From the NCBI RefSeq assembly GCF_017168235.1, contig NZ_JABFAO010000076.1:1-64000 (forward strand): 64,000 bases of DNA, in the 5' to 3' direction. Below, in pieces: positions 1 to 64,000 of the stretch. Numbering within the stretch: position 1 is the first letter of the stretch; every line of letters begins with the position of its first letter. Made by a program: the position numbers and the translations under genes. The notes below the pieces were generated by a model. That model ran no database searches. It was not told the DNA's origin and saw nothing but the letters and a program-made list of their open reading frames with translations. This stretch comes from Rhodococcus sp. KRD197. GTDB taxonomy: Bacteria; Actinomycetota; Actinomycetes; Mycobacteriales; Mycobacteriaceae.

Positions 1-94
1 GAAATCTAGAGGCCCAACACGTGCGCGTCCCTCATCTCACCGGCAACTCGCCGAACACTGCGTCCAACAACACAACCCGCCCTGAACAGCAGAA

Positions 95-391
95 ATGGCG
101 CCCACACAAACCTCAGGAGCGCCACACTTGTGCGGGGTAGCACCGATCCCCGCATCGTCAGGCAAGACCACCCGTCACCGCCTGCATCGCGGTGGCGACC
201 GGCGCGCGAATCAAGCACTCCATACCGCAGTGATCGTACGGCTCAGATACAGCGACCAAGCCCGCAGCTACGCAGATCGCCTCAGGTCAGAGGGTAAATC
301 GATGCCCGAAATCATTCGATGCCAAAAACGCTACCTCGCCCGCGAAGTCTTCACCGCACTCCGGCATGACTACCTCGCCCCCACCACTTGA
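95..391 (+). pseudogene. IS110-family transposase, C-terminal remnant
   Basis: The reading frame encodes only the tail of an IS110/IS116/IS902-type transposase. It reads LCGVAPIPASSGKTTRHRLH, then GGDRRANQALHTAVIVRLRY, then EIIRCQKRYLAREVF, which follows the usual Transposase_20 C-terminal pattern (serine-containing GxxPxxxSSG, then GGxRxANxAL). Full-length enzymes have about 350-400 residues, and the N-terminal DEDD catalytic domain is missing here. The fragment runs directly into IS3 transposase DNA on the other strand, so this is decayed mobile-element sequence at the edge of the catabolic operon and not an active element. Confidence 0.7.
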
Positions 392-677
392 CATCTATAG
401 GAGCGTCCTTCGCCACCTCCCGCAGCGCATCCTTCTCCAACCCCGCATCCGCGAGGAGGCGTTTGAGCCGGCTGTTCTGCTCGCGCAGGTCCTTGAGTTC
501 CTTCGCCGCGTCGGTATCCATCCCGCCGTACTGGCGGCGCCAGTTGTACAACGTCACCGCCGACACCTCGAGCTCGGCGACAATCTCCTCCTGCGTCTTG
601 CCCGCCGCGGTGAGCTCGTCAGCGCGGCGCAGCTTGCGCACGATGTCCTCGGCGGAGTTCCGCTTACGTCCAGCCAT
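351..677 (-). pseudogene. IS3-family transposase OrfA, orphan and 3'-altered
   Basis: From ATG 677 the protein starts MAGRKRNSAEDIVRKLRRAD and carries a helix-turn-helix (EEIVAELEVSAVTLYNWRRQ) followed by a leucine-zipper region (LKDLREQNSRLKRLLADAGL). This is the standard plan of IS3-family OrfA, the DNA-binding half of the transposase. In intact elements OrfB, the DDE integrase half, follows by a -1 frameshift. Here the frame changes after LREVAK and the following DNA is an IS110 tail, so OrfB is absent. I infer a non-functional remnant produced by insertion or deletion between two elements. Confidence 0.75.
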
Positions 678-906
678 GTTCGTGATTCTCCTATCCGCCC
701 AGGTCACAGGCAACAGGCAACAGGACTCTAAAACAAAATGGCCCCCTTCACCGGGGACACGCCATTGGGTCATGCGGAGCCTCCGGAAAATCAGGGGATG
801 TGAGTGAGGTGGATCACGTTTCGCCGCTCAGTCTGAGCCAACTGGGCGGATCACGGAAATCGTTATTGCTGACACCGTTCATAAGGCTGATTTATGCCCT
901 GCGCAT

Positions 907-936
907 CAATTGTATTGATAGCGGATATCGCAATTG
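907..936. promoter_or_regulatory. Possible operator dyad before the catabolic operon
   Basis: Two CAATTG hexamers (907-912 and 931-936) flank an AT-rich stretch containing the near-palindrome GCGGATATCGC (921-931). The site ends about 34 nt before the proposed GTG start of the first catabolic gene, where an operator would be expected. No regulator can be assigned from sequence. The nearest candidate is the LysR-type gene at the far end of the operon. Confidence 0.3.
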
Positions 937-969
937 TTTCTTTGACTGATGCGTTGGCGTCGCGGAACA

Positions 970-1998
970 GTGGTTGCCATCACACCCACGTCGAACGAAA
1001 GTCAGCCTCCTGTGGATACCAACACTCGGCCCCTCCCGGCCTTCGCGCTCGGCACGGCCACACTGGCAGATGGACCGCATGCGGTTGTTCTGGCCGCCGG
1101 TGCCCTACTCAATCTCGATTCCGTCGTCGACCGTCTGGAAATGACTTCTCCCGTCAGTACGCGGGCGATTCTCGATGACTGGGATCGACTTCTGCCGGTC
1201 CTGCGATCTCTGGCCGAATCCACCGACGGCGAGTGGACCGCGGTGGTGGACGCCAACGTCTCGGCGCCGATCGAGCCGCGTCAGATCTTGCAGGCGGGTG
1301 CCAACTACCGCACACACGTCATTGATCTAGCGGTCAAGCACGCAGACATCTCGAACGGACGCACCGAAGCACAGGTTCGCGCCGATGCTGCCGACATGAT
1401 GGACAAACGTGCGGCAGAGGGTGATCCGTACTTCTTCGTCGGCCTGCCCTCTGCAGTCACCGGACCGTACGACACCGTCACCCTCCCGGCCGGCACACAC
1501 AACAACGACTGGGAACTCGAGCTGGTCGCAGTTGTCGGACGACGCGCGTACCAACTGTCCGAGGGCGAGGCGCTGGACGCAATTGCCGGCTACACCATCG
1601 CCAACGACCTGACCACGCGCGAACTGGTGTTCCGACGAGATATGCCCGAAATCGGCACCGACTGGCTGCGAGCAAAGAATGCGCCTGGCTTTTTGCCCCT
1701 CGGACCGTGGATCGTGCCGAAGGAAGACGCAGGGGAGGTGTCCGAGATGCGTCTGACACTCGAACTCGACGGCAAGGCAATGCAGGACGAGTCGACCAAG
1801 GACATGTTGTTCGGTGTCGCCGCGCTGGTCGCCGCTGTGTCTCAGACGGTGCAGTTGTTGCCGGGCGATCTCATTCTGACGGGCAGCCCCGCAGGCAACG
1901 GAATGCACTGGGGAAGGCTTCTGCGCGACGGCGACGTGATGACCTCGACCATCACGGGCCTCGGATACCAGCAGACTCCGGTGGTGGACGCGTCATGA
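970..1998 (+). CDS. Fumarylacetoacetate hydrolase (FAH) family protein
   Basis: A 342-residue FAH-fold protein. The metal-binding acidic pair is visible in NNDWELELVAVVG (E182 and E184 from the chosen start), followed by GYTIANDLTTRE and the C-terminal LLPGDLILTGSPAGNG signature. FAH-family enzymes hydrolyse or decarboxylate acylpyruvates and ring-fission products using a divalent metal. It is the first gene of a seven-gene operon with 4-nt stop/start overlaps, alongside a monooxygenase and a ring-cleavage-type dioxygenase, so it probably acts on an open-ring aromatic intermediate. The start is uncertain: ATG 949 is also in frame, but GTG 970 gives a more ordinary N-terminus. The exact substrate cannot be told. 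Confidence 0.85.
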   Translation: MVAITPTSNESQPPVDTNTRPLPAFALGTATLADGPHAVVLAAGALLNLDSVVDRLEMTSPVSTRAILDDWDRLLPVLRSLAESTDGEWTAVVDANVSAPIEPRQILQAGANYRTHVIDLAVKHADISNGRTEAQVRADAADMMDKRAAEGDPYFFVGLPSAVTGPYDTVTLPAGTHNNDWELELVAVVGRRAYQLSEGEALDAIAGYTIANDLTTRELVFRRDMPEIGTDWLRAKNAPGFLPLGPWIVPKEDAGEVSEMRLTLELDGKAMQDESTKDMLFGVAALVAAVSQTVQLLPGDLILTGSPAGNGMHWGRLLRDGDVMTSTITGLGYQQTPVVDAS

Positions 1999-3119
1999 CA
2001 TCGGTGCTCGTCATCGGGGCTGGGATCGCGGGATCAGCAGCGGCGATCGCACTGGCGAAGGGCGGCGCGTCGGTCGACGTCGTCGAAATCACGCCGGGCG
2101 GTCACGCCGTGGGATCAGGAATCACGCTGCAAGGCAACGCGCTACGGGTTCTGCGAGACCTGGGAGTGTGGGACGAGGTGTCGGCGCACGGGTACGGGTT
2201 CGACACCATCGGAATACGGGCGCCCGACGCCGACGGAACCTTGCTGGTCGCGATGGACGACGCTCGTACCGGCGGACCCGACCTTCCTTCGGGAATGGGA
2301 ATGGAGCGACCCATTCTGGCGTCGATACTCCATGCGGCAGCCGAAGACGCCGGTGCCAAGCTGCGATTCGGTGTCACGGCCAGCTCCTTGATGCAAGACG
2401 AGTCCAGCGTCGCAGTGACGTTCACGGACGACACGACCGGGCGGTACGACCTGGTGATCGGTGCCGACGGTGTCAGGTCGTGGACTCGCGCAGCCATCGG
2501 CATCGATCTGACCCCGCGTCCGACCGGAATGGGGATCTGGCGACTCGTCGGACCCCGTCCGGACAGTGTCACCCGCACCGACCTCTACTACGGCGGAGCC
2601 GGCTACATCGCCGGGTATTGCCCCACCGGCGTGAACTCGCTCTACGCCTACATCGTCGAAGAAGCACAGGACCGCACCTGCCTGACACCAGAGCAGCGTC
2701 TCGGCGTCATGCAGGGCCTGGCCGAGAGCTATCACGGTCCCTGGGACGACATCAAACAGCATCTCGACGATCCGAAGGCCATCAACTACACGTGGTTCGA
2801 AACCCATGTGCTGGAGGGTCCGTGGCACCGCGGGCGGGTCGTCCTCATCGGCGATGCCGCACATTGCTGCCCTCCCACCGTGGCCCAAGGCGGAGCGCAA
2901 GGACTCGAGGACGCCATTGTGCTGGCGGACATGGTGCTGGCTGCGAATACGATCGACGACGCCCTGCTCGACGCCTTCACCGATCGTCGCCTCCCTCGGG
3001 CGCGTGCGGTTGTGGAAGCGTCTGTGCAGATCGGAACATGGATGCGCGAACATGCCACCGACGCCGATGTTCCCGGAGTGATGGGCCGCGTCACCGCTCT
3101 CGTCAGCGAGGCACCATGA
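1995..3119 (+). CDS. FAD-dependent aromatic monooxygenase
   Basis: A 374-residue flavoprotein hydroxylase of the p-hydroxybenzoate/salicylate hydroxylase type. The N-terminal Rossmann motif VIGAGIAGSAAAIALAKGG binds FAD, the VIGADGVRSW (DG) motif lies mid-protein, and LIGDAAHCCPPTVAQGG (GD motif) contacts the FAD ribityl. Such enzymes use NAD(P)H and O2 to put a hydroxyl group on an aromatic ring. The ATG overlaps the upstream stop by 4 nt (ATGA), so translation is probably coupled. By context it would prepare the substrate for ring cleavage by the VOC dioxygenase two genes downstream. The ring substrate is unknown. Confidence 0.88.
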   Translation: MTSVLVIGAGIAGSAAAIALAKGGASVDVVEITPGGHAVGSGITLQGNALRVLRDLGVWDEVSAHGYGFDTIGIRAPDADGTLLVAMDDARTGGPDLPSGMGMERPILASILHAAAEDAGAKLRFGVTASSLMQDESSVAVTFTDDTTGRYDLVIGADGVRSWTRAAIGIDLTPRPTGMGIWRLVGPRPDSVTRTDLYYGGAGYIAGYCPTGVNSLYAYIVEEAQDRTCLTPEQRLGVMQGLAESYHGPWDDIKQHLDDPKAINYTWFETHVLEGPWHRGRVVLIGDAAHCCPPTVAQGGAQGLEDAIVLADMVLAANTIDDALLDAFTDRRLPRARAVVEASVQIGTWMREHATDADVPGVMGRVTALVSEAP

Positions 3120-4135
3120 ACGCCCCGGTCGTGGACGTCCACGCGCATGCGATCGTCCCCGAGATCGAAGCAGCAGTCGCAGGCCGCGCCGGACTCGACG
3201 CCCATCGCGCGCTCGATGCCCGACGAAACGGCGCCGAGTCGCTGGAGGTGTCGGGAAAGATGGTCGCAGCCCGCATTCCTCAGCTTATCGGTGTGGACAG
3301 ACGCCTTGCCGACATGGACGCGGCGGGGATCGACATTCAGGTCGTCTCACCGTCCCCGTCGCACTACCACTACTGGGCGGATCGTGAACTCGCGCAGGTG
3401 GTCACGTCAAGCGCCAACCGCGGCATTGCCGCCCTGGTCGCCGAGGAGCCGTCGCGACTCGTCGGACTGGGTCTGATCGCCCTGCAGCATCCCGAGGACG
3501 CAGTTGCCGCCCTGGACGACGCAGTGATCACCTGCGGGTTGGCGGGCGTCGAGATTTCCTCGTTCGCGCCGGGCGTCGAGCTGTCCGACGCGCGTCTCGA
3601 ACCGTTCTGGGCGCGAGCTGCCGAGCTCAGTGCTGTGGTGTTTCTGCATCCGTTCGGGTGCTCGCTCGACGAACGCCTCGATCGCTTCTATCTTTCGAAC
3701 ACGGTCGGGCAGCCGGTGGAGAACGCTGTCGCGCTATCGCACATCATCTTCGCGGGTGTGCTCGATCGTCACCCCACCTTGACAGTGCTCGCGGCGCACG
3801 GGGGTGGCTATCTGCCCACCTACATCGGCCGTTCCGACCACGCGTGGGAGGTGCGCCCCGAGGCTCGTCGGTGCACCGACCGGCCCAGTAGCTACCTGCC
3901 GCGGATCACGTTCGATTCTCTCGTGCACGGGGCGGGTGCGCTACGAGCACTCGTCGACGCCGTCGGAGCAGAGTCCGTCGTTCTGGGGTCGGACTATCCG
4001 TTCGACATGGGCACTACCGATCCCGTGTCCCAGGTTCGCGCCGCGGGCCTGACCGAAGCTGCCACTCGTTCCATACTCGGCGACAACGCCTTCCGGCTTG
4101 GTCTGTCGACCGCATCATCAGGAGTCCAATCATGA
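3116..4135 (+). CDS. Amidohydrolase 2 / ACMSD-like decarboxylase or hydrolase
   Basis: A 339-residue TIM-barrel metalloenzyme. The HxH metal motif is at the N-terminus (DVHAHAI, H9 and H11), further ligands fit FLHPFG (H178) and AAHGGGYLP (H228), and the catalytic Asp is in LGSDYPFDMG (D293). This set is typical of the amidohydrolase-related family that holds ACMSD, gamma-resorcylate decarboxylase and 5-carboxyvanillate decarboxylase, mostly non-oxidative decarboxylases of aromatic or ring-opened acids. The start is ATG 3116, overlapping the upstream stop. In the operon it could decarboxylate a carboxylated aromatic before cleavage or a ring-fission acid afterwards; sequence alone does not decide. 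Confidence 0.85.
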   Translation: MNAPVVDVHAHAIVPEIEAAVAGRAGLDAHRALDARRNGAESLEVSGKMVAARIPQLIGVDRRLADMDAAGIDIQVVSPSPSHYHYWADRELAQVVTSSANRGIAALVAEEPSRLVGLGLIALQHPEDAVAALDDAVITCGLAGVEISSFAPGVELSDARLEPFWARAAELSAVVFLHPFGCSLDERLDRFYLSNTVGQPVENAVALSHIIFAGVLDRHPTLTVLAAHGGGYLPTYIGRSDHAWEVRPEARRCTDRPSSYLPRITFDSLVHGAGALRALVDAVGAESVVLGSDYPFDMGTTDPVSQVRAAGLTEAATRSILGDNAFRLGLSTASSGVQS

Positions 4136-5070
4136 GCAACTACGCTTTCACCCATCTCCGCCATGTCGATCTCGCTGTACCGGACTACCAACAGCAACTC
4201 GACTTCTACACCCGACAATGGGGTTTGACCAACGTCGGAACCGACGGTGACGTCACGTATCTCGCGGCCGAGGGCTCGCCCGAGCACTACGTCGTGCGCA
4301 TTCGCAAGGACTCCGACAAGCGCCTCGACCTGGTGTCCTATGGAATGGCCGATGCTGCAAGTGTCGACAGCCTGGCCGAGCGTCTCGCTGTAGGCGGTGT
4401 GCAATTGGTGGGGGAGCCGGGAACCCTGCAGACGATGGGTGGTGGCTACGGATTCCGGTTCTTCGATGTCGACGGCCGTACCATCGAGGTGTCCGCGGAT
4501 GTGGCTGTGCGGCAACATCGCAAGGTCGAAGAAGGTGAATCGATCCCGGTCAAGCTCTCGCACGTGGTGCTGAACTCTCCGAATCCCGAAGTGACAGTGG
4601 CGTTCTACGACAAATGGTTCGGATTCAAACTCTCGGATACGCTCACACACCCCCGCATGGGCGAGATGATGTGGTTCCTGAGGACCAATGCGCAGCACCA
4701 CAGCATGGCCGTCGCACGGGGACCACACGTGTCGTTGCACCATGCGTCGTTCGAACTTCGCGGCATCGACGAATACATGCGCGGCACCGGTCGAATGCTG
4801 CGTGCCGGCGTCGAGAAGATCTGGGGCCCGGGGCGTCACCAGGCAGGGAACAACACGTTCTCCTACTTCCTCGACCCCAACGGCAACACGATGGAATACA
4901 CCACCGAACTCGAGGTCCTCGACGAGGACACCTGGCATCCGCATCTGCTCGACTTCTCCCAGCCGGAAGTGTCGGATCAATGGGGGACCGCGAACGCGAT
5001 GGACGAGTTCGTCGCGAAGAAGTCGTTCAACGATCCCGACAAGGGCCTGTTCGTGGCGCCGCCGGTATGA
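4132..5070 (+). CDS. Extradiol-type ring-cleavage dioxygenase (VOC superfamily)
   Basis: A 312-residue, two-module vicinal-oxygen-chelate protein. The second module carries the expected 2-His-1-Glu iron site: H144 in KLSHVVLNS, H203/H204 in VSLHHASFEL and E255 in GNTMEYTTEL, the pattern of type I extradiol dioxygenases such as catechol 2,3-dioxygenase. The first module is the usual degenerate copy. It should open a catechol-type ring next to the hydroxyls (meta cleavage) with Fe(II) and O2. It overlaps both neighbours by 4 nt and sits between the monooxygenase/amidohydrolase pair and the second FAH hydrolase. Confidence 0.87.
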   Translation: MSNYAFTHLRHVDLAVPDYQQQLDFYTRQWGLTNVGTDGDVTYLAAEGSPEHYVVRIRKDSDKRLDLVSYGMADAASVDSLAERLAVGGVQLVGEPGTLQTMGGGYGFRFFDVDGRTIEVSADVAVRQHRKVEEGESIPVKLSHVVLNSPNPEVTVAFYDKWFGFKLSDTLTHPRMGEMMWFLRTNAQHHSMAVARGPHVSLHHASFELRGIDEYMRGTGRMLRAGVEKIWGPGRHQAGNNTFSYFLDPNGNTMEYTTELEVLDEDTWHPHLLDFSQPEVSDQWGTANAMDEFVAKKSFNDPDKGLFVAPPV

Positions 5071-6041
5071 AATTCGCGACCTACGTCTACGACGGAGATG
5101 TGTCGTGCGGTGTGGTCGACGACGGTCGGGTTCAGCCCCTGGACGAGTCGATGCAGTCTCTGCTGAGCGGTGGTCTTTCCCGCGCGCTCGACATCGGCGC
5201 CGCAGCACGCGCACGGCCGTCGATCGATCTGACCGCGGTGACCCTGCTGGCTCCACTGCAACCGTCGACGATGCGGGATTTCGTCGCATTCGAAGAACAC
5301 GTCGAGGGTGTTCGCCGCAGCGTGGACGGCGTGCAGGGAGTTGCGGAAGCCTGGTACGAAGCTCCGCGGTTCTACTTCACCAACCCGTACACCGTCAGCG
5401 GTCATGGCGCAGTGATCGCACCGCCCGCGGCGTGTACTGCACTCGACTTCGAATTGGAGGTCGCCGCGGTGATCGGCAAGTCGGGATCGAACGTGGAGAT
5501 GCACCAGGCACACAGCCACATCTTCGGATACACGATCCTCAACGACTGGTCGGCGCGAGACCTTCAGCGTCGCGAGATGCAGGTCGGTCTAGGACCGGCG
5601 AAAGGCAAGGACTTCGCCAACACGTTGGGACCGTGGATCGTGACAGCCGACGAAATCCACACCCGTCGTGGCGCGGACGGATTTCTGCAGATGACATGCA
5701 CCGTCGATGTGAATGGTCGACGCATAGGCCATGACTCGCTCGCGAACATGGGGTGGACCTTCGACGCCCTCGTCGCGTATGCCTCTCGTGACTCCTGGGT
5801 ACATCCGGGAGATGTCCTCGGCAGTGGGACCGTCGGCAACGGTGGTTGTCTCGCCGAACTGTGGGGCCGGCGCGGAGAACAGACGCCACCCCCGCTGCAG
5901 GAAGGTGACGTGGTGACCATGACCGTCGAGGGGATCGGGACCTTGATCAACACCGTGGGGCGATCGCGCGCCACCGCTGAGATTCCGGCGGCCCGAGTCG
6001 TCGATCATGCAGGTGTCCGACAGGAGCACGTCCGTGTCTGA
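5067..6041 (+). CDS. Second FAH-family hydrolase/isomerase
   Basis: A 324-residue FAH-fold enzyme, clearly different from the one at 970. Motifs include FVAFEEHVEG, PRFYFTNPYTVSGHG, the metal-binding acidic pair in LDFELEVAAVIG (E129 and E131), GYTILNDWSARDLQ and the C-terminal GDVLGSGTVGNGGC. This form is close to fumarylacetoacetase-like and 2-hydroxyhepta-2,4-diene-1,7-dioate isomerase-like enzymes. It probably acts straight after the VOC dioxygenase, which it overlaps by 4 nt, hydrolysing or isomerising the ring-fission product. Two FAH proteins in one operon suggest two separate C-C-bond or isomerisation steps. Confidence 0.87.
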   Translation: MKFATYVYDGDVSCGVVDDGRVQPLDESMQSLLSGGLSRALDIGAAARARPSIDLTAVTLLAPLQPSTMRDFVAFEEHVEGVRRSVDGVQGVAEAWYEAPRFYFTNPYTVSGHGAVIAPPAACTALDFELEVAAVIGKSGSNVEMHQAHSHIFGYTILNDWSARDLQRREMQVGLGPAKGKDFANTLGPWIVTADEIHTRRGADGFLQMTCTVDVNGRRIGHDSLANMGWTFDALVAYASRDSWVHPGDVLGSGTVGNGGCLAELWGRRGEQTPPPLQEGDVVTMTVEGIGTLINTVGRSRATAEIPAARVVDHAGVRQEHVRV

Positions 6042-6747
6042 TCTGTCGGGCACAGCCGTCATCGTCACCGGCGCCGCGGGCGGAATCGGAGCCGCTGTCG
6101 CTGATCGGCTGCGACACCTCGGCGCCGTCGTGCACGGTGTCGATCTCGAGACCGGGTTCGACGTCAGGTTGCGCACGCATTGGGACGAGCTCGTCGGCCG
6201 AATCGACGGTCCCATCGACGGCCTGGTGAACTGTGCGGGAATCACGTGGCGTGCAAGAGTCGACGACGTCAGTGCCGAGGACATGACTCGGCTGCACTCG
6301 GTCAACGTCATCGGTCCTCTGTTGGGGATGCAAGCGGTCGCGCAGAGGATGCGGGCCGGCGGATCGATCGTCAACGTCGGTTCTCTCGCTGCGACCACCG
6401 GGCACTATCCGGTGGCGTACACAGCCAGCAAGTGGTCTCTACGTGGGCTCACCAAGGCCGCCGCAGTCGAGTGGGGCGCGCGCGGCATTCGCGTCAACAT
6501 CGTGCATCCAGGTTTCATCGACACCTCCATGACGCGAGGAGCGCCCTCCGCGTTCAGGTCGGCCTCGGTCGCCGAGACACCCCTGGGCCGAACCGGTCGG
6601 CCGGAGGAGGTGGCCGCGGTCGTGGCGTTCTTGATAGGCCCCGACGCCTCGTTCGTCACCGGTGCCGAAATACCCGTCGACGGCGGTGCCGGGTCGCATG
6701 GCGGCGTCAAGTCCGTGTCCGATGCACTTCGAGAGGATTCTGTATGA
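6034..6747 (+). CDS. Short-chain dehydrogenase/reductase
   Basis: A 237-residue classical SDR: cofactor motif TGAAGGIG near residues 12-19, NCAGITW, catalytic YTASK (Y129, K133) and the C-terminal VTGAEIPVDGG. I chose GTG 6034 over ATG 6007 because an AGGAG ribosome site (6022-6026) lies 7 nt upstream of it and it leaves only an 8-nt overlap with the previous gene. It probably oxidises or reduces an alcohol/ketone intermediate of the aromatic pathway with NAD(P). The substrate is not known. Confidence 0.87.
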   Translation: MSDLSGTAVIVTGAAGGIGAAVADRLRHLGAVVHGVDLETGFDVRLRTHWDELVGRIDGPIDGLVNCAGITWRARVDDVSAEDMTRLHSVNVIGPLLGMQAVAQRMRAGGSIVNVGSLAATTGHYPVAYTASKWSLRGLTKAAAVEWGARGIRVNIVHPGFIDTSMTRGAPSAFRSASVAETPLGRTGRPEEVAAVVAFLIGPDASFVTGAEIPVDGGAGSHGGVKSVSDALREDSV

Positions 6748-7733
6748 CCAGTATCGATACCCCCAGGATTCTCGACCGCACCGATCCCGAGGGAGAGATC
6801 GCGAAATCTGCCGAACGGAACCGTAATTGGGGGAAGTGGGGCGAGGACGACGTACTGGGAACGATGAACTATCTCACCGACGATCTGCGGGCTGCAGCAG
6901 GGTCGCTCGTGCGACGTGGTTCGTCGTTCTCGCTGTCACAGAGCTTCGACATGGACGGTCCCCAGAAAGGATGGCGTCGGCGCACCAATCCCGTGCACAC
7001 GATGCTCGACACCGGCACCGATGCTGCCGCAGGCATTCAAGGTTTCCCTCACGGGCTCGGGGGTGCCGACGATGTAGTGGCCATGCCGCTGCAATGTTCG
7101 ACGCAGTGGGACGGGCTAGGTCACATTTTCGATCACGGTATCGCCTGGAACGGCCGCCCAGCCGCGTCCGTGGTCACCAGCTTGGGTGACGGTGTCACCG
7201 GAATCGAAACCGTTGCCAATGGGATCGTCGGTCGAGGTGTGCTGCTCGACGTCGGTAGATGTTGTGGTGACGACGGCGAGCTGCCGGACGGCTTCGCGAT
7301 CACAACCGAGCATCTGAATGCGACGATTGCGACCCAGGGGCCGACATCGGAGGTTCGGCGCGGCGATATCGTCCTGGTGCGTACCGGGCAGCTTGCTCGC
7401 ACCCGTCGCGACGGGTGGGGCGACTACGCCGGGGGAGCGGCTCCCGGACTGTCCTTCACCACCGCGGATTGGTTGCACGACAGCGAGATTGCCGCGATCG
7501 CGACCGATACGTGGGGCTTCGAAGTGCGGCCGAATGAATTCGATGTCGCATTTCAGCCGCTTCATCAGGTAGCGATCCCCAACATCGGGTTGTTCCTCGG
7601 TGAGATGTGGGACCTCGATGCGCTGGCCGAGGACTGTGCGACCGACGGAGTGTACGAGTTCTTCTTGACCGCCGCGCCGATTCCCGTGACAGGTGCAGTG
7701 GGTGCTCCTGTCAATCCGATCGCGGTGAAATAG
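6744..7733 (+). CDS. Cyclase/kynurenine-formamidase-fold protein
   Basis: A 329-residue member of the putative cyclase (KynB-like) family. The metal-site region reads WDGLGHIFDHG (W122 to H131), a variant of the family HxGTHxDxPxH pattern, and AIATDTWGFE and HQVAIPNIG lie near the C-terminus as in longer family members. Family members hydrolyse amide or lactone-type bonds using Zn or Mn. It is the last gene of the catabolic operon (ATG overlaps the upstream stop) and may open a lactone or amide, or dehydrate a pathway intermediate. It ends 24 nt before the convergent LysR gene. Confidence 0.83.
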   Translation: MTSIDTPRILDRTDPEGEIAKSAERNRNWGKWGEDDVLGTMNYLTDDLRAAAGSLVRRGSSFSLSQSFDMDGPQKGWRRRTNPVHTMLDTGTDAAAGIQGFPHGLGGADDVVAMPLQCSTQWDGLGHIFDHGIAWNGRPAASVVTSLGDGVTGIETVANGIVGRGVLLDVGRCCGDDGELPDGFAITTEHLNATIATQGPTSEVRRGDIVLVRTGQLARTRRDGWGDYAGGAAPGLSFTTADWLHDSEIAAIATDTWGFEVRPNEFDVAFQPLHQVAIPNIGLFLGEMWDLDALAEDCATDGVYEFFLTAAPIPVTGAVGAPVNPIAVK

Positions 7734-7757
7734 CCGAACTCGAGCTCAGCCGGTGGA

Positions 7758-8738
7758 TCACCGAAGCTCCGCGGTCGCCAATTCGGCTGCCCGGATCACG
7801 AGTTCACGGAGGAAGGTGTGCTCGGAATCTCGGTCGTAAACCGGGTGCCACCACATGGCCTCGACCAGTTCGCTGACTTCCACCGGGCACGCAATGGTAC
7901 GCAGGCCGGAGTTCAGGGGGAGAAGTCGAACCAGCTGCTCCTGCAGTAGGGCAATGCGATTGCTGCCGGAGACAAGGCCCGGGACCGTGAGAAAGTTCTC
8001 GGTTACTACCTGTACGTGTGGCTCGATGCCGAGCATGCGCAGCTGACGATCTGCCGGGGTGGCGGCCGAATGGCCGTGGTACACCACGACCCACGGCGAT
8101 GACTTCAAGTCTTCGACGGTCATCTCGGCGCCGATGTCCTCGTTGTCGGACGAGACGACCATGATCCATCGATCGCGATAGAGATCCTTGTGCGGAAGAT
8201 CTGTCACGAACCCGTGCGGCACGAGCATCAAGTCCGTACCCACGAGTGTTTGTTCGGCACGTGCAACCAAGTCTGGGCTCGTCGGACGAAAGCGGAGACG
8301 GGCGCGGGGCGCTGCCTCGGTGAACAACCTGGCTAGGGTGTCGCCGAGTACGGTGATCCCGTAATCGCTCACGACAACGCAGAATTCGCGTGTTGATTCC
8401 GCAGGGTCGAACTTCGGCTGCGCCGAGAAGACTCGCTCGACGCCGTCGAGAGCCAAACCAGTGCGCTGACGAAGTTCGGCAGCAAGCGGGGTGAAGTGGT
8501 ATTCGTTTCCGACCCGGTAGAGCAGATCGTCGTTGAAGTGCCGTCGAAGTCGAGCCAACGCGGCTGAGAGTGCGGGTTGACTCAAGCCCAGTTGCTGAGC
8601 GGCTTTGGTCACGCTCTTGTGCTGCAGGAGGGCATCGAGTGACACCAGCAAGTTGAGATCGAGGTTCGCGACGCTGCTGACCTTTCGCACCGTCCGAGCA
8701 TAGTCCGCCTGTGAACCTGGGAGAGAAGGTCGCTGCAT
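7758..8738 (-). CDS. LysR-family transcriptional regulator
   Basis: About 326 residues. The winged HTH reads LDLNLLVSLDALLQHKSVTK then AAQQLGLSQPALSAALARLR, followed by a LysR substrate-binding domain. NodD/LinR-type features such as LLYRVGNEYHFTPLA are visible. It is convergent with the catabolic operon, and the natural guess is that it controls the operon in response to an aromatic inducer. It does not sit divergently next to the operon promoter as most LysR regulators do, so the link is inference. ATG 8738 has no strong ribosome site; GTG 8690 is an alternative start. Confidence 0.85.
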   Translation of the reverse strand: MQRPSLPGSQADYARTVRKVSSVANLDLNLLVSLDALLQHKSVTKAAQQLGLSQPALSAALARLRRHFNDDLLYRVGNEYHFTPLAAELRQRTGLALDGVERVFSAQPKFDPAESTREFCVVVSDYGITVLGDTLARLFTEAAPRARLRFRPTSPDLVARAEQTLVGTDLMLVPHGFVTDLPHKDLYRDRWIMVVSSDNEDIGAEMTVEDLKSSPWVVVYHGHSAATPADRQLRMLGIEPHVQVVTENFLTVPGLVSGSNRIALLQEQLVRLLPLNSGLRTIACPVEVSELVEAMWWHPVYDRDSEHTFLRELVIRAAELATAELR

Positions 8739-8828
8739 CGCTTCCGGGTCGCCTGAGGATTCGATGGTGTGGCATTGGATCGGTGGCTTGTCGCGATGAG
8801 TTTTGCCCTCCGGTGCAGTCTGATCTGT

Positions 8829-9395
8829 ATGGGCAAACTCATTTATGGCTTCAACGTATCGGTGGACGGGTACATCGCGGACGCTGACGGCAGTATCGAC
8901 TGGTCTGATCCGAGCGAGGAACTGCACCAGTACTGGAATGACTTCGAGCGGGAGACCGCCCTGTCGTTCTACGGGCGGCGGCTCTACGAAATGATGTCCG
9001 CGTACTGGCAGACCGCCGACCAGGACCCGGACGCCACTCCTATAGTGGTCGACTTCGCGCGTATTTGGCGTGAGATGCCGAAGGTCGTGTTCTCGCACAC
9101 CTTGGAGTCCGTCGACGGAAACTCCCGCCTGGAACGCGGCGACCCGGTCGAGGTGGTAACAAAGCTGAAAGCCGAAACAGAGGGCACGCTGGAGGTGGCC
9201 GGCGCGACGCTGGCCGCACCGATCGTGCAGGCCGGACTGGTGGACGAGTTCCGGATGGTGATCTCGCCCATCGCCGTGGGCGGCGGTACACCATTCTTTC
9301 CGTCGCTGCCGTCATGGATGTCGCTGCGACTGTTGGAGAACCGGAACTTCCCGGGCGGCACCGTCCTGCTGCGCTACGAGGCGAAGCGCGACTGA
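8829..9395 (+). CDS. Dihydrofolate-reductase-like (RibD C-terminal domain) protein
   Basis: A 188-residue protein that starts MGKLIYGFNVSVDGYIADAD, the usual N-terminus of YyaP/YwjB-type proteins of the RibD_C/DHFR-like superfamily. It also has SFYGRRLYEMM, VVFSHTLESV and the C-terminal GGGTPFFPSL. Such proteins bind NADPH, and most have no proven substrate. ATG 8829 is chosen because homologous proteins begin here. It is divergent from the LysR gene, with about 90 nt between their starts. Confidence 0.85.
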   Translation: MGKLIYGFNVSVDGYIADADGSIDWSDPSEELHQYWNDFERETALSFYGRRLYEMMSAYWQTADQDPDATPIVVDFARIWREMPKVVFSHTLESVDGNSRLERGDPVEVVTKLKAETEGTLEVAGATLAAPIVQAGLVDEFRMVISPIAVGGGTPFFPSLPSWMSLRLLENRNFPGGTVLLRYEAKRD

Positions 9396-9418
9396 TCGGA
9401 CCGGCTGTCGGGCCGATC
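9394..9418 (+). terminator. Hairpin after the RibD-like gene
   Basis: An inverted repeat with arms based on GATCGG/CCGATC and one internal mismatch lies at the stop codon of the RibD-like gene. There is no T-tract, as is common in high-GC actinobacteria. It is probably a weak intrinsic terminator. Confidence 0.35.
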
Positions 9419-9491
9419 TCGTCGCTCGAAACCAGTCCGTGTCTCATCTGCGCGAGTTACGCTCGAGGGCCACGTATGGATTGGAATCGGC

Positions 9492-9992
9492 ATGAAGAAA
9501 CTCCTCAACTCCCTGTCCGAGGACGAGTACGTATTGATTCGGGAAACCAAGAAATCGGAGATGTCCGGTCTCTCCGAGGATGACTTGATCGATCTGCACG
9601 CCCGCATTCGACGAGGCCGCAACAAGTACGTCAAGCTCTACCGTCGCGCAGGCGCTGCCAAGGTGGGCGCCAAAGGTGCTCGCGGCGCCGGCAAGGCAGC
9701 GAACTCGCGCAACGCAGCCAAAGCGGAAGCCTTCGAGGTTGCACTGAGCAGAGTGAGTCGTCGGTTGGCCGCAGTATCGAAAGACACCGCCCGTGAACTG
9801 AAGGCTGAACGTCTCAGTCGCGCACGCAAGTCGTCGCCGTCGCCCGGCGAAGGCGGCGCCGGCGAGGGCAAGGTCGTCTCGGCGGGCAAGTCCCGCGTCG
9901 ACGCCACCCGGAAATCGCCCGGCCGAAAGAAGTACGAGGCCTCGACGATCGCGGCAGGCAAACGGAGGCAAGCCAAAAAAGACCGCACATGA
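9492..9992 (+). CDS. Small lysine/arginine-rich hypothetical protein
   Basis: A 166-residue, strongly basic protein. The first 60 residues look folded (MKKLLNSLSEDEYVLIRETK, then SEDDLIDLHARIRRGRNKYV). The rest is rich in Ala, Lys, Arg, Gly and Ser, like a histone-H1-type tail. I know no defined function. The composition suggests nucleic-acid binding, but that is inference. It stands alone between the RibD-like gene and a convergent membrane-protein gene. Confidence 0.7.
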   Translation: MKKLLNSLSEDEYVLIRETKKSEMSGLSEDDLIDLHARIRRGRNKYVKLYRRAGAAKVGAKGARGAGKAANSRNAAKAEAFEVALSRVSRRLAAVSKDTARELKAERLSRARKSSPSPGEGGAGEGKVVSAGKSRVDATRKSPGRKKYEASTIAAGKRRQAKKDRT

Positions 9993-10005
9993 CGTCGGCG
10001 AGTCC

Positions 10006-10386
10006 CTACTCCGGCACACTGCACTCCGGCACACTGCGGAGTGGTCCAGCACCCGAGCGTTGAGAGGTAGACATCACCTCGGACCGTCGAGGTGGTGCCT
10101 GACCCGAGCCGGCACTCCGGTCCCCGCCGAGGACCACGTAGCGCACGTACCAGAACAGCATCAGCGCGGTGGTCATGGTGTGAAACAGATGCAGGACCAG
10201 CACCGGGCCTAGTGGCAGATGAACCACATAGAGCAAATAGATCAGGTTGCCGATGTTGGCCAGGGCGATATTGCCGGGACTGTACGACGCCACGTCTTTG
10301 GTGCGCCACGCCTTGGCCAACATCGGCAGTGTGCTGCATGCGAACACCGCGGTGGCTACCCCGCCGGCGAGGACCGGGATGTCCAT
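10006..10386 (-). CDS. Small PQ-loop/SemiSWEET-like membrane protein
   Basis: A 126-residue protein with three predicted membrane helices in the first 90 residues: an N-terminal helix, then STLPMLAKAWRTKDVASYSP (the PQ-loop-like Pro followed by a basic stretch), a second helix NIGNLIYLLYVVHLPLGPVL and a third ending in YVRYVV. This triple-helix plan resembles SemiSWEET/PQ-loop half-transporters, in which two copies form one carrier. The C-terminal 35 residues are polar and contain the near-duplicated SVPECSVPE, reflecting a short DNA repeat at the 3' end (CACTGCACTCCGGCACACTGC). The substrate is unknown. Confidence 0.65.
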   Translation of the reverse strand: MDIPVLAGGVATAVFACSTLPMLAKAWRTKDVASYSPGNIALANIGNLIYLLYVVHLPLGPVLVLHLFHTMTTALMLFWYVRYVVLGGDRSAGSGQAPPRRSEVMSTSQRSGAGPLRSVPECSVPE

Positions 10387-10422
10387 GTCATTGCCTCTCG
10401 TGATGTGTGGCCCGGCCGTTCG

Positions 10423-11469
10423 TCAGGGCCGAACCTCGTAGACGTTGTTGAAAGCGGTCTGCGCTGCGCGCCGAAACCGGGTGAAGCCGGCGTCGGTGAC
10501 TACCTGTCGTATCGCCGATTCGGGTGCCTGGGCGCCGAGAGCGTAGCCGCCGGCTTGGGACAGGGCGTTCGGGACGCACAGAAATGTCGAGGCGCTGTAG
10601 TAGAGACGCCCAACCGGGTTGAAAGTGTCCTCGACGTTTTCGGCGGAGATCGGTTCCACCAGGAGCCATGTGCCATCGGAGTCCAGTGACTCGAGGATCC
10701 GGCGGGCGGCGCCGACTGGATCACCCATATCGTGAAGGGCGTCGAAGGTGGTCACGAGATCGTAGTCACTACCCGAGAAATCCTGTGCCGTAGCGATTTC
10801 GAAGTTCACTCGATCGCCCACCCCGGCGTCGTCGACCTGTTTGCGGGCAAGTGCGATCGACTCACCGTGAAAGTCCACCCCGACGACGGTGCTCTTGGGG
10901 TATGCCTGCGCCAGCAACACCGATGTCGTTCCGAGGCCGCAACCGACGTCGGCGACGCGGCCGCCAGCCGACAGTTTCGCTGCGACACCGTCGAGTGCGG
11001 GAATCCAGTTCGGCACGAGTTCTGCGGCGTAGCCGGGTCGGTAGAATGCGTCGATCCCGACGAACACATTGTGGTCGTGCTCGTGCCAGCCGACACCGGC
11101 GCCCGTCCTGAACGACTCGGTGATCTTGTCCTCGGCGCGCAGGTAACCCAGCACGCCTACGAAGGCGGCCGATACGTTCGGCCCTGCCATGTCGGCAAGG
11201 CAGAACGCCTGCTCCTCGGTCATCGAGAATGCCTCGGTCGCCGGGTCGTACGAGATGTAGCCGCCGGCGGCCTGACCGCGCAGCCACTCGGTGAGGTAGC
11301 GCAGGTCATAGCCGGTGTAGTCGGCGAACGCCTCGGGTGTGGCGGGTCCCTTCGCGAGCGCGCTGTACAGGCCGAGCCGGTTGCCGATGACAATCGAACC
11401 GGCGGCGGCTGCAGCGCCCAGATCGGTGACCACCTGACCGATGAATTCCCCTACTTTGTTCTCGTCCAT
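10423..11469 (-). CDS. Class I SAM-dependent methyltransferase with winged-helix N-terminus
   Basis: A 348-residue protein. The first 110 residues form a dimerisation/winged-helix-like region (GSIVIGNRLGLYSALAKG, LTEWLRGQAAGGYI). A SAM-binding Rossmann domain follows, with motif I VADVGCGLGTTSVLLAQAYP, VVGVDFHGES, and TTFDALHDMGDP. This layout is common in mycobacterial/rhodococcal small-molecule methyltransferases. ATG 11469 is preceded by an AAGGAGA ribosome site 6 nt upstream. The substrate is unknown. It is divergent from the large BTAD regulator. Confidence 0.82.
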   Translation of the reverse strand: MDENKVGEFIGQVVTDLGAAAAAGSIVIGNRLGLYSALAKGPATPEAFADYTGYDLRYLTEWLRGQAAGGYISYDPATEAFSMTEEQAFCLADMAGPNVSAAFVGVLGYLRAEDKITESFRTGAGVGWHEHDHNVFVGIDAFYRPGYAAELVPNWIPALDGVAAKLSAGGRVADVGCGLGTTSVLLAQAYPKSTVVGVDFHGESIALARKQVDDAGVGDRVNFEIATAQDFSGSDYDLVTTFDALHDMGDPVGAARRILESLDSDGTWLLVEPISAENVEDTFNPVGRLYYSASTFLCVPNALSQAGGYALGAQAPESAIRQVVTDAGFTRFRRAAQTAFNNVYEVRP

Positions 11470-11601
11470 CTGACTTCTCCTTGGTGAGTTCGTTCCGCGA
11501 ATGTTCCGGTGATTCATGCGGTGGACCGGCGAACAACCGGTCACACTGGACAGTGTCGATCGAGTCGCTGTCACGCCGCTGACGTCGGCGGACACGGCGC
11601 T

Positions 11602-11643
11602 GACAGTGATCCCGAGACAGTGATCCCGAGACAGCGATCCCGA
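11602..11643 (+). repeat. Three tandem 14-bp iterons before the BTAD regulator
   Basis: Three head-to-tail copies of GACAGTGATCCCGA occupy 11602-11615, 11616-11629 and 11630-11643; the third has one change (GACAGCGATCCCGA). They end 45 nt before the proposed GTG start of the BTAD/NB-ARC regulator. An imperfect earlier direct repeat, CGCTGAC at 11577-11583 and 11598-11604, lies just upstream. SARP/BTAD regulators are known to bind direct repeats, so this is a good candidate autoregulatory site. Confidence 0.6.
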
Positions 11644-11688
11644 ACGGGACGAACGTGGCAGGAAGTCGGCCCGGCGGAAGGAGTGGCG

Positions 11689-14589
11689 GTGGTTGACGTT
11701 GGTGTTCGGGTCGAAGTGCTGGGCCCGCTGCGGCTTCTTGTCGGAGGGGTTCCAGTCGACGTGCCCGGACCCAAGCGCCGGGCAGTACTCGCGCTACTCG
11801 CCTTCGCTCGCGGCGAGACGGTTCCGGTCGGCCGGTTGGTGGACGCCTTGTGGCCGTCCGAAGCACCGGCATCGGGTCGCTCTGCCCTACAGGCCCACAT
11901 CTCCCGGTTGCGCCGTCACCTGGGGGCGGCGGCGATGCGGTTGCAGAACAGCGGCGACGGATACCGACTCCAGCTCGGCGGCGACGAGTGCGATGCGTCC
12001 GAGGCGCGGGCGCAGCTCGCCCAGGCACGGAGCCTTCGAGGCCAGGATCCGATCGGTGCGCTGGCCGTGCTGGAGAGAGCGCATTCGCTGTGGCGGGGCC
12101 CGCAGCTCACCGACCTGGTCGATATCGCCGATATCGCCACCGCGATCGAAGAGTGCCGGAACCTACAGCGCGAGGTGACCGACGCACTCATCGATTGTGC
12201 GGTCGCCGCGGGTCGAGCGCGTCAGATCATCACCCTGGCGACTACCCAGCTGGTCGCCGACCCGTTGCGCGAGCCATCGGTGCTGTTGGCGATGCGCGCG
12301 TTGGCGGCTACCGGTGAGGCACCGGAGGCGTTGCGGATCGGTCGCGAATTTCGGGCGAGGTTGGCCGAGGAGATGGGTTTGGATCCTTCACCTGCGCTCG
12401 GCACGCTCGAGCGCGAGATCGCCGGTGGAGCCGCAGGGCCGACTACACCGGCGATAGCGAGGTCACCGGCAACGAGGTTGATCGGGCGCGCAGACCAGGT
12501 CACGGCGCTGCGCCGACTCATGGCATCGGAACGTCTGATCACACTCGCGGGACCGGGTGGCGTGGGCAAGACCCGAGTTGCATTCGAGGTGGCGAACGAT
12601 ACGCCCGATGCAACGGTGTTGATGCTGGCGCCGCTCACCGATCCCGCGGCAATTCCGCACGCACTCGCGGCTGCGCTGAATGTCAACGTGGTCCGCGGGG
12701 ATGTTCTGAGCGCCTGTGCGGCCGTGCTCGGCGGTCGTCCGGGTCTTTTGGTGGTCGACAATTGCGAACATCTCCTCGACACCGCGCGAGATACGGTTGC
12801 CGCCCTGCTCGAATCCTGCCCACTCCTGTCAGTTCTCGTCACCTCCCGCGAACCCTTGGGCCTGGCAGCCGAATGTACCTGGCGGTTGGCCCCTTTGACG
12901 TTCGATCCTTCGGTCGATGGCGAACAGGAATGGTCGAGAGCACCAGCAGTCGAACTGTTCATCGACCGCGCGCGCCGCATTCGACCCGAATTGGTGCCGA
13001 CACCGTCGCAAGTACGCACGATCGGGGAGATCGTGCGCCGCTTGGACGGCCTGCCGTTGGCAATAGAACTCGCTGCCGGCCGGTTGTCCACATTCTCGTT
13101 GACCGATCTCCATGAACGGCTGGACCGCGCGCTCGATCTGCTGGGTGATGGCCGACCGACAGCCGATCTTCGACATCGAACGCTGCGATCCACCATCGAC
13201 TGGTCGTACGAGCTGCTCGATCCCCATGAACAACGGCTGTTCCGGTTCCTCACGGTGTTCCCCGACGGCATCGACCTGGCCGATACCGAACGGCTTGCAG
13301 CGGACCTGGGCATGCCCGGCGACTCCGGCGCAGCACTCGCGCACTTGGTCGATGCATCGATGATCGACGTCGAATTCGACAACGTATCGGAGGACAACGT
13401 ATCGGAGGACAATGCATCGGCGGTCGACATCGAAGGCGGCACCCGGTATCGGATCCTGGAGACGGTCCGGGCTTTCGGGTTCGATCGGTCGGCTAGTGAA
13501 GGCGAGTCCGAACTCGCGGAGAAACTGTTACTGCGATGGGCAACCCGACGGGCATCGGCAATCGGCGCTGGGCTGACCACCGAGCACGAGCACGTGGCCG
13601 ACGCGGCCCTGCGCCGCGAATTGCCGAATCTGCGCGCCGCCTGGCGGCTGGCACGGGATCGAGGATCACTGGACACAGCAGTCACGATCGTCACTTCGCT
13701 GTTCGATGCGATCGAATACCGTGACCTCATCGAAATCCGCTCGTGGGCCGATGAACTCGTCGACGATGCCGACCTCGCCAACCATCCCAGCGCCTCGGTC
13801 GCCTACGCGGCGGCCGCGGAAGCGGTCTATCACCGGGGGGACTATCAACGCGCCGAACAACTCTCGAAGATGGGGATGGAACGTGCATCCGACGCCGAAC
13901 AGACATGTCTTTGTCTGTTGACGCTGTCGGTGACCGCGCTGGCCCGCGGTGAATACGCCGACGCGATCAGCTACAGCCTGCGCGCCACAACGATCACTCC
14001 CCGCCTCGCTGAACCGTTCGGGATCGCAGCGCTGGCGGTCCTCTACTCCGGTGGTCTCGACGAGGCTCGGCACCTGAACAACAAGGGCCGAACGGGTGCC
14101 ACCTGGCCCACGATGGCGTCGTGGCACTCGTACGTGGCAGGCGAGATCGAGAACTATGCTGGGAATCCGCTACCGGCCGAAGAGCATTACCTGCGTGCGA
14201 TCGACTTGGCCCGAATGTGCGGCGCCACCTTTCTGGTGGGTGTGGCCACCGTCGGATTGCTGACGGTGCGGTCGACGTCGGGCCGGATTCATGAGGCGTT
14301 GCTCGGATACCGCGAGGTGATCGACTACTTCGCGCGCACCGGCAATTGGACTCATCTGTGGGCAGCTCTCCGCAATCTCGCCGACCTGTTGAACACCTTG
14401 GGCGACCAGGAGTGCGCGGCGCTTCTCCATGCGGCCGCGGACCAAGCCCCGGATGCACCGGCCTACGGTCCGAGTCCAGCATCGTCGCCGGCCTTACTCG
14501 TCACCGATCGGACGGAATTGCTCGAAACTGCCAGGAGGGCCATCGACATACAGATCGTGCAGACCGAGCTGCACGAGCAGCGGCGTTAG
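11689..14589 (+). CDS. AfsR/SARP-type regulator with BTAD and NB-ARC ATPase domains
   Basis: A 966-residue regulator. The N-terminal OmpR-like wHTH (VEVLGPLRLLVGGVPVDVPG, then LQAHISRLRRHLG) is followed by a BTAD domain to about residue 250. An NB-ARC/AAA-type ATPase comes next, with Walker A LAGPGGVGKTR (K294), Walker B LLVVDNCEHLL and TSREPLG. The C-terminal third is helical and TPR-like. GTG 11689 follows an AAGGAG ribosome site; the longer upstream frame has no support. Around residues 564-578 an in-frame 15-bp DNA repeat encodes DNVSE twice and a third decayed copy. It probably regulates itself and the neighbouring methyltransferase. Confidence 0.85.
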   Translation: MVDVGVRVEVLGPLRLLVGGVPVDVPGPKRRAVLALLAFARGETVPVGRLVDALWPSEAPASGRSALQAHISRLRRHLGAAAMRLQNSGDGYRLQLGGDECDASEARAQLAQARSLRGQDPIGALAVLERAHSLWRGPQLTDLVDIADIATAIEECRNLQREVTDALIDCAVAAGRARQIITLATTQLVADPLREPSVLLAMRALAATGEAPEALRIGREFRARLAEEMGLDPSPALGTLEREIAGGAAGPTTPAIARSPATRLIGRADQVTALRRLMASERLITLAGPGGVGKTRVAFEVANDTPDATVLMLAPLTDPAAIPHALAAALNVNVVRGDVLSACAAVLGGRPGLLVVDNCEHLLDTARDTVAALLESCPLLSVLVTSREPLGLAAECTWRLAPLTFDPSVDGEQEWSRAPAVELFIDRARRIRPELVPTPSQVRTIGEIVRRLDGLPLAIELAAGRLSTFSLTDLHERLDRALDLLGDGRPTADLRHRTLRSTIDWSYELLDPHEQRLFRFLTVFPDGIDLADTERLAADLGMPGDSGAALAHLVDASMIDVEFDNVSEDNVSEDNASAVDIEGGTRYRILETVRAFGFDRSASEGESELAEKLLLRWATRRASAIGAGLTTEHEHVADAALRRELPNLRAAWRLARDRGSLDTAVTIVTSLFDAIEYRDLIEIRSWADELVDDADLANHPSASVAYAAAAEAVYHRGDYQRAEQLSKMGMERASDAEQTCLCLLTLSVTALARGEYADAISYSLRATTITPRLAEPFGIAALAVLYSGGLDEARHLNNKGRTGATWPTMASWHSYVAGEIENYAGNPLPAEEHYLRAIDLARMCGATFLVGVATVGLLTVRSTSGRIHEALLGYREVIDYFARTGNWTHLWAALRNLADLLNTLGDQECAALLHAAADQAPDAPAYGPSPASSPALLVTDRTELLETARRAIDIQIVQTELHEQRR

Positions 14590-14657
14590 TAGCCGGTCGG
14601 CTGCGTTGTGCACTCCGCCCGCCCGCCCGCCGATGTGAATCCGAGGCGCTCTCTTGA

Positions 14658-15281
14658 TCAGTCGAGCAACGCGAAGGCAGCCCGGAGCTGCCCCCGAGCA
14701 GCGTCGATCTGGTCGGTGTTTCCGGCGAAGTGGTGTAGCAGCGCACGTTGAAAGATGCCGTCGAGAAGGATGTACGCCGACGCTCGGTCCAGCGCCGGCG
14801 TGGATCCGCGCAGTTCGCAGTACCGAATGACCACCCGCCAGATCATGTCCTCGCGGCGTTCTTCGATCTCGAGCACGTCACGGCGGAACAAGCCGTCGAA
14901 CAGGGCCTGATTGCGCAGGTCGTACCACAGCCGGTGTATCCCCGCGTCGGCCACCAGAGTCGCGAAGTACTTCTCTTCGAAGTCGGTGACCAGGTGCTCG
15001 GCGTCGATCGCGCTCGAGACCACCTCGTCGTAGCGAGTGACACAGGTGGCCTCGTACTGACGAACCGCATGGGTGATGAGGTCCCGCTTGTCGGTGAAGT
15101 AGTAGTGCAGCACGCCGTGCGAATACTCGGAATTCTGCGCGATCTCCCGAAGCGAGGTGCGTGCATAGCCGAGCTCGGCGAGCGTGTGCAGCGTCGCCTC
15201 CGCCAGCTCGGTCCGCTTGGACTCGAACTTGTTGCGGGCACGCTCTTCGATCCGGGCGCGCGGATCAGCAGTCTGCGTCAT
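14658..15281 (-). CDS. TetR-family transcriptional regulator
   Basis: A 207-residue regulator. The HTH region reads TLHTLAELGYARTSLREIAQ then NSEYSHGVLHYYFTDKRDL, the standard TetR pattern, with a helical ligand-binding domain behind it. ATG 15281 is chosen because TetR proteins of this group start about 30 residues before the HTH. It is divergent from the oxidoreductase/ligase/SDR operon, with a near-perfect operator between them, so it very probably represses that operon and itself. Confidence 0.88.
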   Translation of the reverse strand: MTQTADPRARIEERARNKFESKRTELAEATLHTLAELGYARTSLREIAQNSEYSHGVLHYYFTDKRDLITHAVRQYEATCVTRYDEVVSSAIDAEHLVTDFEEKYFATLVADAGIHRLWYDLRNQALFDGLFRRDVLEIEERREDMIWRVVIRYCELRGSTPALDRASAYILLDGIFQRALLHHFAGNTDQIDAARGQLRAAFALLD

Positions 15282-15353
15282 GTTCGTGTCCTTCCCGCGC
15301 GTTCGGTAGTACGTCAGTGTAAGCCCGACCTCGGATGCTCGAACTTTGGGCAC

Positions 15354-15398
15354 GCGTCAAGAAAACTCTTGACGCTTGTACAAATTCTGCCATAGTGT
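15354..15398 (+). promoter_or_regulatory. TetR operator overlapping a promoter
   Basis: Perfect 9-bp arms GCGTCAAGA (15354-15362) and TCTTGACGC (15367-15375) flank a 4-nt centre, a 22-bp palindrome of TetR-operator size. The right arm contains a -35-like TTGACG (15369-15374). An 18-bp spacer then leads to a -10-like TAGTGT (15393-15398) pointing to the operon at 15508. Binding would block RNA polymerase directly. No experimental evidence is available to me. Confidence 0.65.
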
Positions 15399-15507
15399 GA
15401 TCGGCAGCACACGTTAGAAGAGTGGATGTACGTCATCCCCTCTCCGGTGCGCCGATTCCAACCACCTCGGTCTGCCGTGCGTGCGGACTGTTCACGAGAG
15501 GACTTTC

Positions 15508-16635
15508 ATGCCAACCGACAAGCGGGTCGTCGTATATGGGGCATCGGGATACACCGGCCGATTGATCTGTGAATACCTGCGGGAGTTCAACATCCCGTTC
15601 CTGGCCGCTGGACGCAACGAAGGCCGAGTCAAGGGCATTCTCGACGTGGTCCCCGGTATCGACACCGTCGAATACGATGTCGTCGAGGTCGAGCACACCA
15701 AAGAGTCTCTGGTGGAGGCATTTCGCGGCGCTGAGATCGTGCTCAACACGGTCGGACCGTTCTCGCGTTTCGGACACGAAGTTGCCCAGGCCTGCATCGA
15801 GATCGGTGCGCACTACACCGACACCACCGGCGAGCAGGACTGGATGATCGATGCCGAGACACAATACGGCGCAGAGTTCGGATCCCGAAACCTGGTACTC
15901 ACACCAGGTTTGGCCCAGATGTACAGCATCGGCGAAATCGCCGCGAACATCTGCCTCGAGACGCCCGGGCTGGATACGCTGGATATCGAGGTCTTCTGGA
16001 AAGGGCATCCGACCGTCGCCTCGACCAATACCATCCTGACCAATGCCGCGTTCTCCAAGGCCTACTACCTCGAGCAGAACGAGTACGTCGAGTGGCCGGC
16101 CGACGAGGGAGTATTCCAGGTCGTGGTGCCAGGCCAGCACGACCTCGGTCTAGCCCTCCCGTGGGGCGGAACGTCCCATCCGGTGTGGTTCAAGAACGAT
16201 CCCCGTGTGGCGAACGCCAAGGCCTACGGCGGAGTGATCAACAAGCCGCTCATGCTGGCCGTGCCCCAAATCATCTCTGCCGCACTGGGTCAGATGGAAG
16301 GAAAGACCGACGCGGAGAAGTATCAGATCATCGACACCGTATCTGCCTCGGTTCGAAGCGAGACACCTCCTCGTGAGAATCCACGCATCAACACCTCGCT
16401 CGATTCGGTGTACGCGTCAGGCCCGCTGGGTCGGGTTCACACCGTGATCCACGGCAACTGCAACTACAAGCAGACTGCGCTGCTCAACGCCTACGCGGCG
16501 TCACACCTGCTGCAGGGGCCACCGAAGAAGGTCGGATTCGCCTCGAGCTGCCAGGCATTCGGCCACCGGGAGCTGCTCGGCGTGCTCCGCGCGTTCGGAC
16601 TGGTGCTCGACCCCATCGTCACCGCGCACAGTTGA
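15508..16635 (+). CDS. Saccharopine-dehydrogenase-like NAD(P)-binding oxidoreductase
   Basis: A 375-residue protein starting MPTDKRVVVYGASGYTGRLI, a Rossmann motif of the saccharopine dehydrogenase/trans-acting enoyl reductase superfamily. VLNTVGPFSRFGHEVAQACI and YTDTTGEQDWM are also family hallmarks. ATG 15508 has a GAGAGGA ribosome site. It is the first gene of a three-gene operon with an adenylating ligase and an SDR, under apparent TetR control. It probably reduces or oxidises a substrate that the ligase later activates. The substrate is unknown. Confidence 0.78.
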   Translation: MPTDKRVVVYGASGYTGRLICEYLREFNIPFLAAGRNEGRVKGILDVVPGIDTVEYDVVEVEHTKESLVEAFRGAEIVLNTVGPFSRFGHEVAQACIEIGAHYTDTTGEQDWMIDAETQYGAEFGSRNLVLTPGLAQMYSIGEIAANICLETPGLDTLDIEVFWKGHPTVASTNTILTNAAFSKAYYLEQNEYVEWPADEGVFQVVVPGQHDLGLALPWGGTSHPVWFKNDPRVANAKAYGGVINKPLMLAVPQIISAALGQMEGKTDAEKYQIIDTVSASVRSETPPRENPRINTSLDSVYASGPLGRVHTVIHGNCNYKQTALLNAYAASHLLQGPPKKVGFASSCQAFGHRELLGVLRAFGLVLDPIVTAHS

Positions 16636-16646
16636 GGACAGGGTCG

Positions 16647-18212
16647 ATGCGGCTGTCCGACTACCTCGACAAAGGGGTCTCACTGGGCCGAGACGCGCCC
16701 TGTCTCACCATCGGCGAGACCACCCGAAGCTACGGTCAGGTGTACGACGACACGGTGACGATCGCCAGTGCCCTGCAACATACCGGGATCGACGCGGGCG
16801 ATCGTGTTGCCGTGTTGTCAGCCAACGATCCGCTTGCGCTGACCTGCGTGTTCGGAGTCTCGCGAGCGGGCGCCGTGTGGTGCCCGATCAACCCGCGCAA
16901 CGAGGCCGACGAGAACCGTCAATTGTTCGAGCTGTTCGGTTGCCGATTCCTGTTCTTCCAGAGTGCTTTTGCCGATCTGGTTGCTCGCATCCGCGACCAG
17001 TTGCCGCAACTGGAATGGCTCGTATGCCTCGACGGGGAGGTGCCGGGCGCACTCTCGTACGATCGGTGGCTCGCCGACCACGGATCCGATTCGGTCGTCG
17101 ACCAGCGTCCGGCCGACGGGTTGTGCATCATCGCCGGCACCGGTGGCACCACGGGAAGACCGAAGGGCGTGCGCCTGACCGAGGAGAACATGCTGACCTC
17201 CACGGCTTCGGCGTTGATGAGCTACCCCTTCGGTGACCGGCCGCAGTATCTGGCACTTGCGCCGCTCACGCACTCGGCGGGAGTACTGACCTTTCCCATC
17301 CTCAGCCTCGGGGGACATGTGGTCGTTATGCCTGCACCCGACATCGGGAAGTTCCTGTCCCTCATCGAGCAGCACGGCATCACGCACGCGTTTCTTCCCC
17401 CGACGGTCATCTACGGCATTCTCGATCACCCGGATCTCGACGGAACGAATCTCTCGTCGTTGCGGTGCCTCTGGTACGGCGCTGCACCGATGTCACCGAC
17501 TCGGTTGGAAGAGGCGCTGAAGCGCATCGGTCCTGTTCTCGGACAGCTCTTCGGGCAGACCGAGGCTCCCAACATGATCGCCACGCTCGCTCCGGCCGAC
17601 CACTTCCATAGCGACGGTTCCATCGCCACCGAACGACTCAGCTCGGCAGGCAAGCCGACACCGCTCACGACGGTGGCGATCATGAACGACGAAGGTGTGC
17701 TGCTCGATCGCTGCGAACGCGGAGAGATCGTCGTCCGAGGACCCCTGGTGATGCAGGGGTACCACGATAATCTCGAAGCCACAGCCGAAGCGGGTACGCA
17801 CGGTTGGCACCACACCGGCGACATCGGGTATCTCGACGACGAAGGTTATCTGTACGTCGTCGACCGGGCGAAGGACATGATCATCACGGGCGGATTCAAC
17901 GTCTACTCGGCCGAGGTGGAGCAGGCCCTGTTGGCACATCCCTCCGTCAAGGAATGTGCTGTCGTCGGGTTGCCCGACGACAAGTGGGGCGAACGCGTCA
18001 CCGCCGCAGTTCTTCTTCGTCCCGGTCGCGAGACGTCCGGTGAGGAACTGATCGCCTTCGTGAGAAAGCGAATTGGAAGCATGAAGACACCCAAGCAGAT
18101 TCAGATATGGTCCGATCTTCCCCGTTCGAAAGTCGGGAAGGTTCTCAAGACCGAAGTGCGCAGCATCATGACTCTCTCATCATCATCCTCATCGAAGGGA
18201 AACACACCATGA
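16647..18212 (+). CDS. AMP-dependent acyl-CoA synthetase
   Basis: A 521-residue ANL-superfamily ligase. The P-loop reads IAGTGGTTGRPKGVRLT, then LFGQTEAPN, the hinge region YHHTGDIGYLDDEGYLYVVD is close to its usual position as WHHTGDIGYLDDEG, then DMIITGGFNVYSAEVE and the C-terminal catalytic Lys in RSKVGKVLKTE. It would activate a carboxylic acid as an acyl-AMP and then an acyl-CoA. ATG 16647 is chosen with GAGGA 8 nt upstream; a TTG at 16632 is possible. By neighbours, it feeds a catabolic acyl-CoA pathway. The acid is unknown. Confidence 0.86.
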   Translation: MRLSDYLDKGVSLGRDAPCLTIGETTRSYGQVYDDTVTIASALQHTGIDAGDRVAVLSANDPLALTCVFGVSRAGAVWCPINPRNEADENRQLFELFGCRFLFFQSAFADLVARIRDQLPQLEWLVCLDGEVPGALSYDRWLADHGSDSVVDQRPADGLCIIAGTGGTTGRPKGVRLTEENMLTSTASALMSYPFGDRPQYLALAPLTHSAGVLTFPILSLGGHVVVMPAPDIGKFLSLIEQHGITHAFLPPTVIYGILDHPDLDGTNLSSLRCLWYGAAPMSPTRLEEALKRIGPVLGQLFGQTEAPNMIATLAPADHFHSDGSIATERLSSAGKPTPLTTVAIMNDEGVLLDRCERGEIVVRGPLVMQGYHDNLEATAEAGTHGWHHTGDIGYLDDEGYLYVVDRAKDMIITGGFNVYSAEVEQALLAHPSVKECAVVGLPDDKWGERVTAAVLLRPGRETSGEELIAFVRKRIGSMKTPKQIQIWSDLPRSKVGKVLKTEVRSIMTLSSSSSSKGNTP

Positions 18213-18964
18213 CCGAGTTCGAGGGCAAGCGAGTATTCGTTACCGGATCCGGTGCCGGCATCGGAAAAGCCATATCCAAGATGTTCATCGAGCGTGGTGC
18301 GCGCGTCGTCGTCAGCGACATCGACGAAGGTGCGGCAGCGAAGGCCGCCGAGGAGATCGGTGCGGCCGGTATCGCCAACTGCGATGTCACCGACGAGGGC
18401 CAGGTCCAGGCCGCGGTCGCACAGGCTGTGGAGGCTCTGGGCGGGCTCGACATCGTGGTGAACAACGCTGGAATCGAGATCTCGTCGCCGTTGCTACAGC
18501 AGTCGACGGAGAGCTTCGACAAGATCTATGCCGTGAATGTGCGCGGACCGTTCCTCGTCATGAAGGCCGCGATCGGAGCGCTGGTCGAGTCGAAAGGCAA
18601 TATCGTCAACATCTCCTCCCTCGCCGGCGTCGGTGGTAGCCCGCTGCTCGGTTCCTATTGCGCTACAAAGGCTGCATTGATCCAGCTCACGCGCGTCGCG
18701 GCAATCGAGATGCGTGCGTCGGGGGTGCGGGTGAACGCCGTGTGCCCGGGCTTCGCCGACACCGCCATGGTCGATCGATTGGTCCCGGGTTTCGAAGCCG
18801 CAACACAGATGCCGTTCGGTGACCTCGTCGCCGCCAAACAGGGACGATTGGGAACACCCGAGGACATCGCGGAGGTGACCCTGTTCCTCGCGTCCGACCG
18901 GGCAACGTGGATCACGGGAAGCCACTACATTCTCGACGGAGGGCTCTCGGCGTCGCTCGTTTAG
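18209..18964 (+). CDS. Short-chain dehydrogenase/reductase
   Basis: A 251-residue classical SDR: TGSGAGIGKAI cofactor motif, NNAGIEI, catalytic Ser in NISSLAG, YCATK (YxxxK) and the C-terminal TGSHYILDGG. Its ATG overlaps the ligase stop by 4 nt. It is the third gene of the TetR-controlled operon, probably acting on a hydroxy/keto group of the same substrate, for example a 3-hydroxyacyl-CoA. It is followed by the hairpin at 18995-19035. Confidence 0.87.
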   Translation: MTEFEGKRVFVTGSGAGIGKAISKMFIERGARVVVSDIDEGAAAKAAEEIGAAGIANCDVTDEGQVQAAVAQAVEALGGLDIVVNNAGIEISSPLLQQSTESFDKIYAVNVRGPFLVMKAAIGALVESKGNIVNISSLAGVGGSPLLGSYCATKAALIQLTRVAAIEMRASGVRVNAVCPGFADTAMVDRLVPGFEAATQMPFGDLVAAKQGRLGTPEDIAEVTLFLASDRATWITGSHYILDGGLSASLV

Positions 18965-18994
18965 CTCCCTGTCGATTCCCCAGTGCCCGAATCG

Positions 18995-19035
18995 CCAGTG
19001 TCCAATGGCCCCTGTAACCGGCCGTTGGGCACTGG
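18995..19035 (+). terminator. Hairpin, copy 1 of a duplicated intergenic palindrome
   Basis: Arms CCAGTGTCCAATGGCC (18995-19010) and GGCCGTTGGGCACTGG (19020-19035) pair over all 16 positions with two G.U wobbles in plus-strand RNA. The loop is 9 nt. An almost identical hairpin sits at 19726-19767. There is no T-tract. It lies 31 nt after the SDR stop, so termination or 3'-end protection is the likely role. Confidence 0.6.
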
Positions 19036-19101
19036 TGCGTACCCCACCGGCGTGCGGAGGGCGTCGTATGACGAAAGAACAGCTTTGGGTAGCGTCGTAC
19101 C

Positions 19102-19695
19102 GTGAAAACGAATCGCATGACCTCGTCCGGTGTTGCCGCAGCCGGAGCGGCTCTGATGGTGCTCGGTTTGGCCGGTTGCAGTTCTGATTCTGGGGCGACT
19201 GCGACCCCGACGAGTACCGAAGCAGCCGCCCTCGACACCTGCCCGACCGCCGCTCCAGAGAGCTCCGCAGATCCGGAGTGGACTCTCGAGGGACAAACCG
19301 GGAGTGTCGAGGTCACCGGCTCGACGGCTTCGTCGGCGCCCGTGATCGACGTCGAAACCGCGTTCAGCATCGACGAGACTCAGGTGTCGACGCTGCAAGC
19401 AGGGGATGGACCAGTCGTTTCGGACGATGCTGAGGTGTCTGTCTGCTACGTGGGTGTGAACGGGCGCGATGGGTCGGTGTTCGACAGCAGCTACGAGCGA
19501 GGAGCGCCGGCCGAATTCCCTCTCGGCGGAGTGGTTCCAGGGTTTCAGAAAGCTATCGCGGGTCAAACGGTTGGATCGACCGTTGCCGTGGCGATGAGTT
19601 CCGCGGACGGGTACCCCGACGGTCAACCGCGTGCAGGCATTGCTGCGGGTGACAGCCTTGTATTCGCTATTTCGATCCTCGCCGTGACCGGGTGA
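19102..19695 (+). CDS. FKBP-type peptidyl-prolyl isomerase lipoprotein
   Basis: A 197-residue secreted lipoprotein. The signal peptide ends in the lipobox VLGLAGC (Cys about residue 26). A Ser/Thr/Ala-rich linker follows. The C-terminal FKBP domain (about residues 95-197) contains VCYVGVNGRDGSVFDSSYER, PAEFPLGGVVPGFQKAIAGQ and VGSTVAVAM. It should isomerise X-Pro bonds at the outer face of the membrane. Several hydrophobic catalytic positions look less conserved than in human FKBP12, so chaperone activity without strong isomerase activity is possible. The start is GTG 19102. Two near-identical hairpins bracket the gene. Confidence 0.82.
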   Translation: MKTNRMTSSGVAAAGAALMVLGLAGCSSDSGATATPTSTEAAALDTCPTAAPESSADPEWTLEGQTGSVEVTGSTASSAPVIDVETAFSIDETQVSTLQAGDGPVVSDDAEVSVCYVGVNGRDGSVFDSSYERGAPAEFPLGGVVPGFQKAIAGQTVGSTVAVAMSSADGYPDGQPRAGIAAGDSLVFAISILAVTG

Positions 19696-19725
19696 TCCGG
19701 GTGTCAACGCTCCTTCTTTGACTCA

Positions 19726-19767
19726 CCAGTGTCCAATGGCCCCCGGCAACTGGCCGTTGGGCACTGG
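19726..19767 (+). terminator. Hairpin, copy 2 of the duplicated palindrome
   Basis: Both arms are identical to those at 18995-19035 (19726-19741 and 19752-19767), with a different 10-nt loop. It follows the FKBP lipoprotein stop by 30 nt and precedes the P-type ATPase start by 34 nt. Arm identity with a changed loop suggests a dispersed or recombined element or a maintained RNA stem. Confidence 0.6.
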
Positions 19768-19801
19768 TGATCCCGGTCGCCCATATGGAACCGTCGACAC
19801 A

Positions 19802-22561
19802 ATGGCAGCTACCTCCACCACCCCGTACCACGGACTATCGAGCCATGAGGTTGCTCAGATGCTCGAGACGGATTCGCTGCGCGGGCTCACCACCGAACAG
19901 GCACATCGGTTGTCGGCGCGGTTCGGGCCCAACGTGCTTCCGGAAGCCACCGGCGCGAGTCTGCTTGTGCGGATCCTGCGTCAGTTCCACCATCCGCTCA
20001 TCTACGTCTTGTTGATCGCTGGAGTCATCACCGCGTTGCTGCGGGAGTACGTGGACTCGGTTGTGATTTTCGCCGTCGTAGTCGTCAACGCCATCGTTGG
20101 CTTTGTCCAAGAGTCCAAAGCCGAGTCGGCGCTGCAAGGACTCCGTGCAATGGTCCGCACCGACGCCAGAGTCGTTCGCGAAGGTCGTGAACTGGTCGTC
20201 GAGTCCGAAGTGCTTGTGCCCGGAGACTTGATTCTCATCGAGGCCGGTGACAAGGTGCCGGCGGACATCCGGCTACTTCGGCACTACGAATTGCGCGTCG
20301 ACGAATCAGCGCTGACCGGCGAATCTTTGTCGATCGGGAAGAACGAAGCTGTTCTTACCGACGCGACGCCCGTCGCGGATCGATCCAACATGCTGTACTC
20401 GGGCACCTTGGTCACCGCAGGATCCGGCGCAGGGATCGTGGTGGCAACGGGAGCAGACACCGAGATGGGGGAAATTCACCGGCTCGTCGGTGACGCAACG
20501 CTGTTGGCGACCCCCCTGACGATCAAACTGGCCCGGTTCAGCAAGTTGCTCACCGTGGGGATCTTGGGTTTGGCTGCGTTTACGTTCGCCCTCGGCTTGC
20601 TGCGCCAGCAAGACGCCGTGGAGACCTTCACCGCATCCATCGCCCTCGCGGTCGCAGCAATCCCCGAGGGTCTTCCCGCCGCCGTCACGATCATGCTCGC
20701 CATCGGTGTATCGAGAATGGCCAAGCGGCGAGCCGTCGTCCGACGCTTGCCCGCGGTGGAGACGCTCGGCAGCACGACGGCAATCTGCGCCGACAAAACT
20801 GGCACGCTCACTCGGAATCAGATGACCGTGCGAGCAGTTTGGACGCCCAGTGAGGCCGTGCAGGTGACGGGGTCGGGTTATAGCCCAGACGGTGAGTTGC
20901 TGTCGGGAGGCGGAACGCCCGTGTCGATCGATGCGAACCTCGCACTGCGCTGGTCACTGTTGACAGGAGCGGGATGCAACGACGCCGTATTGACCCACGA
21001 AGACCACCAGTGGGGGATCGTCGGTGATCCCACCGAAGCCGCGATGCTCGTCGTCTCAGCCAAGGCCGGCCTGACAGCCGAGCACGTCGGCGAAAGCCTC
21101 CCGCGGGAGGACACAATTCTGTTCAATTCGGAGCGTCAGTACATGGCTACCTTGCACGCAACGGGGAGCGGCGACCATGTGGTGCTCGTCAAGGGTGCGG
21201 TGGAACGGATGCTTGAACTGTGCCACGACCAAATGTATGCCGACGGTTCCCGACGGCCGATCGATCGATCGGGGGTGTTGCTTGCCGCCGAACAGCTGGC
21301 GCTACAGGGGCTCAGGGTGCTCGCGACCGGCGTCCGTGAGTCGACCGACGCCACCGACTTCACCGAGCGAGCGCTTCTTGGCACCGTGACACTGACCGGC
21401 CTGCAGGCCATGCTCGACCCACCCCGCACGGCAGCCACCTCGGCGGTGACCGTGTGCCACACCGCAGGCATAGCGGTCAAGATGATTACCGGTGACCATG
21501 CCGGGACCGCCAGCGCAATCGCTCGGGCGGTCGGAGTGCTCGAAGCCGACGAGGATACTGCGGGAAGCGTTCTGACCGGTGCGGAGCTGACCGAGATTGC
21601 ACCCGAGGACCTTCCGGACGCTATCGAGCGAGCCTGTGTGTTCGCGAGGGTGACACCGGCGCAGAAACTGCAACTGGTCGAGGCCATGCAGGAAAAGGGA
21701 CACATCGTTGCCATGACCGGAGACGGTGTCAACGATGCGCCCGCGCTGCGGCGAGCGAATATCGGTGTGGCAATGGGGGGAAGTGGCACAGAAGTCGCGA
21801 AGGACGCGGCCGACATGGTGTTGATCGACGACGATTTCGCCACCATCGAAGCTGCTGTCGAGGAAGGTCGCGGCGTTTTCGACAATCTCACGAAATTCAT
21901 CACGTGGACGTTGCCCACGAATGTCGGACAGGCCTTGGTGGTCTTGACGGCGATCGCCTTGGGCACTGCGCTGCCGATCTTGCCCACCCAGATTCTGTGG
22001 ATCAACATGACAACCGCCGTGTTTCTCGGACTCACGCTGGCGTTCGAGCCCAAAGAGGCAGACGTCATGACCCGACCGCCGCGCGACCCGAACGAGTCGC
22101 TGTTGACCGGCGCGTTGGTCGGCCGGACTCTGTTGGTATCGGCACTGCTCGTCGCTGGCGCATGGTGGCTGTTCGAGTGGGAGCTGGCAAACGGCGCGTC
22201 ACTGCCTGAGGCGCGCACCGCAGCGCTGAACGTCTTTGCCGTGGTCCAAGCGTTCTACTTGTTCTCGTGTCGCTCGCTGGTCCACTCTGCCTGGCGCATC
22301 GGCCTGTTCACCAACCGCTGGCTCATAGTGGGTGTGGCGACGCAGGCAGTTGCACAGCTCGCAATCACCTATCTCCCTTTCATGAACACGATATTCCAGA
22401 CAGCTCCGTTGGACGCCGGGGCTTGGCTGAGGATCTTTGCGATCGCGGTCGTGGTCAGCCTGGCGGTTGGCGTAGACAAGTCGCTCGGGGCGCGCAGAAG
22501 CTCGACCAAGGCAAGCGCGCATCGCACACATCTTTACGGCACTTCGGCAGCGATGAAGTAG
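19802..22561 (+). CDS. P-type cation-transporting ATPase (type II)
   Basis: A 919-residue membrane pump with an N-terminal cation-ATPase domain (HEVAQMLETDSLRGLTTEQA), actuator loop with DESALTGESL, PEGLPAAV in M4, phosphorylation motif CADKTGTLT (D331), nucleotide-binding domain, and TGDGVNDAPALRRANIGVAM. M5-M6 and the C-terminal cation_ATPase_C domain follow. The layout fits the Ca2+ or Na+/K+-like group II rather than heavy-metal P1B pumps, which carry CPC. The ion cannot be named from these motifs. ATG 19802 is chosen as the first start that begins at the family N-terminus. Confidence 0.88.
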   Translation: MAATSTTPYHGLSSHEVAQMLETDSLRGLTTEQAHRLSARFGPNVLPEATGASLLVRILRQFHHPLIYVLLIAGVITALLREYVDSVVIFAVVVVNAIVGFVQESKAESALQGLRAMVRTDARVVREGRELVVESEVLVPGDLILIEAGDKVPADIRLLRHYELRVDESALTGESLSIGKNEAVLTDATPVADRSNMLYSGTLVTAGSGAGIVVATGADTEMGEIHRLVGDATLLATPLTIKLARFSKLLTVGILGLAAFTFALGLLRQQDAVETFTASIALAVAAIPEGLPAAVTIMLAIGVSRMAKRRAVVRRLPAVETLGSTTAICADKTGTLTRNQMTVRAVWTPSEAVQVTGSGYSPDGELLSGGGTPVSIDANLALRWSLLTGAGCNDAVLTHEDHQWGIVGDPTEAAMLVVSAKAGLTAEHVGESLPREDTILFNSERQYMATLHATGSGDHVVLVKGAVERMLELCHDQMYADGSRRPIDRSGVLLAAEQLALQGLRVLATGVRESTDATDFTERALLGTVTLTGLQAMLDPPRTAATSAVTVCHTAGIAVKMITGDHAGTASAIARAVGVLEADEDTAGSVLTGAELTEIAPEDLPDAIERACVFARVTPAQKLQLVEAMQEKGHIVAMTGDGVNDAPALRRANIGVAMGGSGTEVAKDAADMVLIDDDFATIEAAVEEGRGVFDNLTKFITWTLPTNVGQALVVLTAIALGTALPILPTQILWINMTTAVFLGLTLAFEPKEADVMTRPPRDPNESLLTGALVGRTLLVSALLVAGAWWLFEWELANGASLPEARTAALNVFAVVQAFYLFSCRSLVHSAWRIGLFTNRWLIVGVATQAVAQLAITYLPFMNTIFQTAPLDAGAWLRIFAIAVVVSLAVGVDKSLGARRSSTKASAHRTHLYGTSAAMK

Positions 22562-22701
22562 CGAGCCGAACGCGGTGTCGCAAGCTACCGGGTTGGCGAT
22601 TCATTCGATTGAATGATTGTTTTCCGACGTCCCGTGCAGCCGGTGTGAGGTGGATACGCTCAGCAGTTGAGGTCCGTTTTGTCCGACAGGAGCGTGTACA
22701 C

Positions 22702-24693
22702 GTGAGTTCACCGATTCTGACCAAGGGGCAGAACATTGCCCTACCGGACGATGCGACCGAGTTGGACGTGATCGTGTCATGGGTCGATCCAGAGCGTGAT
22801 CTGGATGCGTCGGCGCTGTTGGTGGATTCGAGCGGCCATGTCCGATCGGACGCAGACTTCGTTTTCTACAACCAACCCGAGTGCTCGGATGCGGCCGTGC
22901 GGTATCTCGGCAGCAGCAGCACTGACGAGGGTAAGCAGGAGCGGGTGTCGATCCACTTGACCTCTCTGCATTCGGATGTCGAAAAGGTTGTCATCGCAGG
23001 CAGTTCGGACGCCCACACGCTGGACGGATTCGGTAAGTTGGCCCTGCAGGTTCGAGACCAATCAGGTTCGGTGCTGGGCGAATTCGTCACTGCTGATGCA
23101 ACTTCCGAGCGTGCGCTCGTCTTCGGTGAGGTGTACAGACGAAATGGTGCGTGGAAGCTGCGCGCGGTCGGTCAAGGATGGGAATCAGGTCTGGCCGGGC
23201 TCGCTCAGGATTTCGGTGTCGACGTCGACAACAGTGACTCCGCGGCATCGGTGGACGACGTCGCCGTGGCCGAGGTAGCGGTCTCGCCTGCTCAGGCCGC
23301 CACCTCAACCAGTGAAGTCCTCGATGTATCGATCGTCGACGTCGAAACACCTAAACGTGGCGTTCGCACCAAGAAACCAATTGCCAAGAAGGTCGCGCTG
23401 CCACAGTTCACCCTCGCAGGAGGGGAGGGGTGGCAGACCGCTCGCCTGTTCTCGGTCTCCGGCGTCGGGTCCGGTGAGGAACAGGAGAAGAGGGCCACCT
23501 CGGCGCTGATCGCCACGATGCAGGCAGTACGTCCGTTCGCCCGAGCGATCTGCTCCCGCGCCGGAGCGCCCGCCGGCCCATTCGAGGGCTACCTCGAAGT
23601 GCCGTTCGTCAAGGGCGAGGGGAAGGTGATCCCCGACGGAGTGTTCCGTGTCTCGCGAGCAGGCCACGTATGGACTGCGCTGCTGGAGGTCAAGACCGGC
23701 ACAGGCAAGCTGCACAGAGATCAGCTGGAGAACTACCTCGATGTTGCGCGACGCCACAAGTACGAGGTCGTGTTGAGCCTGTCCAACGACATCCCGGCGT
23801 CGGCAGGTGAGCTTCCGGTTCAGGTGAACAAGACCAAGCTCAACAAGGTATCGCTTCGGCATATTTCGTGGTCCGAGGTGATACACGAAGCGCGAATGTT
23901 GTTGTCGCATGGCGATCTCGCAGATTCGCTGCAAGCATGGATCCTAAGTGAGTTCGTCCGGTATCTGACGCACCCGAAGTCTGGCGCGACGGAGTTCGTG
24001 GACATGGGTCGTCACTGGGTTGCAGTGCGCGATTCGGTCACCGCAGGCACCCTACGGGCGAGCGATGTCAAGGCGATGTCGGTGGCAAATACGTGGGCTT
24101 CACTGTCGAGGCATCTGGCGTTGAGGATGACCGCGGACCTCGGTGTGACGGTCAAACATCATCTGCCGAGGAAACTCAGCGGTGACCCGCAAGCGCGGAA
24201 CGAGTACATCGTCGAACAGCTCGCGGCGTCCGGCGCTCTGTCCGCGACCATGCGGATTCCGGATGCCGCCGGTGATCTCACGGTCGAGGCAGATCTGCGC
24301 ACCAACAAGATCAAGTGCAGCACCACCATCGATGCACCGACGGACGGTACAGCGCTCAGACGTGCCTCGTGGTTGCTCAAGCAGCTCAAGACCGCTCCGG
24401 CAGATATTCTCGTCGAGGCTGTGTTCGCCGATGCGAGCGAAGTCTCGTGCGAGAACTTGGCCACGGTTCGGGCGGATACGAAGTCGTTGACCGTCGGGCG
24501 TGTCAGCGAACTGGAGCGGTTCACACTCACATCACCGACCAAGATGGGTAGTAAGCGTTCGGGATCAGCGGCCGGGTTCATCGGCAGCGTCACGGATGGA
24601 GTCGATGCCTTCTACCGTGATGTGGTGCAACCTCTCAAGCCTTGGGTGCCGTCAGCGCCGGAGGCGGCTTCGGCGGAGGCCGCCGATGTGTGA
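22702..24693 (+). CDS. TerD-domain protein fused to a PD-(D/E)XK nuclease-like domain
   Basis: A 663-residue protein. Residues 1 to about 185 are a TerD-like domain (ILTKGQNIALPDDATELDVI, SDADFVFYNQPE, AGWELRAVGQGW-like end). A Val/Ala-rich linker follows. At about residues 255-400 a nuclease-like core is visible: IPDGVFRVS (D312), ALLEVKTGTG (E329, K331) and DQLENYLDVARRH (Q341), matching the D...ExK...Q order of PD-(D/E)XK folds. The C-terminal 260 residues are not recognised. TerD domains bind Ca2+ and belong to Ter stress systems. GTG 22702 has AGGAG 9 nt upstream. The nuclease assignment is inference from motif order. Confidence 0.7.
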   Translation: MSSPILTKGQNIALPDDATELDVIVSWVDPERDLDASALLVDSSGHVRSDADFVFYNQPECSDAAVRYLGSSSTDEGKQERVSIHLTSLHSDVEKVVIAGSSDAHTLDGFGKLALQVRDQSGSVLGEFVTADATSERALVFGEVYRRNGAWKLRAVGQGWESGLAGLAQDFGVDVDNSDSAASVDDVAVAEVAVSPAQAATSTSEVLDVSIVDVETPKRGVRTKKPIAKKVALPQFTLAGGEGWQTARLFSVSGVGSGEEQEKRATSALIATMQAVRPFARAICSRAGAPAGPFEGYLEVPFVKGEGKVIPDGVFRVSRAGHVWTALLEVKTGTGKLHRDQLENYLDVARRHKYEVVLSLSNDIPASAGELPVQVNKTKLNKVSLRHISWSEVIHEARMLLSHGDLADSLQAWILSEFVRYLTHPKSGATEFVDMGRHWVAVRDSVTAGTLRASDVKAMSVANTWASLSRHLALRMTADLGVTVKHHLPRKLSGDPQARNEYIVEQLAASGALSATMRIPDAAGDLTVEADLRTNKIKCSTTIDAPTDGTALRRASWLLKQLKTAPADILVEAVFADASEVSCENLATVRADTKSLTVGRVSELERFTLTSPTKMGSKRSGSAAGFIGSVTDGVDAFYRDVVQPLKPWVPSAPEAASAEAADV

Positions 24694-24714
24694 AGCACTC
24701 GGCCAGTACCTCGA

Positions 24715-26586
24715 TCACGGCGCGCGGTGCGTTGCCTCGGCGGGTTCGGATGCGCGGTCGTGTGGGTAACCCCACGAATGAAGCTGCCGCAGTAGCGGAT
24801 TCTTCTTGCGTTGGTGCTCTGCCATCCGAACGAGGATGTCGTCGAGGAAGGTGACGGCGTGATCGACAAATGGCCCCTTGTTGAGCATCACGCACTCTGC
24901 TCGACCCGCCATCGCCGCATCGGTGACCTCGGCGCGCGAGGGGTGACCGGTGCGGGCCAACGTGTCGAGGACCTGCGTGGCCCAGATGACCGGCACATGC
25001 GCGGCCTCACAGATCCAGAGGATCTCTTCCTGTAGCTCCGCCAGGCGTCCGTACCCTGCCTCCACGGCCAGATCGCCGCGGGCGATCATCACCCCGACCT
25101 GCGGCCAATGCATCGCCGTCAACAAGATCTCCGGCAGGTTCTCGAACCCGGCGACGGTCTCGACTTTCAGTATCAGGCCGAGATGGGTGCCGCCGAGATC
25201 TGTCAGCCGACGCTGCAGCAGGGCGACGTCGTCGGCGCTTCTGACGAACGAGAGACTCACGGCGTCGGCATGCTCGACCACGAAGGGCAAGTTTGCAGTG
25301 TCTTCGTCGGTCAGCGCAGATAGCCGCAACTGGCTGTCGGGCAGATTGATGCCCTTGCCTGCGCCGAGCGAAGCGCCCTGCGGTGCCGCGTCCGTGATTT
25401 TCACCGTCAACCCACCCGGACCGGTGGCTTCGATGATGCCGCCGATTTTTCCGTCGTCGAAGAACACGCGATGCCCCACTCGTGCGTCCTCGAACACCTG
25501 AGGCAGGGTGCATCCGATCCGAACCGGGGTGGCGTGGGGGTCGACGGGATCGAGATCTGGCACCACCAGGAGGTCGTCGCCGACACGGAGCCGGAGCTTC
25601 TGCTCGCGAGGCACCAACGCGTCCACCTGCACCACATCGTCGCCGTGATGATGGTGGTGTTCGTGGTCGTTGTGGTGCAGGGTGGTGCCGGGCTCCACGT
25701 ACGCGGTATCCGCCAAGTCAGCCACGCACCCCTCGGGCGTCGCCGAGGTGATCAGGAGACTGCGTTTGGATCCGCGGGTGTCGCGGAAAGTGATCCGCTC
25801 GCCCGTCTTGCGGCGGGCGAGCCACTTCTCGTCCGTCACCGGAAGGCGTGCCGCGTCAGGGCAGTCGGGTCCGTTCGGCTGTGTCAGCCACACTCGGGCT
25901 GGAGTCGCACATCGGCCCAGATCGTCGCGGGTGGGTTTGATGTGCGCCACTGTGGCTCCTGGGAGGATCGGCCCGGTCCGCAGTTTCGGGCCGGCGATAT
26001 CCATGGTGACCTTCACATGGCGGCCGTGCGCCCGGGCCGCGGTGCGCACGTTGGCGATCATCGCCGCCCACTGCGCCGGACCGTCATGTGCGCAGTTCAC
26101 CCGGACAACTTCGGTTCCGGCTGCCACGAGTCGGTCGACGAGGGCTGCATCGGTGGCCGCTTCGCTGGGTAATGTCACCATGATGCGCGTTTGTCGGCCA
26201 TTGCGGCCCGCACCGAGCAGCGTGATCGCGTTGCGTTCGAGTAGCCGTTCGCCGGAAGCGAAGTCCACCATGCCTCTGCCGTCCTCCGGGGGCTCCAACC
26301 CGGCCAGGCTCGCCACCGCCGCCCGCACCGCATCGACGGATGCGAGGACGTGCGCCTCGGATCGTCCCAGTGAGGACAACCCCAACGCTGCGAGATCTGC
26401 CTGCAGGAAGCGCACGTCATGTCGGCGCAACGCCATGTAGTGCATGAGGTTCTCGGCACTGGCCCGATTACATGGGTCCACTGCAGCGAGCCGATCGTCG
26501 CCGCCAGCGGCAGCGATCAGCTCACCGCGGAGGCCGTCGAGCTTCGAGGCAAGCTCGACCAGTGCTACTTGCTGGTGCGTCGTCAT
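24715..26586 (-). CDS. Atypical pyruvate kinase with N-terminal extension and His-rich insert
   Basis: A 623-residue protein. Pyruvate kinase motifs begin only near residue 130: RIMVTLPSEAATD, VVRVNCAHDG, KVTMDIAGPKLRTG, then after a long beta-domain LILKVETVAGFENLPEILLT, GVMIARGDLAVEAG and PVIWATQVLDTLARTGHPSR. These are the barrel-domain active-site elements. The first 130 residues are helical and unlike classical pyruvate kinases, the C-terminal allosteric domain is missing, and a His-rich stretch (HHNDHEHHHHHGDD, about residues 302-315) lies inside the B-domain. It may interconvert phosphoenolpyruvate and pyruvate, but altered specificity or metal use is possible. Confidence 0.82.
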   Translation of the reverse strand: MTTHQQVALVELASKLDGLRGELIAAAGGDDRLAAVDPCNRASAENLMHYMALRRHDVRFLQADLAALGLSSLGRSEAHVLASVDAVRAAVASLAGLEPPEDGRGMVDFASGERLLERNAITLLGAGRNGRQTRIMVTLPSEAATDAALVDRLVAAGTEVVRVNCAHDGPAQWAAMIANVRTAARAHGRHVKVTMDIAGPKLRTGPILPGATVAHIKPTRDDLGRCATPARVWLTQPNGPDCPDAARLPVTDEKWLARRKTGERITFRDTRGSKRSLLITSATPEGCVADLADTAYVEPGTTLHHNDHEHHHHHGDDVVQVDALVPREQKLRLRVGDDLLVVPDLDPVDPHATPVRIGCTLPQVFEDARVGHRVFFDDGKIGGIIEATGPGGLTVKITDAAPQGASLGAGKGINLPDSQLRLSALTDEDTANLPFVVEHADAVSLSFVRSADDVALLQRRLTDLGGTHLGLILKVETVAGFENLPEILLTAMHWPQVGVMIARGDLAVEAGYGRLAELQEEILWICEAAHVPVIWATQVLDTLARTGHPSRAEVTDAAMAGRAECVMLNKGPFVDHAVTFLDDILVRMAEHQRKKNPLLRQLHSWGYPHDRASEPAEATHRAP

Positions 26587-26916
26587 AGTCCCGAGTGTGT
26601 CCGCACCGCTGTGTCGGCTCTAGGGTCTTTGGTCGTCTGTCGGCCGAGTGTGGTGCAGCTCTCGCAAATTGCCCACGCGGACAGGGGATCTCGACCCGTC
26701 TGGATGATCGGAAGCGCTGTCGGATGAATAGTGAGTGAATTCTCGTGGGGCTTGGTGTGAACACGGTGCGACTGTTCTCTGTTGTTGGTGAACCCAGAAG
26801 CAGTGTCACGGTTCCAGAGAGGGTCTTGTCATGGTCGAACGACCCTGGTGCAGCGCACTCGTCGAACGGCAGTCTGATGTTCGTCGAACAAGTCATCATC
26901 TGGATCGGAGACATAT
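26587..26916. other. Intergenic region between pyruvate-kinase-like and Usp genes
   Basis: A 330-nt divergent spacer that should hold the promoters of both neighbours. The only structure I see is a loose dyad AGGGTC (26820-26825)/GACCCT (26841-26846). A hypoxia (DosR) box would be plausible upstream of a tandem Usp gene, but no good match is visible. No small gene is supported. Confidence 0.35.
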
Positions 26917-27855
26917 ATGGCTGACAGCCGAAAAATCGTCGTGGGGGTCGACGGTTCGCGCGCGGGGGTAGTCGCTGCATTGTGGGCGGCTTCCGTTGCC
27001 GACAAAGTCGGCTGCCCCATACGGATAGTGCACGTGCTTCCCGAAGATCTCTACCGGGTAAGCGCGGAAATGGTCATCAAGCAGGGAGCGGTCATCGCGC
27101 GCAAACGCGATGCTGCGCGGGCAATCGTCGATGACGCCGTAGCCGCGGTCGGTCAACGGCACCCGAACATCTCGTCGTCGGGCACCATTGTTGCCGGTCC
27201 GACATCGACTGCACTGGCGAGAGTCGGCCGCGACGCCCAGATGATCGTGCTGGGTCACCCGCGAGGCCTTGACGGGCCGACGTCGGCATTGTCGATCGCT
27301 GCCGACGTCGCCAGCAGGGCCTCATGTCCGGTGCTGGTGCGGCGAGGCCCGTCCTGGCAGTACCCGGACAACAAGCGACCCGTCGTTCTCGGAGTCGATG
27401 CCGACGGGTCGAGCGAACAGGCCGTCATGAGCGCGTTCGAGTATGCGGACCGATTCGGTGCACCGATCCGTGCGGTGCACGCCCATCTGCCGGATGACTC
27501 CGATCGCGACAGGACACTGCGACGAGCGGATGCGAGTTCGGTTGCGGGGGAGGGGGCGATGCCTTCTGTCGACGCATTTGTCGCCGCCCGACACCGATTC
27601 CCGAAAGTGCAGGTGACGCAGGAAGTGGCGCGGGTGAACCACCGAGCGCATGCGCTGGCAGCAGGTTCGGTCGATGCCCAGTTGCTCGTTGTGGGCACCC
27701 ACGGTCGTGGTCGCGTTACCGAAACGCTCTATCGGTCGACCACTCATCGCCTCGTCGGACACAGCCCATGTCCAATCCTGATCTGTCCTACGGACTTGGT
27801 TGTCGGTGACAGCGCCCGAGCAGACCGGCCCACCGCGGATCCCGTCGACGAGTAA
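26917..27855 (+). CDS. Tandem universal stress protein
   Basis: A 312-residue protein with two Usp domains. Domain 1 (about 1-145) begins KIVVGVDGSRAGVVAALWAA. Domain 2 (about 155-295) begins VVLGVDADGSSEQAVMSAFE and ends with the ATP-binding pattern VVGTHGRGRVTETLYRST then SPCPILI. The G-2X-G-9X-(S/T) signature is better kept in domain 2 than in domain 1. Mycobacterial and rhodococcal tandem Usps are typically induced by hypoxia or starvation. ATG 26917 sits in an A/T-rich context without a strong ribosome site. Confidence 0.87.
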   Translation: MADSRKIVVGVDGSRAGVVAALWAASVADKVGCPIRIVHVLPEDLYRVSAEMVIKQGAVIARKRDAARAIVDDAVAAVGQRHPNISSSGTIVAGPTSTALARVGRDAQMIVLGHPRGLDGPTSALSIAADVASRASCPVLVRRGPSWQYPDNKRPVVLGVDADGSSEQAVMSAFEYADRFGAPIRAVHAHLPDDSDRDRTLRRADASSVAGEGAMPSVDAFVAARHRFPKVQVTQEVARVNHRAHALAAGSVDAQLLVVGTHGRGRVTETLYRSTTHRLVGHSPCPILICPTDLVVGDSARADRPTADPVDE

Positions 27856-27902
27856 GCCGAAAGGAATTCAGTCAGGTTCAACACGTGTTTGCGGCGGCGG
27901 AC

Positions 27903-28322
27903 TCATGCGATCAGAGTGTTCTGTCTGCGCCAAACAACCCACCGATTGGCGCGACGAACGAAGATGTAGAGCGCATTCATCTCTGGCGGTATTCCGTCCT
28001 GCGAGTTCTCGCGTGTGGACCATGCGTTCTTGCGGGCCGTAATCACGTCAGTAGCAAGCGCTATGACGTCCGTCAGTTCGTAGTACGCAGTCGAGTCTCG
28101 GAGGTAGCCAGCGGCGAGGCTGTCCTCAGTGGCTTTTTCGATGGCACGACGTCCATTGAGAACCGCGCCGCGTGCGTTGACGACTACGGCGTCGTCCGCC
28201 ATATGCGCGTTCATCAACGCGGCGTCGTTGTTGTTGAATCCGTCCTGAATGTCTCGGACGATTCCTCGAATTGCTTCGACGTCGGCGGGGCTCGGAACGT
28301 CGCTGTCCATTCTGTGTGTCAT
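27903..28322 (-). CDS. SgcJ/EcaC-like (NTF2-fold, DUF4440) protein
   Basis: A 139-residue protein with the NTF2-like pattern of the SgcJ/EcaC/DUF4440 group: VEAIRGIVRDIQDGFNNNDA, ALMNAHMADDAVVVNARGAV and a C-terminal FVRRANRWVVWRRQNTLI strand. Such proteins form a cone-shaped pocket; some are isomerases or ketosteroid-isomerase-like, many unassigned. The start is ATG 28322 or 28310. A perfect 16-bp palindrome lies 18 nt upstream of the start. Confidence 0.75.
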   Translation of the reverse strand: MTHRMDSDVPSPADVEAIRGIVRDIQDGFNNNDAALMNAHMADDAVVVNARGAVLNGRRAIEKATEDSLAAGYLRDSTAYYELTDVIALATDVITARKNAWSTRENSQDGIPPEMNALYIFVRRANRWVVWRRQNTLIA

Positions 28323-28339
28323 CCTGCGAATGCTAGAAA

Positions 28340-28355
28340 CTCGAGTGCACTCGAG
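28340..28355. promoter_or_regulatory. Perfect 16-bp palindrome upstream of the SgcJ-like gene
   Basis: CTCGAGTGCACTCGAG is its own exact reverse complement. It lies 18 nt upstream of the SgcJ-like start and 66 nt past the 3' end of the MarR gene. It is too compact for a terminator hairpin and is best read as an operator for a dimeric regulator, which is not identified. Confidence 0.45.
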
Positions 28356-28420
28356 GTCAAGGACTGACTCGCGCAGCCCCTTTGCAGGGTTCTCTGCCAT
28401 CGAACGTGTGGACCGGAGGA

Positions 28421-28921
28421 CTACTCCGCGCCGGTGTCGCCGAGTGAGATCAGCAGCTTGCGCAGTAGGCGGTCCAGTTCGATTCGCTCCCCGGGGTCGA
28501 GATCGGCAACGACACGAGCCGCGTTGGCGACATGGCCGTCGACCACTCTTTCGACAAGGCCGTGGCCCTGTTCGGTCAAGCTGATCAGAATGCTGCGGCG
28601 ATTGCTGGGATCGGTCTCGCGGCTCACCAAATCCTTCGCAACGAGTCGATCCACGCGGTTCGTCATCGCTGCTGATCCGACCATCGTCCTCGCGACCAAG
28701 TCCTTCGGCGTCAGGGTGTACGGCGGCCCCGAGCGACGCAGCGTTGCGAGCACGTCGAACTCCCACGGCTCCATGTCCTCACCGGCGAAGTACTCGCGTA
28801 TCTCGCGTTCTACCAGCCGCGATGTACGCGAGAGTCGTCCGACGATACCCATCGGCGACGCGTCCATCTCGGGTCGCTCGAGTTGCCACTGCGCCAGGAA
28901 GGAGTCGACTGCGTCGGACAA
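28421..28921 (-). CDS. MarR-family transcriptional regulator
   Basis: A 166-residue winged-helix regulator: SPMGIVGRLSRTSRLVEREI, WEFDVLATLRRSGPPYTLTP, the HTH with GSAAMTNRVDRLVAKDLVSR and the wing DPSNRRSILISLTEQG. I chose TTG 28921 because GGAGG lies 4 nt upstream and homologues of this type begin close to SDAVDSFLAQW. The longer frame from 29044 would run through the divergent nitroreductase start and through two operator-like repeats. It probably represses itself and the nitroreductase/EamA genes. Confidence 0.85.
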   Translation of the reverse strand: MSDAVDSFLAQWQLERPEMDASPMGIVGRLSRTSRLVEREIREYFAGEDMEPWEFDVLATLRRSGPPYTLTPKDLVARTMVGSAAMTNRVDRLVAKDLVSRETDPSNRRSILISLTEQGHGLVERVVDGHVANAARVVADLDPGERIELDRLLRKLLISLGDTGAE

Positions 28922-28936
28922 CGAACCTCCAAATAT

Positions 28937-29008
28937 TTCGACATCGAACTGTTTGACAGATGCTAGCACCCGACGTAGCGTCTCGATGGAAAATGATTCG
29001 ACATCGAA
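28937..29008. promoter_or_regulatory. Pair of MarR operator-like sites
   Basis: TTCGACATCGAA occurs exactly twice, at 28937-28948 and 28997-29008, in the 104-nt gap between the divergent MarR and nitroreductase starts. The copies are 60 bp apart. One is flanked by ATA on the left and the other by ATAT on the right, so each looks like one half-extended version of a longer palindrome ATATTTCGA-N2-TCGAAATAT. The second ends 17 nt before the nitroreductase ATG. Confidence 0.6.
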
Positions 29009-29025
29009 ATATTCGGAAACGAGAT

Positions 29026-29721
29026 ATGAACACATCACCGACAATCTCCGTCACCGATGCAATCAGGTCACGCCGGAGTCACCGGCACTACCGACCTGAT
29101 CCGATTCCCACCGAAGTGCTCGACCAACTACTGGAACTGACACTCGAAGCTCCGTCCGCATGGAACTACCAGGGACGCGCCATCGTCGTTGCGAGTGATT
29201 CAGAGGCAAGAGCGGGGTTGGTGAAAGCTACTGGCGAGCAACCACATCCACGTGAAGCGCCGGTGGTGTTGGTGTTTCTTGCCGAATTGGACGCATGGCG
29301 CCGTGACAACACCGACATTTTCGACTCCGCCCGCCGCAATCGAGCCTGGTCCGACCGGTTCGTCTCGAGTTCCGCCGAGTCGAGTCGCGAGTTTCAGGAG
29401 GACCTCGTCGAACGCGGTCTCGAACGCGAGTACGCCGTCAAAGACGCAGTGATTGCGGCGAGCTTCGCGATGCTTGCCGCCACAGAGCTGGGACTGGCCT
29501 GTTCGCCGATGAACGGATGGAATGAAACGCTGGTCAAAGAGGCGATCGGAATCGGCGACCGCGACAGCATTGCTGTCGCCTTGCTGCTGCCCATCGGCTA
29601 TGCCGCCGAGGAACGTCGCCACCCCGGTCGACGACCCACCTCGTCTTCCGTCCATTATCAGCGGTACCGAGACACTGCAACCGACCGTCTCGATCCTCCG
29701 TACACGCGACCACTGCGATGA
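29026..29721 (+). CDS. Nitroreductase-family FMN oxidoreductase
   Basis: A 231-residue nitroreductase: SVTDAIRSRRSHRHYRPDPI near the N-terminus (FMN phosphate contacts), LEAPSAWNYQGRAIVVAS, and the C-terminal FAMLAATELGLACSPMNGW then DSIAVALLLPIGYAAEERRH. Family members use FMN and NAD(P)H to reduce nitro groups, quinones or enones. ATG 29026 is chosen because it begins just before the conserved block. It is divergent from the MarR gene and overlaps the exporter gene by 4 nt, suggesting a MarR-controlled detoxification pair. Confidence 0.88.
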   Translation: MNTSPTISVTDAIRSRRSHRHYRPDPIPTEVLDQLLELTLEAPSAWNYQGRAIVVASDSEARAGLVKATGEQPHPREAPVVLVFLAELDAWRRDNTDIFDSARRNRAWSDRFVSSSAESSREFQEDLVERGLEREYAVKDAVIAASFAMLAATELGLACSPMNGWNETLVKEAIGIGDRDSIAVALLLPIGYAAEERRHPGRRPTSSSVHYQRYRDTATDRLDPPYTRPLR

Positions 29722-30617
29722 AGGCCGGCGGCGCTCTCCGCGACTCGTTGTTCACCGCCCTGGCTCCCGCAGTATGGGGGAGCACCTACCTCGTGACGAC
29801 GGAGTTGTTGCCACCGGACCGACCGCTGTTGGATTCGGTGGTTCGTGCACTCCCCGCCGGTCTGCTCCTGGTCGCGGTGGGGCGCGCACTCCCGCGGGGT
29901 ATGTGGTGGTGGCGAACTGCGATTCTCGGGATTCTCAACATCGGCGCCTTCTTCTACTTTCTGTTCGTCGCTGCATATCACTTGCCGGGCGGTGTCGCGG
30001 CATTGGTCATGACGGTGCAACCGATGCTCGTGCTTGTCCTCGGCGCAGGACTGCTCGGTGCTCGAATTCAGGCAGTCCACATCGTCTCCTGTGTACTCGG
30101 AGCTCTCGGCGTCGGATTGCTCGTCCTGCAGCCCCACGCCGCTCTGGATTTCGTCGGCGTAGTCGCCGGTTTGGCAGGGGCAGCCAGTATGGCGACGGGA
30201 TTGGTGCTGACGAAGCGATGGGGGCGTCCCGAAGGCGTGGGCGTGCTGACCTTCACTGGTTGGCAGCTTACGGTGGGCGGAGTGGTTCTCCTGCCGTTCA
30301 TGCTGGCCGGCGAGGGACTTCCCAAAACGATTACGGTCGAGAATGTCTCCGGCTTCCTGTACCTCAGCGTGATCGGTGCGTTGCTCGCCTACGCTGTGTG
30401 GTTCCGCGGCATCGAGAAGCTTCCTGCGCTGGCGGTCTCGTTCCTGTCCTTCGCGAGTCCGCTTGCCGCCACAGTGTTGGGGTATATGGTTCTCGGTCAG
30501 ACGCTCTCGGTCCTCCAGCTGCTCGGGGCGGTCGTCGTCATCGCCGCAGTCATCCTCGCGCAACCGATCTGGAAGCGTCGCGCAGCGGTAGATGGCAGAG
30601 CAAGAGTGAGCACGTGA
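29718..30617 (+). CDS. EamA/DMT-family transporter
   Basis: A 299-residue, ten-helix protein with two EamA repeats: repeat one starts ALAPAVWGSTYLVTTELLPP, repeat two contains TGLVLTKRWGRPEGVGVLTF and SFLSFASPLAATVLGYMVLG. DMT carriers of this kind export metabolites or drugs, for example amino-acid and aromatic-compound exporters. It is translationally coupled to the nitroreductase gene, so both probably respond to the same toxic compound through the MarR regulator. Confidence 0.87.
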   Translation: MKAGGALRDSLFTALAPAVWGSTYLVTTELLPPDRPLLDSVVRALPAGLLLVAVGRALPRGMWWWRTAILGILNIGAFFYFLFVAAYHLPGGVAALVMTVQPMLVLVLGAGLLGARIQAVHIVSCVLGALGVGLLVLQPHAALDFVGVVAGLAGAASMATGLVLTKRWGRPEGVGVLTFTGWQLTVGGVVLLPFMLAGEGLPKTITVENVSGFLYLSVIGALLAYAVWFRGIEKLPALAVSFLSFASPLAATVLGYMVLGQTLSVLQLLGAVVVIAAVILAQPIWKRRAAVDGRARVST

Positions 30618-30728
30618 CGTTGGTCCTTGCCTTGCAGACCGAATGCTCTTCTCCCGTCCCGCACGCAGTCCTAGCCTCGTAGCGAGAACCTCGAACCTAG
30701 TGCCTGCGACTCGAAGAGAGAAGACACA

Positions 30729-31769
30729 ATGCGAGCGATGATTTTTCATGGGACCGACAGCAAATCGTGGGACGAGGTCGCCGACCCGGTGATCGAGAGT
30801 TCGACCGATGCCATAGTTCGTGTCGACGCCGTCACGATCTGCGGCACCGACCTGCACATCCTGAAAGGCGACGTCCCCGAAACGACACCCGGACGAGTCC
30901 TCGGCCATGAGGCCGTCGGCACCGTGGTCGAAGTCGGTAGCGGGGTAGCTCGGGTCGAAGTCGGTGACCGCGTGCTCGTTTCCTGCATCTCCTCGTGCGG
31001 CTCCTGCCGGTTCTGTCGCGAGCAACGCTACGGCCAGTGCACCGGCGGAGGGGGATGGATTCTCGGACACACCATCGACGGAACCCAGGCCGAGCTGGTT
31101 CGAGTTCCTTTCGCCGACAACTCCACCCACCCGGTGCCCACCGGACTCAGCGACGAGCAGATGCTCATGCTGGCCGATATCTTCCCGACCGGCTACGAGG
31201 TCGGTGTCCTCAATGGACGGGTGCAGCCCGGTGATGTCGTCGTCATCATCGGTGCGGGCCCGATAGGCCTGGCAGCCGTCATGACCAGCAAGCTGCTTTC
31301 GCCCAGTCGGATCGTGGTCGTGGACCAAGACCCCGGCAGACTGGCAGCGGCCCTGAAGCTCGGGGCAGACATCGTCATCGACAACAGCTCCGAGGACGTC
31401 CTCGAGGCGGTCCGCGCGATCACTGACGGGTTGGGAGCCGACGTGGCCATGGAAGCCGTCGGGATTCCCGCCACCTTCGAGATGGCCGTCGAAGTGGTCC
31501 GTCCCGGCGGGCATGTGGCCAATATCGGGGTGCACGGAGCTCCCGTGATGTTGCACCTGGAAGACATTTGGATCCGTGATCTCACGATCACCACAGGATT
31601 GGTCGACACGTTCTCGACGCCCACTCTGGCGAAACTTGCGTCCGACGGTTTGCTCGACCCCGCAGGTTTGATCACTCACCGATTCTCGATGAACGAATTC
31701 GCGGAGGCCTACGACGTGTTCAGCGGTGCCGCCGATTCAGGGGCCTTGAAGGTAGTTGTCAGTAGGTGA
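30729..31769 (+). CDS. Zinc-dependent alcohol dehydrogenase (MDR family)
   Basis: A 346-residue medium-chain dehydrogenase. The catalytic zinc site is ICGTDLHI and GHEAVGTVVEVG. The structural zinc site has the cysteines CISSCGSCRFCREQRYGQC. The Rossmann motif is VVIIGAGPIGLAAVMTSKLL, with DQDPGRL following, suggesting NAD preference from the Asp. It oxidises a secondary or primary alcohol; the substrate is unknown. It is preceded by 111 nt without genes and followed by a membrane-protein gene. Confidence 0.9.
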   Translation: MRAMIFHGTDSKSWDEVADPVIESSTDAIVRVDAVTICGTDLHILKGDVPETTPGRVLGHEAVGTVVEVGSGVARVEVGDRVLVSCISSCGSCRFCREQRYGQCTGGGGWILGHTIDGTQAELVRVPFADNSTHPVPTGLSDEQMLMLADIFPTGYEVGVLNGRVQPGDVVVIIGAGPIGLAAVMTSKLLSPSRIVVVDQDPGRLAAALKLGADIVIDNSSEDVLEAVRAITDGLGADVAMEAVGIPATFEMAVEVVRPGGHVANIGVHGAPVMLHLEDIWIRDLTITTGLVDTFSTPTLAKLASDGLLDPAGLITHRFSMNEFAEAYDVFSGAADSGALKVVVSR

Positions 31770-31798
31770 ACGCTCGTGGGTCGGTGAAAAGGAGAGCC

Positions 31799-32491
31799 AT
31801 GTTGCACCGCGATCGAAATCAATGGAAAGAGCTGAGCCCGCTCCGTCTGGGCGCCCTGGTTGTGCTCGCTGTTGTCCAACTCTTGCTGGCTGGGGGTGCG
31901 TGGGTCGATCTTGCGCGACGCGAACGCGATCAGGTTGTGGGAAACAAGCGAATGTGGGCACTGATCATCTGCGTCAACTTCGTAGGGCCCGTCGCCTACT
32001 TCCTGTTCGGCAGACGGTCTGCAGAACCCACACCGTCGGCAGAACCCACACCGTCGGCAGAACCCACACCGTCGGCGGGACTCCCGACCGAGGGCGATCG
32101 ACCTCAACCGGCAACCCCTGATGCTCCGGCGCGGATCGAATCACATTCGATCGCCATCGATGTTGCCGACAGCGCATCTCCTGTCGTATTCCCTGTGACC
32201 ACGGCATCGGTGAACGGAGTCGTGCAGGCTGCGGTGATCGGGGAGTACGGCCCCGTCGGTGGCACCGCACCCGAGGGGTCGGCCCTGCGGTCTGCTGTGC
32301 TGGTGCACTGGCCTCGAGCGCGCGTGTTCGAGCGTCGTAGCACGGGGGACCGGGGTGCTGATCCCCGCGGATACGAGGCCTTCTATGTCGAATTGTGCGC
32401 GGACGGCCGCCGGCGTGAAGTCGATGCCGACGAGGTGTCGAACCTGCTCCAGTTCGGTAGCAGTCCAGCTTCCGACATTCACGCCGACTGA
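31799..32491 (+). CDS. PLDc_N-domain membrane protein with AEPTPS repeats
   Basis: A 230-residue protein. Two membrane helices (LRLGALVVLAVVQLLLAGGA and MWALIICVNFVGPVAYFLFG) form a phospholipase D-nuclease N-terminal (PLDc_N) anchor. Three AEPTPS repeats follow, encoded by three perfect 18-bp DNA repeats. The C-terminal about 120 residues are soluble and unrecognised, with a YEAFYVELCADGRRREVDAD segment. I chose ATG 31799 because AAAGGAG is just upstream; GTG 31766 is the longer option. The function is unknown. Confidence 0.7.
   Translation: MLHRDRNQWKELSPLRLGALVVLAVVQLLLAGGAWVDLARRERDQVVGNKRMWALIICVNFVGPVAYFLFGRRSAEPTPSAEPTPSAEPTPSAGLPTEGDRPQPATPDAPARIESHSIAIDVADSASPVVFPVTTASVNGVVQAAVIGEYGPVGGTAPEGSALRSAVLVHWPRARVFERRSTGDRGADPRGYEAFYVELCADGRRREVDADEVSNLLQFGSSPASDIHAD
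32021..32074 (+). repeat. Three perfect 18-bp tandem repeats inside a coding region
   Basis: GCAGAACCCACACCGTCG occurs at 32021-32038, 32039-32056 and 32057-32074 with no change. Each encodes AEPTPS in the linker behind the second membrane helix. Perfect identity points to recent slippage, so copy number may vary among strains. Confidence 0.8.
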
Positions 32492-32534
32492 ATCAACAGA
32501 GCGCACGGACTGGTCGAGTGCGCACACCACCGAG

Positions 32535-32870
32535 TCAATCGTGGTCGTGGGAAGGTCGTTCATATACCCACGACCACGGGTGGTCCGAGCTACTGCGCAG
32601 TTGCCAGCCCGCGCTTTCGATTTGTTCCTGCAATTGCGCAAGTGCGGAAGACATGCCGGGAGCCCACGCTTCGCGCGGCGGAATCGTCCCCCATGTTCGA
32701 GGCACTGGAAATGTATCGCCGACGTACCTCGGCTCCCCGTCCACTACACCGACGAATCGCATGTATGCATTTCCCGACTGTGACGCCACAGTCGCCAGGA
32801 GCGCAGCCCACCAGCGACGCGCCCCCACCTCTTCCAGGCTCACAGTCAATGTCGAATTCTCTGCGTTCAC
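32535..32870 (-). CDS. Hypothetical protein
   Basis: A 111-residue protein that I do not recognise. Trp-rich elements are visible: ARRWWAALLATVAS, DTFPVPRTWGTIPPREAW and HPWSWVYERPSHDHD at the C-terminus. No signal peptide or membrane helix is evident. It is convergent with the PLDc_N gene and is separated from the MpaB-like gene, which reads the same way, by 99 nt. The last codons form part of an inverted repeat (32540-32578). Confidence 0.55.
   Translation of the reverse strand: MNAENSTLTVSLEEVGARRWWAALLATVASQSGNAYMRFVGVVDGEPRYVGDTFPVPRTWGTIPPREAWAPGMSSALAQLQEQIESAGWQLRSSSDHPWSWVYERPSHDHD
32540..32578. terminator. Inverted repeat at a convergent gene end
   Basis: Perfect 12-bp arms CGTGGTCGTGGG (32540-32551) and CCCACGACCACG (32567-32578) with a 15-nt loop overlap the last codons of the minus-strand hypothetical gene and lie about 50 nt after the plus-strand PLDc_N gene. 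It may work as a bidirectional terminator. Confidence 0.45.
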
Positions 32871-32969
32871 ACCTCGAATTCTGCGCTACACGACAGTGGA
32901 GAAACACGGCCCATTGTCACTGCGAGCGGCGTCGAACGACTCTTTCGGTCTCGGCGATGCTCGCCGGTA

Positions 32970-34175
32970 CTACCCGGCTATCGGCGGAACCTCCGCGTGC
33001 TCACCATCGAGCAGGCGCAGCGCGTTCTCCGTCAACTGCCGCTCGCCGAGCCGTTGCAGATACCGCTTGCCCGCCGGAAATCGGCCGATGACACGGTGTT
33101 TGACGGTATTGACGACGACTCGGCCCACCGGGTACCACGGTGGTCGGACAGGTACCTCGAGTGCTCTTACCGCCGCTGGACCGAGAAGTGTCGTGGCCAA
33201 GGACAACCCACGCTCGTACTCGTATCGTCGTCGGAGCTTGTCGAACCGGGAAAACTTGGTGTGCAGCGGCACTTCGACCAGCGCTTTCGACAGGACGTGA
33301 CTGTGTTCGTCGGCTGCCGGAGCGGAGGCGCCGATGTGATACATCATGCGTAGGCCCGCCCGCTGCTCGAACGGCAGCCATCGTGGATCGACGCCCATCA
33401 ACCAGCCCACATAGCACCACAGATGCAGGACTGCATCGGCTTCTTCCCGGGTGTAGCGGACACCGAGAATTCGGGTATGCAGCAGGAACGTGATCGAGAA
33501 CAGTCCCAGCGTGCCCGCTTGATCGAACTGATTGATGGGAAGCCCTCGATCGCTGCTGTCCCAGTCGGTTTCGTACTCGTAGTGGTAGTCGACGAACGCG
33601 TGCATCAGACGCACGTGGACGGATAGCGTGAAACCTTCGCCGAACCGGTCCAACCCGCCGTCGGCAACGCATCCGTTCCACCAGGTGCCGGTTTCGGCAA
33701 TCCGTCGAGCGGTCCGGGCCCCGGTCAGTCGGCCCGTGCCTGTCAAGATCGGGAGTGGACCCGAATTGTTGTACCCGCCGAGCAGGGATCCGTACGCGAG
33801 AACGTCGCCGACATCGGACCCGGCTCGACGCAACGCGCGCCCACCGAGTGCGATCTTGTCTCGGTCGACCCAGGCGGGAGTGTCCTCGAGCATCCTGAAA
33901 TAGTCGCGAAGTTCGGCAGGGGCGTCGACCACCGCGTCGATACCTTCGTGCAGTGCGAGTCGAAACTGCGCGAGGGTCACGGTTCGGTCCTCACGGATTG
34001 CCCGGACCAGGGCCGCGCTCGGTTCGTCGCGCTCGAGGAGAGCGCGACGCAAGTGCGTGGCTTCGTCTTCCGTCGCATCCGGTGCGGGCCATGCGAACGG
34101 GCGCAGGGGCGCGCTGATTCGCGCTGAATGTGCGCGGTCACGCATGTAGCGGGTCGGTGCTGCTTCGGTGGTCAC
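32970..34175 (-). CDS. DUF2236 / MpaB-family oxygenase
   Basis: A 401-residue protein of the MpaB/latex-clearing-protein-like family (DUF2236), in which characterised members bind heme. Visible features include WVDRDKIALGGRALRRAGSD, YNNSGPLPILTGTGRLTGAR, HVRLMHAFVDYHYEYETDWD, the QFDQAGTLGLFSITFLLHTR core and RYTREEADAVLHLWCYVGWL. Histidines in these stretches are candidates for the heme ligand. GTG 34175 is chosen because the sequence upstream is not conserved-looking. Possible roles are oxidation of lipids or isoprenoids. It is followed by a small hypothetical gene on the same strand. Confidence 0.78.
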   Translation of the reverse strand: MTTEAAPTRYMRDRAHSARISAPLRPFAWPAPDATEDEATHLRRALLERDEPSAALVRAIREDRTVTLAQFRLALHEGIDAVVDAPAELRDYFRMLEDTPAWVDRDKIALGGRALRRAGSDVGDVLAYGSLLGGYNNSGPLPILTGTGRLTGARTARRIAETGTWWNGCVADGGLDRFGEGFTLSVHVRLMHAFVDYHYEYETDWDSSDRGLPINQFDQAGTLGLFSITFLLHTRILGVRYTREEADAVLHLWCYVGWLMGVDPRWLPFEQRAGLRMMYHIGASAPAADEHSHVLSKALVEVPLHTKFSRFDKLRRRYEYERGLSLATTLLGPAAVRALEVPVRPPWYPVGRVVVNTVKHRVIGRFPAGKRYLQRLGERQLTENALRLLDGEHAEVPPIAG

Positions 34176-34233
34176 ACTGTTCAGCTTCGTTCTGACAACG
34201 CCCGTTGTCAACCCCCTTGGGTGACCGAAACAG

Positions 34234-34281
34234 CACGATGCTCGCCGATCGGACGAAACCGTCCGATCGGCGAGCATCGTG
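34234..34281 (-). terminator. Perfect 22-bp hairpin after the membrane-protein gene
   Basis: Arms at 34234-34255 and 34260-34281 are exactly complementary over 22 bp and flank a 4-nt AAAC loop. The left arm begins CACGATGCTCGCC. It lies 14 nt downstream of the minus-strand membrane-protein stop, which makes it the likely terminator of the P450/KASIII/membrane-protein operon. Confidence 0.8.
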
Positions 34282-34294
34282 TCAGCAGAGTGTC

Positions 34295-34951
34295 CTACGC
34301 GGCAGAGGTCACCAGATCCGCACGCAGGGATCGTGCTTTCCAGAAAGCCCACGCAAGGATGAGGCAACCCACGAACATGAGTGCCCCGTGTGCGATGCGT
34401 ACTGCCGGAGGTGCGAAGAACTGTGGCGCGAACAAGATCAGACCAGCGGCCAGCGGCAACCCCGACCAAGACGGAAGAATGTCCGAGCTGCGAACAGCGA
34501 GTGCCGCGTAGACGCCGCCGATCAGGACGAGCAGCAGGCCGATTCCGAACATCGAGATCTGCACTGCGCCGTTCCTGATCGGATCCGCCAGTTCCATGAT
34601 CGCGGGATCCGCGTCGGACACCGCCTTGGCGCCGACCGCGTTGAGCGCGAATGCTTCCGCGCCGTAGTAGGCGAGCGTCAACCCCACACCGATCCAAGTC
34701 ACGACGACGGCAACACTCGCTGCGGACGCCCCGGCGCTCGGGCCGACGAGCTGTTCGAGGCTACGCATTGCCAGCGCGATGGCGATGAAGCCCAACATCG
34801 CGCACACGTGAGCGATGACCCAACTGGTCTCCCCGAATGCCTCGGCTCCCTCCATCCCCACCTCGGACGAGTAGGGACGCAGGATCGGGTATGCGAGGAA
34901 CATGATGGCGGCGAACGCCCACAGCGCACTGCCTGCCTTTGCTGACGTCAC
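34295..34951 (-). CDS. Multi-pass membrane protein
   Basis: A 218-residue protein with six or seven predicted membrane helices, for example LWAFAAIMFLAYPILRPY, VIAHVCAMLGFIAIALAM, SVAVVVTWIGVGLTLAYYGA, SMFGIGLLLVLIGGVYAALA and MFVGCLILAWAFWKA. The look is that of DUF4386-type integral membrane proteins; I cannot give a function. The GTG start lies 2 nt after the KASIII stop, so it is the last gene of the P450/KASIII operon and may be a membrane partner of that pathway. Confidence 0.7.
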   Translation of the reverse strand: MTSAKAGSALWAFAAIMFLAYPILRPYSSEVGMEGAEAFGETSWVIAHVCAMLGFIAIALAMRSLEQLVGPSAGASAASVAVVVTWIGVGLTLAYYGAEAFALNAVGAKAVSDADPAIMELADPIRNGAVQISMFGIGLLLVLIGGVYAALAVRSSDILPSWSGLPLAAGLILFAPQFFAPPAVRIAHGALMFVGCLILAWAFWKARSLRADLVTSAA

Positions 34952-34953
34952 AG

Positions 34954-35991
34954 CTACTTCTCCTCGGTCGAGGGTGCGGTACCGAAATTGGTGTCGCTGT
35001 ACTCCAGAACGACGCTTGTGCAGGTGAATCCGGCACCGCCGCCCACGAGAAGGACTTTGTCGCCGGACTGCAGCGTTCCGCCGGACTGCAACGCGCTCAA
35101 GCCGACGAACTGATCGCCGGAGCCCAGGTGTCCGGTCGTGCTGGCGAAGCTCCAGTTGGTGCGGTCGAGATCGACGGGGATGAGTTCCTGCAACTGCCAA
35201 TCGAGCTTGGTGCGTCCCACTGCGGGAATGACGACGCTCGCCATCTCGCCGATTTCGCATTCCGCATCCGCGAGCGCGCCTGCCACCGAGTTCTTGACAG
35301 CGTTGACGAGACGGCCGGCGGCTTCCCGCATTCCCCCGGTTCCGATGAAGTGAGCGAACCGCGACGTGATGTCGATGGTTCCGGATTCGGGGTTGTCTCG
35401 GAATTCCGGTCCACGGACGACCTTTTCGAGATCGTTTTCGGCCTGTGTGAAGGTCGAAAGGACACGGAAGGCACCGGGGTTGCGACTGAGCACGATTGCA
35501 CCCGCGCCATCGCCGTAGACAACTCCGTTTTCGGTCTTCCAGCGGTCGATGCGATCGCCTCCGAAACGATCCGCAGTTGTCATCAGGATGTTTCCGCCAG
35601 GAATGGCGGTGAGCAGCTGCGAAGCGAGCTCCATTCCTCCGAGGCCGACATTGCACTGCTGCTGCAGGTCGAAAGCTCTTGCGCCCGAATGTGCGGCATG
35701 TGCAGCGACATAAGATGCGGACGGCCACATGTCGACGCCCTGGAACCAGATGCTGCTGTGGAAAACGACGGAAATGTCGGCCCGGTCGATGCCAGCGCCC
35801 TCGATCGCATCGCGTGCAGCATTCACCGCCATCTGCGGGGGAGCGAGTTCTTTCTCGACGCACGCGCCGATGAACCCGTCGGCGTCGCGGTCTTCTTGCG
35901 AGTACAAGCCCGCTTCGACAGCCCACTGGCTGGTGACGGTCTCGGGCAACCAGTGGCCGGTGCCGGTGATGTACGTGTCGGTGACCTTCAT
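34954..35991 (-). CDS. KASIII-family synthase (atypical active site)
   Basis: A 345-residue thiolase-fold protein. The nucleophile Cys is in FDLQQQCNVGLGGMELASQL. The stretch where KASIII enzymes carry PHQAN reads IPAVGRTKL, and the GNTSAAS Asn region reads ASTTGHLGSGDQF, so the usual Cys-His-Asn triad is not plainly kept and a His replaces the Asn. Variants of this kind are known among KASIII-like acyltransferases of natural-product pathways. Its ATG overlaps the P450 stop by 4 nt. It differs from the KASIII gene at 50157 and may condense or transfer an acyl group in a linked pathway. Confidence 0.78.
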   Translation of the reverse strand: MKVTDTYITGTGHWLPETVTSQWAVEAGLYSQEDRDADGFIGACVEKELAPPQMAVNAARDAIEGAGIDRADISVVFHSSIWFQGVDMWPSASYVAAHAAHSGARAFDLQQQCNVGLGGMELASQLLTAIPGGNILMTTADRFGGDRIDRWKTENGVVYGDGAGAIVLSRNPGAFRVLSTFTQAENDLEKVVRGPEFRDNPESGTIDITSRFAHFIGTGGMREAAGRLVNAVKNSVAGALADAECEIGEMASVVIPAVGRTKLDWQLQELIPVDLDRTNWSFASTTGHLGSGDQFVGLSALQSGGTLQSGDKVLLVGGGAGFTCTSVVLEYSDTNFGTAPSTEEK

Positions 35992-37283
35992 CGAGTCTGC
36001 TCCTGCAGGGTGAGTGTGTCCAACAGTGCTGCGGTTTCGGAGTCGTGCAATGCGCGTGCAGCCTCGGCATCCCAGGTGATCGGGAGGCGCGAGACGCCGT
36101 TGACGAGCAGGCCTTCCGGGCGTGGTACCTCGGCCGGGTCGACGGCCAGTGCGAGGCCGGGGAGACGCCGCAGAATCTCGTTGAAGGAGATCCTCAGTTC
36201 CGCCCGAGCCAAAGAGGCGCCGATACAGAAGTGCGGCCCGTGACTGAAAGAAAGGTGCTGCGCTTCGTCTCGGCCGAGTGCGCAACTCTGTGCATCCTCG
36301 AACTTGTCCTCGTCCCGGTTTGCCGCGACGAGACTCGGCAGCACACCGCTGCCGGCCGGGATGAGCACCCCGGACAGTTCGACGTCCTCGGTTGCGATCC
36401 GCAGCAGGCCTTCGGTACCGGGTCCGAACAGGCGGAGGAGCTCCTCGATCGCTGTATCGATCAGTTCGGGGTGGGCCCGGAGTTCTTCCAGCTTGGCGGG
36501 CTCGAGCAGTAGCGCGAAGATGCCGTTGCCGATCATGTTGACCGTTGTCTCGTGGCCGGCAACGAGAAGGGTGACGCCCAGGAATACGAGCTCGAGGTCG
36601 GAGATCTTGGGGTCTGCCGCATTCTGCACGGCGAGATCGGACAGAATGTCGCCCTGCGGGTCGGCCTTCTTGGTCTCGATCAGCTGGTTGAGGTATGTGA
36701 ACAGCGCAACCTGGGCTTCCTTGACCTGCTCGGGTGTGTACTCCTTGCTCGTCGTGGCAAGGAACGCCCGCGACCATGCCCCGAACTGCGCCCGGTCGGA
36801 CATCGGTACACCGAGCAACTCGCAGATGATCTGGACCGGCAGCCGCGCCGCGAAAGACTCGATGAGATCGGCGTCGGGACCGGCCTTGATCATGTCGGTG
36901 AGGAACGAATCGACGTGTTGTTCGATATACGGAATCAGCGTGTTGACGCGGCGAGCTGTAAAGGTGCCGCTGATCATCTTGCGGACGCGCGAGTGATCGG
37001 GCGGGTCCATGTTGAGCAGCGTCGGAAAATTCTGAGGCACCGGACCGAGGCGCGGTGCACCCTCGGCCAATGTCGCGGCGCGTGAGAAGCGTCGATCACC
37101 GAGGACTGTCTTGACGTCTTCGTACCGCGTGACGAGAAATGCGGAGTCGCCGGAAGGCATGCTCACGACCGCGACCGCTTCGCCCGTTTGTATGGAGTTG
37201 TATTCGGGCGCGATCTCCATCGAGGAGGGGCGCTCGAAGGGGTATGAGTAAGGGCAACGTGCGCCGTCGTTTCCGTTCTGCAT
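35988..37283 (-). CDS. Cytochrome P450
   Basis: A 431-residue P450. The I-helix motif is LVAGHETTVNM, the K-helix ExxR is EELLR, and the heme-binding loop is FSHGPHFCIGASLARAEL with the axial Cys. The N-terminal CPYSYPFERPSS and LLNMDPPDHSRVRKMISGTF are typical of soluble bacterial P450s that receive electrons from a ferredoxin; no ferredoxin gene is adjacent. I chose ATG 37283; the longer frame begins with TTG at 37397 and would leave no room for divergent promoters. Operon with a KASIII-like gene and a membrane protein suggests an oxidative tailoring step in a biosynthetic pathway. Confidence 0.86.
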   Translation of the reverse strand: MQNGNDGARCPYSYPFERPSSMEIAPEYNSIQTGEAVAVVSMPSGDSAFLVTRYEDVKTVLGDRRFSRAATLAEGAPRLGPVPQNFPTLLNMDPPDHSRVRKMISGTFTARRVNTLIPYIEQHVDSFLTDMIKAGPDADLIESFAARLPVQIICELLGVPMSDRAQFGAWSRAFLATTSKEYTPEQVKEAQVALFTYLNQLIETKKADPQGDILSDLAVQNAADPKISDLELVFLGVTLLVAGHETTVNMIGNGIFALLLEPAKLEELRAHPELIDTAIEELLRLFGPGTEGLLRIATEDVELSGVLIPAGSGVLPSLVAANRDEDKFEDAQSCALGRDEAQHLSFSHGPHFCIGASLARAELRISFNEILRRLPGLALAVDPAEVPRPEGLLVNGVSRLPITWDAEAARALHDSETAALLDTLTLQEQTR

Positions 37284-37476
37284 CTGCGGTAGCAGCCTTT
37301 CGAGTGTGGGAAGCGATCCGTCGAAGGCTATGCGGGTGTCGGCGAGGCGGTCAACGGACTTCAGGGCGGACTTAAGCGTTCCTTTGGCGGAATGCAATTG
37401 CTTTGCAATTTAAATGAATTCGAGTCTTGTTACGGTCGAAAAAGACATTCGAACCAGGAACCAGGGAGCCGCAATC

Positions 37477-38766
37477 GTGGGCGAATACAATCCGAACGAA
37501 GGCGAAACAATCGTCACCGATGTCCTGGTGGTCGGAGGCGGGCCTGCTGGTATGGCGCTCGGACTCGCGCTGTCGATCAACGGCGTGGACGTCACCGTTC
37601 TGGAAAGCTCGGCAACGTCCTCGAGGTCCTTTCGAGGCGAATCGATCTCACCCGATTCCGTCTTCACGCTGCGCTCACTGGGTGTATTCGACCAACTGCC
37701 GGCGGCGTCGCACATGAGCGTGGATGGCCTCAGAATAGTCGATTCGGGCAACCCGGTTCTGTCCCTGCGATTCGAGGAACTGCGAGCTGATTCAGAGCTC
37801 CCCACGGAAGTTCCCCAGGACGTACTGCTCGACGCGATGGTGGCAGCCGCCGATCACAACAGACTCCGGTTGGTTCGCAGCGCCACCGTCAGCGAACTCG
37901 TCCGAACCGCAGGCCGCATCAGTGGCGTTCGGTACCGCCGTGATGGCGCGATACACGAGGTGCGTTCGCGGTTGGTGGTCGCCGCAGACGGGCGTTACGG
38001 CACGACCGCGGCGATGGCGTCACTGCCCTCGCGGCGCAAACCGATGCAGCGGGATTTCCTGTGGGTCAAGGTGACGGCGCCGGATACATGGGATAGGTCC
38101 TGCTACCAGGTTCATATGAAGGCCAATTCACACGTGATGTGCATCCCGACCGTGCCCGACCTGGTCCGTCTGGGTGTCAATATCCCACCGGGCGGACTCC
38201 GCGAGATCCGCGCATCCGGATTGTCTGCTCTGCACGACAAGATCGGCAAGCTGGTACCCGAGCTCGCCGATACCGTGGCCGAACAGGTCGGATCGTGGCG
38301 AGATACGTCGGTGCTCGACATCTTCACCAGCTACACGCCACGCTGGTCCACACCTGGTCTCGTTGCGATCGGCGACGCAGCGCACACTCTGTCGCCGGTG
38401 CTGGCCCAGGGCGTCAACCATGCGATTCTCGACGGCGTGGTGCTGGCAGATCTTCTGCCTGCGGCCCTCACCCACCCGACCGACATCGCTGTCGACGATG
38501 CATGCAGGCGGCTTCAGGAAATTCGCGAGCCGTCCGTCGAAATCGCTCGGTCACTTCAGATGCGACAGGAGATGGCGTTCGCGCAGCGTGGCGTGGTCGG
38601 CGAGTTCGGACGCCGGTCGATCTACAGGGCAATCGGGAACTCCGCCTTTCTCAAGAAGCGGATCTGGGGATCCATCTACTACAGCCTGCTGAACTCCGAC
38701 AATGTGACCAGGCACGCCGTCGACAGGCTGGCAGCCCGGCGCGCAGGTGAGACCTCTTCGGTCTGA
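37477..38766 (+). CDS. FAD-dependent monooxygenase (PHBH/halogenase-like group)
   Basis: A 429-residue flavoprotein: VLVVGGGPAGMALGLALSIN (FAD), SRSFRGESISPDSVFTLRSL, DG motif VVAADGRYGT, and GD motif LVAIGDAAHTLSPVLAQGVN. The GESISP stretch is shared with aromatic hydroxylases of polyketide pathways; the WxWxIP motif of flavin halogenases is not seen. GTG 37477 is chosen because GGGAG lies 8 nt upstream; ATG 37414 is the longer option. It is divergent from the P450 operon across about 190 nt of AT-richer DNA and probably acts in the same pathway. Confidence 0.84.
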   Translation: MGEYNPNEGETIVTDVLVVGGGPAGMALGLALSINGVDVTVLESSATSSRSFRGESISPDSVFTLRSLGVFDQLPAASHMSVDGLRIVDSGNPVLSLRFEELRADSELPTEVPQDVLLDAMVAAADHNRLRLVRSATVSELVRTAGRISGVRYRRDGAIHEVRSRLVVAADGRYGTTAAMASLPSRRKPMQRDFLWVKVTAPDTWDRSCYQVHMKANSHVMCIPTVPDLVRLGVNIPPGGLREIRASGLSALHDKIGKLVPELADTVAEQVGSWRDTSVLDIFTSYTPRWSTPGLVAIGDAAHTLSPVLAQGVNHAILDGVVLADLLPAALTHPTDIAVDDACRRLQEIREPSVEIARSLQMRQEMAFAQRGVVGEFGRRSIYRAIGNSAFLKKRIWGSIYYSLLNSDNVTRHAVDRLAARRAGETSSV

Positions 38767-38767
38767 A

Positions 38768-38822
38768 ACGACGACGGGCGGCAACGGTGCGAATGACTCG
38801 CACCTTTGCCGCCCGTGGTCGT
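38768..38822. terminator. Long hairpin between convergent genes
   Basis: A 25-position stem with two mismatches (38768-38792 pairing with 38798-38822) and a 5-nt loop lies between the flavin monooxygenase stop and the SARP stop. The inner arms are GGTGCGA/TCGCACC. It is probably a bidirectional terminator that separates the flanking operon from the cluster regulator. Confidence 0.75.
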
Positions 38823-38830
38823 CTCGTGAG

Positions 38831-39637
38831 CTAGACGAAGATCATCTCGCGTATGGCGTCGCAGTCGCGCTCGAGAATCGACTGGTGGACGTTGCGGACC
38901 TGGCGGCCCGGTTCGACTCCGTAGTCGCCCTGCAATGTGTGCCTCAACCGGTTGTACACCTCCAACGCCTCGATCTGTCGCTCGGACAGATACAGAGCGC
39001 GCATCAGTTGCCGATGCATCGTCTCGCGCACCGGGAACTGCCTCGTCAGCTTGAGTAGCTCTCGGATCAACGGCGCGACGTCTCCGCGCGCGAGCATCAC
39101 CTCGTTTCGCTGCTCGAGGCACGCCAGGTACAGCTCGTTCATCTCGTTGACAGCCGCTTCCAGTTGCGGGCTGTCGGACAGTCCGGAAAGGAAGGGGCCG
39201 CGATACAACGCCAGCGCACTCTCGAAGTCCTTCCATGCACCGTCGAGATCGCCCGCCCGAGCCTTGGGGCGGGCGGTCTTCATGGCGTCGTCGAACGCGC
39301 ACCAATCGACGTCGAGTTTGTCCACCGCCAGTCGATATCCGCCGGATCGTGTCTCGATGAGCCCAGGAAACTCGCCGCACGAGTCCAGGAATGCGCGGAG
39401 CTGCGAGATGTAGACGTGGACGGACTCTCGACTCCGTTTGGGCTGTTTGGCTCCCCACACGATCTCTGCGACGGTTTCCATCGAGACGGTACTACCAGGG
39501 TCGATGACGAGAGCGGCCCACACCGACCTGAGCTTTGTCCCGCTGGGAATCTCGAATACCGCATCTTGTGAATGCAATTCGAGAGATCCGAACGTTCTGA
39601 TCGAAATTTCTCTACCCTCGAGCCCCGACACGCTCAT
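38831..39637 (-). CDS. SARP-family pathway regulator
   Basis: A 268-residue Streptomyces-antibiotic-regulatory-protein type activator. An OmpR-like wHTH (IRTFGSLELHSQDAVFEIPS, RSRESVHVYISQLRAFLDSC, IETRSGGYRLAVD) is followed by a BTAD domain (CAFDDAMKTARPKARAGDLD to RRLHTLQ-type helices). There is no ATPase domain, so it is the short, pathway-specific class. It lies just beyond the 3' end of the large biosynthetic operon and transcribes the same way from its own promoter region (39638-39812, AT-richer). It most likely activates the tetronate cluster. Confidence 0.87.
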   Translation of the reverse strand: MSVSGLEGREISIRTFGSLELHSQDAVFEIPSGTKLRSVWAALVIDPGSTVSMETVAEIVWGAKQPKRSRESVHVYISQLRAFLDSCGEFPGLIETRSGGYRLAVDKLDVDWCAFDDAMKTARPKARAGDLDGAWKDFESALALYRGPFLSGLSDSPQLEAAVNEMNELYLACLEQRNEVMLARGDVAPLIRELLKLTRQFPVRETMHRQLMRALYLSERQIEALEVYNRLRHTLQGDYGVEPGRQVRNVHQSILERDCDAIREMIFV

Positions 39638-39812
39638 TTTTGTAGATGTTCCTTCATTCGATTGCTGCTCAACCTGCCGAGGATCTACTTTACTGAGTCA
39701 TTGACCAGTTTGCGTTGCGAGAGACAACTGTTCACGTTGAGGTCGAACTTCGATCACCTACACGGAAAGTCCTATACCACCGAGGAAATCGGCAATGTAC
39801 ATGATCGACTTC

Positions 39813-41351
39813 TTACGTCCTGACGGCCGCTCCTGCGCGTTCGATCAGCGCCCAGATCGACGCCGGCGAGGCAAAGTTCTCCGCGGTCAGTTGGTCATCG
39901 GTGATCGCAATGCCATACTCGCGTTCGAGGTCTCCCAGGAGGGCGACCAGCGCGAGCGAGTCGAGCCCGGCGTTCTTGAGGTCCTCCTCGGCGCTCAGAC
40001 CGTTTTCGATCGAAAGGCGGGGGACCGCGCGAGCGATATGACGTTCGAACGCTCGATCCCAGTTGTGGTTGGAATGGTTCAGCTGTGGTGCGGGCATGGG
40101 TAGCGCCGTTCTGTTGAAGTGAATTCGTGTGGCCGACAACACATCGGTGCCGCGGACGAGAACCTCCGCGGGCGCCGGACGGGACAGGAATCCCATCAAG
40201 CTGGCGGATAGACCGTAGGCCCCTACGTTCGGGACCTCGAGCAGATCACCTGGGTGAGGATCCACGAGCTCGGCGTTGCGGTTGAGGACATCTGCTGGAG
40301 TGCACAACGGACCGGCAATCACGATGTCGCGCTCGTCTCCCACCTCGACGCTCGACGTATCGACACCGGCAACCTCGCCATGGGTCGAGCTCGCGAGAAC
40401 CTGTGCCGAAACCGGCAGTACGCGACCGATACCGGAAAGCCCGCCGACATGGTGAATTCCGGTGTCGACAATCACATATCGACGATCGCGACTGTCCTTG
40501 ACATCCATGATTCGAGCAACGAGCACGCCCGAGTCCGCTGTGAGGTAGCGGCCGGATTCGAAAACGATCCTGGTCTCACCGGACCGCCAACCGGGCAGTC
40601 GTGCGTCCAGCGCATCGGAGACGGATTCGCTCAGATTCGTGTAGATCGGCCGGGCGCCGGACGCAGCGTACGGTGCGGCGAAACCGCCACCGAGGTCGAG
40701 AATCTTCAATTCGATACCCAGCTCGTCGCGCAGTCTGCACGCGGTATCGATACTGTTCTTCATCTCGGAGATGAGCGCCGCCTCGTCGGAGGCATTGCTC
40801 AGTGGGTAGAAGTGGAAGCCGTGGACCTCGATGGAGGGAAGATCGATGTCCTCGCGCGTCAACGGGACGGTCCCGGTATCGATGCCGAACTGGGACGACG
40901 CTCCCGTCATCCGCATTCCTGCTGCTCCCGGTGCCGATTCACTGTTGACACGCAACAGGATTCCGATTTGTATCGACAAGCCTTCGGCAAGTGTGGACAG
41001 CCGCTGCAGATCCGTCCTCGACTCGGTCGAGAACTCGCGAACGCCGCTCGTCAGAGCGTGCACGATTTCCTCGTCGGTTTTTCCCGGCCCGGTGTAGATG
41101 ATGTCGGCGGCGTCGAAGCCTGCGGTCAGCGCCGCATCGAGCTCTCCGATGGAACTCACCTCTGCTGAACACCCAGCGTGTCGAAGTGTCTCTGCAACAG
41201 CGGGATTCGGGTTTGCCTTCAGCGAGAAATAGATGGAGCTCGGTTGCGGCAACGCACGGGCGAGATCGTGCGCTGCAGACTCGAGTCGCTCTGCGTCGAA
41301 GATGTAGACCGGTGTTCCGAAGTCACGGGCGATGTCGGCATGGCGTGTCAT
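39813..41351 (-). CDS. PLP-dependent decarboxylase fused to a C-terminal carrier protein
   Basis: A 512-residue two-part protein. Residues 1 to about 415 are a fold-type III ornithine/DAP/arginine decarboxylase: PLP Lys in YFSLKANPNP (K45), GFHFYPLSN, the phosphate loop LDLGGGFAAPY and the substrate Cys/Asp motif AGPLCTPADVL. Residues about 430-512 form an acyl/peptidyl carrier domain with the phosphopantetheine Ser in AGLDSLALVALL (S465). By analogy with VinO/VinL and FlvO/FlvL it may decarboxylate an amino acid bound on its own carrier. ATG 41351 overlaps the ligase stop. It is the last gene of the 15-gene operon. Confidence 0.88.
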   Translation of the reverse strand: MTRHADIARDFGTPVYIFDAERLESAAHDLARALPQPSSIYFSLKANPNPAVAETLRHAGCSAEVSSIGELDAALTAGFDAADIIYTGPGKTDEEIVHALTSGVREFSTESRTDLQRLSTLAEGLSIQIGILLRVNSESAPGAAGMRMTGASSQFGIDTGTVPLTREDIDLPSIEVHGFHFYPLSNASDEAALISEMKNSIDTACRLRDELGIELKILDLGGGFAAPYAASGARPIYTNLSESVSDALDARLPGWRSGETRIVFESGRYLTADSGVLVARIMDVKDSRDRRYVIVDTGIHHVGGLSGIGRVLPVSAQVLASSTHGEVAGVDTSSVEVGDERDIVIAGPLCTPADVLNRNAELVDPHPGDLLEVPNVGAYGLSASLMGFLSRPAPAEVLVRGTDVLSATRIHFNRTALPMPAPQLNHSNHNWDRAFERHIARAVPRLSIENGLSAEEDLKNAGLDSLALVALLGDLEREYGIAITDDQLTAENFASPASIWALIERAGAAVRT

Positions 41352-42835
41352 GGCGTTTCCTTCGTCAATGCGAGCACCGCGCGGCGGGTGTCGACTTTTC
41401 CGTTGGCGGTGAGTGGTAGTTCTTCGAGTACGACGCAGCGCGTCGGCATCTTGGCAGGTTCGAGCAGCGCGGACAGCGCCGTCAGGACTGCGGGTTCGGA
41501 CGTCGTTGCCGTCACGACGATGGCCAGTCCCCGCTCCTCGGTGGGCTTGACGACAATGACGGACTGAACGCAGTCGAGCGACTCGACCGCGGCCGATATT
41601 TCGGACACGCTCGTGCGTACTCCGTTGGACTTGAAGATGTCGTCTCGACGCCCGGTGAAGTAGAGGTGCCCGTCGGGGTCGACACGGCCGTAATCCCCTG
41701 TGAAAAGGCACCGTTCACCGGTAGCGGCATCGGTACCGAAGCGTTCGGCGCTGAGGTGTTCGGCGTTCCAGTAGCCACTCATGACGTGCGGCCCGATAGC
41801 GACAATCTGACCTTCGTTGCCCGTTTCGACTTCCTGGCCGTCGTCGTCGACTATGGACACCTTGGTGCCGGGGATCGCCCGCCCCACCGACCCTGGGCGG
41901 TGGCGGTCGATATCGGGTTCGGCGATCGTCACGCGCTTGCATTCGGTGATTCCGTACATGGCGATGATCGCTGCATTCGGGAACACACCGCGCAACTGCG
42001 CTATTCGTGACGGGGGGAGGTCCGCTCCGGTGCTGGTGACCATCCGTACCGTCTCGATGCTGCCGCCACGGGAGAGGAGCGTGTGCAGCATGCCTGCAAC
42101 GGCAGGCACCGCCGGCACGACGGTCACCGGTCGCGACCGAATGGTCTTCAGAAGACCCAAGGCGTCCGCAGCGTCCGCGAGCACCACCGAAGCACCGGCG
42201 GAGAAGGACAGCAGAATCTGATACAGGCCGTAGTCGAAGGACAAAGGGGACATCAGCAGTACCTGGTCGGATGCCCTGTATTCGAGCCGCTGCCCGATCG
42301 AGTCCACGGCGAAGACCACTGCGGCAGCCGGGCAGATCACACCCTTGGGCTTGGAAGTGCTGCCCGAGGTGTACATCAGTAGCGCGGGCTCCGCTCCGGC
42401 GACCGGGCGGTGCACGGTTTGCTCGAGAGTCTCGACAGCGATGAGGTCACTCCAGGTCAGAACCGTTGAACCACTCGAAAATTCGTCGCTCGGTAGGGAC
42501 TGGACCACGATGAGGGCTGCCGTGCAATCCGCTGCCACGGAGTGCAATTGACTGTCAGTCGTCGACGGGGGAAGCGGAACGGCGATCGCACCGACCGTCC
42601 ACGCTGCGAAGATCAGCAAGACTGCCGGCACATCGTTGGGCAACCGTGTGACGACACGATCCCCGGGACATACGCCCGTCGCGGCGAGTGCGGCCGCTGT
42701 CTCGGCGACCAGACCGGCCAGGTCCCCGTACTCGACCGTGTGCCCGCCGGGGGCGTGGAGCGCGATCGAAGTCGGTGACTTCGCAGCGGTGTCGTGCAGT
42801 AGGCCAAGGGGAGTCGACGCCAGGGTCGTGTTCAT
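41348..42835 (-). CDS. AMP-dependent ligase (amino-acid adenylating candidate)
   Basis: A 495-residue ANL-family enzyme. The P-loop is LLMYTSGSTSKPKGVICPAA, then AMYGITECKR, the hinge region FTGDYGRVDPDGHLYFTGRR and the C-terminal catalytic Lys in LPLTANGKVDTRRA. The stand-alone adenylation-domain look and its 4-nt overlap with the decarboxylase-carrier fusion suggest that it loads an amino acid onto that carrier, as VinN and FlvN do in vicenistatin and fluvirucin biosynthesis. The amino acid cannot be read from the sequence by eye. A CoA-ligase role is the alternative. Confidence 0.85.
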   Translation of the reverse strand: MNTTLASTPLGLLHDTAAKSPTSIALHAPGGHTVEYGDLAGLVAETAAALAATGVCPGDRVVTRLPNDVPAVLLIFAAWTVGAIAVPLPPSTTDSQLHSVAADCTAALIVVQSLPSDEFSSGSTVLTWSDLIAVETLEQTVHRPVAGAEPALLMYTSGSTSKPKGVICPAAAVVFAVDSIGQRLEYRASDQVLLMSPLSFDYGLYQILLSFSAGASVVLADAADALGLLKTIRSRPVTVVPAVPAVAGMLHTLLSRGGSIETVRMVTSTGADLPPSRIAQLRGVFPNAAIIAMYGITECKRVTIAEPDIDRHRPGSVGRAIPGTKVSIVDDDGQEVETGNEGQIVAIGPHVMSGYWNAEHLSAERFGTDAATGERCLFTGDYGRVDPDGHLYFTGRRDDIFKSNGVRTSVSEISAAVESLDCVQSVIVVKPTEERGLAIVVTATTSEPAVLTALSALLEPAKMPTRCVVLEELPLTANGKVDTRRAVLALTKETP

Positions 42836-44319
42836 CTCGCTCCGTTTCGTGCTGTTCGGTCGGTCGAGGGGAGGTACAGGTGGGCGATGATCGCGCCGGC
42901 CACGAGGAAGACTGCTCCGACGGTGAAGGCGGCGGTAGATCCGGTGGAGAACGCGGACATTGCCGCGTTGTGTAGTTCCCGATCGCCCAGTCGGTCGGCC
43001 TCGGCCAGGGTTGCGCCGAGCGACCCAGTCTCGGTCGACGTTTCGCGTAGTCCAGCTTGGTAGAAGCCGGCCAGGACCGAACCGAGGACCGCGACGCCCA
43101 GGGAGAATCCGATTTCCTGCATCGTGTCGTTGACCGCTGCGGCCTCGCCCACGCGATGGGAGGGCACGGAGGCAACCATGGATTCGGTGACGAGCGGGAG
43201 CGCCATTCCGACGCCGATGCCTGCGAAGAACACCGCACCCAGCACGGTGCTCAGTTCGCCTCCGAACGCGGAGAGCGTGATCGAGGCGATCGCTGCGGTG
43301 ACGAGGCCGCCCACGACGACGGGTCGGCGACCGAAGGCGCTCGAACACGGCGTGGATACAGCAACTCCGATCAGCAACGCAAGCGTCACCGGCGCGACAG
43401 CGAACCCGGCCGTCGACGGTGACAGCCCGAACTGGAACTGGAGTTTTTGGGTCAGTACGAACAATGTCCCGGCGAGAGCGAAGAACAACAGCATGTTCGA
43501 GACCGACGCGCCGAAGAACTCACGACGTTGCTCTCGGGTTCGCGGCGGCTCGTCACCGGTGCTGTCGGGTTTCTTGCCGCTCACTGCCCACGCTGCTGCG
43601 GCGAGGACACAGGCGACCGCGATCAGAGCGATGCCGGGCAGCATCTCGTCGCTGACAATCGTCACACCCAGCACGAAGGTGGTGATGGCGCCGGCAGCGA
43701 GCACGAGAAGCCGGACGTCGACCGCTGATTGCGGCAGCTTTGCCTGCGGACGCACCAGGACAAGAATGGCAGTGGCCATCGCGGCTGAACCGACGGCCGA
43801 CACCACGAAGATGTAGTTCCAGCCCCATCCGTCGACGAGGATTCCGCCGATGATCGGGCCTCCTGCCGCCCCGGCCACCGATACCGCACTCCACACTGCG
43901 ATGGCCCTCGATCGGCCCGCCTCGGAAGTCGTGGCGACGACGAGCGCGAGGGTCGACGGCATCACGCACGCGGCGCCGACGCCCATCACCGCACGGGAGA
44001 TCATGATGGTCGGCACGTTGTCGACGGCAGCTGCTGCGGCTCCGCCCAGTCCGGTCGCCAGCAGACCGAGCAGCAATACGGTCCGCGCTCCCGTTCGGTT
44101 GCACAGGTATCCCGCAGGTAGCAGCATGGCCGCGAACGTCACCGAGTAAATGACGACGACCAGGCGCATGGCTGCTGCCGAGAGCCCGAGTTCGGTGGCC
44201 ATCGTCGGCAGGGCGACATTGATGGCAGAGCTGTTGAAGATGACGATCGTGACAGCCGCCGACATGGCGACCAGGACGACCCAGGGTCGTCGGCTGACCT
44301 GTACCTCGGTCGCGGTCAT
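42832..44319 (-). CDS. MFS exporter, DHA2 (14-helix) type
   Basis: A 495-residue transporter. Motif A-like loop GYLCNRTGARTVLLLGLLAT lies between helices 2 and 3, and the motif C-like VSVAGAAGGPIIGGILVDGW marks an antiporter exporter. About 14 helices are predictable. Such proton antiporters export drugs and natural products. It overlaps its neighbours by 4 nt in the biosynthetic operon, so the likely cargo is the cluster product or an intermediate. Confidence 0.87.
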   Translation of the reverse strand: MTATEVQVSRRPWVVLVAMSAAVTIVIFNSSAINVALPTMATELGLSAAAMRLVVVIYSVTFAAMLLPAGYLCNRTGARTVLLLGLLATGLGGAAAAAVDNVPTIMISRAVMGVGAACVMPSTLALVVATTSEAGRSRAIAVWSAVSVAGAAGGPIIGGILVDGWGWNYIFVVSAVGSAAMATAILVLVRPQAKLPQSAVDVRLLVLAAGAITTFVLGVTIVSDEMLPGIALIAVACVLAAAAWAVSGKKPDSTGDEPPRTREQRREFFGASVSNMLLFFALAGTLFVLTQKLQFQFGLSPSTAGFAVAPVTLALLIGVAVSTPCSSAFGRRPVVVGGLVTAAIASITLSAFGGELSTVLGAVFFAGIGVGMALPLVTESMVASVPSHRVGEAAAVNDTMQEIGFSLGVAVLGSVLAGFYQAGLRETSTETGSLGATLAEADRLGDRELHNAAMSAFSTGSTAAFTVGAVFLVAGAIIAHLYLPSTDRTARNGAR

Positions 44320-45578
44320 AGCGCACCCATCGAGATGGCGCGGTTGCGCCGACGCAGCACGTACATCGCGGCCGATCCGAATAGAAGCGACACGCCTGCG
44401 ACCACGTACAGCACGGTGAAGCCGTGGTCGAGTCGCAGGATCGCGACCCCCACCACAGGGGCCAGCGCGCTGGGGGCGACGACAGCCGAGTTGAGCAGCC
44501 CGAGGTCTCGGCCGTGGTGTCTGGGATCGGGGAGCAACTCGGTGAGCAGTGCGAACGTCGGCCCCATGAACGCGCCGAGTCCGACTCCGAAGGCAACTGC
44601 CGCACAGAGGATCACGGGCCAGGAGGAGGTGAACCCGAATACCGAGGCCGCAAGTCCTGCGAGCGCCGAGCCGATGATTGCCGGCCCGGTCCGGTCCTCG
44701 ATACGGTCGGACAGCCTCCCGAACACCAGAGCGCTCACCACGACGGACACCACGAAGAGCCCGGTCAACAGAATGAGAGCGCGAGCGGGCTCCGGCCGTG
44801 CAAGCTCGTCGTGCACGAAGAAGTAGAGGAACTGAGTCACGTTGCCCAGCCCGAACAGGACAAGCGTTCGGCTGGTCCATCCCAGCCACAACTGTGGTGT
44901 CGAGGTGTGCTCGCGGTTGCGTTCAGGCCCCGGCGAGGGCGGTGTGAGAACCGATTTCGGCTCACGTGTGGTCGACACGAAGATGAACGGCGCCGCCAGC
45001 AGTACGACGACGCCGGCTACGACCAGGTACGAGACGGACAGATCGGTGGAGACCGACGCGACGACAGTACCGAGCAAGGCGGCGAACATCTGCGCTGCCG
45101 CGAGTTTCCCGCCGATGCGAGCACGGTGTGCGACCGGAATCCGATCGGCGACAGTTGCTTCCACGCCACATTGGATCGCGGCGATTCCGGCTTGTGTCGC
45201 GCACCACCAGATGACAAGTTCCACACCGCTGTCGGCTTGTCCCGTCATGACCAGACAGGCCGCTGCGAGAACGACACCGACCAGCGACACCGTCCGTCTG
45301 TCGACGGTCTGCAGGAATCGATCGGACAAGGCCCCGATCAGGGGATAGCTGATGAGCATGACCGCGCTGCCCGCCGCGGAGATCAATCCGAAGAAGAGCT
45401 CTTTGTCGGAGGGGTACATACGTTCGGTCGCGACCGCGAGCAATACCTGCGTCGGCGCGAAGAACGCCACCCACCCGGCGAGCCCCGCGAGGGCGAGTCC
45501 GGTTTCGAGTCCGCGCGGAGCCGGGGACTCGACGGGCCCGCGCCCGATGCGCCTGCCCTGGGCCGATTCGATCGTCAT
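44316..45578 (-). CDS. MFS transporter, 12-helix
   Basis: A 420-residue transporter with about 12 helices. The first cytoplasmic loop is LIGALSDRFLQTVDRRTVSL and the central loop is charged (TTREPKSVLTPPSPGPERNR). The equivalent loop in the second half is FGRLSDRIEDRTGPAIIGSA. It belongs to a different MFS branch from the DHA2 gene next door. Two consecutive MFS genes in the operon suggest either separate cargo or redundancy in export/self-protection. Confidence 0.85.
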   Translation of the reverse strand: MTIESAQGRRIGRGPVESPAPRGLETGLALAGLAGWVAFFAPTQVLLAVATERMYPSDKELFFGLISAAGSAVMLISYPLIGALSDRFLQTVDRRTVSLVGVVLAAACLVMTGQADSGVELVIWWCATQAGIAAIQCGVEATVADRIPVAHRARIGGKLAAAQMFAALLGTVVASVSTDLSVSYLVVAGVVVLLAAPFIFVSTTREPKSVLTPPSPGPERNREHTSTPQLWLGWTSRTLVLFGLGNVTQFLYFFVHDELARPEPARALILLTGLFVVSVVVSALVFGRLSDRIEDRTGPAIIGSALAGLAASVFGFTSSWPVILCAAVAFGVGLGAFMGPTFALLTELLPDPRHHGRDLGLLNSAVVAPSALAPVVGVAILRLDHGFTVLYVVAGVSLLFGSAAMYVLRRRNRAISMGAL

Positions 45579-46318
45579 GGGATGCTCACCGACCCGACGG
45601 TCGTGCGGACGATCCGCTCCACCAGAGAAAACAGTTCCTCACTGTTGTCCGTGGTGAGGAAGTGTCCCCCGTCGATAGTGGTCATGGAGAATTCTCTGCT
45701 TGTGTGCCGGTCCCACTGTGCGAGGGAAGCCGTCGAGACCAGCCGGTCGGTGGTACCGCCGATTGCGTGGATCGGTATCGGCAATGTCGTGGTGTCGTCG
45801 ACACGGTTGCTCTGACACACCCTGATGTCGTCTTTGACGACGGCCAGCAGCGGACCGAGCCATTCCGGCCGGTCCAACAGCACTGCTGGTAGGCCGTCGA
45901 ACTCGGCGAGCGCGTGCGCGATTTCCAGATCGGTCAAGGAGTCCAGCGGAAGCGGGAGTGTGGGCACGTGCGGCGGCGCACCGGCTGCGACCACCAACGA
46001 CTCGGGCAGTCGGCGCCCTGCATCGAGTGCACGAACGGCAAGCCGGTAGGCCACGAGGGCGCCCATGCTGTGGCCGAACAGCACGTACGGCTTGTTCATC
46101 ACATCCGCGAGCTCGATCTCCAGGAGATCGAGCAGTGCGGACAGATCCGTGAAACGTTGTTCACGGCGGCGGTTCTCGCGACCTGGAAGCTGGACGGGAA
46201 CGACGTCGAGGATGGCGGAGTCGGACCAGCGCCGGTACACCGAGGCCGATCCGCCGGCATGGTGAAAGCACAGCACAGTAGGCGATTCCGTGACAGCCTC
46301 TGCAGCAGAATCGATCAT
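45575..46318 (-). CDS. Type II thioesterase
   Basis: A 247-residue alpha/beta hydrolase of the TEII class that accompanies PKS and NRPS systems. It begins TVLCFHHAGGSASVYRRWSD, has the nucleophile elbow LFGHSMGALVAYRLA, and the catalytic His is in IDGGHFLTTDN. TEII enzymes free stalled carrier proteins of wrong acyl groups and sometimes release the product. Because the PKS module here has no built-in thioesterase and release is expected through the tetronate synthase, editing is the likelier role. Confidence 0.88.
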   Translation of the reverse strand: MIDSAAEAVTESPTVLCFHHAGGSASVYRRWSDSAILDVVPVQLPGRENRRREQRFTDLSALLDLLEIELADVMNKPYVLFGHSMGALVAYRLAVRALDAGRRLPESLVVAAGAPPHVPTLPLPLDSLTDLEIAHALAEFDGLPAVLLDRPEWLGPLLAVVKDDIRVCQSNRVDDTTTLPIPIHAIGGTTDRLVSTASLAQWDRHTSREFSMTTIDGGHFLTTDNSEELFSLVERIVRTTVGSVSIP

Positions 46319-47421
46319 GCTGCACGCCTGCCCAGATCGACCGGTGACAACATCGACAGGCGTGACCCCAGCGAGAGAATCAGCGACAGGGCCGCACCTG
46401 CAACCGGCTTGAGCCCGGTCTGCTGCATCAACGCCACGATGGTCCACAACCGGATAGCCGTCATGTGTTCGGGCGAGCCATGGACATCGTCGAATTCGAT
46501 GACGCGCGAGTTCACTATGCGGTCTCGCACCAGCTGTGATTCAGCTGCAGGGGTGATCTCGTCCTGGCTGCTCTTGATGTAGAGAACCGGAATCTTGATG
46601 CGGTCGAGTTCGCGATCGTCCAGAGCGCAGCCGGCCAGCGTCGACGCCAATGCCGAACCTGTAGCGCCGGTGACGTGTTCGAGAGTGCGGACGGTGGCTG
46701 CGGGCAGCTCACCTGATATCGATGCGCTCCCGAAGAGGTACTTGATCGGTGCCCCGACCGTTACCATCGAACGAATGCGAGGATCGGTCGCCGCGGCTTT
46801 CAGAACGAGGGTGCCACCGAAGCTCATCGCGAGTGCGTGGACGCCTTCGATCATCATGCGTGTCGACACTGCATCGACGATGGCCGAGATCAGCACCGAA
46901 CTGTTCTCGCTGTAGCGAGTCGAATTCTCACCTACCCCGGGAAAGTCGGCGATCACCACTGCCATACCTAGTGCGCGTGCGGACAGCAGCATCTCTGCCC
47001 ACTGTTCTTTCGGGCTGACTATCCCGCCGATCACCACGAGTAGCGGACTCGGACCGTCGGTGGGTAGTCCCCGGAACCAGACCGGCACGGTGGACCCGTC
47101 GAGCCCGACAGTGAGCTTCTCCACGCCGTCGATCTCCGCTGCCCAATTCGTGAACGCGGCGGTGCATGCCTTGTACGCCTGCTTCCGACGAGGCGAGGAG
47201 GCGAAAGGAAAGCGGGCCAGGTTGAAAAGCTGTATGGCCTCGCGGTCTCGACCAGCCTCCAGTCGAGCAGTGCCTTCTGCGAACCATGCGTCCGCCCATC
47301 CGCCTTCCCCGTCCTCCAGAGTGGTGATGGAGTCGAGGATCCTTCGAGTGTGCCTGGGACCCATTCCCTGGGCGCGCGCATGCAGGGCGACCAGGGTCTT
47401 CAAGTCGTCGAGGTAGTCCAT
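46315..47421 (-). CDS. Alpha/beta hydrolase, Agg5-like (tetronate acetate elimination)
   Basis: A 368-residue hydrolase-fold enzyme of the FrsA/DPO-hydrolase-like group. A helical N-terminal part (about 1-110) precedes LLVVIGGIVSPKEQW, the nucleophile elbow ALAMSFGGTLVLKAA, the Asp in LYIKSSQDEITP and His in DDVHGSPEH. In the agglomerin pathway Agg5, of this fold, eliminates acetate from the acetylated tetronate to form an exocyclic methylene. Position next to the E2-like acyltransferase, ACP and FkbH genes supports the same job here. ATG 47421 starts 5 nt after the previous stop. Confidence 0.84.
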   Translation of the reverse strand: MDYLDDLKTLVALHARAQGMGPRHTRRILDSITTLEDGEGGWADAWFAEGTARLEAGRDREAIQLFNLARFPFASSPRRKQAYKACTAAFTNWAAEIDGVEKLTVGLDGSTVPVWFRGLPTDGPSPLLVVIGGIVSPKEQWAEMLLSARALGMAVVIADFPGVGENSTRYSENSSVLISAIVDAVSTRMMIEGVHALAMSFGGTLVLKAAATDPRIRSMVTVGAPIKYLFGSASISGELPAATVRTLEHVTGATGSALASTLAGCALDDRELDRIKIPVLYIKSSQDEITPAAESQLVRDRIVNSRVIEFDDVHGSPEHMTAIRLWTIVALMQQTGLKPVAGAALSLILSLGSRLSMLSPVDLGRRAA

Positions 47422-47425
47422 GATG

Positions 47426-48214
47426 TCAAACGGTCCGTTCGAGTTCGGGTGCGGTTCGTGCGACGGGGGATTCCAGCGCCGAGACAAGGTCTGCGGCGAC
47501 CTCGGCCGCCAGAGCGCCGTCGATCACCCGGTGGTCGAAAGTCAGCGACAGCGGTAGCACCGTCCTGCTGACGACGGTGTCGTTCACGAGTGCGACGGTC
47601 TCGGTCAGTCTGCTGATCCCCACCGTCATCGTGGTGCCTCCGTCTGAATAGAAGTGCCGGATCGGACGGTGGCCCAGTGAGGTGACGGCAACGGTTCCCA
47701 GCGATCGGTGGCCCCATGGCAGCAGGGTGGCCAATTCGAAGGCGGCACGGCCGGCCACACCGGGAAGGAACTGCAGAGCGCGGACGGGCCCACGGTCGCC
47801 CGCCTCGAGCCGTGTACGTGTCGCAGCTATCCATTCGGTGACTTCGGTGGCCGATACATTCTGTGCGGCAGCGAGAATCGCCGACTGCACAGTTCTCGTC
47901 CCTGCGACGGTGATGTCGAACGACAGCTTCACGTCGACATCACGGTGACGCGCCACGAACGGCAGACCGAGGGAGGTGAACGAGGAGTTCGCCTCCGGGT
48001 GGCGCACCCAGACCGTGCCGACAGCAGCGACGACCTGGGCAACGATCGACGCGGCGGCCGTGTCGGCTCTGCGGGCGAGCATCGCCGACGCATCCACCTC
48101 CACGCCGAGGTACACCGGACTGCGACCGCCGTTGCCTGCGAGGAACGCAAGGGTGTGCCATCGGCTGTTCGGCACCACCCCAAGACTCCGAGCCATCGAC
48201 ACCAGCGAGGTCAT
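47426..48214 (-). CDS. Stand-alone 2-oxoacid-dehydrogenase-type acyltransferase, Agg4-like
   Basis: A 262-residue protein that is only the catalytic domain of an E2 (dihydrolipoyl acyltransferase). The C-terminal SLTFDHRVIDGALAAEVAADL carries the catalytic His and Asp of the DHRxxDG motif, and TVAVTSLGHRPI is also E2-like. The lipoyl and subunit-binding domains are missing. In agglomerin biosynthesis Agg4, of this type, acetylates the primary hydroxyl of the tetronate before elimination. Location between the hydrolase and ACP genes fits that. ATG 48214 overlaps the ACP stop by 4 nt. Confidence 0.86.
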   Translation of the reverse strand: MTSLVSMARSLGVVPNSRWHTLAFLAGNGGRSPVYLGVEVDASAMLARRADTAAASIVAQVVAAVGTVWVRHPEANSSFTSLGLPFVARHRDVDVKLSFDITVAGTRTVQSAILAAAQNVSATEVTEWIAATRTRLEAGDRGPVRALQFLPGVAGRAAFELATLLPWGHRSLGTVAVTSLGHRPIRHFYSDGGTTMTVGISRLTETVALVNDTVVSRTVLPLSLTFDHRVIDGALAAEVAADLVSALESPVARTAPELERTV

Positions 48215-48432
48215 GCCGTGGCGACCTTGTAGATGTCCTGCAGGCTCGTGCTTTCCATGGCGCGAACGACCGAGACCGGTCTGCCTGTCTCGCCCTCCAC
48301 TGCTGTGATGACTTTCAACAGGTAGAGCGAGTCCCATCCGGCGATGCCGTCGAATGGAGTCGACAGGCCCGACTGCGTGATGTCCAAGCCGCTTTCAGCG
48401 CGTACCAGCTCGACGAATCGTTCCTCGGTCAT
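48211..48432 (-). CDS. Acyl carrier protein for glyceryl unit, Agg3-like
   Basis: A 73-residue carrier protein. The phosphopantetheine Ser is in IAGWDSLYLLKVI (S35), inside a normal four-helix ACP length. It lies 3 nt after the FkbH-like gene, which in tetronate pathways loads a glyceryl group from 1,3-bisphosphoglycerate onto such an ACP. The GWDSL form is typical of these discrete glyceryl/amino-acyl carriers rather than the fatty-acid DSLD form. Confidence 0.87.
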   Translation of the reverse strand: MTEERFVELVRAESGLDITQSGLSTPFDGIAGWDSLYLLKVITAVEGETGRPVSVVRAMESTSLQDIYKVATA

Positions 48433-48435
48433 TGT

Positions 48436-50160
48436 TCATCTCTCCTTGATGTCTACGTACAGCGGCACCGACGGCGCGTCGGCGGCAGCCAGGACGAATT
48501 GGTCGGAGTCCGAACTCAGGCCGTGCGCTGCACGATGATCGTGCGAGGACACGCGGAACCCGTGATCGAGGTACAGGCTGGCGGTGGCCGAGTTCTTCGC
48601 GCTCGGTGTGCGCCAAGCGATCATCCCCGTTTGCCCACGCGTGAACTCGCCCTGCGCTACGTACGCGAGCAGAGCGGTTTCCACCCCGCGAGCCAAGACC
48701 CGGCAGGACAGCGCGAAGTTGCGCACGAATGTGGTCGTGCCTGCACGCTCGAGGAACACAGCGCCGACGATTCCGTGGTCGCCGAACCGGTCCGCGCATT
48801 CGATTGCCAGCACTGCGGACTGCGGATTCTCGATCCACGACCGCACGGCCTGTTCGTCCATGCGCAGAGTTGTCAGGTTGAACTGATTGGTGCGTTGCGT
48901 GATCTGCGCGATCCGAGCGATCTCGACGCCGAGGGGTTCGAAGACCACCACGGTCGTTCCGAGATCGCGCAGATAGGTCTCGATGTCCTGCGCTCGCTCG
49001 CGCAGCGACTTGCGTTGCATCTCGATTCGATACCTGGCCGTTCGTGCTGTGTCCTCATCCGTGATGGACGTGGTGGTGAACCACCCGTCGCGCAGTAGCG
49101 ATACGACATGCAACGCGGGCTCATCCGGGTCGACGGCCACGATCGGCAGGGTAGGCATGGCCGAGCGCATCGCACCCCGCTCCGACGGGGAATCGTCGAC
49201 GAAGACGAAGGAGTCCACACCGATTCCGAGACCGGCCGCGACCTCGACCAGATTGCCGGGCTTGGGGTTCCAATCGGCTCGTATGCTGACGAAATCGCTT
49301 TCGCTCAGGTCGGAGTCGGGGTGGTCCAGCAGTGCCCGTCGGACGAGGTCGTCGTCGTTCTTGCTCAGAATCGACAGCAGCACTCCCTGGGAGGCGAGCT
49401 GGCGAAGTGCGCGTCGAAACGCTGCGTATGCCTCCCCGGAATGGCCGTGTCGAAAGTTGATACCGTCGATGCCATCCTCGGAAAGAATTCCCTCCCAAAG
49501 GGTTCCATCGAGGTCGAGAGCGAGCGCCTTGCTGGCGAAGCCGCGACGCGAACGGGCGATGTGGCCGATCTGACGCGCGCACTCGCGCATGTAGTCGGTG
49601 CCGAGCGCTATGCCGACGTAGGCCGCCATACGAGGATCGGCCAAGGGGCCGATCTCGGTGAGAATTGCATCCGCATCCAGAACCACGATCGAGGGGTCCG
49701 CCACGGCCAGGTCGAGCAACCGCGCATTGAATCGGCGCCACGCGGCACCGATTCGTGCTTTGGATGTCAGGTCTATCGACATCGCAAGCACGGCCATGGG
49801 CAAAGGGATCGTCGTGAGGACAGTCAGCCGCCGTGTTGCATGAGCCGGCAGGGACTCCTCGAGCTGGGTGGCGACGAGATCGAGGGCCTTGGTGATGTCC
49901 TGCGCCGTCCAGGTGTCGCCGAGGTGATCCAGGACCACCTTCGCATCGAGCATCACGACGGTCATCATCGGGTCGTGTTCGAAGACCTGAGCTCGGTCGT
50001 CCATCAATTCCAGAGCCCAGGTGCCGTATCCACCGATGCGAATCGCCGAGGTGAAGCCATGTCGCGCAAGCTCCGCGACGAGAGGGGCTTCGAGTCCGCG
50101 GACGGTCGAACTACCGAGTATCGATAACGCAATCGGATCGTGCGGGTTGGTGGTGGTCAC
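48436..50160 (-). CDS. FkbH-like glyceryl-ACP synthase (HAD-IIIC), Agg2-like
   Basis: A 574-residue FkbH-family protein. The N-terminal third is SGNH-like (ILGSSTVRG, GGYGTWALE). The HAD domain follows: motif I LALDLDGTLWEGILSEDG, SILSKNDDDLVRRAL, and FVFVDDSPSERGAM. The C-terminal quarter is acyltransferase-like, with FNLTTLRMDE, FGDHGIVGAVFLE and RNFALSCRVLARGVE. Most FkbH proteins show LDLDNTLWGG, so DGT here is a small variation that restores the classical HAD DxDGT. The family dephosphorylates bisphosphoglycerate and transfers the glyceryl group to ACP. It overlaps the KASIII gene by 4 nt. Confidence 0.9.
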   Translation of the reverse strand: MTTTNPHDPIALSILGSSTVRGLEAPLVAELARHGFTSAIRIGGYGTWALELMDDRAQVFEHDPMMTVVMLDAKVVLDHLGDTWTAQDITKALDLVATQLEESLPAHATRRLTVLTTIPLPMAVLAMSIDLTSKARIGAAWRRFNARLLDLAVADPSIVVLDADAILTEIGPLADPRMAAYVGIALGTDYMRECARQIGHIARSRRGFASKALALDLDGTLWEGILSEDGIDGINFRHGHSGEAYAAFRRALRQLASQGVLLSILSKNDDDLVRRALLDHPDSDLSESDFVSIRADWNPKPGNLVEVAAGLGIGVDSFVFVDDSPSERGAMRSAMPTLPIVAVDPDEPALHVVSLLRDGWFTTTSITDEDTARTARYRIEMQRKSLRERAQDIETYLRDLGTTVVVFEPLGVEIARIAQITQRTNQFNLTTLRMDEQAVRSWIENPQSAVLAIECADRFGDHGIVGAVFLERAGTTTFVRNFALSCRVLARGVETALLAYVAQGEFTRGQTGMIAWRTPSAKNSATASLYLDHGFRVSSHDHRAAHGLSSDSDQFVLAAADAPSVPLYVDIKER

Positions 50161-51161
50161 AATCCCTCCAGCGTGATTCCGCCGCGAATCCAGCGGCTGG
50201 ACTCGATGGCTACGGCAAGGGCCCGTTCACCGGGCCCGATGACCTCGGCGAGGAGGTCGAATTGGAGGAACGCCAGTGCGTTTCCGCTGTTTCCGGTCTC
50301 AGCGACGCAGCTGATCTCGCGTGCACCGTCCATGCCCATTTCTTTCCGGATGCGGGCCGTCATGATTCCGGACAGCTGGGGCGGCAGGAGGTAGCCGACG
50401 TCGTCCGTGGTCCAGGATGATCGACGCAGGAGTTCGCGTGCGGTCTCGACGCTCATGCCGGGCACGCGTCGTTCGATCGCCTTGTAGTCCTCCTGCACGG
50501 CAGGAACTTCCGAATCGCGATCGGCATCGCCGAACCACTCGATTGTCTGCCCTGGAACGCTGCCCACGCCGCTGAACACGCAATGGATGGTGTTCGCTCG
50601 CATGATTGCACCATCCGGGTCCGCGGAGATCACCATCGCGCCCGCCCCGTCACCGAAGAGCATGTAGTTTACGAGCTTCGACGGGTGCATGGAGCTGATA
50701 TCGCGGTCCAGAACCATATGTTTGGCGCACAGGTCGGCCCCGATCACCAGACCGATTCGGTTTTCGTCGTCGAGCATGCGGCGCGCGACGTCCAAGGCCG
50801 ATATCGCCCCTGAGCAGCCGGATTGCAGTTGGTACGCAGGAATGAGGTTCATACCGAGCCGATCTGCGACTCCGGTCGCAGAGGTCGGCATGAGCGTATC
50901 CGGCGTTGCAGTGGCCAGTACCAGGAAATCGACGTCCGACGGCTCCAGCCCGGCGCGATCGAGCGCTTGTCTGGCTGCGTGCGTCCCGAGATCGACGATC
51001 GAGTGCGTTCGCTCCCCGGACTCGAGATCGACTCCGAAGTAACGTGTTCGGGTGCCGACGAACAGCTCGATCCACTCGGCGTTCATGCCGAAGCGTGCAG
51101 CGAGCGCCGAGTTGTCCACTGCATTGCCGGGCAGGCAGGTCCCGGTTGCGAGCACGTACAT
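50157..51161 (-). CDS. KASIII-like tetronate-forming synthase, Agg1-like
   Basis: A 334-residue thiolase-fold protein with the KASIII start MYVLATGTCLPGNAV and the nucleophile Cys in LQSGCSGAISALDVARRML (C116). Where typical KASIII enzymes have PHQAN the sequence reads LPPQLSGIM, so the catalytic His looks replaced. The Asn loop ETGNSGNALAF is kept. In tetronate pathways this protein joins a beta-ketoacyl thioester to glyceryl-ACP, forming C-C and C-O bonds. It sits between the PKS and FkbH genes, the expected place. ATG overlaps the PKS stop. Confidence 0.86.
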   Translation of the reverse strand: MYVLATGTCLPGNAVDNSALAARFGMNAEWIELFVGTRTRYFGVDLESGERTHSIVDLGTHAARQALDRAGLEPSDVDFLVLATATPDTLMPTSATGVADRLGMNLIPAYQLQSGCSGAISALDVARRMLDDENRIGLVIGADLCAKHMVLDRDISSMHPSKLVNYMLFGDGAGAMVISADPDGAIMRANTIHCVFSGVGSVPGQTIEWFGDADRDSEVPAVQEDYKAIERRVPGMSVETARELLRRSSWTTDDVGYLLPPQLSGIMTARIRKEMGMDGAREISCVAETGNSGNALAFLQFDLLAEVIGPGERALAVAIESSRWIRGGITLEGL

Positions 51162-54100
51162 CAGTTCGCTCCTTCGAGAATCGGTGTGCGCACATGCTGC
51201 TGCGCGTGCTGGTGGGCGAAGTCGACGAGACTGCCGACGGTATCGAGGTTGTCGGCGAGATCGACCACCGCTATGGGTGGGCACGGCGCGAGTATCTCGT
51301 TGACTCGATCCCCGAGTCGGACTGCCATGATGGAGTCGAAGCCGAGATCGTCGCGCAGTCGGGATTCGCGAGTGAACTCGGCCATGTCGAATCCACCGAG
51401 CTGCGCGATGGCTGTGCAAATCGACGTTTCGAGATCGAAATCGACTTCACCCGAAGCCGCTTCCGCCGCTGCATAGGACGACCGTCCGGCCGTGAGGCCG
51501 CTCGATTCCGCCCCGACCGCCGGGCTCTCGAGCCCCGATTCTGCGGCAGGCATACTCGAACGCAGTCGCAGCGCCGGCTTGCTCGCCAACCGATGCCGGT
51601 CGTGATCGAAGCGGTATCCGGGGAGGCGTCGAATCGTGCGGTGTTGCGGTTCGTACAGCGCAGGCCACACGATGTCGGCACTCGCGGTGTAGAGAGTCGC
51701 GAGAACTTGCGCGAACTCCGATCCGACCGACGCGGGCCCTGCGATAGGAATGAGGCAGTCCGCACCCGAGGTGCCGATATCGCGTGCCAGGGTCGTCAGG
51801 ACCGCGTGCGGACCGATTTCGATGAGATGCGTAGGTCGGGCGTCGTCGGCGAGCGCCTCGAATGCGGCGAGGAAGCGAACCGGCCGGACCATCTGCTCAC
51901 TCCAGTAGTCGAGCGAGATGTCGCGACCGTCGATCCGGTGGCCGCGGAGGGTGGAGTAGAACCCCATCGTTGCGTCGCCGGCCGACATACCGGATCCCAC
52001 CTCGGCCCGGAACGCCGAAGCCGCCGGTTCCATCGCGGGGGAGTGGAAAGCATGGGTCACCCGCTGTCGCTTCGGCGAGAACTCTGCCAGAGCGCGTTCG
52101 GCACGTTCGAGCGCTGCGGCCTCACCTGCGAGCACGGTGTTTCGCGGACCGTTCATCACGGCAATGCACAGCGTCGCATCGAGGTCCACGCGTGATGCGA
52201 TGGTCTCGGCGTCGGCACGGACGGAGAGCATTCCGCCGGCGGGCGAGGCGGAGTCCATTGCGCGACCGCGCGCGCAGACCAGTGCAAGGGCTTCCGGCAT
52301 CGAGTGAACACCCGCTGCGACGGCCGCTGCGAACTCACCGAGGCTGTGTCCCAGAACTGCGCTGGGGCGGACGCCGACGTCGAGGAAGGCTGCGGCCAAG
52401 GCGTGTTGGACTGCGAACAGGGCAGGCTGCGCAACAGCGGCACGGCGCACCAGGTCGGCGGAGTCCTCCAGGAAGAGCACCTTTTCGAGATCCGAACGCA
52501 GTTCGGCCGGTGCCGCGTCCAGAACCTCGAGGAGCCTCTCCGCGTATGCCGGGCATTGGCGCGCGAGGGCACTGCCCATCGCCGGGTATTGCGATCCCTG
52601 CCCGGTGAACAGAAACGCCGGTGCGGGCGTCCGGCCCCGCTCTACGTCGCTGGCCGAGCGTTCGACAGCAGCTCGTCTCAGGGCCGCCGACGCCTCCGCC
52701 GCGCTGTCGGCCACGACGGCCAGGCGCGATCGAAGACCGGACTTGACCATATTGGTCGAGTAGGCGACCTGGTTGAAGCGGTCGGCGGAGATATCGGCAA
52801 CGAAGTCGGCGAGTTCGATGGCGTTGGTGGCCAATGCGCTCTCGTCCACTGCTGAGACGGTGATCACCGAAGTGCCGGACAGGCGACTGGGAGAACGGGA
52901 TTCGCTGGGTGACCCGATGACCACGTGCGCGTTGGTCCCGCCCATACCGAACGAACTGATCCCGCCCACGAGCGATCTGCGTGGCAGCCTGGCTACCGAG
53001 GCGTTCAGCTGCAAACCCTTCTCGCCCAGTCCGAGACTGTTGTTCTCGGGATCGGCGAACAGTGATGGGGGAAAGACACGTTTCTTCACCGAGAGCGCTG
53101 CCTTGATGAAACCAGCGATTCCCGCGGCTCCCTCGAGATGACCGACATTGCCCTTCACCGAACCGAGCAGACACGGCTGGGCGCGGTCTACGCCGTGCAC
53201 TTTCCCGAGGGCACGAGACTCGATCATGTCGCCCAGGACAGTCCCCGTGCCATGCCCTTCGACGAAGTCGACGTCGGACGCAACCAGCGAGGCCCGCGAA
53301 TACGCCGACTCGAGAACGTCGATCTGTGACCACATGCTGGGTGCGGAAATCCCGTTGCTGCGCCCGTCGTGATTGACGGCCGAGGACAGGACCCGGGCGT
53401 ACGACATCCCCGAACGTGCGATGTCGTCGGTCTCACGCTGAAGCACGACGACTCCGATACCTTCACCGCGCCCGATTCCGTCGGCCCGCGAGGAGAACGG
53501 CTTGCATCTGCCGTCCGTGGAGGCGAGTCCGGACTCGGCATAGAAGACCGACAAGGCGGGCGAGAGCATCATGTTGGCCCCGGCCACGATCGCGGTGTCG
53601 ACATCGCCGATCCGAATTGCGTTGACAGCCTGATGGACTGCCACCAGCGAAGAGGAACACGCGGTGTCGACGGTCATGCTCGGGCCGTGCAGGTCGAGGT
53701 GGTAGGACACGCGGTTGGCTGCCATGCAGTAGCCTCCGCCGGTGCCTCGATGCGGTGTCATCTCTGCAGGACTCGACATCGCCATCGAGGTCCAGTCACT
53801 CGACATCATCCCGACGAAGACGCCGGTGTTGCTGCCGGCCAAGCTGGTGGGGTCTATTCCCGCATCTTCGATCGCGTGCCAGGACATTTCGAGAATCAAC
53901 CGCTGCTGAACGTCCATCTCACTCGCCTCGGCCGGTGAGATGCCGAAGAAGGAGTGATCGAACTCGCCGTGCCCGGTGATGAACCCACCGAATCGACTCG
54001 GCTGGCGAGGCGAGGCCGAACCGCTAGTGCAGTCCCCGCCCCTCAAGTCTCCGCCTGTCCAGTCCTTCGTGGTCCAGCGATCCGAGGGCACTTCTGTGGT

Positions 54101-54205
54101 GCCGTGGCGCCCCTCTACCAACAGCTTCCAGAATGCCGCGGCGTCAGGCGCACCGGGGAACCGACAGGCGATTCCGGTGACTGCGACGGGTGCAATCGCA
54201 GTCAC
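51161..54205 (-). CDS. Type I polyketide synthase module KS-AT-ACP
   Basis: A 1014-residue single module. KS (about 1-425): nucleophile DTACSSSLVAVH (C183), EGHGTGT and NVGHLEGAAG His motifs. AT (about 525-850): GQGSQYPAMG, GHSLGEFAAAV (S621) and THAFHSPAM, the HAFH form that predicts malonyl-CoA. ACP (about 920-1000): LRDDLGFDSIMAVRL (S958). No KR, DH, ER or thioesterase is present, so the product stays a beta-ketoacyl-ACP after one extension. GTG 54205 overlaps the upstream ACP stop. It should extend the fatty acyl chain loaded by the FAAL. Confidence 0.93.
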   Translation of the reverse strand: MTAIAPVAVTGIACRFPGAPDAAAFWKLLVEGRHGTTEVPSDRWTTKDWTGGDLRGGDCTSGSASPRQPSRFGGFITGHGEFDHSFFGISPAEASEMDVQQRLILEMSWHAIEDAGIDPTSLAGSNTGVFVGMMSSDWTSMAMSSPAEMTPHRGTGGGYCMAANRVSYHLDLHGPSMTVDTACSSSLVAVHQAVNAIRIGDVDTAIVAGANMMLSPALSVFYAESGLASTDGRCKPFSSRADGIGRGEGIGVVVLQRETDDIARSGMSYARVLSSAVNHDGRSNGISAPSMWSQIDVLESAYSRASLVASDVDFVEGHGTGTVLGDMIESRALGKVHGVDRAQPCLLGSVKGNVGHLEGAAGIAGFIKAALSVKKRVFPPSLFADPENNSLGLGEKGLQLNASVARLPRRSLVGGISSFGMGGTNAHVVIGSPSESRSPSRLSGTSVITVSAVDESALATNAIELADFVADISADRFNQVAYSTNMVKSGLRSRLAVVADSAAEASAALRRAAVERSASDVERGRTPAPAFLFTGQGSQYPAMGSALARQCPAYAERLLEVLDAAPAELRSDLEKVLFLEDSADLVRRAAVAQPALFAVQHALAAAFLDVGVRPSAVLGHSLGEFAAAVAAGVHSMPEALALVCARGRAMDSASPAGGMLSVRADAETIASRVDLDATLCIAVMNGPRNTVLAGEAAALERAERALAEFSPKRQRVTHAFHSPAMEPAASAFRAEVGSGMSAGDATMGFYSTLRGHRIDGRDISLDYWSEQMVRPVRFLAAFEALADDARPTHLIEIGPHAVLTTLARDIGTSGADCLIPIAGPASVGSEFAQVLATLYTASADIVWPALYEPQHRTIRRLPGYRFDHDRHRLASKPALRLRSSMPAAESGLESPAVGAESSGLTAGRSSYAAAEAASGEVDFDLETSICTAIAQLGGFDMAEFTRESRLRDDLGFDSIMAVRLGDRVNEILAPCPPIAVVDLADNLDTVGSLVDFAHQHAQQHVRTPILEGAN

Positions 54206-54462
54206 GAGCTGGCCTTGGCTGCTATCTCGGAGCGTAGATACCCCGCCATCGCAGCGACACTCGGGTAGTCCCACGCCATCGTGGGTTCGACCACGATTCC
54301 GAACTCGTCCTCCATGTCACCGCACAGGGTGAGGGCATAGACCGAATCGAGTCCGTACTCGGCAAGTGGGCGGTCGATGTCGACCGAACTCGGTGGGATT
54401 CGGAGGAATCCTGCGAGCTTCTCGATCAGCCATTCGGTTTCGTCGATCGGACGAGCAGGCAT
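54202..54462 (-). CDS. Acyl carrier protein (FAAL partner)
   Basis: An 86-residue ACP. The phosphopantetheine Ser is in LAEYGLDSVYALTL (S40), in the pattern seen in carriers that precede FAAL/PKS systems. It has an AGAAGGA-like ribosome site 7 nt before ATG 54462. It lies directly upstream of the PKS, with overlapping GTGA. It probably receives the fatty acyl group from the fatty-acyl-AMP ligase and passes it to the KS, and may hold the chain for the dehydrogenases. A 102-nt gap before it holds no gene. Confidence 0.88.
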   Translation of the reverse strand: MPARPIDETEWLIEKLAGFLRIPPSSVDIDRPLAEYGLDSVYALTLCGDMEDEFGIVVEPTMAWDYPSVAAMAGYLRSEIAAKASS

Positions 54463-54564
54463 AGTCGTTCCTTCTGGCGTGACGGGAGTGCATGAATGAC
54501 GGTGTAGTGCTGTTGATCTGTAGTGGATGAAGGTTGCTGCGGCCCGATCGCTCGGGCCCGGGCG

Positions 54565-56202
54565 TCAGGGCATCGTGCGGGGGACTGCGCGCTCACGAAG
54601 ATCGAATGCGCGCCCCTCGTGGGTTCGTCGGAGTACTTCGGTGAAGGTCTCGAGTACGACATGGGTAGGTGCCGCCAGCCGCAGGCCTGCCACCCGTTCC
54701 GCGATGCGGTGCAGGGCAAGCACTGCCCACGGCGGGGCGTCCCCATCGAGCCTGTCGACGACGGCAGCCGCCATGAGGAGCAGCGAATACTGCTCGGTGA
54801 GGCGCATCGCCGCGGCAGACGCGGTCACACCGAGGTCCTGCGGAGTCAGGGTTGCGGCCGCTGACCGCAGCTCGGTGACAGCACCCGCGAGAACTGGCCA
54901 CACCTCGGCCAGCGCTGGATGTTTCGGCGCCGACTCGATGCCGACTCGAAGACGGTTCAGGACAGGGTCCGGTCCAGGGCTGAGCATCCGCAGGGACGCG
55001 AAATTCAACGGCACTGGTTCGGATTCACGGGCGCTGGCTGCGGCCGCGTCACCTCGGGTGGTCAGGCGCTTGAGCTGGGGCAGGATCGCCAACTGGCAGG
55101 CAGCTCCACCCGCATGTCCGATCGCGAGTGCGGCAAAATCACGATAGTGCTTGCCGAACAGTGCGTACGGTCCCGTTCGCAGGTAGAAACGCGCACCGAG
55201 AACGACGGACAGGTCGGACATCACAGATTCCAAGACCCTCGGAACGATGTATTTCGCTGCAGCGGAGTGCGCACTGCCGAACTCCGGCCGGGTATGCAGT
55301 GTCTCGGCCGCGTCGGCGATCATGCATTCTGCAGCCATGAGATCAGCGAAAGCCGATGCGAGAGTGTGCTGAACGTGCGGTAGATCCGAAAGGTCGCGGC
55401 CGTACAGGCGCCTTCGCGAAGTGAAACCGGCGACCGCGAAGAGGCTCTCGTCGACTGGCCCCAGACCTGCGCCCGCGGCCACACATCTCGACACCTGGAA
55501 AGACTTGAGGGCGGTTTCGACTGCGGTGCCGGGTGCACCCAGCATGTTCGAGGACGCCACCGGCGTGTTCCGAAAGTCGAGTCCACTGAGTCGACAACCG
55601 CGCAGAGCCAAGCTCCGATGCCGGGGAGTCGCTGTGGGCGAGTCGGGACCGTCGAGATCGACCAAGAACAGCGAGTGCTCCCGGCCACCGGATCCGGATG
55701 CTCCGGTGCGAGCGAACACGACGGCCGACGCTGACCGGTCGGCGTTGTTGATCACCGATTTCGTGCCGTTCAGCCGGTAGATGTCGGCGTCCTCCGTGGC
55801 CTGCAGTGCATTCGCGCCGAAGTCGTTCCCATGATCGAGCTCGTGGTAGGCAACGGAGATCGGAGTGCCCGACATCAGCGTTGCAGCAACCGCAGCCTTC
55901 TGGTCGTCCCGACCTGCTGCGTAGACATTGACCGCGGCCATGAACGAGGTGAGGCCGTACCCGAGGCCGAGTGAGGCGTCGCGTCCGAAAACTGGTCGTA
56001 GCAACTGAATCAGCCGCTCGGTCGAGGTGAATCGGCCACCGAGTGCAGTCGGCACGAACTCCGCGCCGAACCCGTAGCTGTCGAGGACCGATCGTGTTCC
56101 GGCCATGATCTCGCGGCGTTCGTCGGCTTCGAGAACACCGGTGACCCCGTAGGCGTTGTCGGGATCGTACGGATCGCCGAGCATTGTGTCGAGGCTGGTC
56201 AT
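54565..56202 (-). CDS. Acyl-CoA-dehydrogenase-like flavoenzyme 1
   Basis: A 545-residue acyl-CoA dehydrogenase-superfamily protein. Family regions include LGLGYGLTSFMAAVNVYAAG, ISVAYHELDHGNDFGANALQ, YRLNGTKSVINNADRSASAV, and the C-terminal helical domain with YGRDLSDLPHVQHTLASAFA and FYLRTGPYALFGKHYRDFAA. It is longer than the usual 380 residues, with an added C-terminal region of about 130 residues. It probably introduces a double bond into a carrier-bound or CoA-bound acyl chain with FAD. It is paired with a paralogue upstream, with 4-nt overlap. Confidence 0.84.
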   Translation of the reverse strand: MTSLDTMLGDPYDPDNAYGVTGVLEADERREIMAGTRSVLDSYGFGAEFVPTALGGRFTSTERLIQLLRPVFGRDASLGLGYGLTSFMAAVNVYAAGRDDQKAAVAATLMSGTPISVAYHELDHGNDFGANALQATEDADIYRLNGTKSVINNADRSASAVVFARTGASGSGGREHSLFLVDLDGPDSPTATPRHRSLALRGCRLSGLDFRNTPVASSNMLGAPGTAVETALKSFQVSRCVAAGAGLGPVDESLFAVAGFTSRRRLYGRDLSDLPHVQHTLASAFADLMAAECMIADAAETLHTRPEFGSAHSAAAKYIVPRVLESVMSDLSVVLGARFYLRTGPYALFGKHYRDFAALAIGHAGGAACQLAILPQLKRLTTRGDAAAASARESEPVPLNFASLRMLSPGPDPVLNRLRVGIESAPKHPALAEVWPVLAGAVTELRSAAATLTPQDLGVTASAAAMRLTEQYSLLLMAAAVVDRLDGDAPPWAVLALHRIAERVAGLRLAAPTHVVLETFTEVLRRTHEGRAFDLRERAVPRTMP

Positions 56203-58007
56203 GCGATCACCCGCCCGTCGTCGACGTTGCCTGAGACCGGCACGTCGAACAGCGTCGGGTGCGAATGACGGCCGAGCTGATCGAGCAGCACGCGATAGCC
56301 TGCGTCGACGCTGTCGAGGGGCAGGGGGCGTCGTATCCCGATTCTGGCGAGTGCGGTGTGCAGCGCGAGCTGTAGCCAGAGTGCATCGGACCACAGTGCG
56401 TCTGAAGGCATATCTGCTCTGTTGTTCAGGTATATCTGTATTGCCGCTGATCCGGCGATACATGCTGCGAGTTGTTCCGCTGCAACGAAAGCCGCAGTCG
56501 GAACTTCGACTGGGTCACGGCCCAGCAGGCGGGTTTCCTCGGACAGTGTCTCGACGGTATGAACCAACTCCTGCGCGCAGTCGAGCACGAATGCGTGCCC
56601 TGAGTCCCGGCTGTCGAGGGTTTTGTCGAGTTCGCGGACCGATTCGGCGAGAACAGACAGTAGCCCGAGCCCGCGGCGGGGAATCAAGGACAGTCGGTCG
56701 AGATCGAGAGCCGGGAGCGGCGCACCGATGGAGGCGGACACTCGGAGGTTGTGATGGTCCTCGGCGGTCCGTGCGTTCTTCTTCCACAACAGTACCGAGA
56801 ACTGGCTGATCAGAGTGTTCAGATTGACCACGGTGTTTCCGTCGAACAGGGAGACGATTCTGTGGTCTCGCTCGACCTTGTACAGGGTTCCTTCGGTACC
56901 GATCCCCGAGAGGAGCGATCGGGCACCCATCAGTCTGCGGAGGTCGATCATCGTCGACTCGATCGTCGACGGGACGAGGTACTTGCTCGCGGCCGCGAGG
57001 CAGGACTGTTCGCCAGGCAGAACGTGCATCGACCGTGCTGCGACAGTGGTCAATGCCTCCGCCAGCAAGTGGGCGCCGAACGATTCGACGAGCACGGTTC
57101 GCGCGGCAGGCAGATCGCCGAGCGTGCGACCGTACAGCACACGATCGCGGACGAACCGGCCCGTGATCGCCAAGGCGTGGTCACTGGCGCCGAGCGAGAG
57201 GTAGCAACACATCGTGCGAGTCAGTTGCAGTGCCTTGAGTACGATCTCGAGGCCGTGACCCTCGCGTCCGACAAGAGCTGACGCCGGCACGTATGCACGA
57301 TCGAAAGTGATGCCGCTGATGTCGGCGCCCCGAATGCCGTGGGTCAGCTCTTTCGGCAGTGTGCCGAATGTCGCGGCACCGAGTTCGGACTTCTCGACGA
57401 GGAACAAGCTGTAGCCCCGCGCGGTGCCGCCGTCGCGGGTGCGTGCCAGTACGCAGACTGCATGTCCGCGGGTCGCGTTGTTGATCAACCACTTTTCGCC
57501 GTGCAGCAGAAACCCGTCGGCGTCCTGTCCGAAGCCCACTCTCGCGTCCGTGGCGTGACCGTGCACATCGATGGCGTCCGCGTGGACGTCACCGGAGAGC
57601 AGATCGCTTCCGCGTGATCGCTCGGTCAACCCCCATGACACCTGCTTCCCCTCGCAGACGAGGTCCGCGAGTTGCTGGCGTTGCTCGTCGTTCCCGGCAA
57701 CCCAGGCCGATACGGCCCCGAGAAATGTCTTCCCGTGTGCAACAGCGAGAGTGACATCCGTCCTCGCCAGGCTGCGGACGATTCGGCCCGCATCCGGGTA
57801 GTCGTCGAGAAGCCCTCCGAACTGGGTGGGGACGTAGCAACGCTGCACTCCCAGCCGGTTCAAGGCTTCGGTCAACTCGGTGGGAAACTCGTCCGCGTCG
57901 TCCAGGTCTTCGACGTCCGCTTCGTCGACCGACGCGAGTAGAGCCGCGAGGCGGCGCTCGAGCTCATCGACGGACACTGCGTGATCGAGGTCGAGGTCGG
58001 CGGTCAT
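56199..58007 (-). CDS. Acyl-CoA-dehydrogenase-like flavoenzyme 2
   Basis: A 602-residue paralogue of the next gene. Regions include VSWGLTERSRGSDLLSGDVH, FLLHGEKWLINNATRGHAVC, KALQLTRTMCCYLSLGASDH, YGRTLGDLPAARTVLVESFG and HRIVSLFDGNTVVNLNTLIS, where the last resembles the FAD-binding helix end of ACADs. The C-terminal 150 residues are an extension. Two such enzymes in a row may form a heterodimer, as some actinobacterial FadE pairs do, or act at two positions of the chain. Acyl-ACP dehydrogenation in the tetronate lipid is the likely role. Confidence 0.84.
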   Translation of the reverse strand: MTADLDLDHAVSVDELERRLAALLASVDEADVEDLDDADEFPTELTEALNRLGVQRCYVPTQFGGLLDDYPDAGRIVRSLARTDVTLAVAHGKTFLGAVSAWVAGNDEQRQQLADLVCEGKQVSWGLTERSRGSDLLSGDVHADAIDVHGHATDARVGFGQDADGFLLHGEKWLINNATRGHAVCVLARTRDGGTARGYSLFLVEKSELGAATFGTLPKELTHGIRGADISGITFDRAYVPASALVGREGHGLEIVLKALQLTRTMCCYLSLGASDHALAITGRFVRDRVLYGRTLGDLPAARTVLVESFGAHLLAEALTTVAARSMHVLPGEQSCLAAASKYLVPSTIESTMIDLRRLMGARSLLSGIGTEGTLYKVERDHRIVSLFDGNTVVNLNTLISQFSVLLWKKNARTAEDHHNLRVSASIGAPLPALDLDRLSLIPRRGLGLLSVLAESVRELDKTLDSRDSGHAFVLDCAQELVHTVETLSEETRLLGRDPVEVPTAAFVAAEQLAACIAGSAAIQIYLNNRADMPSDALWSDALWLQLALHTALARIGIRRPLPLDSVDAGYRVLLDQLGRHSHPTLFDVPVSGNVDDGRVIA

Positions 58008-59749
58008 TGTGAGGCCGATGCGCCGGTCAGTGCAGCTCCGCGATCCTCGAGCCGGCCGTCGCGGAAATGATCGCGCATCTCGGCCCGACGTATCTTTCCG
58101 CTTGTCGTGCGGGAGACAACCTTGCGGTCGACGAGTACGATCTCGCTTACCGCGAGGCCGTGGGACCGTCGAATCGCCTCGTGCAAAAGAGGTTTCAGAT
58201 CGGCGGCGTCCAGTTCGCCGAGAGCATCCGCGCTGAACTCCTGCACGAGAATCACTCGCTCGGGGAACTCGCCCATCCCGAAGGCGGCCGTCAAGCCGAG
58301 CTCGACGGCTGGATGCGCCGATTTGGCGGTCTGCTCGAGGTCGTGCGGGTAGTGGTTCTTACCGTTGACGATGATGACGTCCTTGAGGCGCCCGGTGACG
58401 AACAACTCGTCCCCGACGAAGCAACCGAGGTCCCCTGTCCGCATGTACCCCTTGTCACCGGACAATCCCAGGTCGAACGTTTCCGCCGTGGCCGCCTCGT
58501 TCCTCCAATAACCCTGCGCGACTGTCTCGCCTCGGACCCAGATCTCGCCGATACGGCCGTTCTGCAGTCGCTCCAAGCTCGCGGGGTCGACGATGGCAAC
58601 CTCCGATACGCCGACGACACCACTGCCGACCAGCGGACGCACCGGGCCGTTCTCCGTTGCCGCAGATACTCGGTTGTCCTCGAGGGCATCGGCATCGGCG
58701 TCGAATACCGTGAAACCGGTCCCGCGTACACCGGACACCAGCAGTGTTGCTTCTGCCAGGCCGTAGCACGGGTACACCGCCTTCGCGTCGAGTCCGGACG
58801 GGGCGAACCGTTCGCAGAAATCGACCAGCGTCTGCGGATGCACCGGTTCGGAACCGTTCAGAATGATCCGAACATGGGCGAGATCCAAACCGGCCGTGTT
58901 GTCTTCGGTCGCGCGCCTGGTGCACATTTCGAACGCGAAGTTCGGTGCGACGGTCATGGTTCCGCCGAATCTGGACAGTGTTTCCAGCCACAGCATCGGC
59001 CGCTTCAGAAATGCCACGGGGGAGAGGTAGTGCCCGGGGAAGCCGACGTAGAGCGGGTGCAGGAGCTGACCGATCAAGCCCATGTCATGGAAGTGAGGCA
59101 GCCATCCAGCGGCGACGTCGTTCTGCGTGGCCTCGGTGACCAGGTGAATCTCGCGCTGGTTCGCCATCAAGTTTCGGTGCGTGATGACGACACCCTTGGG
59201 GTCGGTGGTCGATCCCGAGGTGTACTGAAGGAACGCCACCGTGTCCGGTGTGGGGGCTTCGAATGGGGAGCTAGGGGCGGTCGAGACATCGATCGAGTCG
59301 ACAGCGACCACGCTGCGAACCTCGTCCAGCCCGCTCTCGGTCAACCACGTCGTGATCGCGGGTCGCAGTGCTTCCGTTGTCAACAAGACGCCGATGTCGG
59401 AATCACGCACGATCTTGCCGAGACGCTCCATTCCCTTCGCGTCGGTCGGAACCGGTGCCGGTACCGCGATGACCTGGGCGAACAGACAGCCGATGAACGA
59501 GTAGAGGAACTCGTGACCGGGCGCGAACAACAGCAAGGCGCGTTCACCGACGCCGTGCGCTTCGCGCAGGTACCCGGCGACCGCAGCGGACTGGGCGTCG
59601 AGTTCGCCGAACGTCAGTGTGCGTTCCGCGGCAGGTTCTCCGCGGTCGGACAGGAACGAGATCGCCAGGCGGTCGGAGTTCTCGGCGACGATTCCGCGGA
59701 AGTGGGACACGAAATCGTCGAAATATACTGCGCCTTCGGAGTTCTGCAT
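58004..59749 (-). CDS. Fatty-acyl-AMP ligase (FAAL)
   Basis: A 581-residue FadD32/FAAL-type enzyme. Features are FLQYTSGSTTDPKGVVITHR, the FAAL HFHDMGLIGQLLHPLYVG segment, YPCYGLAEATLLVSG, RTGDLGCFVGDELFVTGRLK and the C-terminal Lys in SRTTSGKIRRAEMRD. FAALs form acyl-AMP from free fatty acids and transfer the acyl group to an ACP or PKS, not CoA. It is the first gene of the 15-gene minus-strand operon, starting at ATG 59749 with GGGAG 9 nt upstream. It would supply the starter acyl chain to the ACP at 54202. Confidence 0.92.
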   Translation of the reverse strand: MQNSEGAVYFDDFVSHFRGIVAENSDRLAISFLSDRGEPAAERTLTFGELDAQSAAVAGYLREAHGVGERALLLFAPGHEFLYSFIGCLFAQVIAVPAPVPTDAKGMERLGKIVRDSDIGVLLTTEALRPAITTWLTESGLDEVRSVVAVDSIDVSTAPSSPFEAPTPDTVAFLQYTSGSTTDPKGVVITHRNLMANQREIHLVTEATQNDVAAGWLPHFHDMGLIGQLLHPLYVGFPGHYLSPVAFLKRPMLWLETLSRFGGTMTVAPNFAFEMCTRRATEDNTAGLDLAHVRIILNGSEPVHPQTLVDFCERFAPSGLDAKAVYPCYGLAEATLLVSGVRGTGFTVFDADADALEDNRVSAATENGPVRPLVGSGVVGVSEVAIVDPASLERLQNGRIGEIWVRGETVAQGYWRNEAATAETFDLGLSGDKGYMRTGDLGCFVGDELFVTGRLKDVIIVNGKNHYPHDLEQTAKSAHPAVELGLTAAFGMGEFPERVILVQEFSADALGELDAADLKPLLHEAIRRSHGLAVSEIVLVDRKVVSRTTSGKIRRAEMRDHFRDGRLEDRGAALTGASASQ

Positions 59750-60012
59750 CGAACGCGGCTCCCTGATCGTCTGTGGGCACACAAAAGTTTCGGACGGAAA
59801 CCAAACGTAGCCGGTGGGCCTTGGGTGGGACTTCGGCGTCGCTTAAGGAACTCTTGTGGAGTCGCCGTTCTTGCCTTCGAGCGGCTTCGGGTCCCTTGGC
59901 CTCGAGTCCGGGAACTGTTACCTTCTGTGCGCAAACGCAATTCGGCCGGTCGGTCGAAGTGCCGCTCAATTCGAAGGTGTTGCAAGCGAACACCGGTCAA
60001 TGGTCGAGAGAG

Positions 60013-60558
60013 ATGCCCAGGATGGGAACTATTGTCATGGTCGTAGTAATCGGGGCGGCGGTCGCATACGCAGTGTGGTCCACTCGCAAATCGTTCGTCA
60101 TCCGCGCCGAGCGCGAAATCGACGCATCGCCGGACGAGGTCTGGAGCGTCCTCGTGGACCGGGAGTCCTACCCGCGTTGGAACCCGTTCGTCCTCTCGTC
60201 CACGGGCCCGCTGGCTGAAGGCGCCACCATCACCAACGTCCTGGCGGACACCAAGGGCGGGACCTCGACGTTCACTCCGACCGTGCTGACGTTGTCGGTG
60301 AACCGAGAATTCCGGTGGAAGGGGAAGTTCTGGTTGCCGGGATTGTTCGACGGCGAGCACTTCTTCACCATCGACGAGATCGCCCCGGGGCGCGTCCGCT
60401 TCGTGCAGGAGGAGCACTTCCGCGGGTTGGTGGTTCCGCCCCTCCGCGGCATGCTCCGCAACGACACCTTGACCCAGTTCCGCGCCATGAACGACGCGCT
60501 GGCCAACGAGGTGCAGCTGCGTTCGACGTCGGTCACGAGCATGTCCGAGGAGAACTGA
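60013..60558 (+). CDS. SRPBCC-fold protein with N-terminal membrane anchor
   Basis: A 181-residue protein. An N-terminal hydrophobic helix (GTIVMVVVIGAAVAYAVWST) precedes a polyketide-cyclase/SRPBCC lipid-binding domain: REIDASPDEVWSVLVDRESY, PRWNPFVLSSTGPLAEGATI and HFRGLVVPPLRGMLRNDTLT. SRPBCC proteins bind hydrophobic ligands. Its stop overlaps the MMPL gene (TGATG), so it may hand a lipid to the exporter or modify it. The 263 nt before it, shared with the divergent FAAL gene, should contain both promoters; no motif stands out there. ATG 60022 is an alternative start. Confidence 0.8.
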   Translation: MPRMGTIVMVVVIGAAVAYAVWSTRKSFVIRAEREIDASPDEVWSVLVDRESYPRWNPFVLSSTGPLAEGATITNVLADTKGGTSTFTPTVLTLSVNREFRWKGKFWLPGLFDGEHFFTIDEIAPGRVRFVQEEHFRGLVVPPLRGMLRNDTLTQFRAMNDALANEVQLRSTSVTSMSEEN

Positions 60559-62882
60559 TGGCGCACAGGCTCTACCGACTCGGACGTTTCGCGTTCGACC
60601 ACAAATGGTCGGTCGTGGCGGCCTGGCTTGCAGTCCTCGTGGTCACCGGCTTCATGGCGGTCACGATGTCGAAACCCATGCAGGACTCGCTGACCATTCC
60701 CAACACGCCGGCCGAGCAAGCTCGGGCGATGGCGGCCGAGCTCTTCGCGGGCGAGCCGGCCGATGCTGTCGCGGACGTCACCATGGTCATCGGTGCGCCC
60801 GACGGATCGACTCTGAACGACGGCCCGGCAGCAACCGCGGTGCAGCGTCTCGTCGACGATCTGCAGGGTCTGCCGCAGCTGTCGACGACCTCGACAATCG
60901 CTGATCCCGTCCAGGCGGCGGAGGTTCAGACCGAACTCCTGGTGGCAAACGCGCTCGAAAATGGAGTCTCCGAGGATCGCGCACGGTCCGACGCAGCCGC
61001 CGTCAGTCCGCTCAGTGCCGATGGCACCGTCGGGACGGTGGAATGGTCGTTCGACGTGACGGACGCTGCGGACGTGAGCGAGGACACGAAGGCGCGGGTG
61101 GAGACGATCGCAGAAACCGCTCGCAGCTCAGGACTCGACATCGGGTATTTCGGTCCCGGCATGGAAAGTTCGAGCGTCATCGACCCGACGAGTGAGCTGA
61201 TCGGCCTCTTGGTAGCTGCCGTTGTTCTCATCTTCACGTTCGGATCTCTCGTCGCTGCGGGGCTGCCGCTGATCACCGCCGTGGTCGGGGTGGCCATCGG
61301 CGTGCTCGGCGTCGTTGCTGCGACCGCCTTCACCGATCTCGGATCGACCACACCGTTGCTGGCAACGATGCTCGGACTCGCGGTGGGCATCGACTATGCA
61401 CTCTTCGTGCTGTCCCGATACCGACACGAGCTCGGTGAGGTGAGCGACCGCAGAGAAGCAGTCGGACGGGCCGTAGGAACAGCCGGATCGTCGATCGTCT
61501 TCGCAGGAGCAACGGTGGTGATCGCCCTCGCGGCGTTGGCCGTCGTGGGGATACCGTTCCTGACGTCGATGGGCATCGCAGCCGCAGCCACCGTCGCAGT
61601 CGCCGTATTGATTGCACTGACGTTGCTTCCCGCCCTCATCGGTGTGTTCGGAAGAAGAGCATTCGCCGGGCGCATCCCGGGCGTCGGCGCGGCGAGCGAA
61701 CCTACCGTCGAACGAAATAGTCTCGGCCGCAGATGGATCGGTGTCGTGCGGGCCGCACCGATCCGTGCGCTCGTCGCAGGCGTCGTAGCTCTCGTTTTGC
61801 TTGCACTACCGGTGACCCATCTGGCCATGGCGCTGCCCTCCGACGCAACGGCGGCAGTGGGAACCCCTGCTCGAGAGGGTTCGGATCTGATCGAACGAGG
61901 CTTCGGTGCCGGACGAAATGCTCCACTGCTGATGGTGATCGATGCCGAGGAGGCCCAGTCTCCGGACGCCTTCGAGCGCGTGATCGAGTGGGCTTCGGAC
62001 GTTCCAGGAGTCGTGGGCGCCCAGTTGATCGGAACGAACGATGCCGGTGACGGAGCTCGTGTCCTCATCACGCCCTCCGGCGGACCCAACGACGAGTCGA
62101 CCAAGACATTGTTGTCCGATCTGCGAGGTGGGACGGCTGACGTGGAGGCCGCTACCGGAACGAAAATCGGCGTGACGGGCATCGTTGCCGTCCAGACAGA
62201 CGTGACCGACCGTCTGTCGAACGCATTACCGGTCTACCTGCTCATCGTCGTCGGATTGGCGTTCTTGTTGTTGACGGTGGTGTTCGGTTCGATCGTGGTT
62301 CCGCTCACCGCCGCGGCCGGCTTCCTGCTGTCCGTGGGAGCAACGTTCGGTGTGACTGTTCTGCTGTTCCAGGACGGCCTGTTCGGCTTGTTCTCACCGG
62401 CGCCCCTGGCCTCGTCGATGCCGATCTTCCTCATCGGCATCGTCTTCGGACTTGCGATGGACTACCACGTGTTCTTGGTTTCGCGGATGAAGGAATCGTA
62501 TTCGCGTGGCGGCGAGGCCACGACTGCGGTGGTCGAGGGGTTCACACAGAGTGCGCGCGTGGTCACGGCAGCGGCCCTGATCATGGTGTCGGTGTTCGCA
62601 GCATTCGTTGCACAGGACGATCTGTTCATTCAATCCATGGGCTTCGCCCTCGCGACGGCGGTGTTCCTCGACGCCTTCGTGGTGCGAATGACAATCATCC
62701 CTGCAGCAATGCTGCTGCTCGGCGAACGCGCTTGGTGGATGCCGAGGGCTCTGCGCGCAGTGTTGCCGAGGATAGACATCGACGGCGAATCGTTGGTCGA
62801 CAAACCTTCCAGCATGCCAACGGATTCCGAGGTGCGTCCAAACACGCCGGACGCGAAACCGTCAGTATTCACCCAGGGATGA
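60558..62882 (+). CDS. MMPL-family (RND) lipid exporter
   Basis: A 774-residue RND-type protein with two repeats, each with one helix, an outer domain and a five-helix bundle. In the first half MLGLAVGIDYALFVLSRYRH and in the second GIVFGLAMDYHVFLVSRMKE carry the proton-relay Asp-Tyr pairs typical of MMPL transporters. FGSLVAAGLPLITAVVGVAI marks the first SSD-like helix. The C-terminal 60 residues are soluble. MMPL proteins move complex lipids to the mycolate envelope. Together with the SRPBCC gene and divergent FAAL gene, it is the likely exporter of the acyl-tetronate lipid. Confidence 0.9.
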   Translation: MAHRLYRLGRFAFDHKWSVVAAWLAVLVVTGFMAVTMSKPMQDSLTIPNTPAEQARAMAAELFAGEPADAVADVTMVIGAPDGSTLNDGPAATAVQRLVDDLQGLPQLSTTSTIADPVQAAEVQTELLVANALENGVSEDRARSDAAAVSPLSADGTVGTVEWSFDVTDAADVSEDTKARVETIAETARSSGLDIGYFGPGMESSSVIDPTSELIGLLVAAVVLIFTFGSLVAAGLPLITAVVGVAIGVLGVVAATAFTDLGSTTPLLATMLGLAVGIDYALFVLSRYRHELGEVSDRREAVGRAVGTAGSSIVFAGATVVIALAALAVVGIPFLTSMGIAAAATVAVAVLIALTLLPALIGVFGRRAFAGRIPGVGAASEPTVERNSLGRRWIGVVRAAPIRALVAGVVALVLLALPVTHLAMALPSDATAAVGTPAREGSDLIERGFGAGRNAPLLMVIDAEEAQSPDAFERVIEWASDVPGVVGAQLIGTNDAGDGARVLITPSGGPNDESTKTLLSDLRGGTADVEAATGTKIGVTGIVAVQTDVTDRLSNALPVYLLIVVGLAFLLLTVVFGSIVVPLTAAAGFLLSVGATFGVTVLLFQDGLFGLFSPAPLASSMPIFLIGIVFGLAMDYHVFLVSRMKESYSRGGEATTAVVEGFTQSARVVTAAALIMVSVFAAFVAQDDLFIQSMGFALATAVFLDAFVVRMTIIPAAMLLLGERAWWMPRALRAVLPRIDIDGESLVDKPSSMPTDSEVRPNTPDAKPSVFTQG

Positions 62883-62884
62883 CG

Positions 62885-62906
62885 GTATTGATCGTTCGGT
62901 CAATAC
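62885..62906. terminator. Short hairpin between convergent genes
   Basis: Arms GTATTGATCG (62885-62894) and CGGTCAATAC (62897-62906) have one mismatch. They fill the gap between the MMPL stop and the DASS transporter stop and overlap the latter. It probably ends the plus-strand MMPL transcript and may also serve the other strand. Confidence 0.5.
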
Positions 62907-64000
62907 GCCACGTCCAATGACCAGGCGAAGACGGTATAAGCGGCGATCGTGATCAAGGCAATGGACACGAGGTTGAGCCACACGCCGCCGCGCATCATCT
63001 GCCCGATGGTGACGTAACCGCTCGCGTACGCGACGGCGTTCGGGGGTGTCGCCACGGGCAGCATGAATGCACAGGTTGCCGCGAGTGCGACGGGGATGGT
63101 CAGCGTGAGCAGGTCGATGTTCATCCCCATCGCCACACCGCCGGCAATGGGTAGGAAGGTTGCTGCCGTCGCTGTGTTGCTGGTGATCTCGGTGAGGAAG
63201 ATGATTGCCGTCGTTATGACGATGATCAGCAGGATCACCGGGATCGTATCGAGACCTGCTGCCACACTGCCGATCCAGTCGGTGAGGCCGCTGGACTGGA
63301 ACTGAGACGACAGGGCAAGTCCGCCGCCGAAGAGCAGCAGCACACCCCAGGGCAGCTTGACCGCTGTCTCCCAGTCCATCAGGCGCACACCGGCCTTGCT
63401 TCCGCTGGGAAGCAAGAACAGCAGAATCGCTGCGGTCATGGCGATCCCGGTATCGGAGATCGGAGGGTCGTCGAAAAGGAGTGGAACAGCAACCCAGGAT
63501 GCTGCTGCCAGACAGAAGATGGCCGCCACTCGAATCTCGCCTTGCGCCATCTTTCCCAGCGCATCCAACTCACCCCTGATGAGGTTCTTGCCGCCGGGGA
63601 TGTCATCGATCTCGGGCTTGAACAGAACGTGGGTGAGCAGAAACCAGGCAAAAAGCAACAAGACCACCGCGAGCGGCACTCCCGCGATCATCCATTCGAG
63701 GAATCCGATGGTGATTCCTTCGCCTTCCAGATAGCCCACCAGCAGGGTGTTGGGTGGGGTGCCGATGATCGTCCCCAACGATCCGATCGAGGCCGCATAC
63801 GCGATACCCAACATCAGGGCAGTGCCGAAGTTGCTCTTGATCACCGCCGCCGTGATCGTTGCGGCGTCGGGTGCGTCGTCCCCGGAAGCGGGGGTACCCC
63901 CAGCCTTCTTGCCGATGTCGAGCACCAGAACCAGAACCGAAACACCGATCGGGATCATCATCACCGCGGTCGCCGTGTTCGACACCCACATCGACAGGAA
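62900..64000 (-). CDS. DASS/SLC13-type sodium:anion symporter, 5' end beyond window
   Basis: At least 366 residues are visible; the N-terminal part lies outside the right edge. The visible frame has MWVSNTATAVMMIPIGVSVL (SNT motif 1), SLGTIIGTPPNTLLVGYLEG, the second SNT copy TEITSNTATAATFLPIAGGV and MLPVATPPNAVAYASGYVTI. The two SNT motifs coordinate Na+ and substrate in DASS carriers of C4-dicarboxylates, sulfate or phosphate. Full-length family members have 450-550 residues. It is convergent with the MMPL gene and probably lies outside the biosynthetic cluster. Confidence 0.87.
   Translation of the reverse strand, partial: FLSMWVSNTATAVMMIPIGVSVLVLVLDIGKKAGGTPASGDDAPDAATITAAVIKSNFGTALMLGIAYAASIGSLGTIIGTPPNTLLVGYLEGEGITIGFLEWMIAGVPLAVVLLLFAWFLLTHVLFKPEIDDIPGGKNLIRGELDALGKMAQGEIRVAAIFCLAAASWVAVPLLFDDPPISDTGIAMTAAILLFLLPSGSKAGVRLMDWETAVKLPWGVLLLFGGGLALSSQFQSSGLTDWIGSVAAGLDTIPVILLIIVITTAIIFLTEITSNTATAATFLPIAGGVAMGMNIDLLTLTIPVALAATCAFMLPVATPPNAVAYASGYVTIGQMMRGGVWLNLVSIALITIAAYTVFAWSLDVAY

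What the first reader, a model, noticed from the sequence alone, without database searches (positions are those of the whole stretch)
46315..51161. Agglomerin-type tetronate cassette in a mycolate actinobacterium
Five consecutive, overlapping genes encode an alpha/beta hydrolase, a stand-alone E2-type acyltransferase, an ACP, an FkbH-like glyceryl transferase and a KASIII-like synthase. This is the full content of the Agg1-Agg5 (also RK-682, abyssomicin AbyA1-A5) ring-forming set. Presence of both the acyltransferase and the hydrolase predicts acetylation and elimination to an exocyclic-methylene tetronate. I know of no well-described tetronate from Rhodococcus, so the product could be new.
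Basis: partly seen in the sequence, partly recalled or inferred. Interest (0 to 1): 0.92.

Follow-up and report, generated by a model that had tools for sequence, protein, structure and literature searches.

The report
Rhodococcus gene cluster for amino-tetronates
A run of about twenty neighbouring genes in a Rhodococcus-type bacterium carries the complete five-gene set that is known elsewhere to build a tetronate ring, next to genes predicted to load a fatty acid and to attach a small amino acid (likely beta-alanine), so it would likely make a tetronate natural product of a kind we found described for no Rhodococcus.

Summary
On the minus strand, 51161-46315 encodes KASIII, FkbH, ACP, E2-type acyltransferase and AbyA5-like hydrolase, in AbyA1-A5 order, with the catalytic residues expected of each family. 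FkbH groups with tetronate FkbHs (including that of an abyssomicin producer), far from the S. scabiei FkbH at the recalled concanamycin locus. The methylene-tetronate prediction is well founded, though no product was seen. Upstream are a fatty acyl-AMP ligase, two acyl-CoA dehydrogenase-like proteins, an unmentioned ACP and a one-module KS-AT(malonyl)-ACP PKS. Downstream are a VinN-like adenylation enzyme, a BtrK/VinO-like decarboxylase fused to a carrier, a CerJ-like transferase, P450 and FAD mono-oxygenase. The same superset recurs in Prauserella and several Streptomyces in different gene orders, and is split over two contigs in Actinokineospora iranica; some related clusters lack the amino part. 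Best reading: a fatty-acid-derived 3-acyl-5-methylene-tetronate that likely receives a beta-alanyl group. No glutamate mutase was found in the genome, which favours aspartate over 3-methylaspartate. New variant of a known kind.

The parts
50157..51161 (-). KASIII-like tetronate synthase (AbyA1/Agg1/RkD type); Cys117 and Asn292 invariant in 23 sequences (numbering), FabH His replaced by Pro
48436..50160 (-). FkbH glyceryl transferase/phosphatase (AbyA2 type); D216, D218, C486 invariant in 30 sequences
48211..48432 (-). stand-alone ACP for the glyceryl unit (AbyA3 type), Ser35
47426..48214 (-). E2-type acetyltransferase (AbyA4/Agg4 type), H231 and D235 of the DHRxxD motif (numbering of the query used)
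46315..47421 (-). alpha/beta hydrolase, acetate eliminase (AbyA5/Agg5 type); S211, D298, H325 kept (numbering of the query used)
51161..54205 (-). one-module type I PKS, KS-AT-ACP, no reductive domains found; HAFH motif of malonyl-type AT; GTG start overlaps the ACP stop
   Evidence: AT motif reading is recalled knowledge
   Evidence: a relative in each of the 9 joined regions that hold the core
54565..56202 (-). acyl-CoA dehydrogenase-like protein 1 (His at the place of the catalytic Glu)
56199..58007 (-). acyl-CoA dehydrogenase-like protein 2 (Asp at the place of the catalytic Glu)
58004..59782 (-). fatty acyl-AMP ligase (FAAL)
45575..46318 (-). type II thioesterase
44316..45578 (-). MFS transporter 1
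42832..44319 (-). MFS transporter 2
41348..42835 (-). VinN-like stand-alone adenylation enzyme, predicted to activate aspartate through its beta-carboxylate
39813..41351 (-). BtrK/VinO-like PLP decarboxylase fused to an ACP domain; predicted to make beta-alanyl-ACP
38831..39637 (-). SARP-type regulator
37414..38766 (+). FAD-dependent mono-oxygenase
35988..37283 (-). cytochrome P450
34954..35991 (-). CerJ-like KASIII-type acyltransferase, predicted to transfer the beta-alanyl group
59857..60558 (+). SRPBCC-family (Polyketide_cyc2) protein, divergent; start not settled
60315..62882 (+). MMPL-family exporter; last tested gene syntenic with Rhodococcus sp. 1168 on this side; start not settled

Best explanation
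Positions 46315-51161 encode the complete five-enzyme tetronate set in AbyA1-A5 order, and the 28-kb cluster around it likely builds a 3-acyl-5-methylene-tetronate from a fatty acid, one malonyl unit and glycerate and is predicted to decorate it with a beta-alanyl group. Likely steps: (1) the FAAL activates a free fatty acid and loads the small ACP at 54202-54462; the two dehydrogenase-like proteins likely desaturate it. (2) The KS-AT-ACP module adds one malonyl unit without reduction, giving a beta-ketoacyl-ACP. (3) FkbH loads a glyceryl unit from 1,3-bisphosphoglycerate on the second ACP. (4) The KASIII joins the two and releases a 3-acyl-5-hydroxymethyl-tetronate. (5) The E2-type enzyme acetylates the CH2OH and the AbyA5-like hydrolase eliminates acetate, leaving an exocyclic methylene. 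(6) The VinN-like enzyme would activate L-aspartate, the decarboxylase-ACP fusion would hold and decarboxylate it to beta-alanyl-ACP, and the CerJ-like KASIII would pass it to a hydroxyl made by the P450 or the FAD mono-oxygenase. MFS and MMPL proteins likely export the product; the SARP likely switches the cluster on. Shown: genes, families, catalytic residues, synteny, co-occurrence. Inferred: every chemical step here; steps 3-5 rest on experiments in homologous pathways, step 6 on homology and linkage only.
For: Core: families and closest solved structures; KASIII family signature; FkbH separated from other FkbHs; catalytic residues invariant over 10 hydrolases and 10 E2 proteins, the window's included; tight packing, same order as abmA1-A5 in PMC5819245, passages read. 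Mechanism of the five-gene set: PMC4979870, PMC5819245, PMC7489565 (passages). Fatty-acid type: a FAAL lies in 54 of 80 named KASIII loci, with both ACAD types in 48. Amino part: adenylation enzyme vs VinN 1e-98, with Asp, Lys and Arg of the VinN pocket kept in 11 of 11 block members (residues from PMC11253843, passages); decarboxylase vs BtrK 8.3e-57 and a C-terminal ACP; CerJ 4.2e-72. Linkage: core, amino block, P450 and FAD gene on one contig in Rhodococcus sp. 1168, Prauserella endophytica, Streptomyces sp. ACA25, S. scabiei, S. stelliscabiei, S. hiroshimensis, S. flaveus and a plasmid of Streptomyces sp. NBC_01435 (KASIII and decarboxylase 30-37 kb apart in four of these). In 19 of 20 genomes that hold both, the CerJ-like gene and the decarboxylase lie within 6 kb (40 genomes searched). 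No glutamate mutase found in the own genome.
Against: No product or expression data. The amino part is not universal: of 36 loci with FAAL, both ACADs and E2, the genomes of 22 hold a decarboxylase relative at E<=1e-80 and 14 do not, and 13 of 43 other loci's genomes hold one too (many of the matches end before the ACP part, so some may be macrolactam decarboxylases). Of 26 such genomes only 8 have it within 37 kb of the KASIII; one is 84 kb away and 17 are on other contigs, in A. iranica in the middle of a 1.15-Mb contig. Of 25 decarboxylase-bearing genomes among the 40, 5 show no CerJ-like gene at E<=1e-60. Glutamate instead of aspartate, or an acceptor other than a hydroxyl, cannot be excluded. 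VinN's Phe231 and Ser299 are Tyr and Thr here. The catalytic Glu of both ACADs is replaced, so desaturation is unsure. The genes between the two parts in the four Streptomyces with wide spacing were not annotated.
Confidence: 0.6

Rival explanations
1. A plain RK-682/agglomerin-type acyl-tetronate: the cassette works as said, but the adenylation, decarboxylase and CerJ-like genes belong to a separate neighbouring pathway.
For: 14 of 36 FAAL-ACAD-E2 loci lie in genomes without a strong decarboxylase relative; in A. iranica the amino block is on another contig than the core; 14 of 80 loci have FAAL and FkbH without E2 or hydrolase in the stretch held, like RK-682.
Against: The two parts are on one contig in eight other named actinobacteria in several gene orders; here the adenylation and decarboxylase genes end the same run of tightly packed genes; A. 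iranica's separate block carries a P450, which was not found in the 21-kb core stretch held.
Confidence: 0.22
2. The amino part feeds the chain and not the decoration: a beta-alanyl or 4-aminobutyryl unit is the starter that the CerJ-like KASIII passes to the PKS.
For: VinN/VinO/VinL supply starters in macrolactams (PMC11284099, passages); the CerJ-like protein is also related to a daunorubicin PKS protein (5wgc), recalled as DpsC, a starter-unit KASIII.
Against: A FAAL, a dedicated ACP and two ACADs already point to a fatty-acid starter; no VinK- or VinM-like gene was seen among the ORFs scanned; the nearest relative is CerJ, recalled as an acyltransferase to hydroxyls.
Confidence: 0.1
3. A spirotetronate: the exocyclic methylene reacts with a diene in the acyl chain, with the FAD protein as a PyrE3-like cyclase.
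For: Spirotetronates use the same five genes (PMC4979870, passages); the FAD protein has a weak match to PyrE3, 2.2e-5.
Against: Only one unreduced extension module and no modular PKS seen in the cluster; the FAD protein is nearer to mono-oxygenases (2.2e-35 to 8uiu, UbiH-type families).
Confidence: 0.05
4. Not a tetronate: FkbH and KASIII serve a methoxymalonyl-ACP or other glycerate-derived extender pathway.
For: FkbH alone is shared with methoxymalonyl pathways (PMC7489565, passages), and acyl-CoA dehydrogenases also occur there (recalled).
Against: FkbH tree and scores, KASIII family, AbyA5 match, no methyltransferase or hydroxyacyl dehydrogenase seen in the cluster.
Confidence: 0.03

Closest known systems
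AbyA1-A5 / AbmA1-A5 set (abyssomicins)
   Same: All five genes in the same order; hydrolase 2.9e-72 to solved AbyA5; the S. abyssomicinicus locus L077 aligns gene by gene, 37-49% identity
   Different: Abyssomicin uses a multi-module PKS (PMC5819245, passages); here one module fed by a fatty acid
Agglomerin (Agg1-5) and RK-682 pathways
   Same: Glyceryl-ACP plus beta-ketoacyl thioester; for agglomerin also Agg4/Agg5 acetylation and elimination (PMC4979870, passages); fatty-acid-like side chain (recalled)
   Different: No VinN-, VinO- or CerJ-like part is recalled for them; their sequences were not held, so no alignment was made
VinN/VinO/VinL of vicenistatin
   Same: Stand-alone adenylation enzyme for a beta-linked acidic amino acid, ACP-dependent PLP decarboxylase, ACP (PMC11284099, passages)
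   Different: ACP is fused to the decarboxylase; no VinM, VinK or glutamate mutase found; no macrolactam PKS seen in the cluster
CerJ (cervimycin) and ChlB3/DpsC
   Same: KASIII-fold transferase, Cys and His aligned with CerJ C116 and H295 (the role of those residues is recalled)
   Different: Predicted acyl group is an amino acid on a carrier fusion
cattleyatetronates of Streptomyces cattleya
   Same: Its plasmid pSCAT carries a relative of this KASIII (47%)
   Different: That locus is surrounded by several PKS modules, with no FAAL found in 41 kb; that it makes the cattleyatetronates is inference, the compound paper was not read (only its mention in PMC12775259)

Membership tests
Five-gene tetronate (glycerate-utilisation) set | KASIII of the tetronate family | tested here: met
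Five-gene tetronate (glycerate-utilisation) set | FkbH of tetronate type and not of methoxymalonyl type | tested here: met
   that the S. scabiei control is a methoxymalonyl FkbH is recalled
Five-gene tetronate (glycerate-utilisation) set | dedicated ACP with phosphopantetheine Ser | tested here: met
Five-gene tetronate (glycerate-utilisation) set | Agg4/AbyA4-type E2 acyltransferase with DHRxxD | tested here: met
Five-gene tetronate (glycerate-utilisation) set | Agg5/AbyA5-type hydrolase with Ser, Asp and His kept | tested here: met
Five-gene tetronate (glycerate-utilisation) set | product with a tetronate ring | not testable with these tools
   needs chemistry
RK-682/agglomerin subtype | fatty-acid-derived acyl chain with one malonyl extension | tested here: inconclusive
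   FAAL, ACP and single KS-AT-ACP present; Agg and Rk sequences not held
VinN-VinM-VinO-VinK-VinL beta-amino acid loading set | adenylation enzyme, decarboxylase and ACP | tested here: met
   ACP fused
VinN-VinM-VinO-VinK-VinL beta-amino acid loading set | VinM and VinK homologues | tested here: not met
   no further stand-alone amino-acid adenylation or acyltransferase ORF among those scanned; so it works like the first half of that set and is not filed as a member
CerJ-like acyltransferases | Cys and His at CerJ positions C116 and H295 | tested here: met
CerJ-like acyltransferases | acyl transfer to a hydroxyl | not testable with these tools
   needs enzyme assay
Methoxymalonyl-ACP pathway | hydroxyacyl dehydrogenase and O-methyltransferase beside FkbH | tested here: not met
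   neither among the ORFs scanned; acyl-CoA dehydrogenases are present, but beside FAAL and PKS

The most novel reading that the evidence does not exclude
This is one example of an undescribed subfamily of tetronate clusters, spread over several actinobacterial genera, that arm a fatty-acid methylene-tetronate with a beta-alanyl ester, made on a decarboxylase-carrier fusion and handed over by a CerJ-type KASIII: a cationic, Michael-acceptor lipid tetronate, and it would be the first tetronate pathway we know of in Rhodococcus.
Probability: 0.4. Interest if true: 0.75.

Novelty: new variant of a known kind. Interest (0 to 1): 0.58.

Why it matters
Tetronates include antibiotics and ionophores, and the exocyclic methylene is a reactive group. 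If the reading holds, one conserved set of genes in Rhodococcus, Prauserella, Actinokineospora and several Streptomyces makes amino-acylated lipid tetronates, a product class for which our searches found no description. It also joins two well-studied toolkits (tetronate ring formation and the VinN/VinO beta-amino acid route) and gives a CerJ-type KASIII a predictable carrier-bound amino acid donor, which can be tested directly in vitro.

Tried and rejected
Methoxymalonyl pathway: rejected by FkbH scores and tree. Foxicin clusters (FkbH plus NRPS, in many Streptomyces): abstract and passages read; different genes. Celluxanthenes (KASIII, tetronate): part 1 of 4 of the text read; there a tryptophan-derived keto acid gives the ring. 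Cattleyatetronate producer: locus checked, several PKS modules. 3-Methylaspartate as substrate: made unlikely by the missing glutamate mutase (that family's control rang in only 1 of 14 genomes and below its cut-off there, so the control is weak). PyrE3-type cyclase for the FAD protein: weak match only. The KASIII tree had a poor outgroup (two own-genome fragments matching 31 residues of the query), so its root is not used. A first count of the link between core type and decarboxylase was typed into the script from 46 of the 80 loci, together with a comparison of 26 of 48 against 1 of 295 genomes. The first is replaced by the count over 79 of 80 loci (22 of 36 against 13 of 43, Fisher p 0.007); the second is not used, because the phylum search (2 of 296 at E<=1e-80, own genome included) scored only 4 candidates a genome and the genera differ. 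Relatedness is not corrected for. PDB codes 5by7 and 8uiu could not be traced to a paper (no relevant hit). Structure prediction was not used.
Full report
1. Observation. On the minus strand the window encodes, in the order of transcription, KASIII (51161-50157), FkbH (50160-48436), ACP (48432-48211), E2-type acyltransferase (48214-47426) and alpha/beta hydrolase (47421-46315), with no internal stops. The genes lie within 4 nt of each other; two of the four junctions overlap and two have gaps of 3 and 4 nt. By sequence against solved structures the hydrolase finds AbyA5 at 2.9e-72, the KASIII finds 5by7 (3-oxoacyl-ACP synthase III) at 1.5e-99, the E2 protein only weak E2 matches, 4.7e-4 at best, and FkbH only an uncharacterised protein, 7.2e-24.

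2. Is it the tetronate type? Of 1072 proteins at E<=1e-30 (7994 candidates scored) the best 120 were listed and are 49-99% identical. A scan of genome contigs with an alignment of 23 sequences, the window's and 22 of these, gave 80 named loci (248 relatives, best 80 kept). Within these loci of at most 21 kb, some cut by contig ends, FkbH was recognised in 49, E2 and hydrolase together in 48, all three in 28 and none of the three in 8, so the KASIII alone is not proof. In all 81 sequences (80 loci and the window) the place of FabH's catalytic His reads Pro, PPQ (a FabH alignment is); the active-site Cys is invariant in the 23. FkbH was sought in 20 of these genomes: 22 relatives scored 384-957 bits over nearly full length, including that of the abyssomicin producer S. 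abyssomicinicus (444.6), and 7 scored 96-138 bits, among them S. scabiei at 9.38 Mb, which I recall as the concanamycin (methoxymalonyl) locus. A FastTree tree puts the window in the first group. D216, D218 and C486 are invariant in all 29 and the window. Catalytic residues of hydrolase and E2 protein are invariant in 10 of 10 sequences each. The roles of the enzymes, including acetylation and elimination, were supported by in vitro or gene-removal work in tetronomycin, RK-682, agglomerin, quartromicin and abyssomicin pathways (PMC4979870, PMC5819245, and proposals in PMC7489565: passages read). The order equals abmA1-A5 in the table of PMC5819245.

3. The rest of the cluster. In a genome of the same genus (G019, whose 466,384-base contig has the length and KASIII position of NZ_MKKY01000091.1 of Rhodococcus sp. 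1168) the tested genes from 34954 to 62882 are syntenic at 70-92% identity, while the tested ORFs just outside (32970-34697, 62900-63991) are not found in the 60 kb fetched. The PKS shows no reductive domains and its AT carries HAFH, a malonyl-type motif (recalled), so the expected output is a beta-ketoacyl-ACP, the substrate of the tetronate KASIII. A relative of the small ACP lies between ACAD1 and PKS in the 9 joined regions that hold the core, and 62 of the 80 loci match it at E<=1e-3 (the weakest of these are probably ACP domains of modular PKSs).

4. The amino part. The enzyme at 41348-42835 is closest to VinN (3wvn, 1e-98). Reading the alignment with the pocket residues named in PMC11253843 (passages), VinN's D230, K330 and R331 are kept, F231 is Tyr and S299 is Thr; the same five letters stand in 11 of 11 block members, after two unrelated adenylation paralogues of the 13 rows were set aside. 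The next gene is a BtrK-type decarboxylase (7ru7, 8.3e-57) with an ACP domain at its C terminus. In vicenistatin, VinN loads 3-methylaspartate on an ACP and VinO decarboxylates it there (PMC11284099, passages). No glutamate mutase E subunit was found in the window's genome, so aspartate, giving beta-alanyl-ACP, is the likelier substrate. At 34954-35991 lies a KASIII-fold protein closest to CerJ (4.2e-72), followed by a daunorubicin PKS protein (recalled as DpsC) and ChlB3; Cys and His aligned with CerJ C116 and H295 are invariant in 11 of 11. A P450 and an FAD mono-oxygenase complete the set.

5. Do the two parts belong together? For: core, amino block, P450 and FAD gene lie on one contig in Rhodococcus sp. 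1168, Prauserella endophytica, Streptomyces sp. ACA25, S. scabiei, S. stelliscabiei, S. hiroshimensis and S. flaveus and on a plasmid of Streptomyces sp. NBC_01435, with differing gene orders; S. durbertensis has core and amino block on a 23.6-kb contig that ends before the rest. In S. scabiei, S. stelliscabiei, S. hiroshimensis and S. flaveus KASIII and decarboxylase are 30-37 kb apart, and the genes between were not annotated. Of 40 genomes searched for the CerJ-like gene (40 of the 80 loci, mostly of FAAL type), 20 hold both it and a strong decarboxylase relative, 5 only the latter and 1 only the former; in 19 of the 20 the two lie within 6 kb. In the 20th, Actinokineospora spheciospongiae, the CerJ-like gene is 33 kb from the tetronate KASIII near the end of one contig and the decarboxylase near the end of another. 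In A. iranica the decarboxylase, adenylation, CerJ-like and P450 genes are on a different contig from the core, whose 21-kb stretch shows the FAD gene but no P450: separate in place, complementary in content. Against: among 26 genomes with a strong decarboxylase relative (of 48), 8 have it within 37 kb of the KASIII, 1 at 84 kb and 17 on other contigs. Over 79 of the 80 loci (L025 was not held), 22 of 36 with FAAL, both ACADs and E2, and 13 of 43 others, lie in genomes with such a relative (Fisher p 0.007, not corrected for relatedness). So the amino part is a frequent but not constant companion.

6. Mechanism. See Best explanation. Core ring formation and methylene: about 0.9 likely. Fatty-acid starter with one extension: about 0.8. 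Beta-alanyl transfer to a hydroxyl: about 0.5. The ACAD pair is the weakest link of the front part: Asp and His stand where the catalytic Glu of acyl-CoA dehydrogenases is expected (position recalled), in the window's proteins and in the nine homologues of each compared.

7. Novelty. In the held open-access library no tetronate from Rhodococcus was found: 7 papers with all three terms; passages of two opened; 7 papers, listing only; 55 papers, 25 listed, passages of six opened. Two Rhodococcus genome papers list low antiSMASH similarities only: tetronasin 3% in R. erythropolis (PMC10819586, passages) and abyssomicin 7% in marine Rhodococcus sp. I2R (PMC8396431, table passage), the latter possibly a relative of this cluster. 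No paper joining tetronates with a BtrK/VinO-type decarboxylase or with FAAL was recognised in the listings (18 papers; 24 papers, 20 listed). Subscription journals are mostly not held, so the Streptomyces relatives may have a published product that I could not see.

Noticed in passing
window 41348-42835 and 39813-41351: Both proteins also match TIGR03098 and TIGR03099 (exosortase A system-associated ligase and PLP decarboxylase) below their cut-offs; a similar enzyme pairing may exist there.
   Followed up: no
window 54565-58007: Both acyl-CoA dehydrogenase-like proteins lack the catalytic Glu (His in one, Asp in the other, invariant in the homologues compared) and are longer than the dehydrogenase domains; perhaps one heteromeric enzyme.
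   Followed up: partly
L075 (Xenococcaceae cyanobacterium MAG): A cyanobacterial locus holds FAAL, SRPBCC protein, both ACADs, ACP, PKS, KASIII, FkbH, ACP, E2, FAD mono-oxygenase, hydrolase and thioesterase in nearly the same order: long-distance transfer or an old pathway.
   Followed up: partly
L026 (Mycobacterium montefiorense): A tetronate-type set with FAD mono-oxygenase, MFS and part of a FAAL in a mycobacterium; described only.
   Followed up: no
L038, L058, L060, L061, L062, L064, L070, L071, L080, L081, L082, L085, L089, L090: Fourteen loci have FAAL, FkbH and KASIII without E2 or hydrolase in the stretch held, as expected of RK-682-like hydroxymethyl tetronates.
   Followed up: partly
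S. scabiei locus L093-L095: Two CerJ-like genes flank the adenylation and decarboxylase genes; five other genomes also have two copies.
   Followed up: no
window 32970-34697: ORF with an MPAB/rubber-oxygenase domain beside the cluster, not found in the 60 kb fetched from G019.
   Followed up: no
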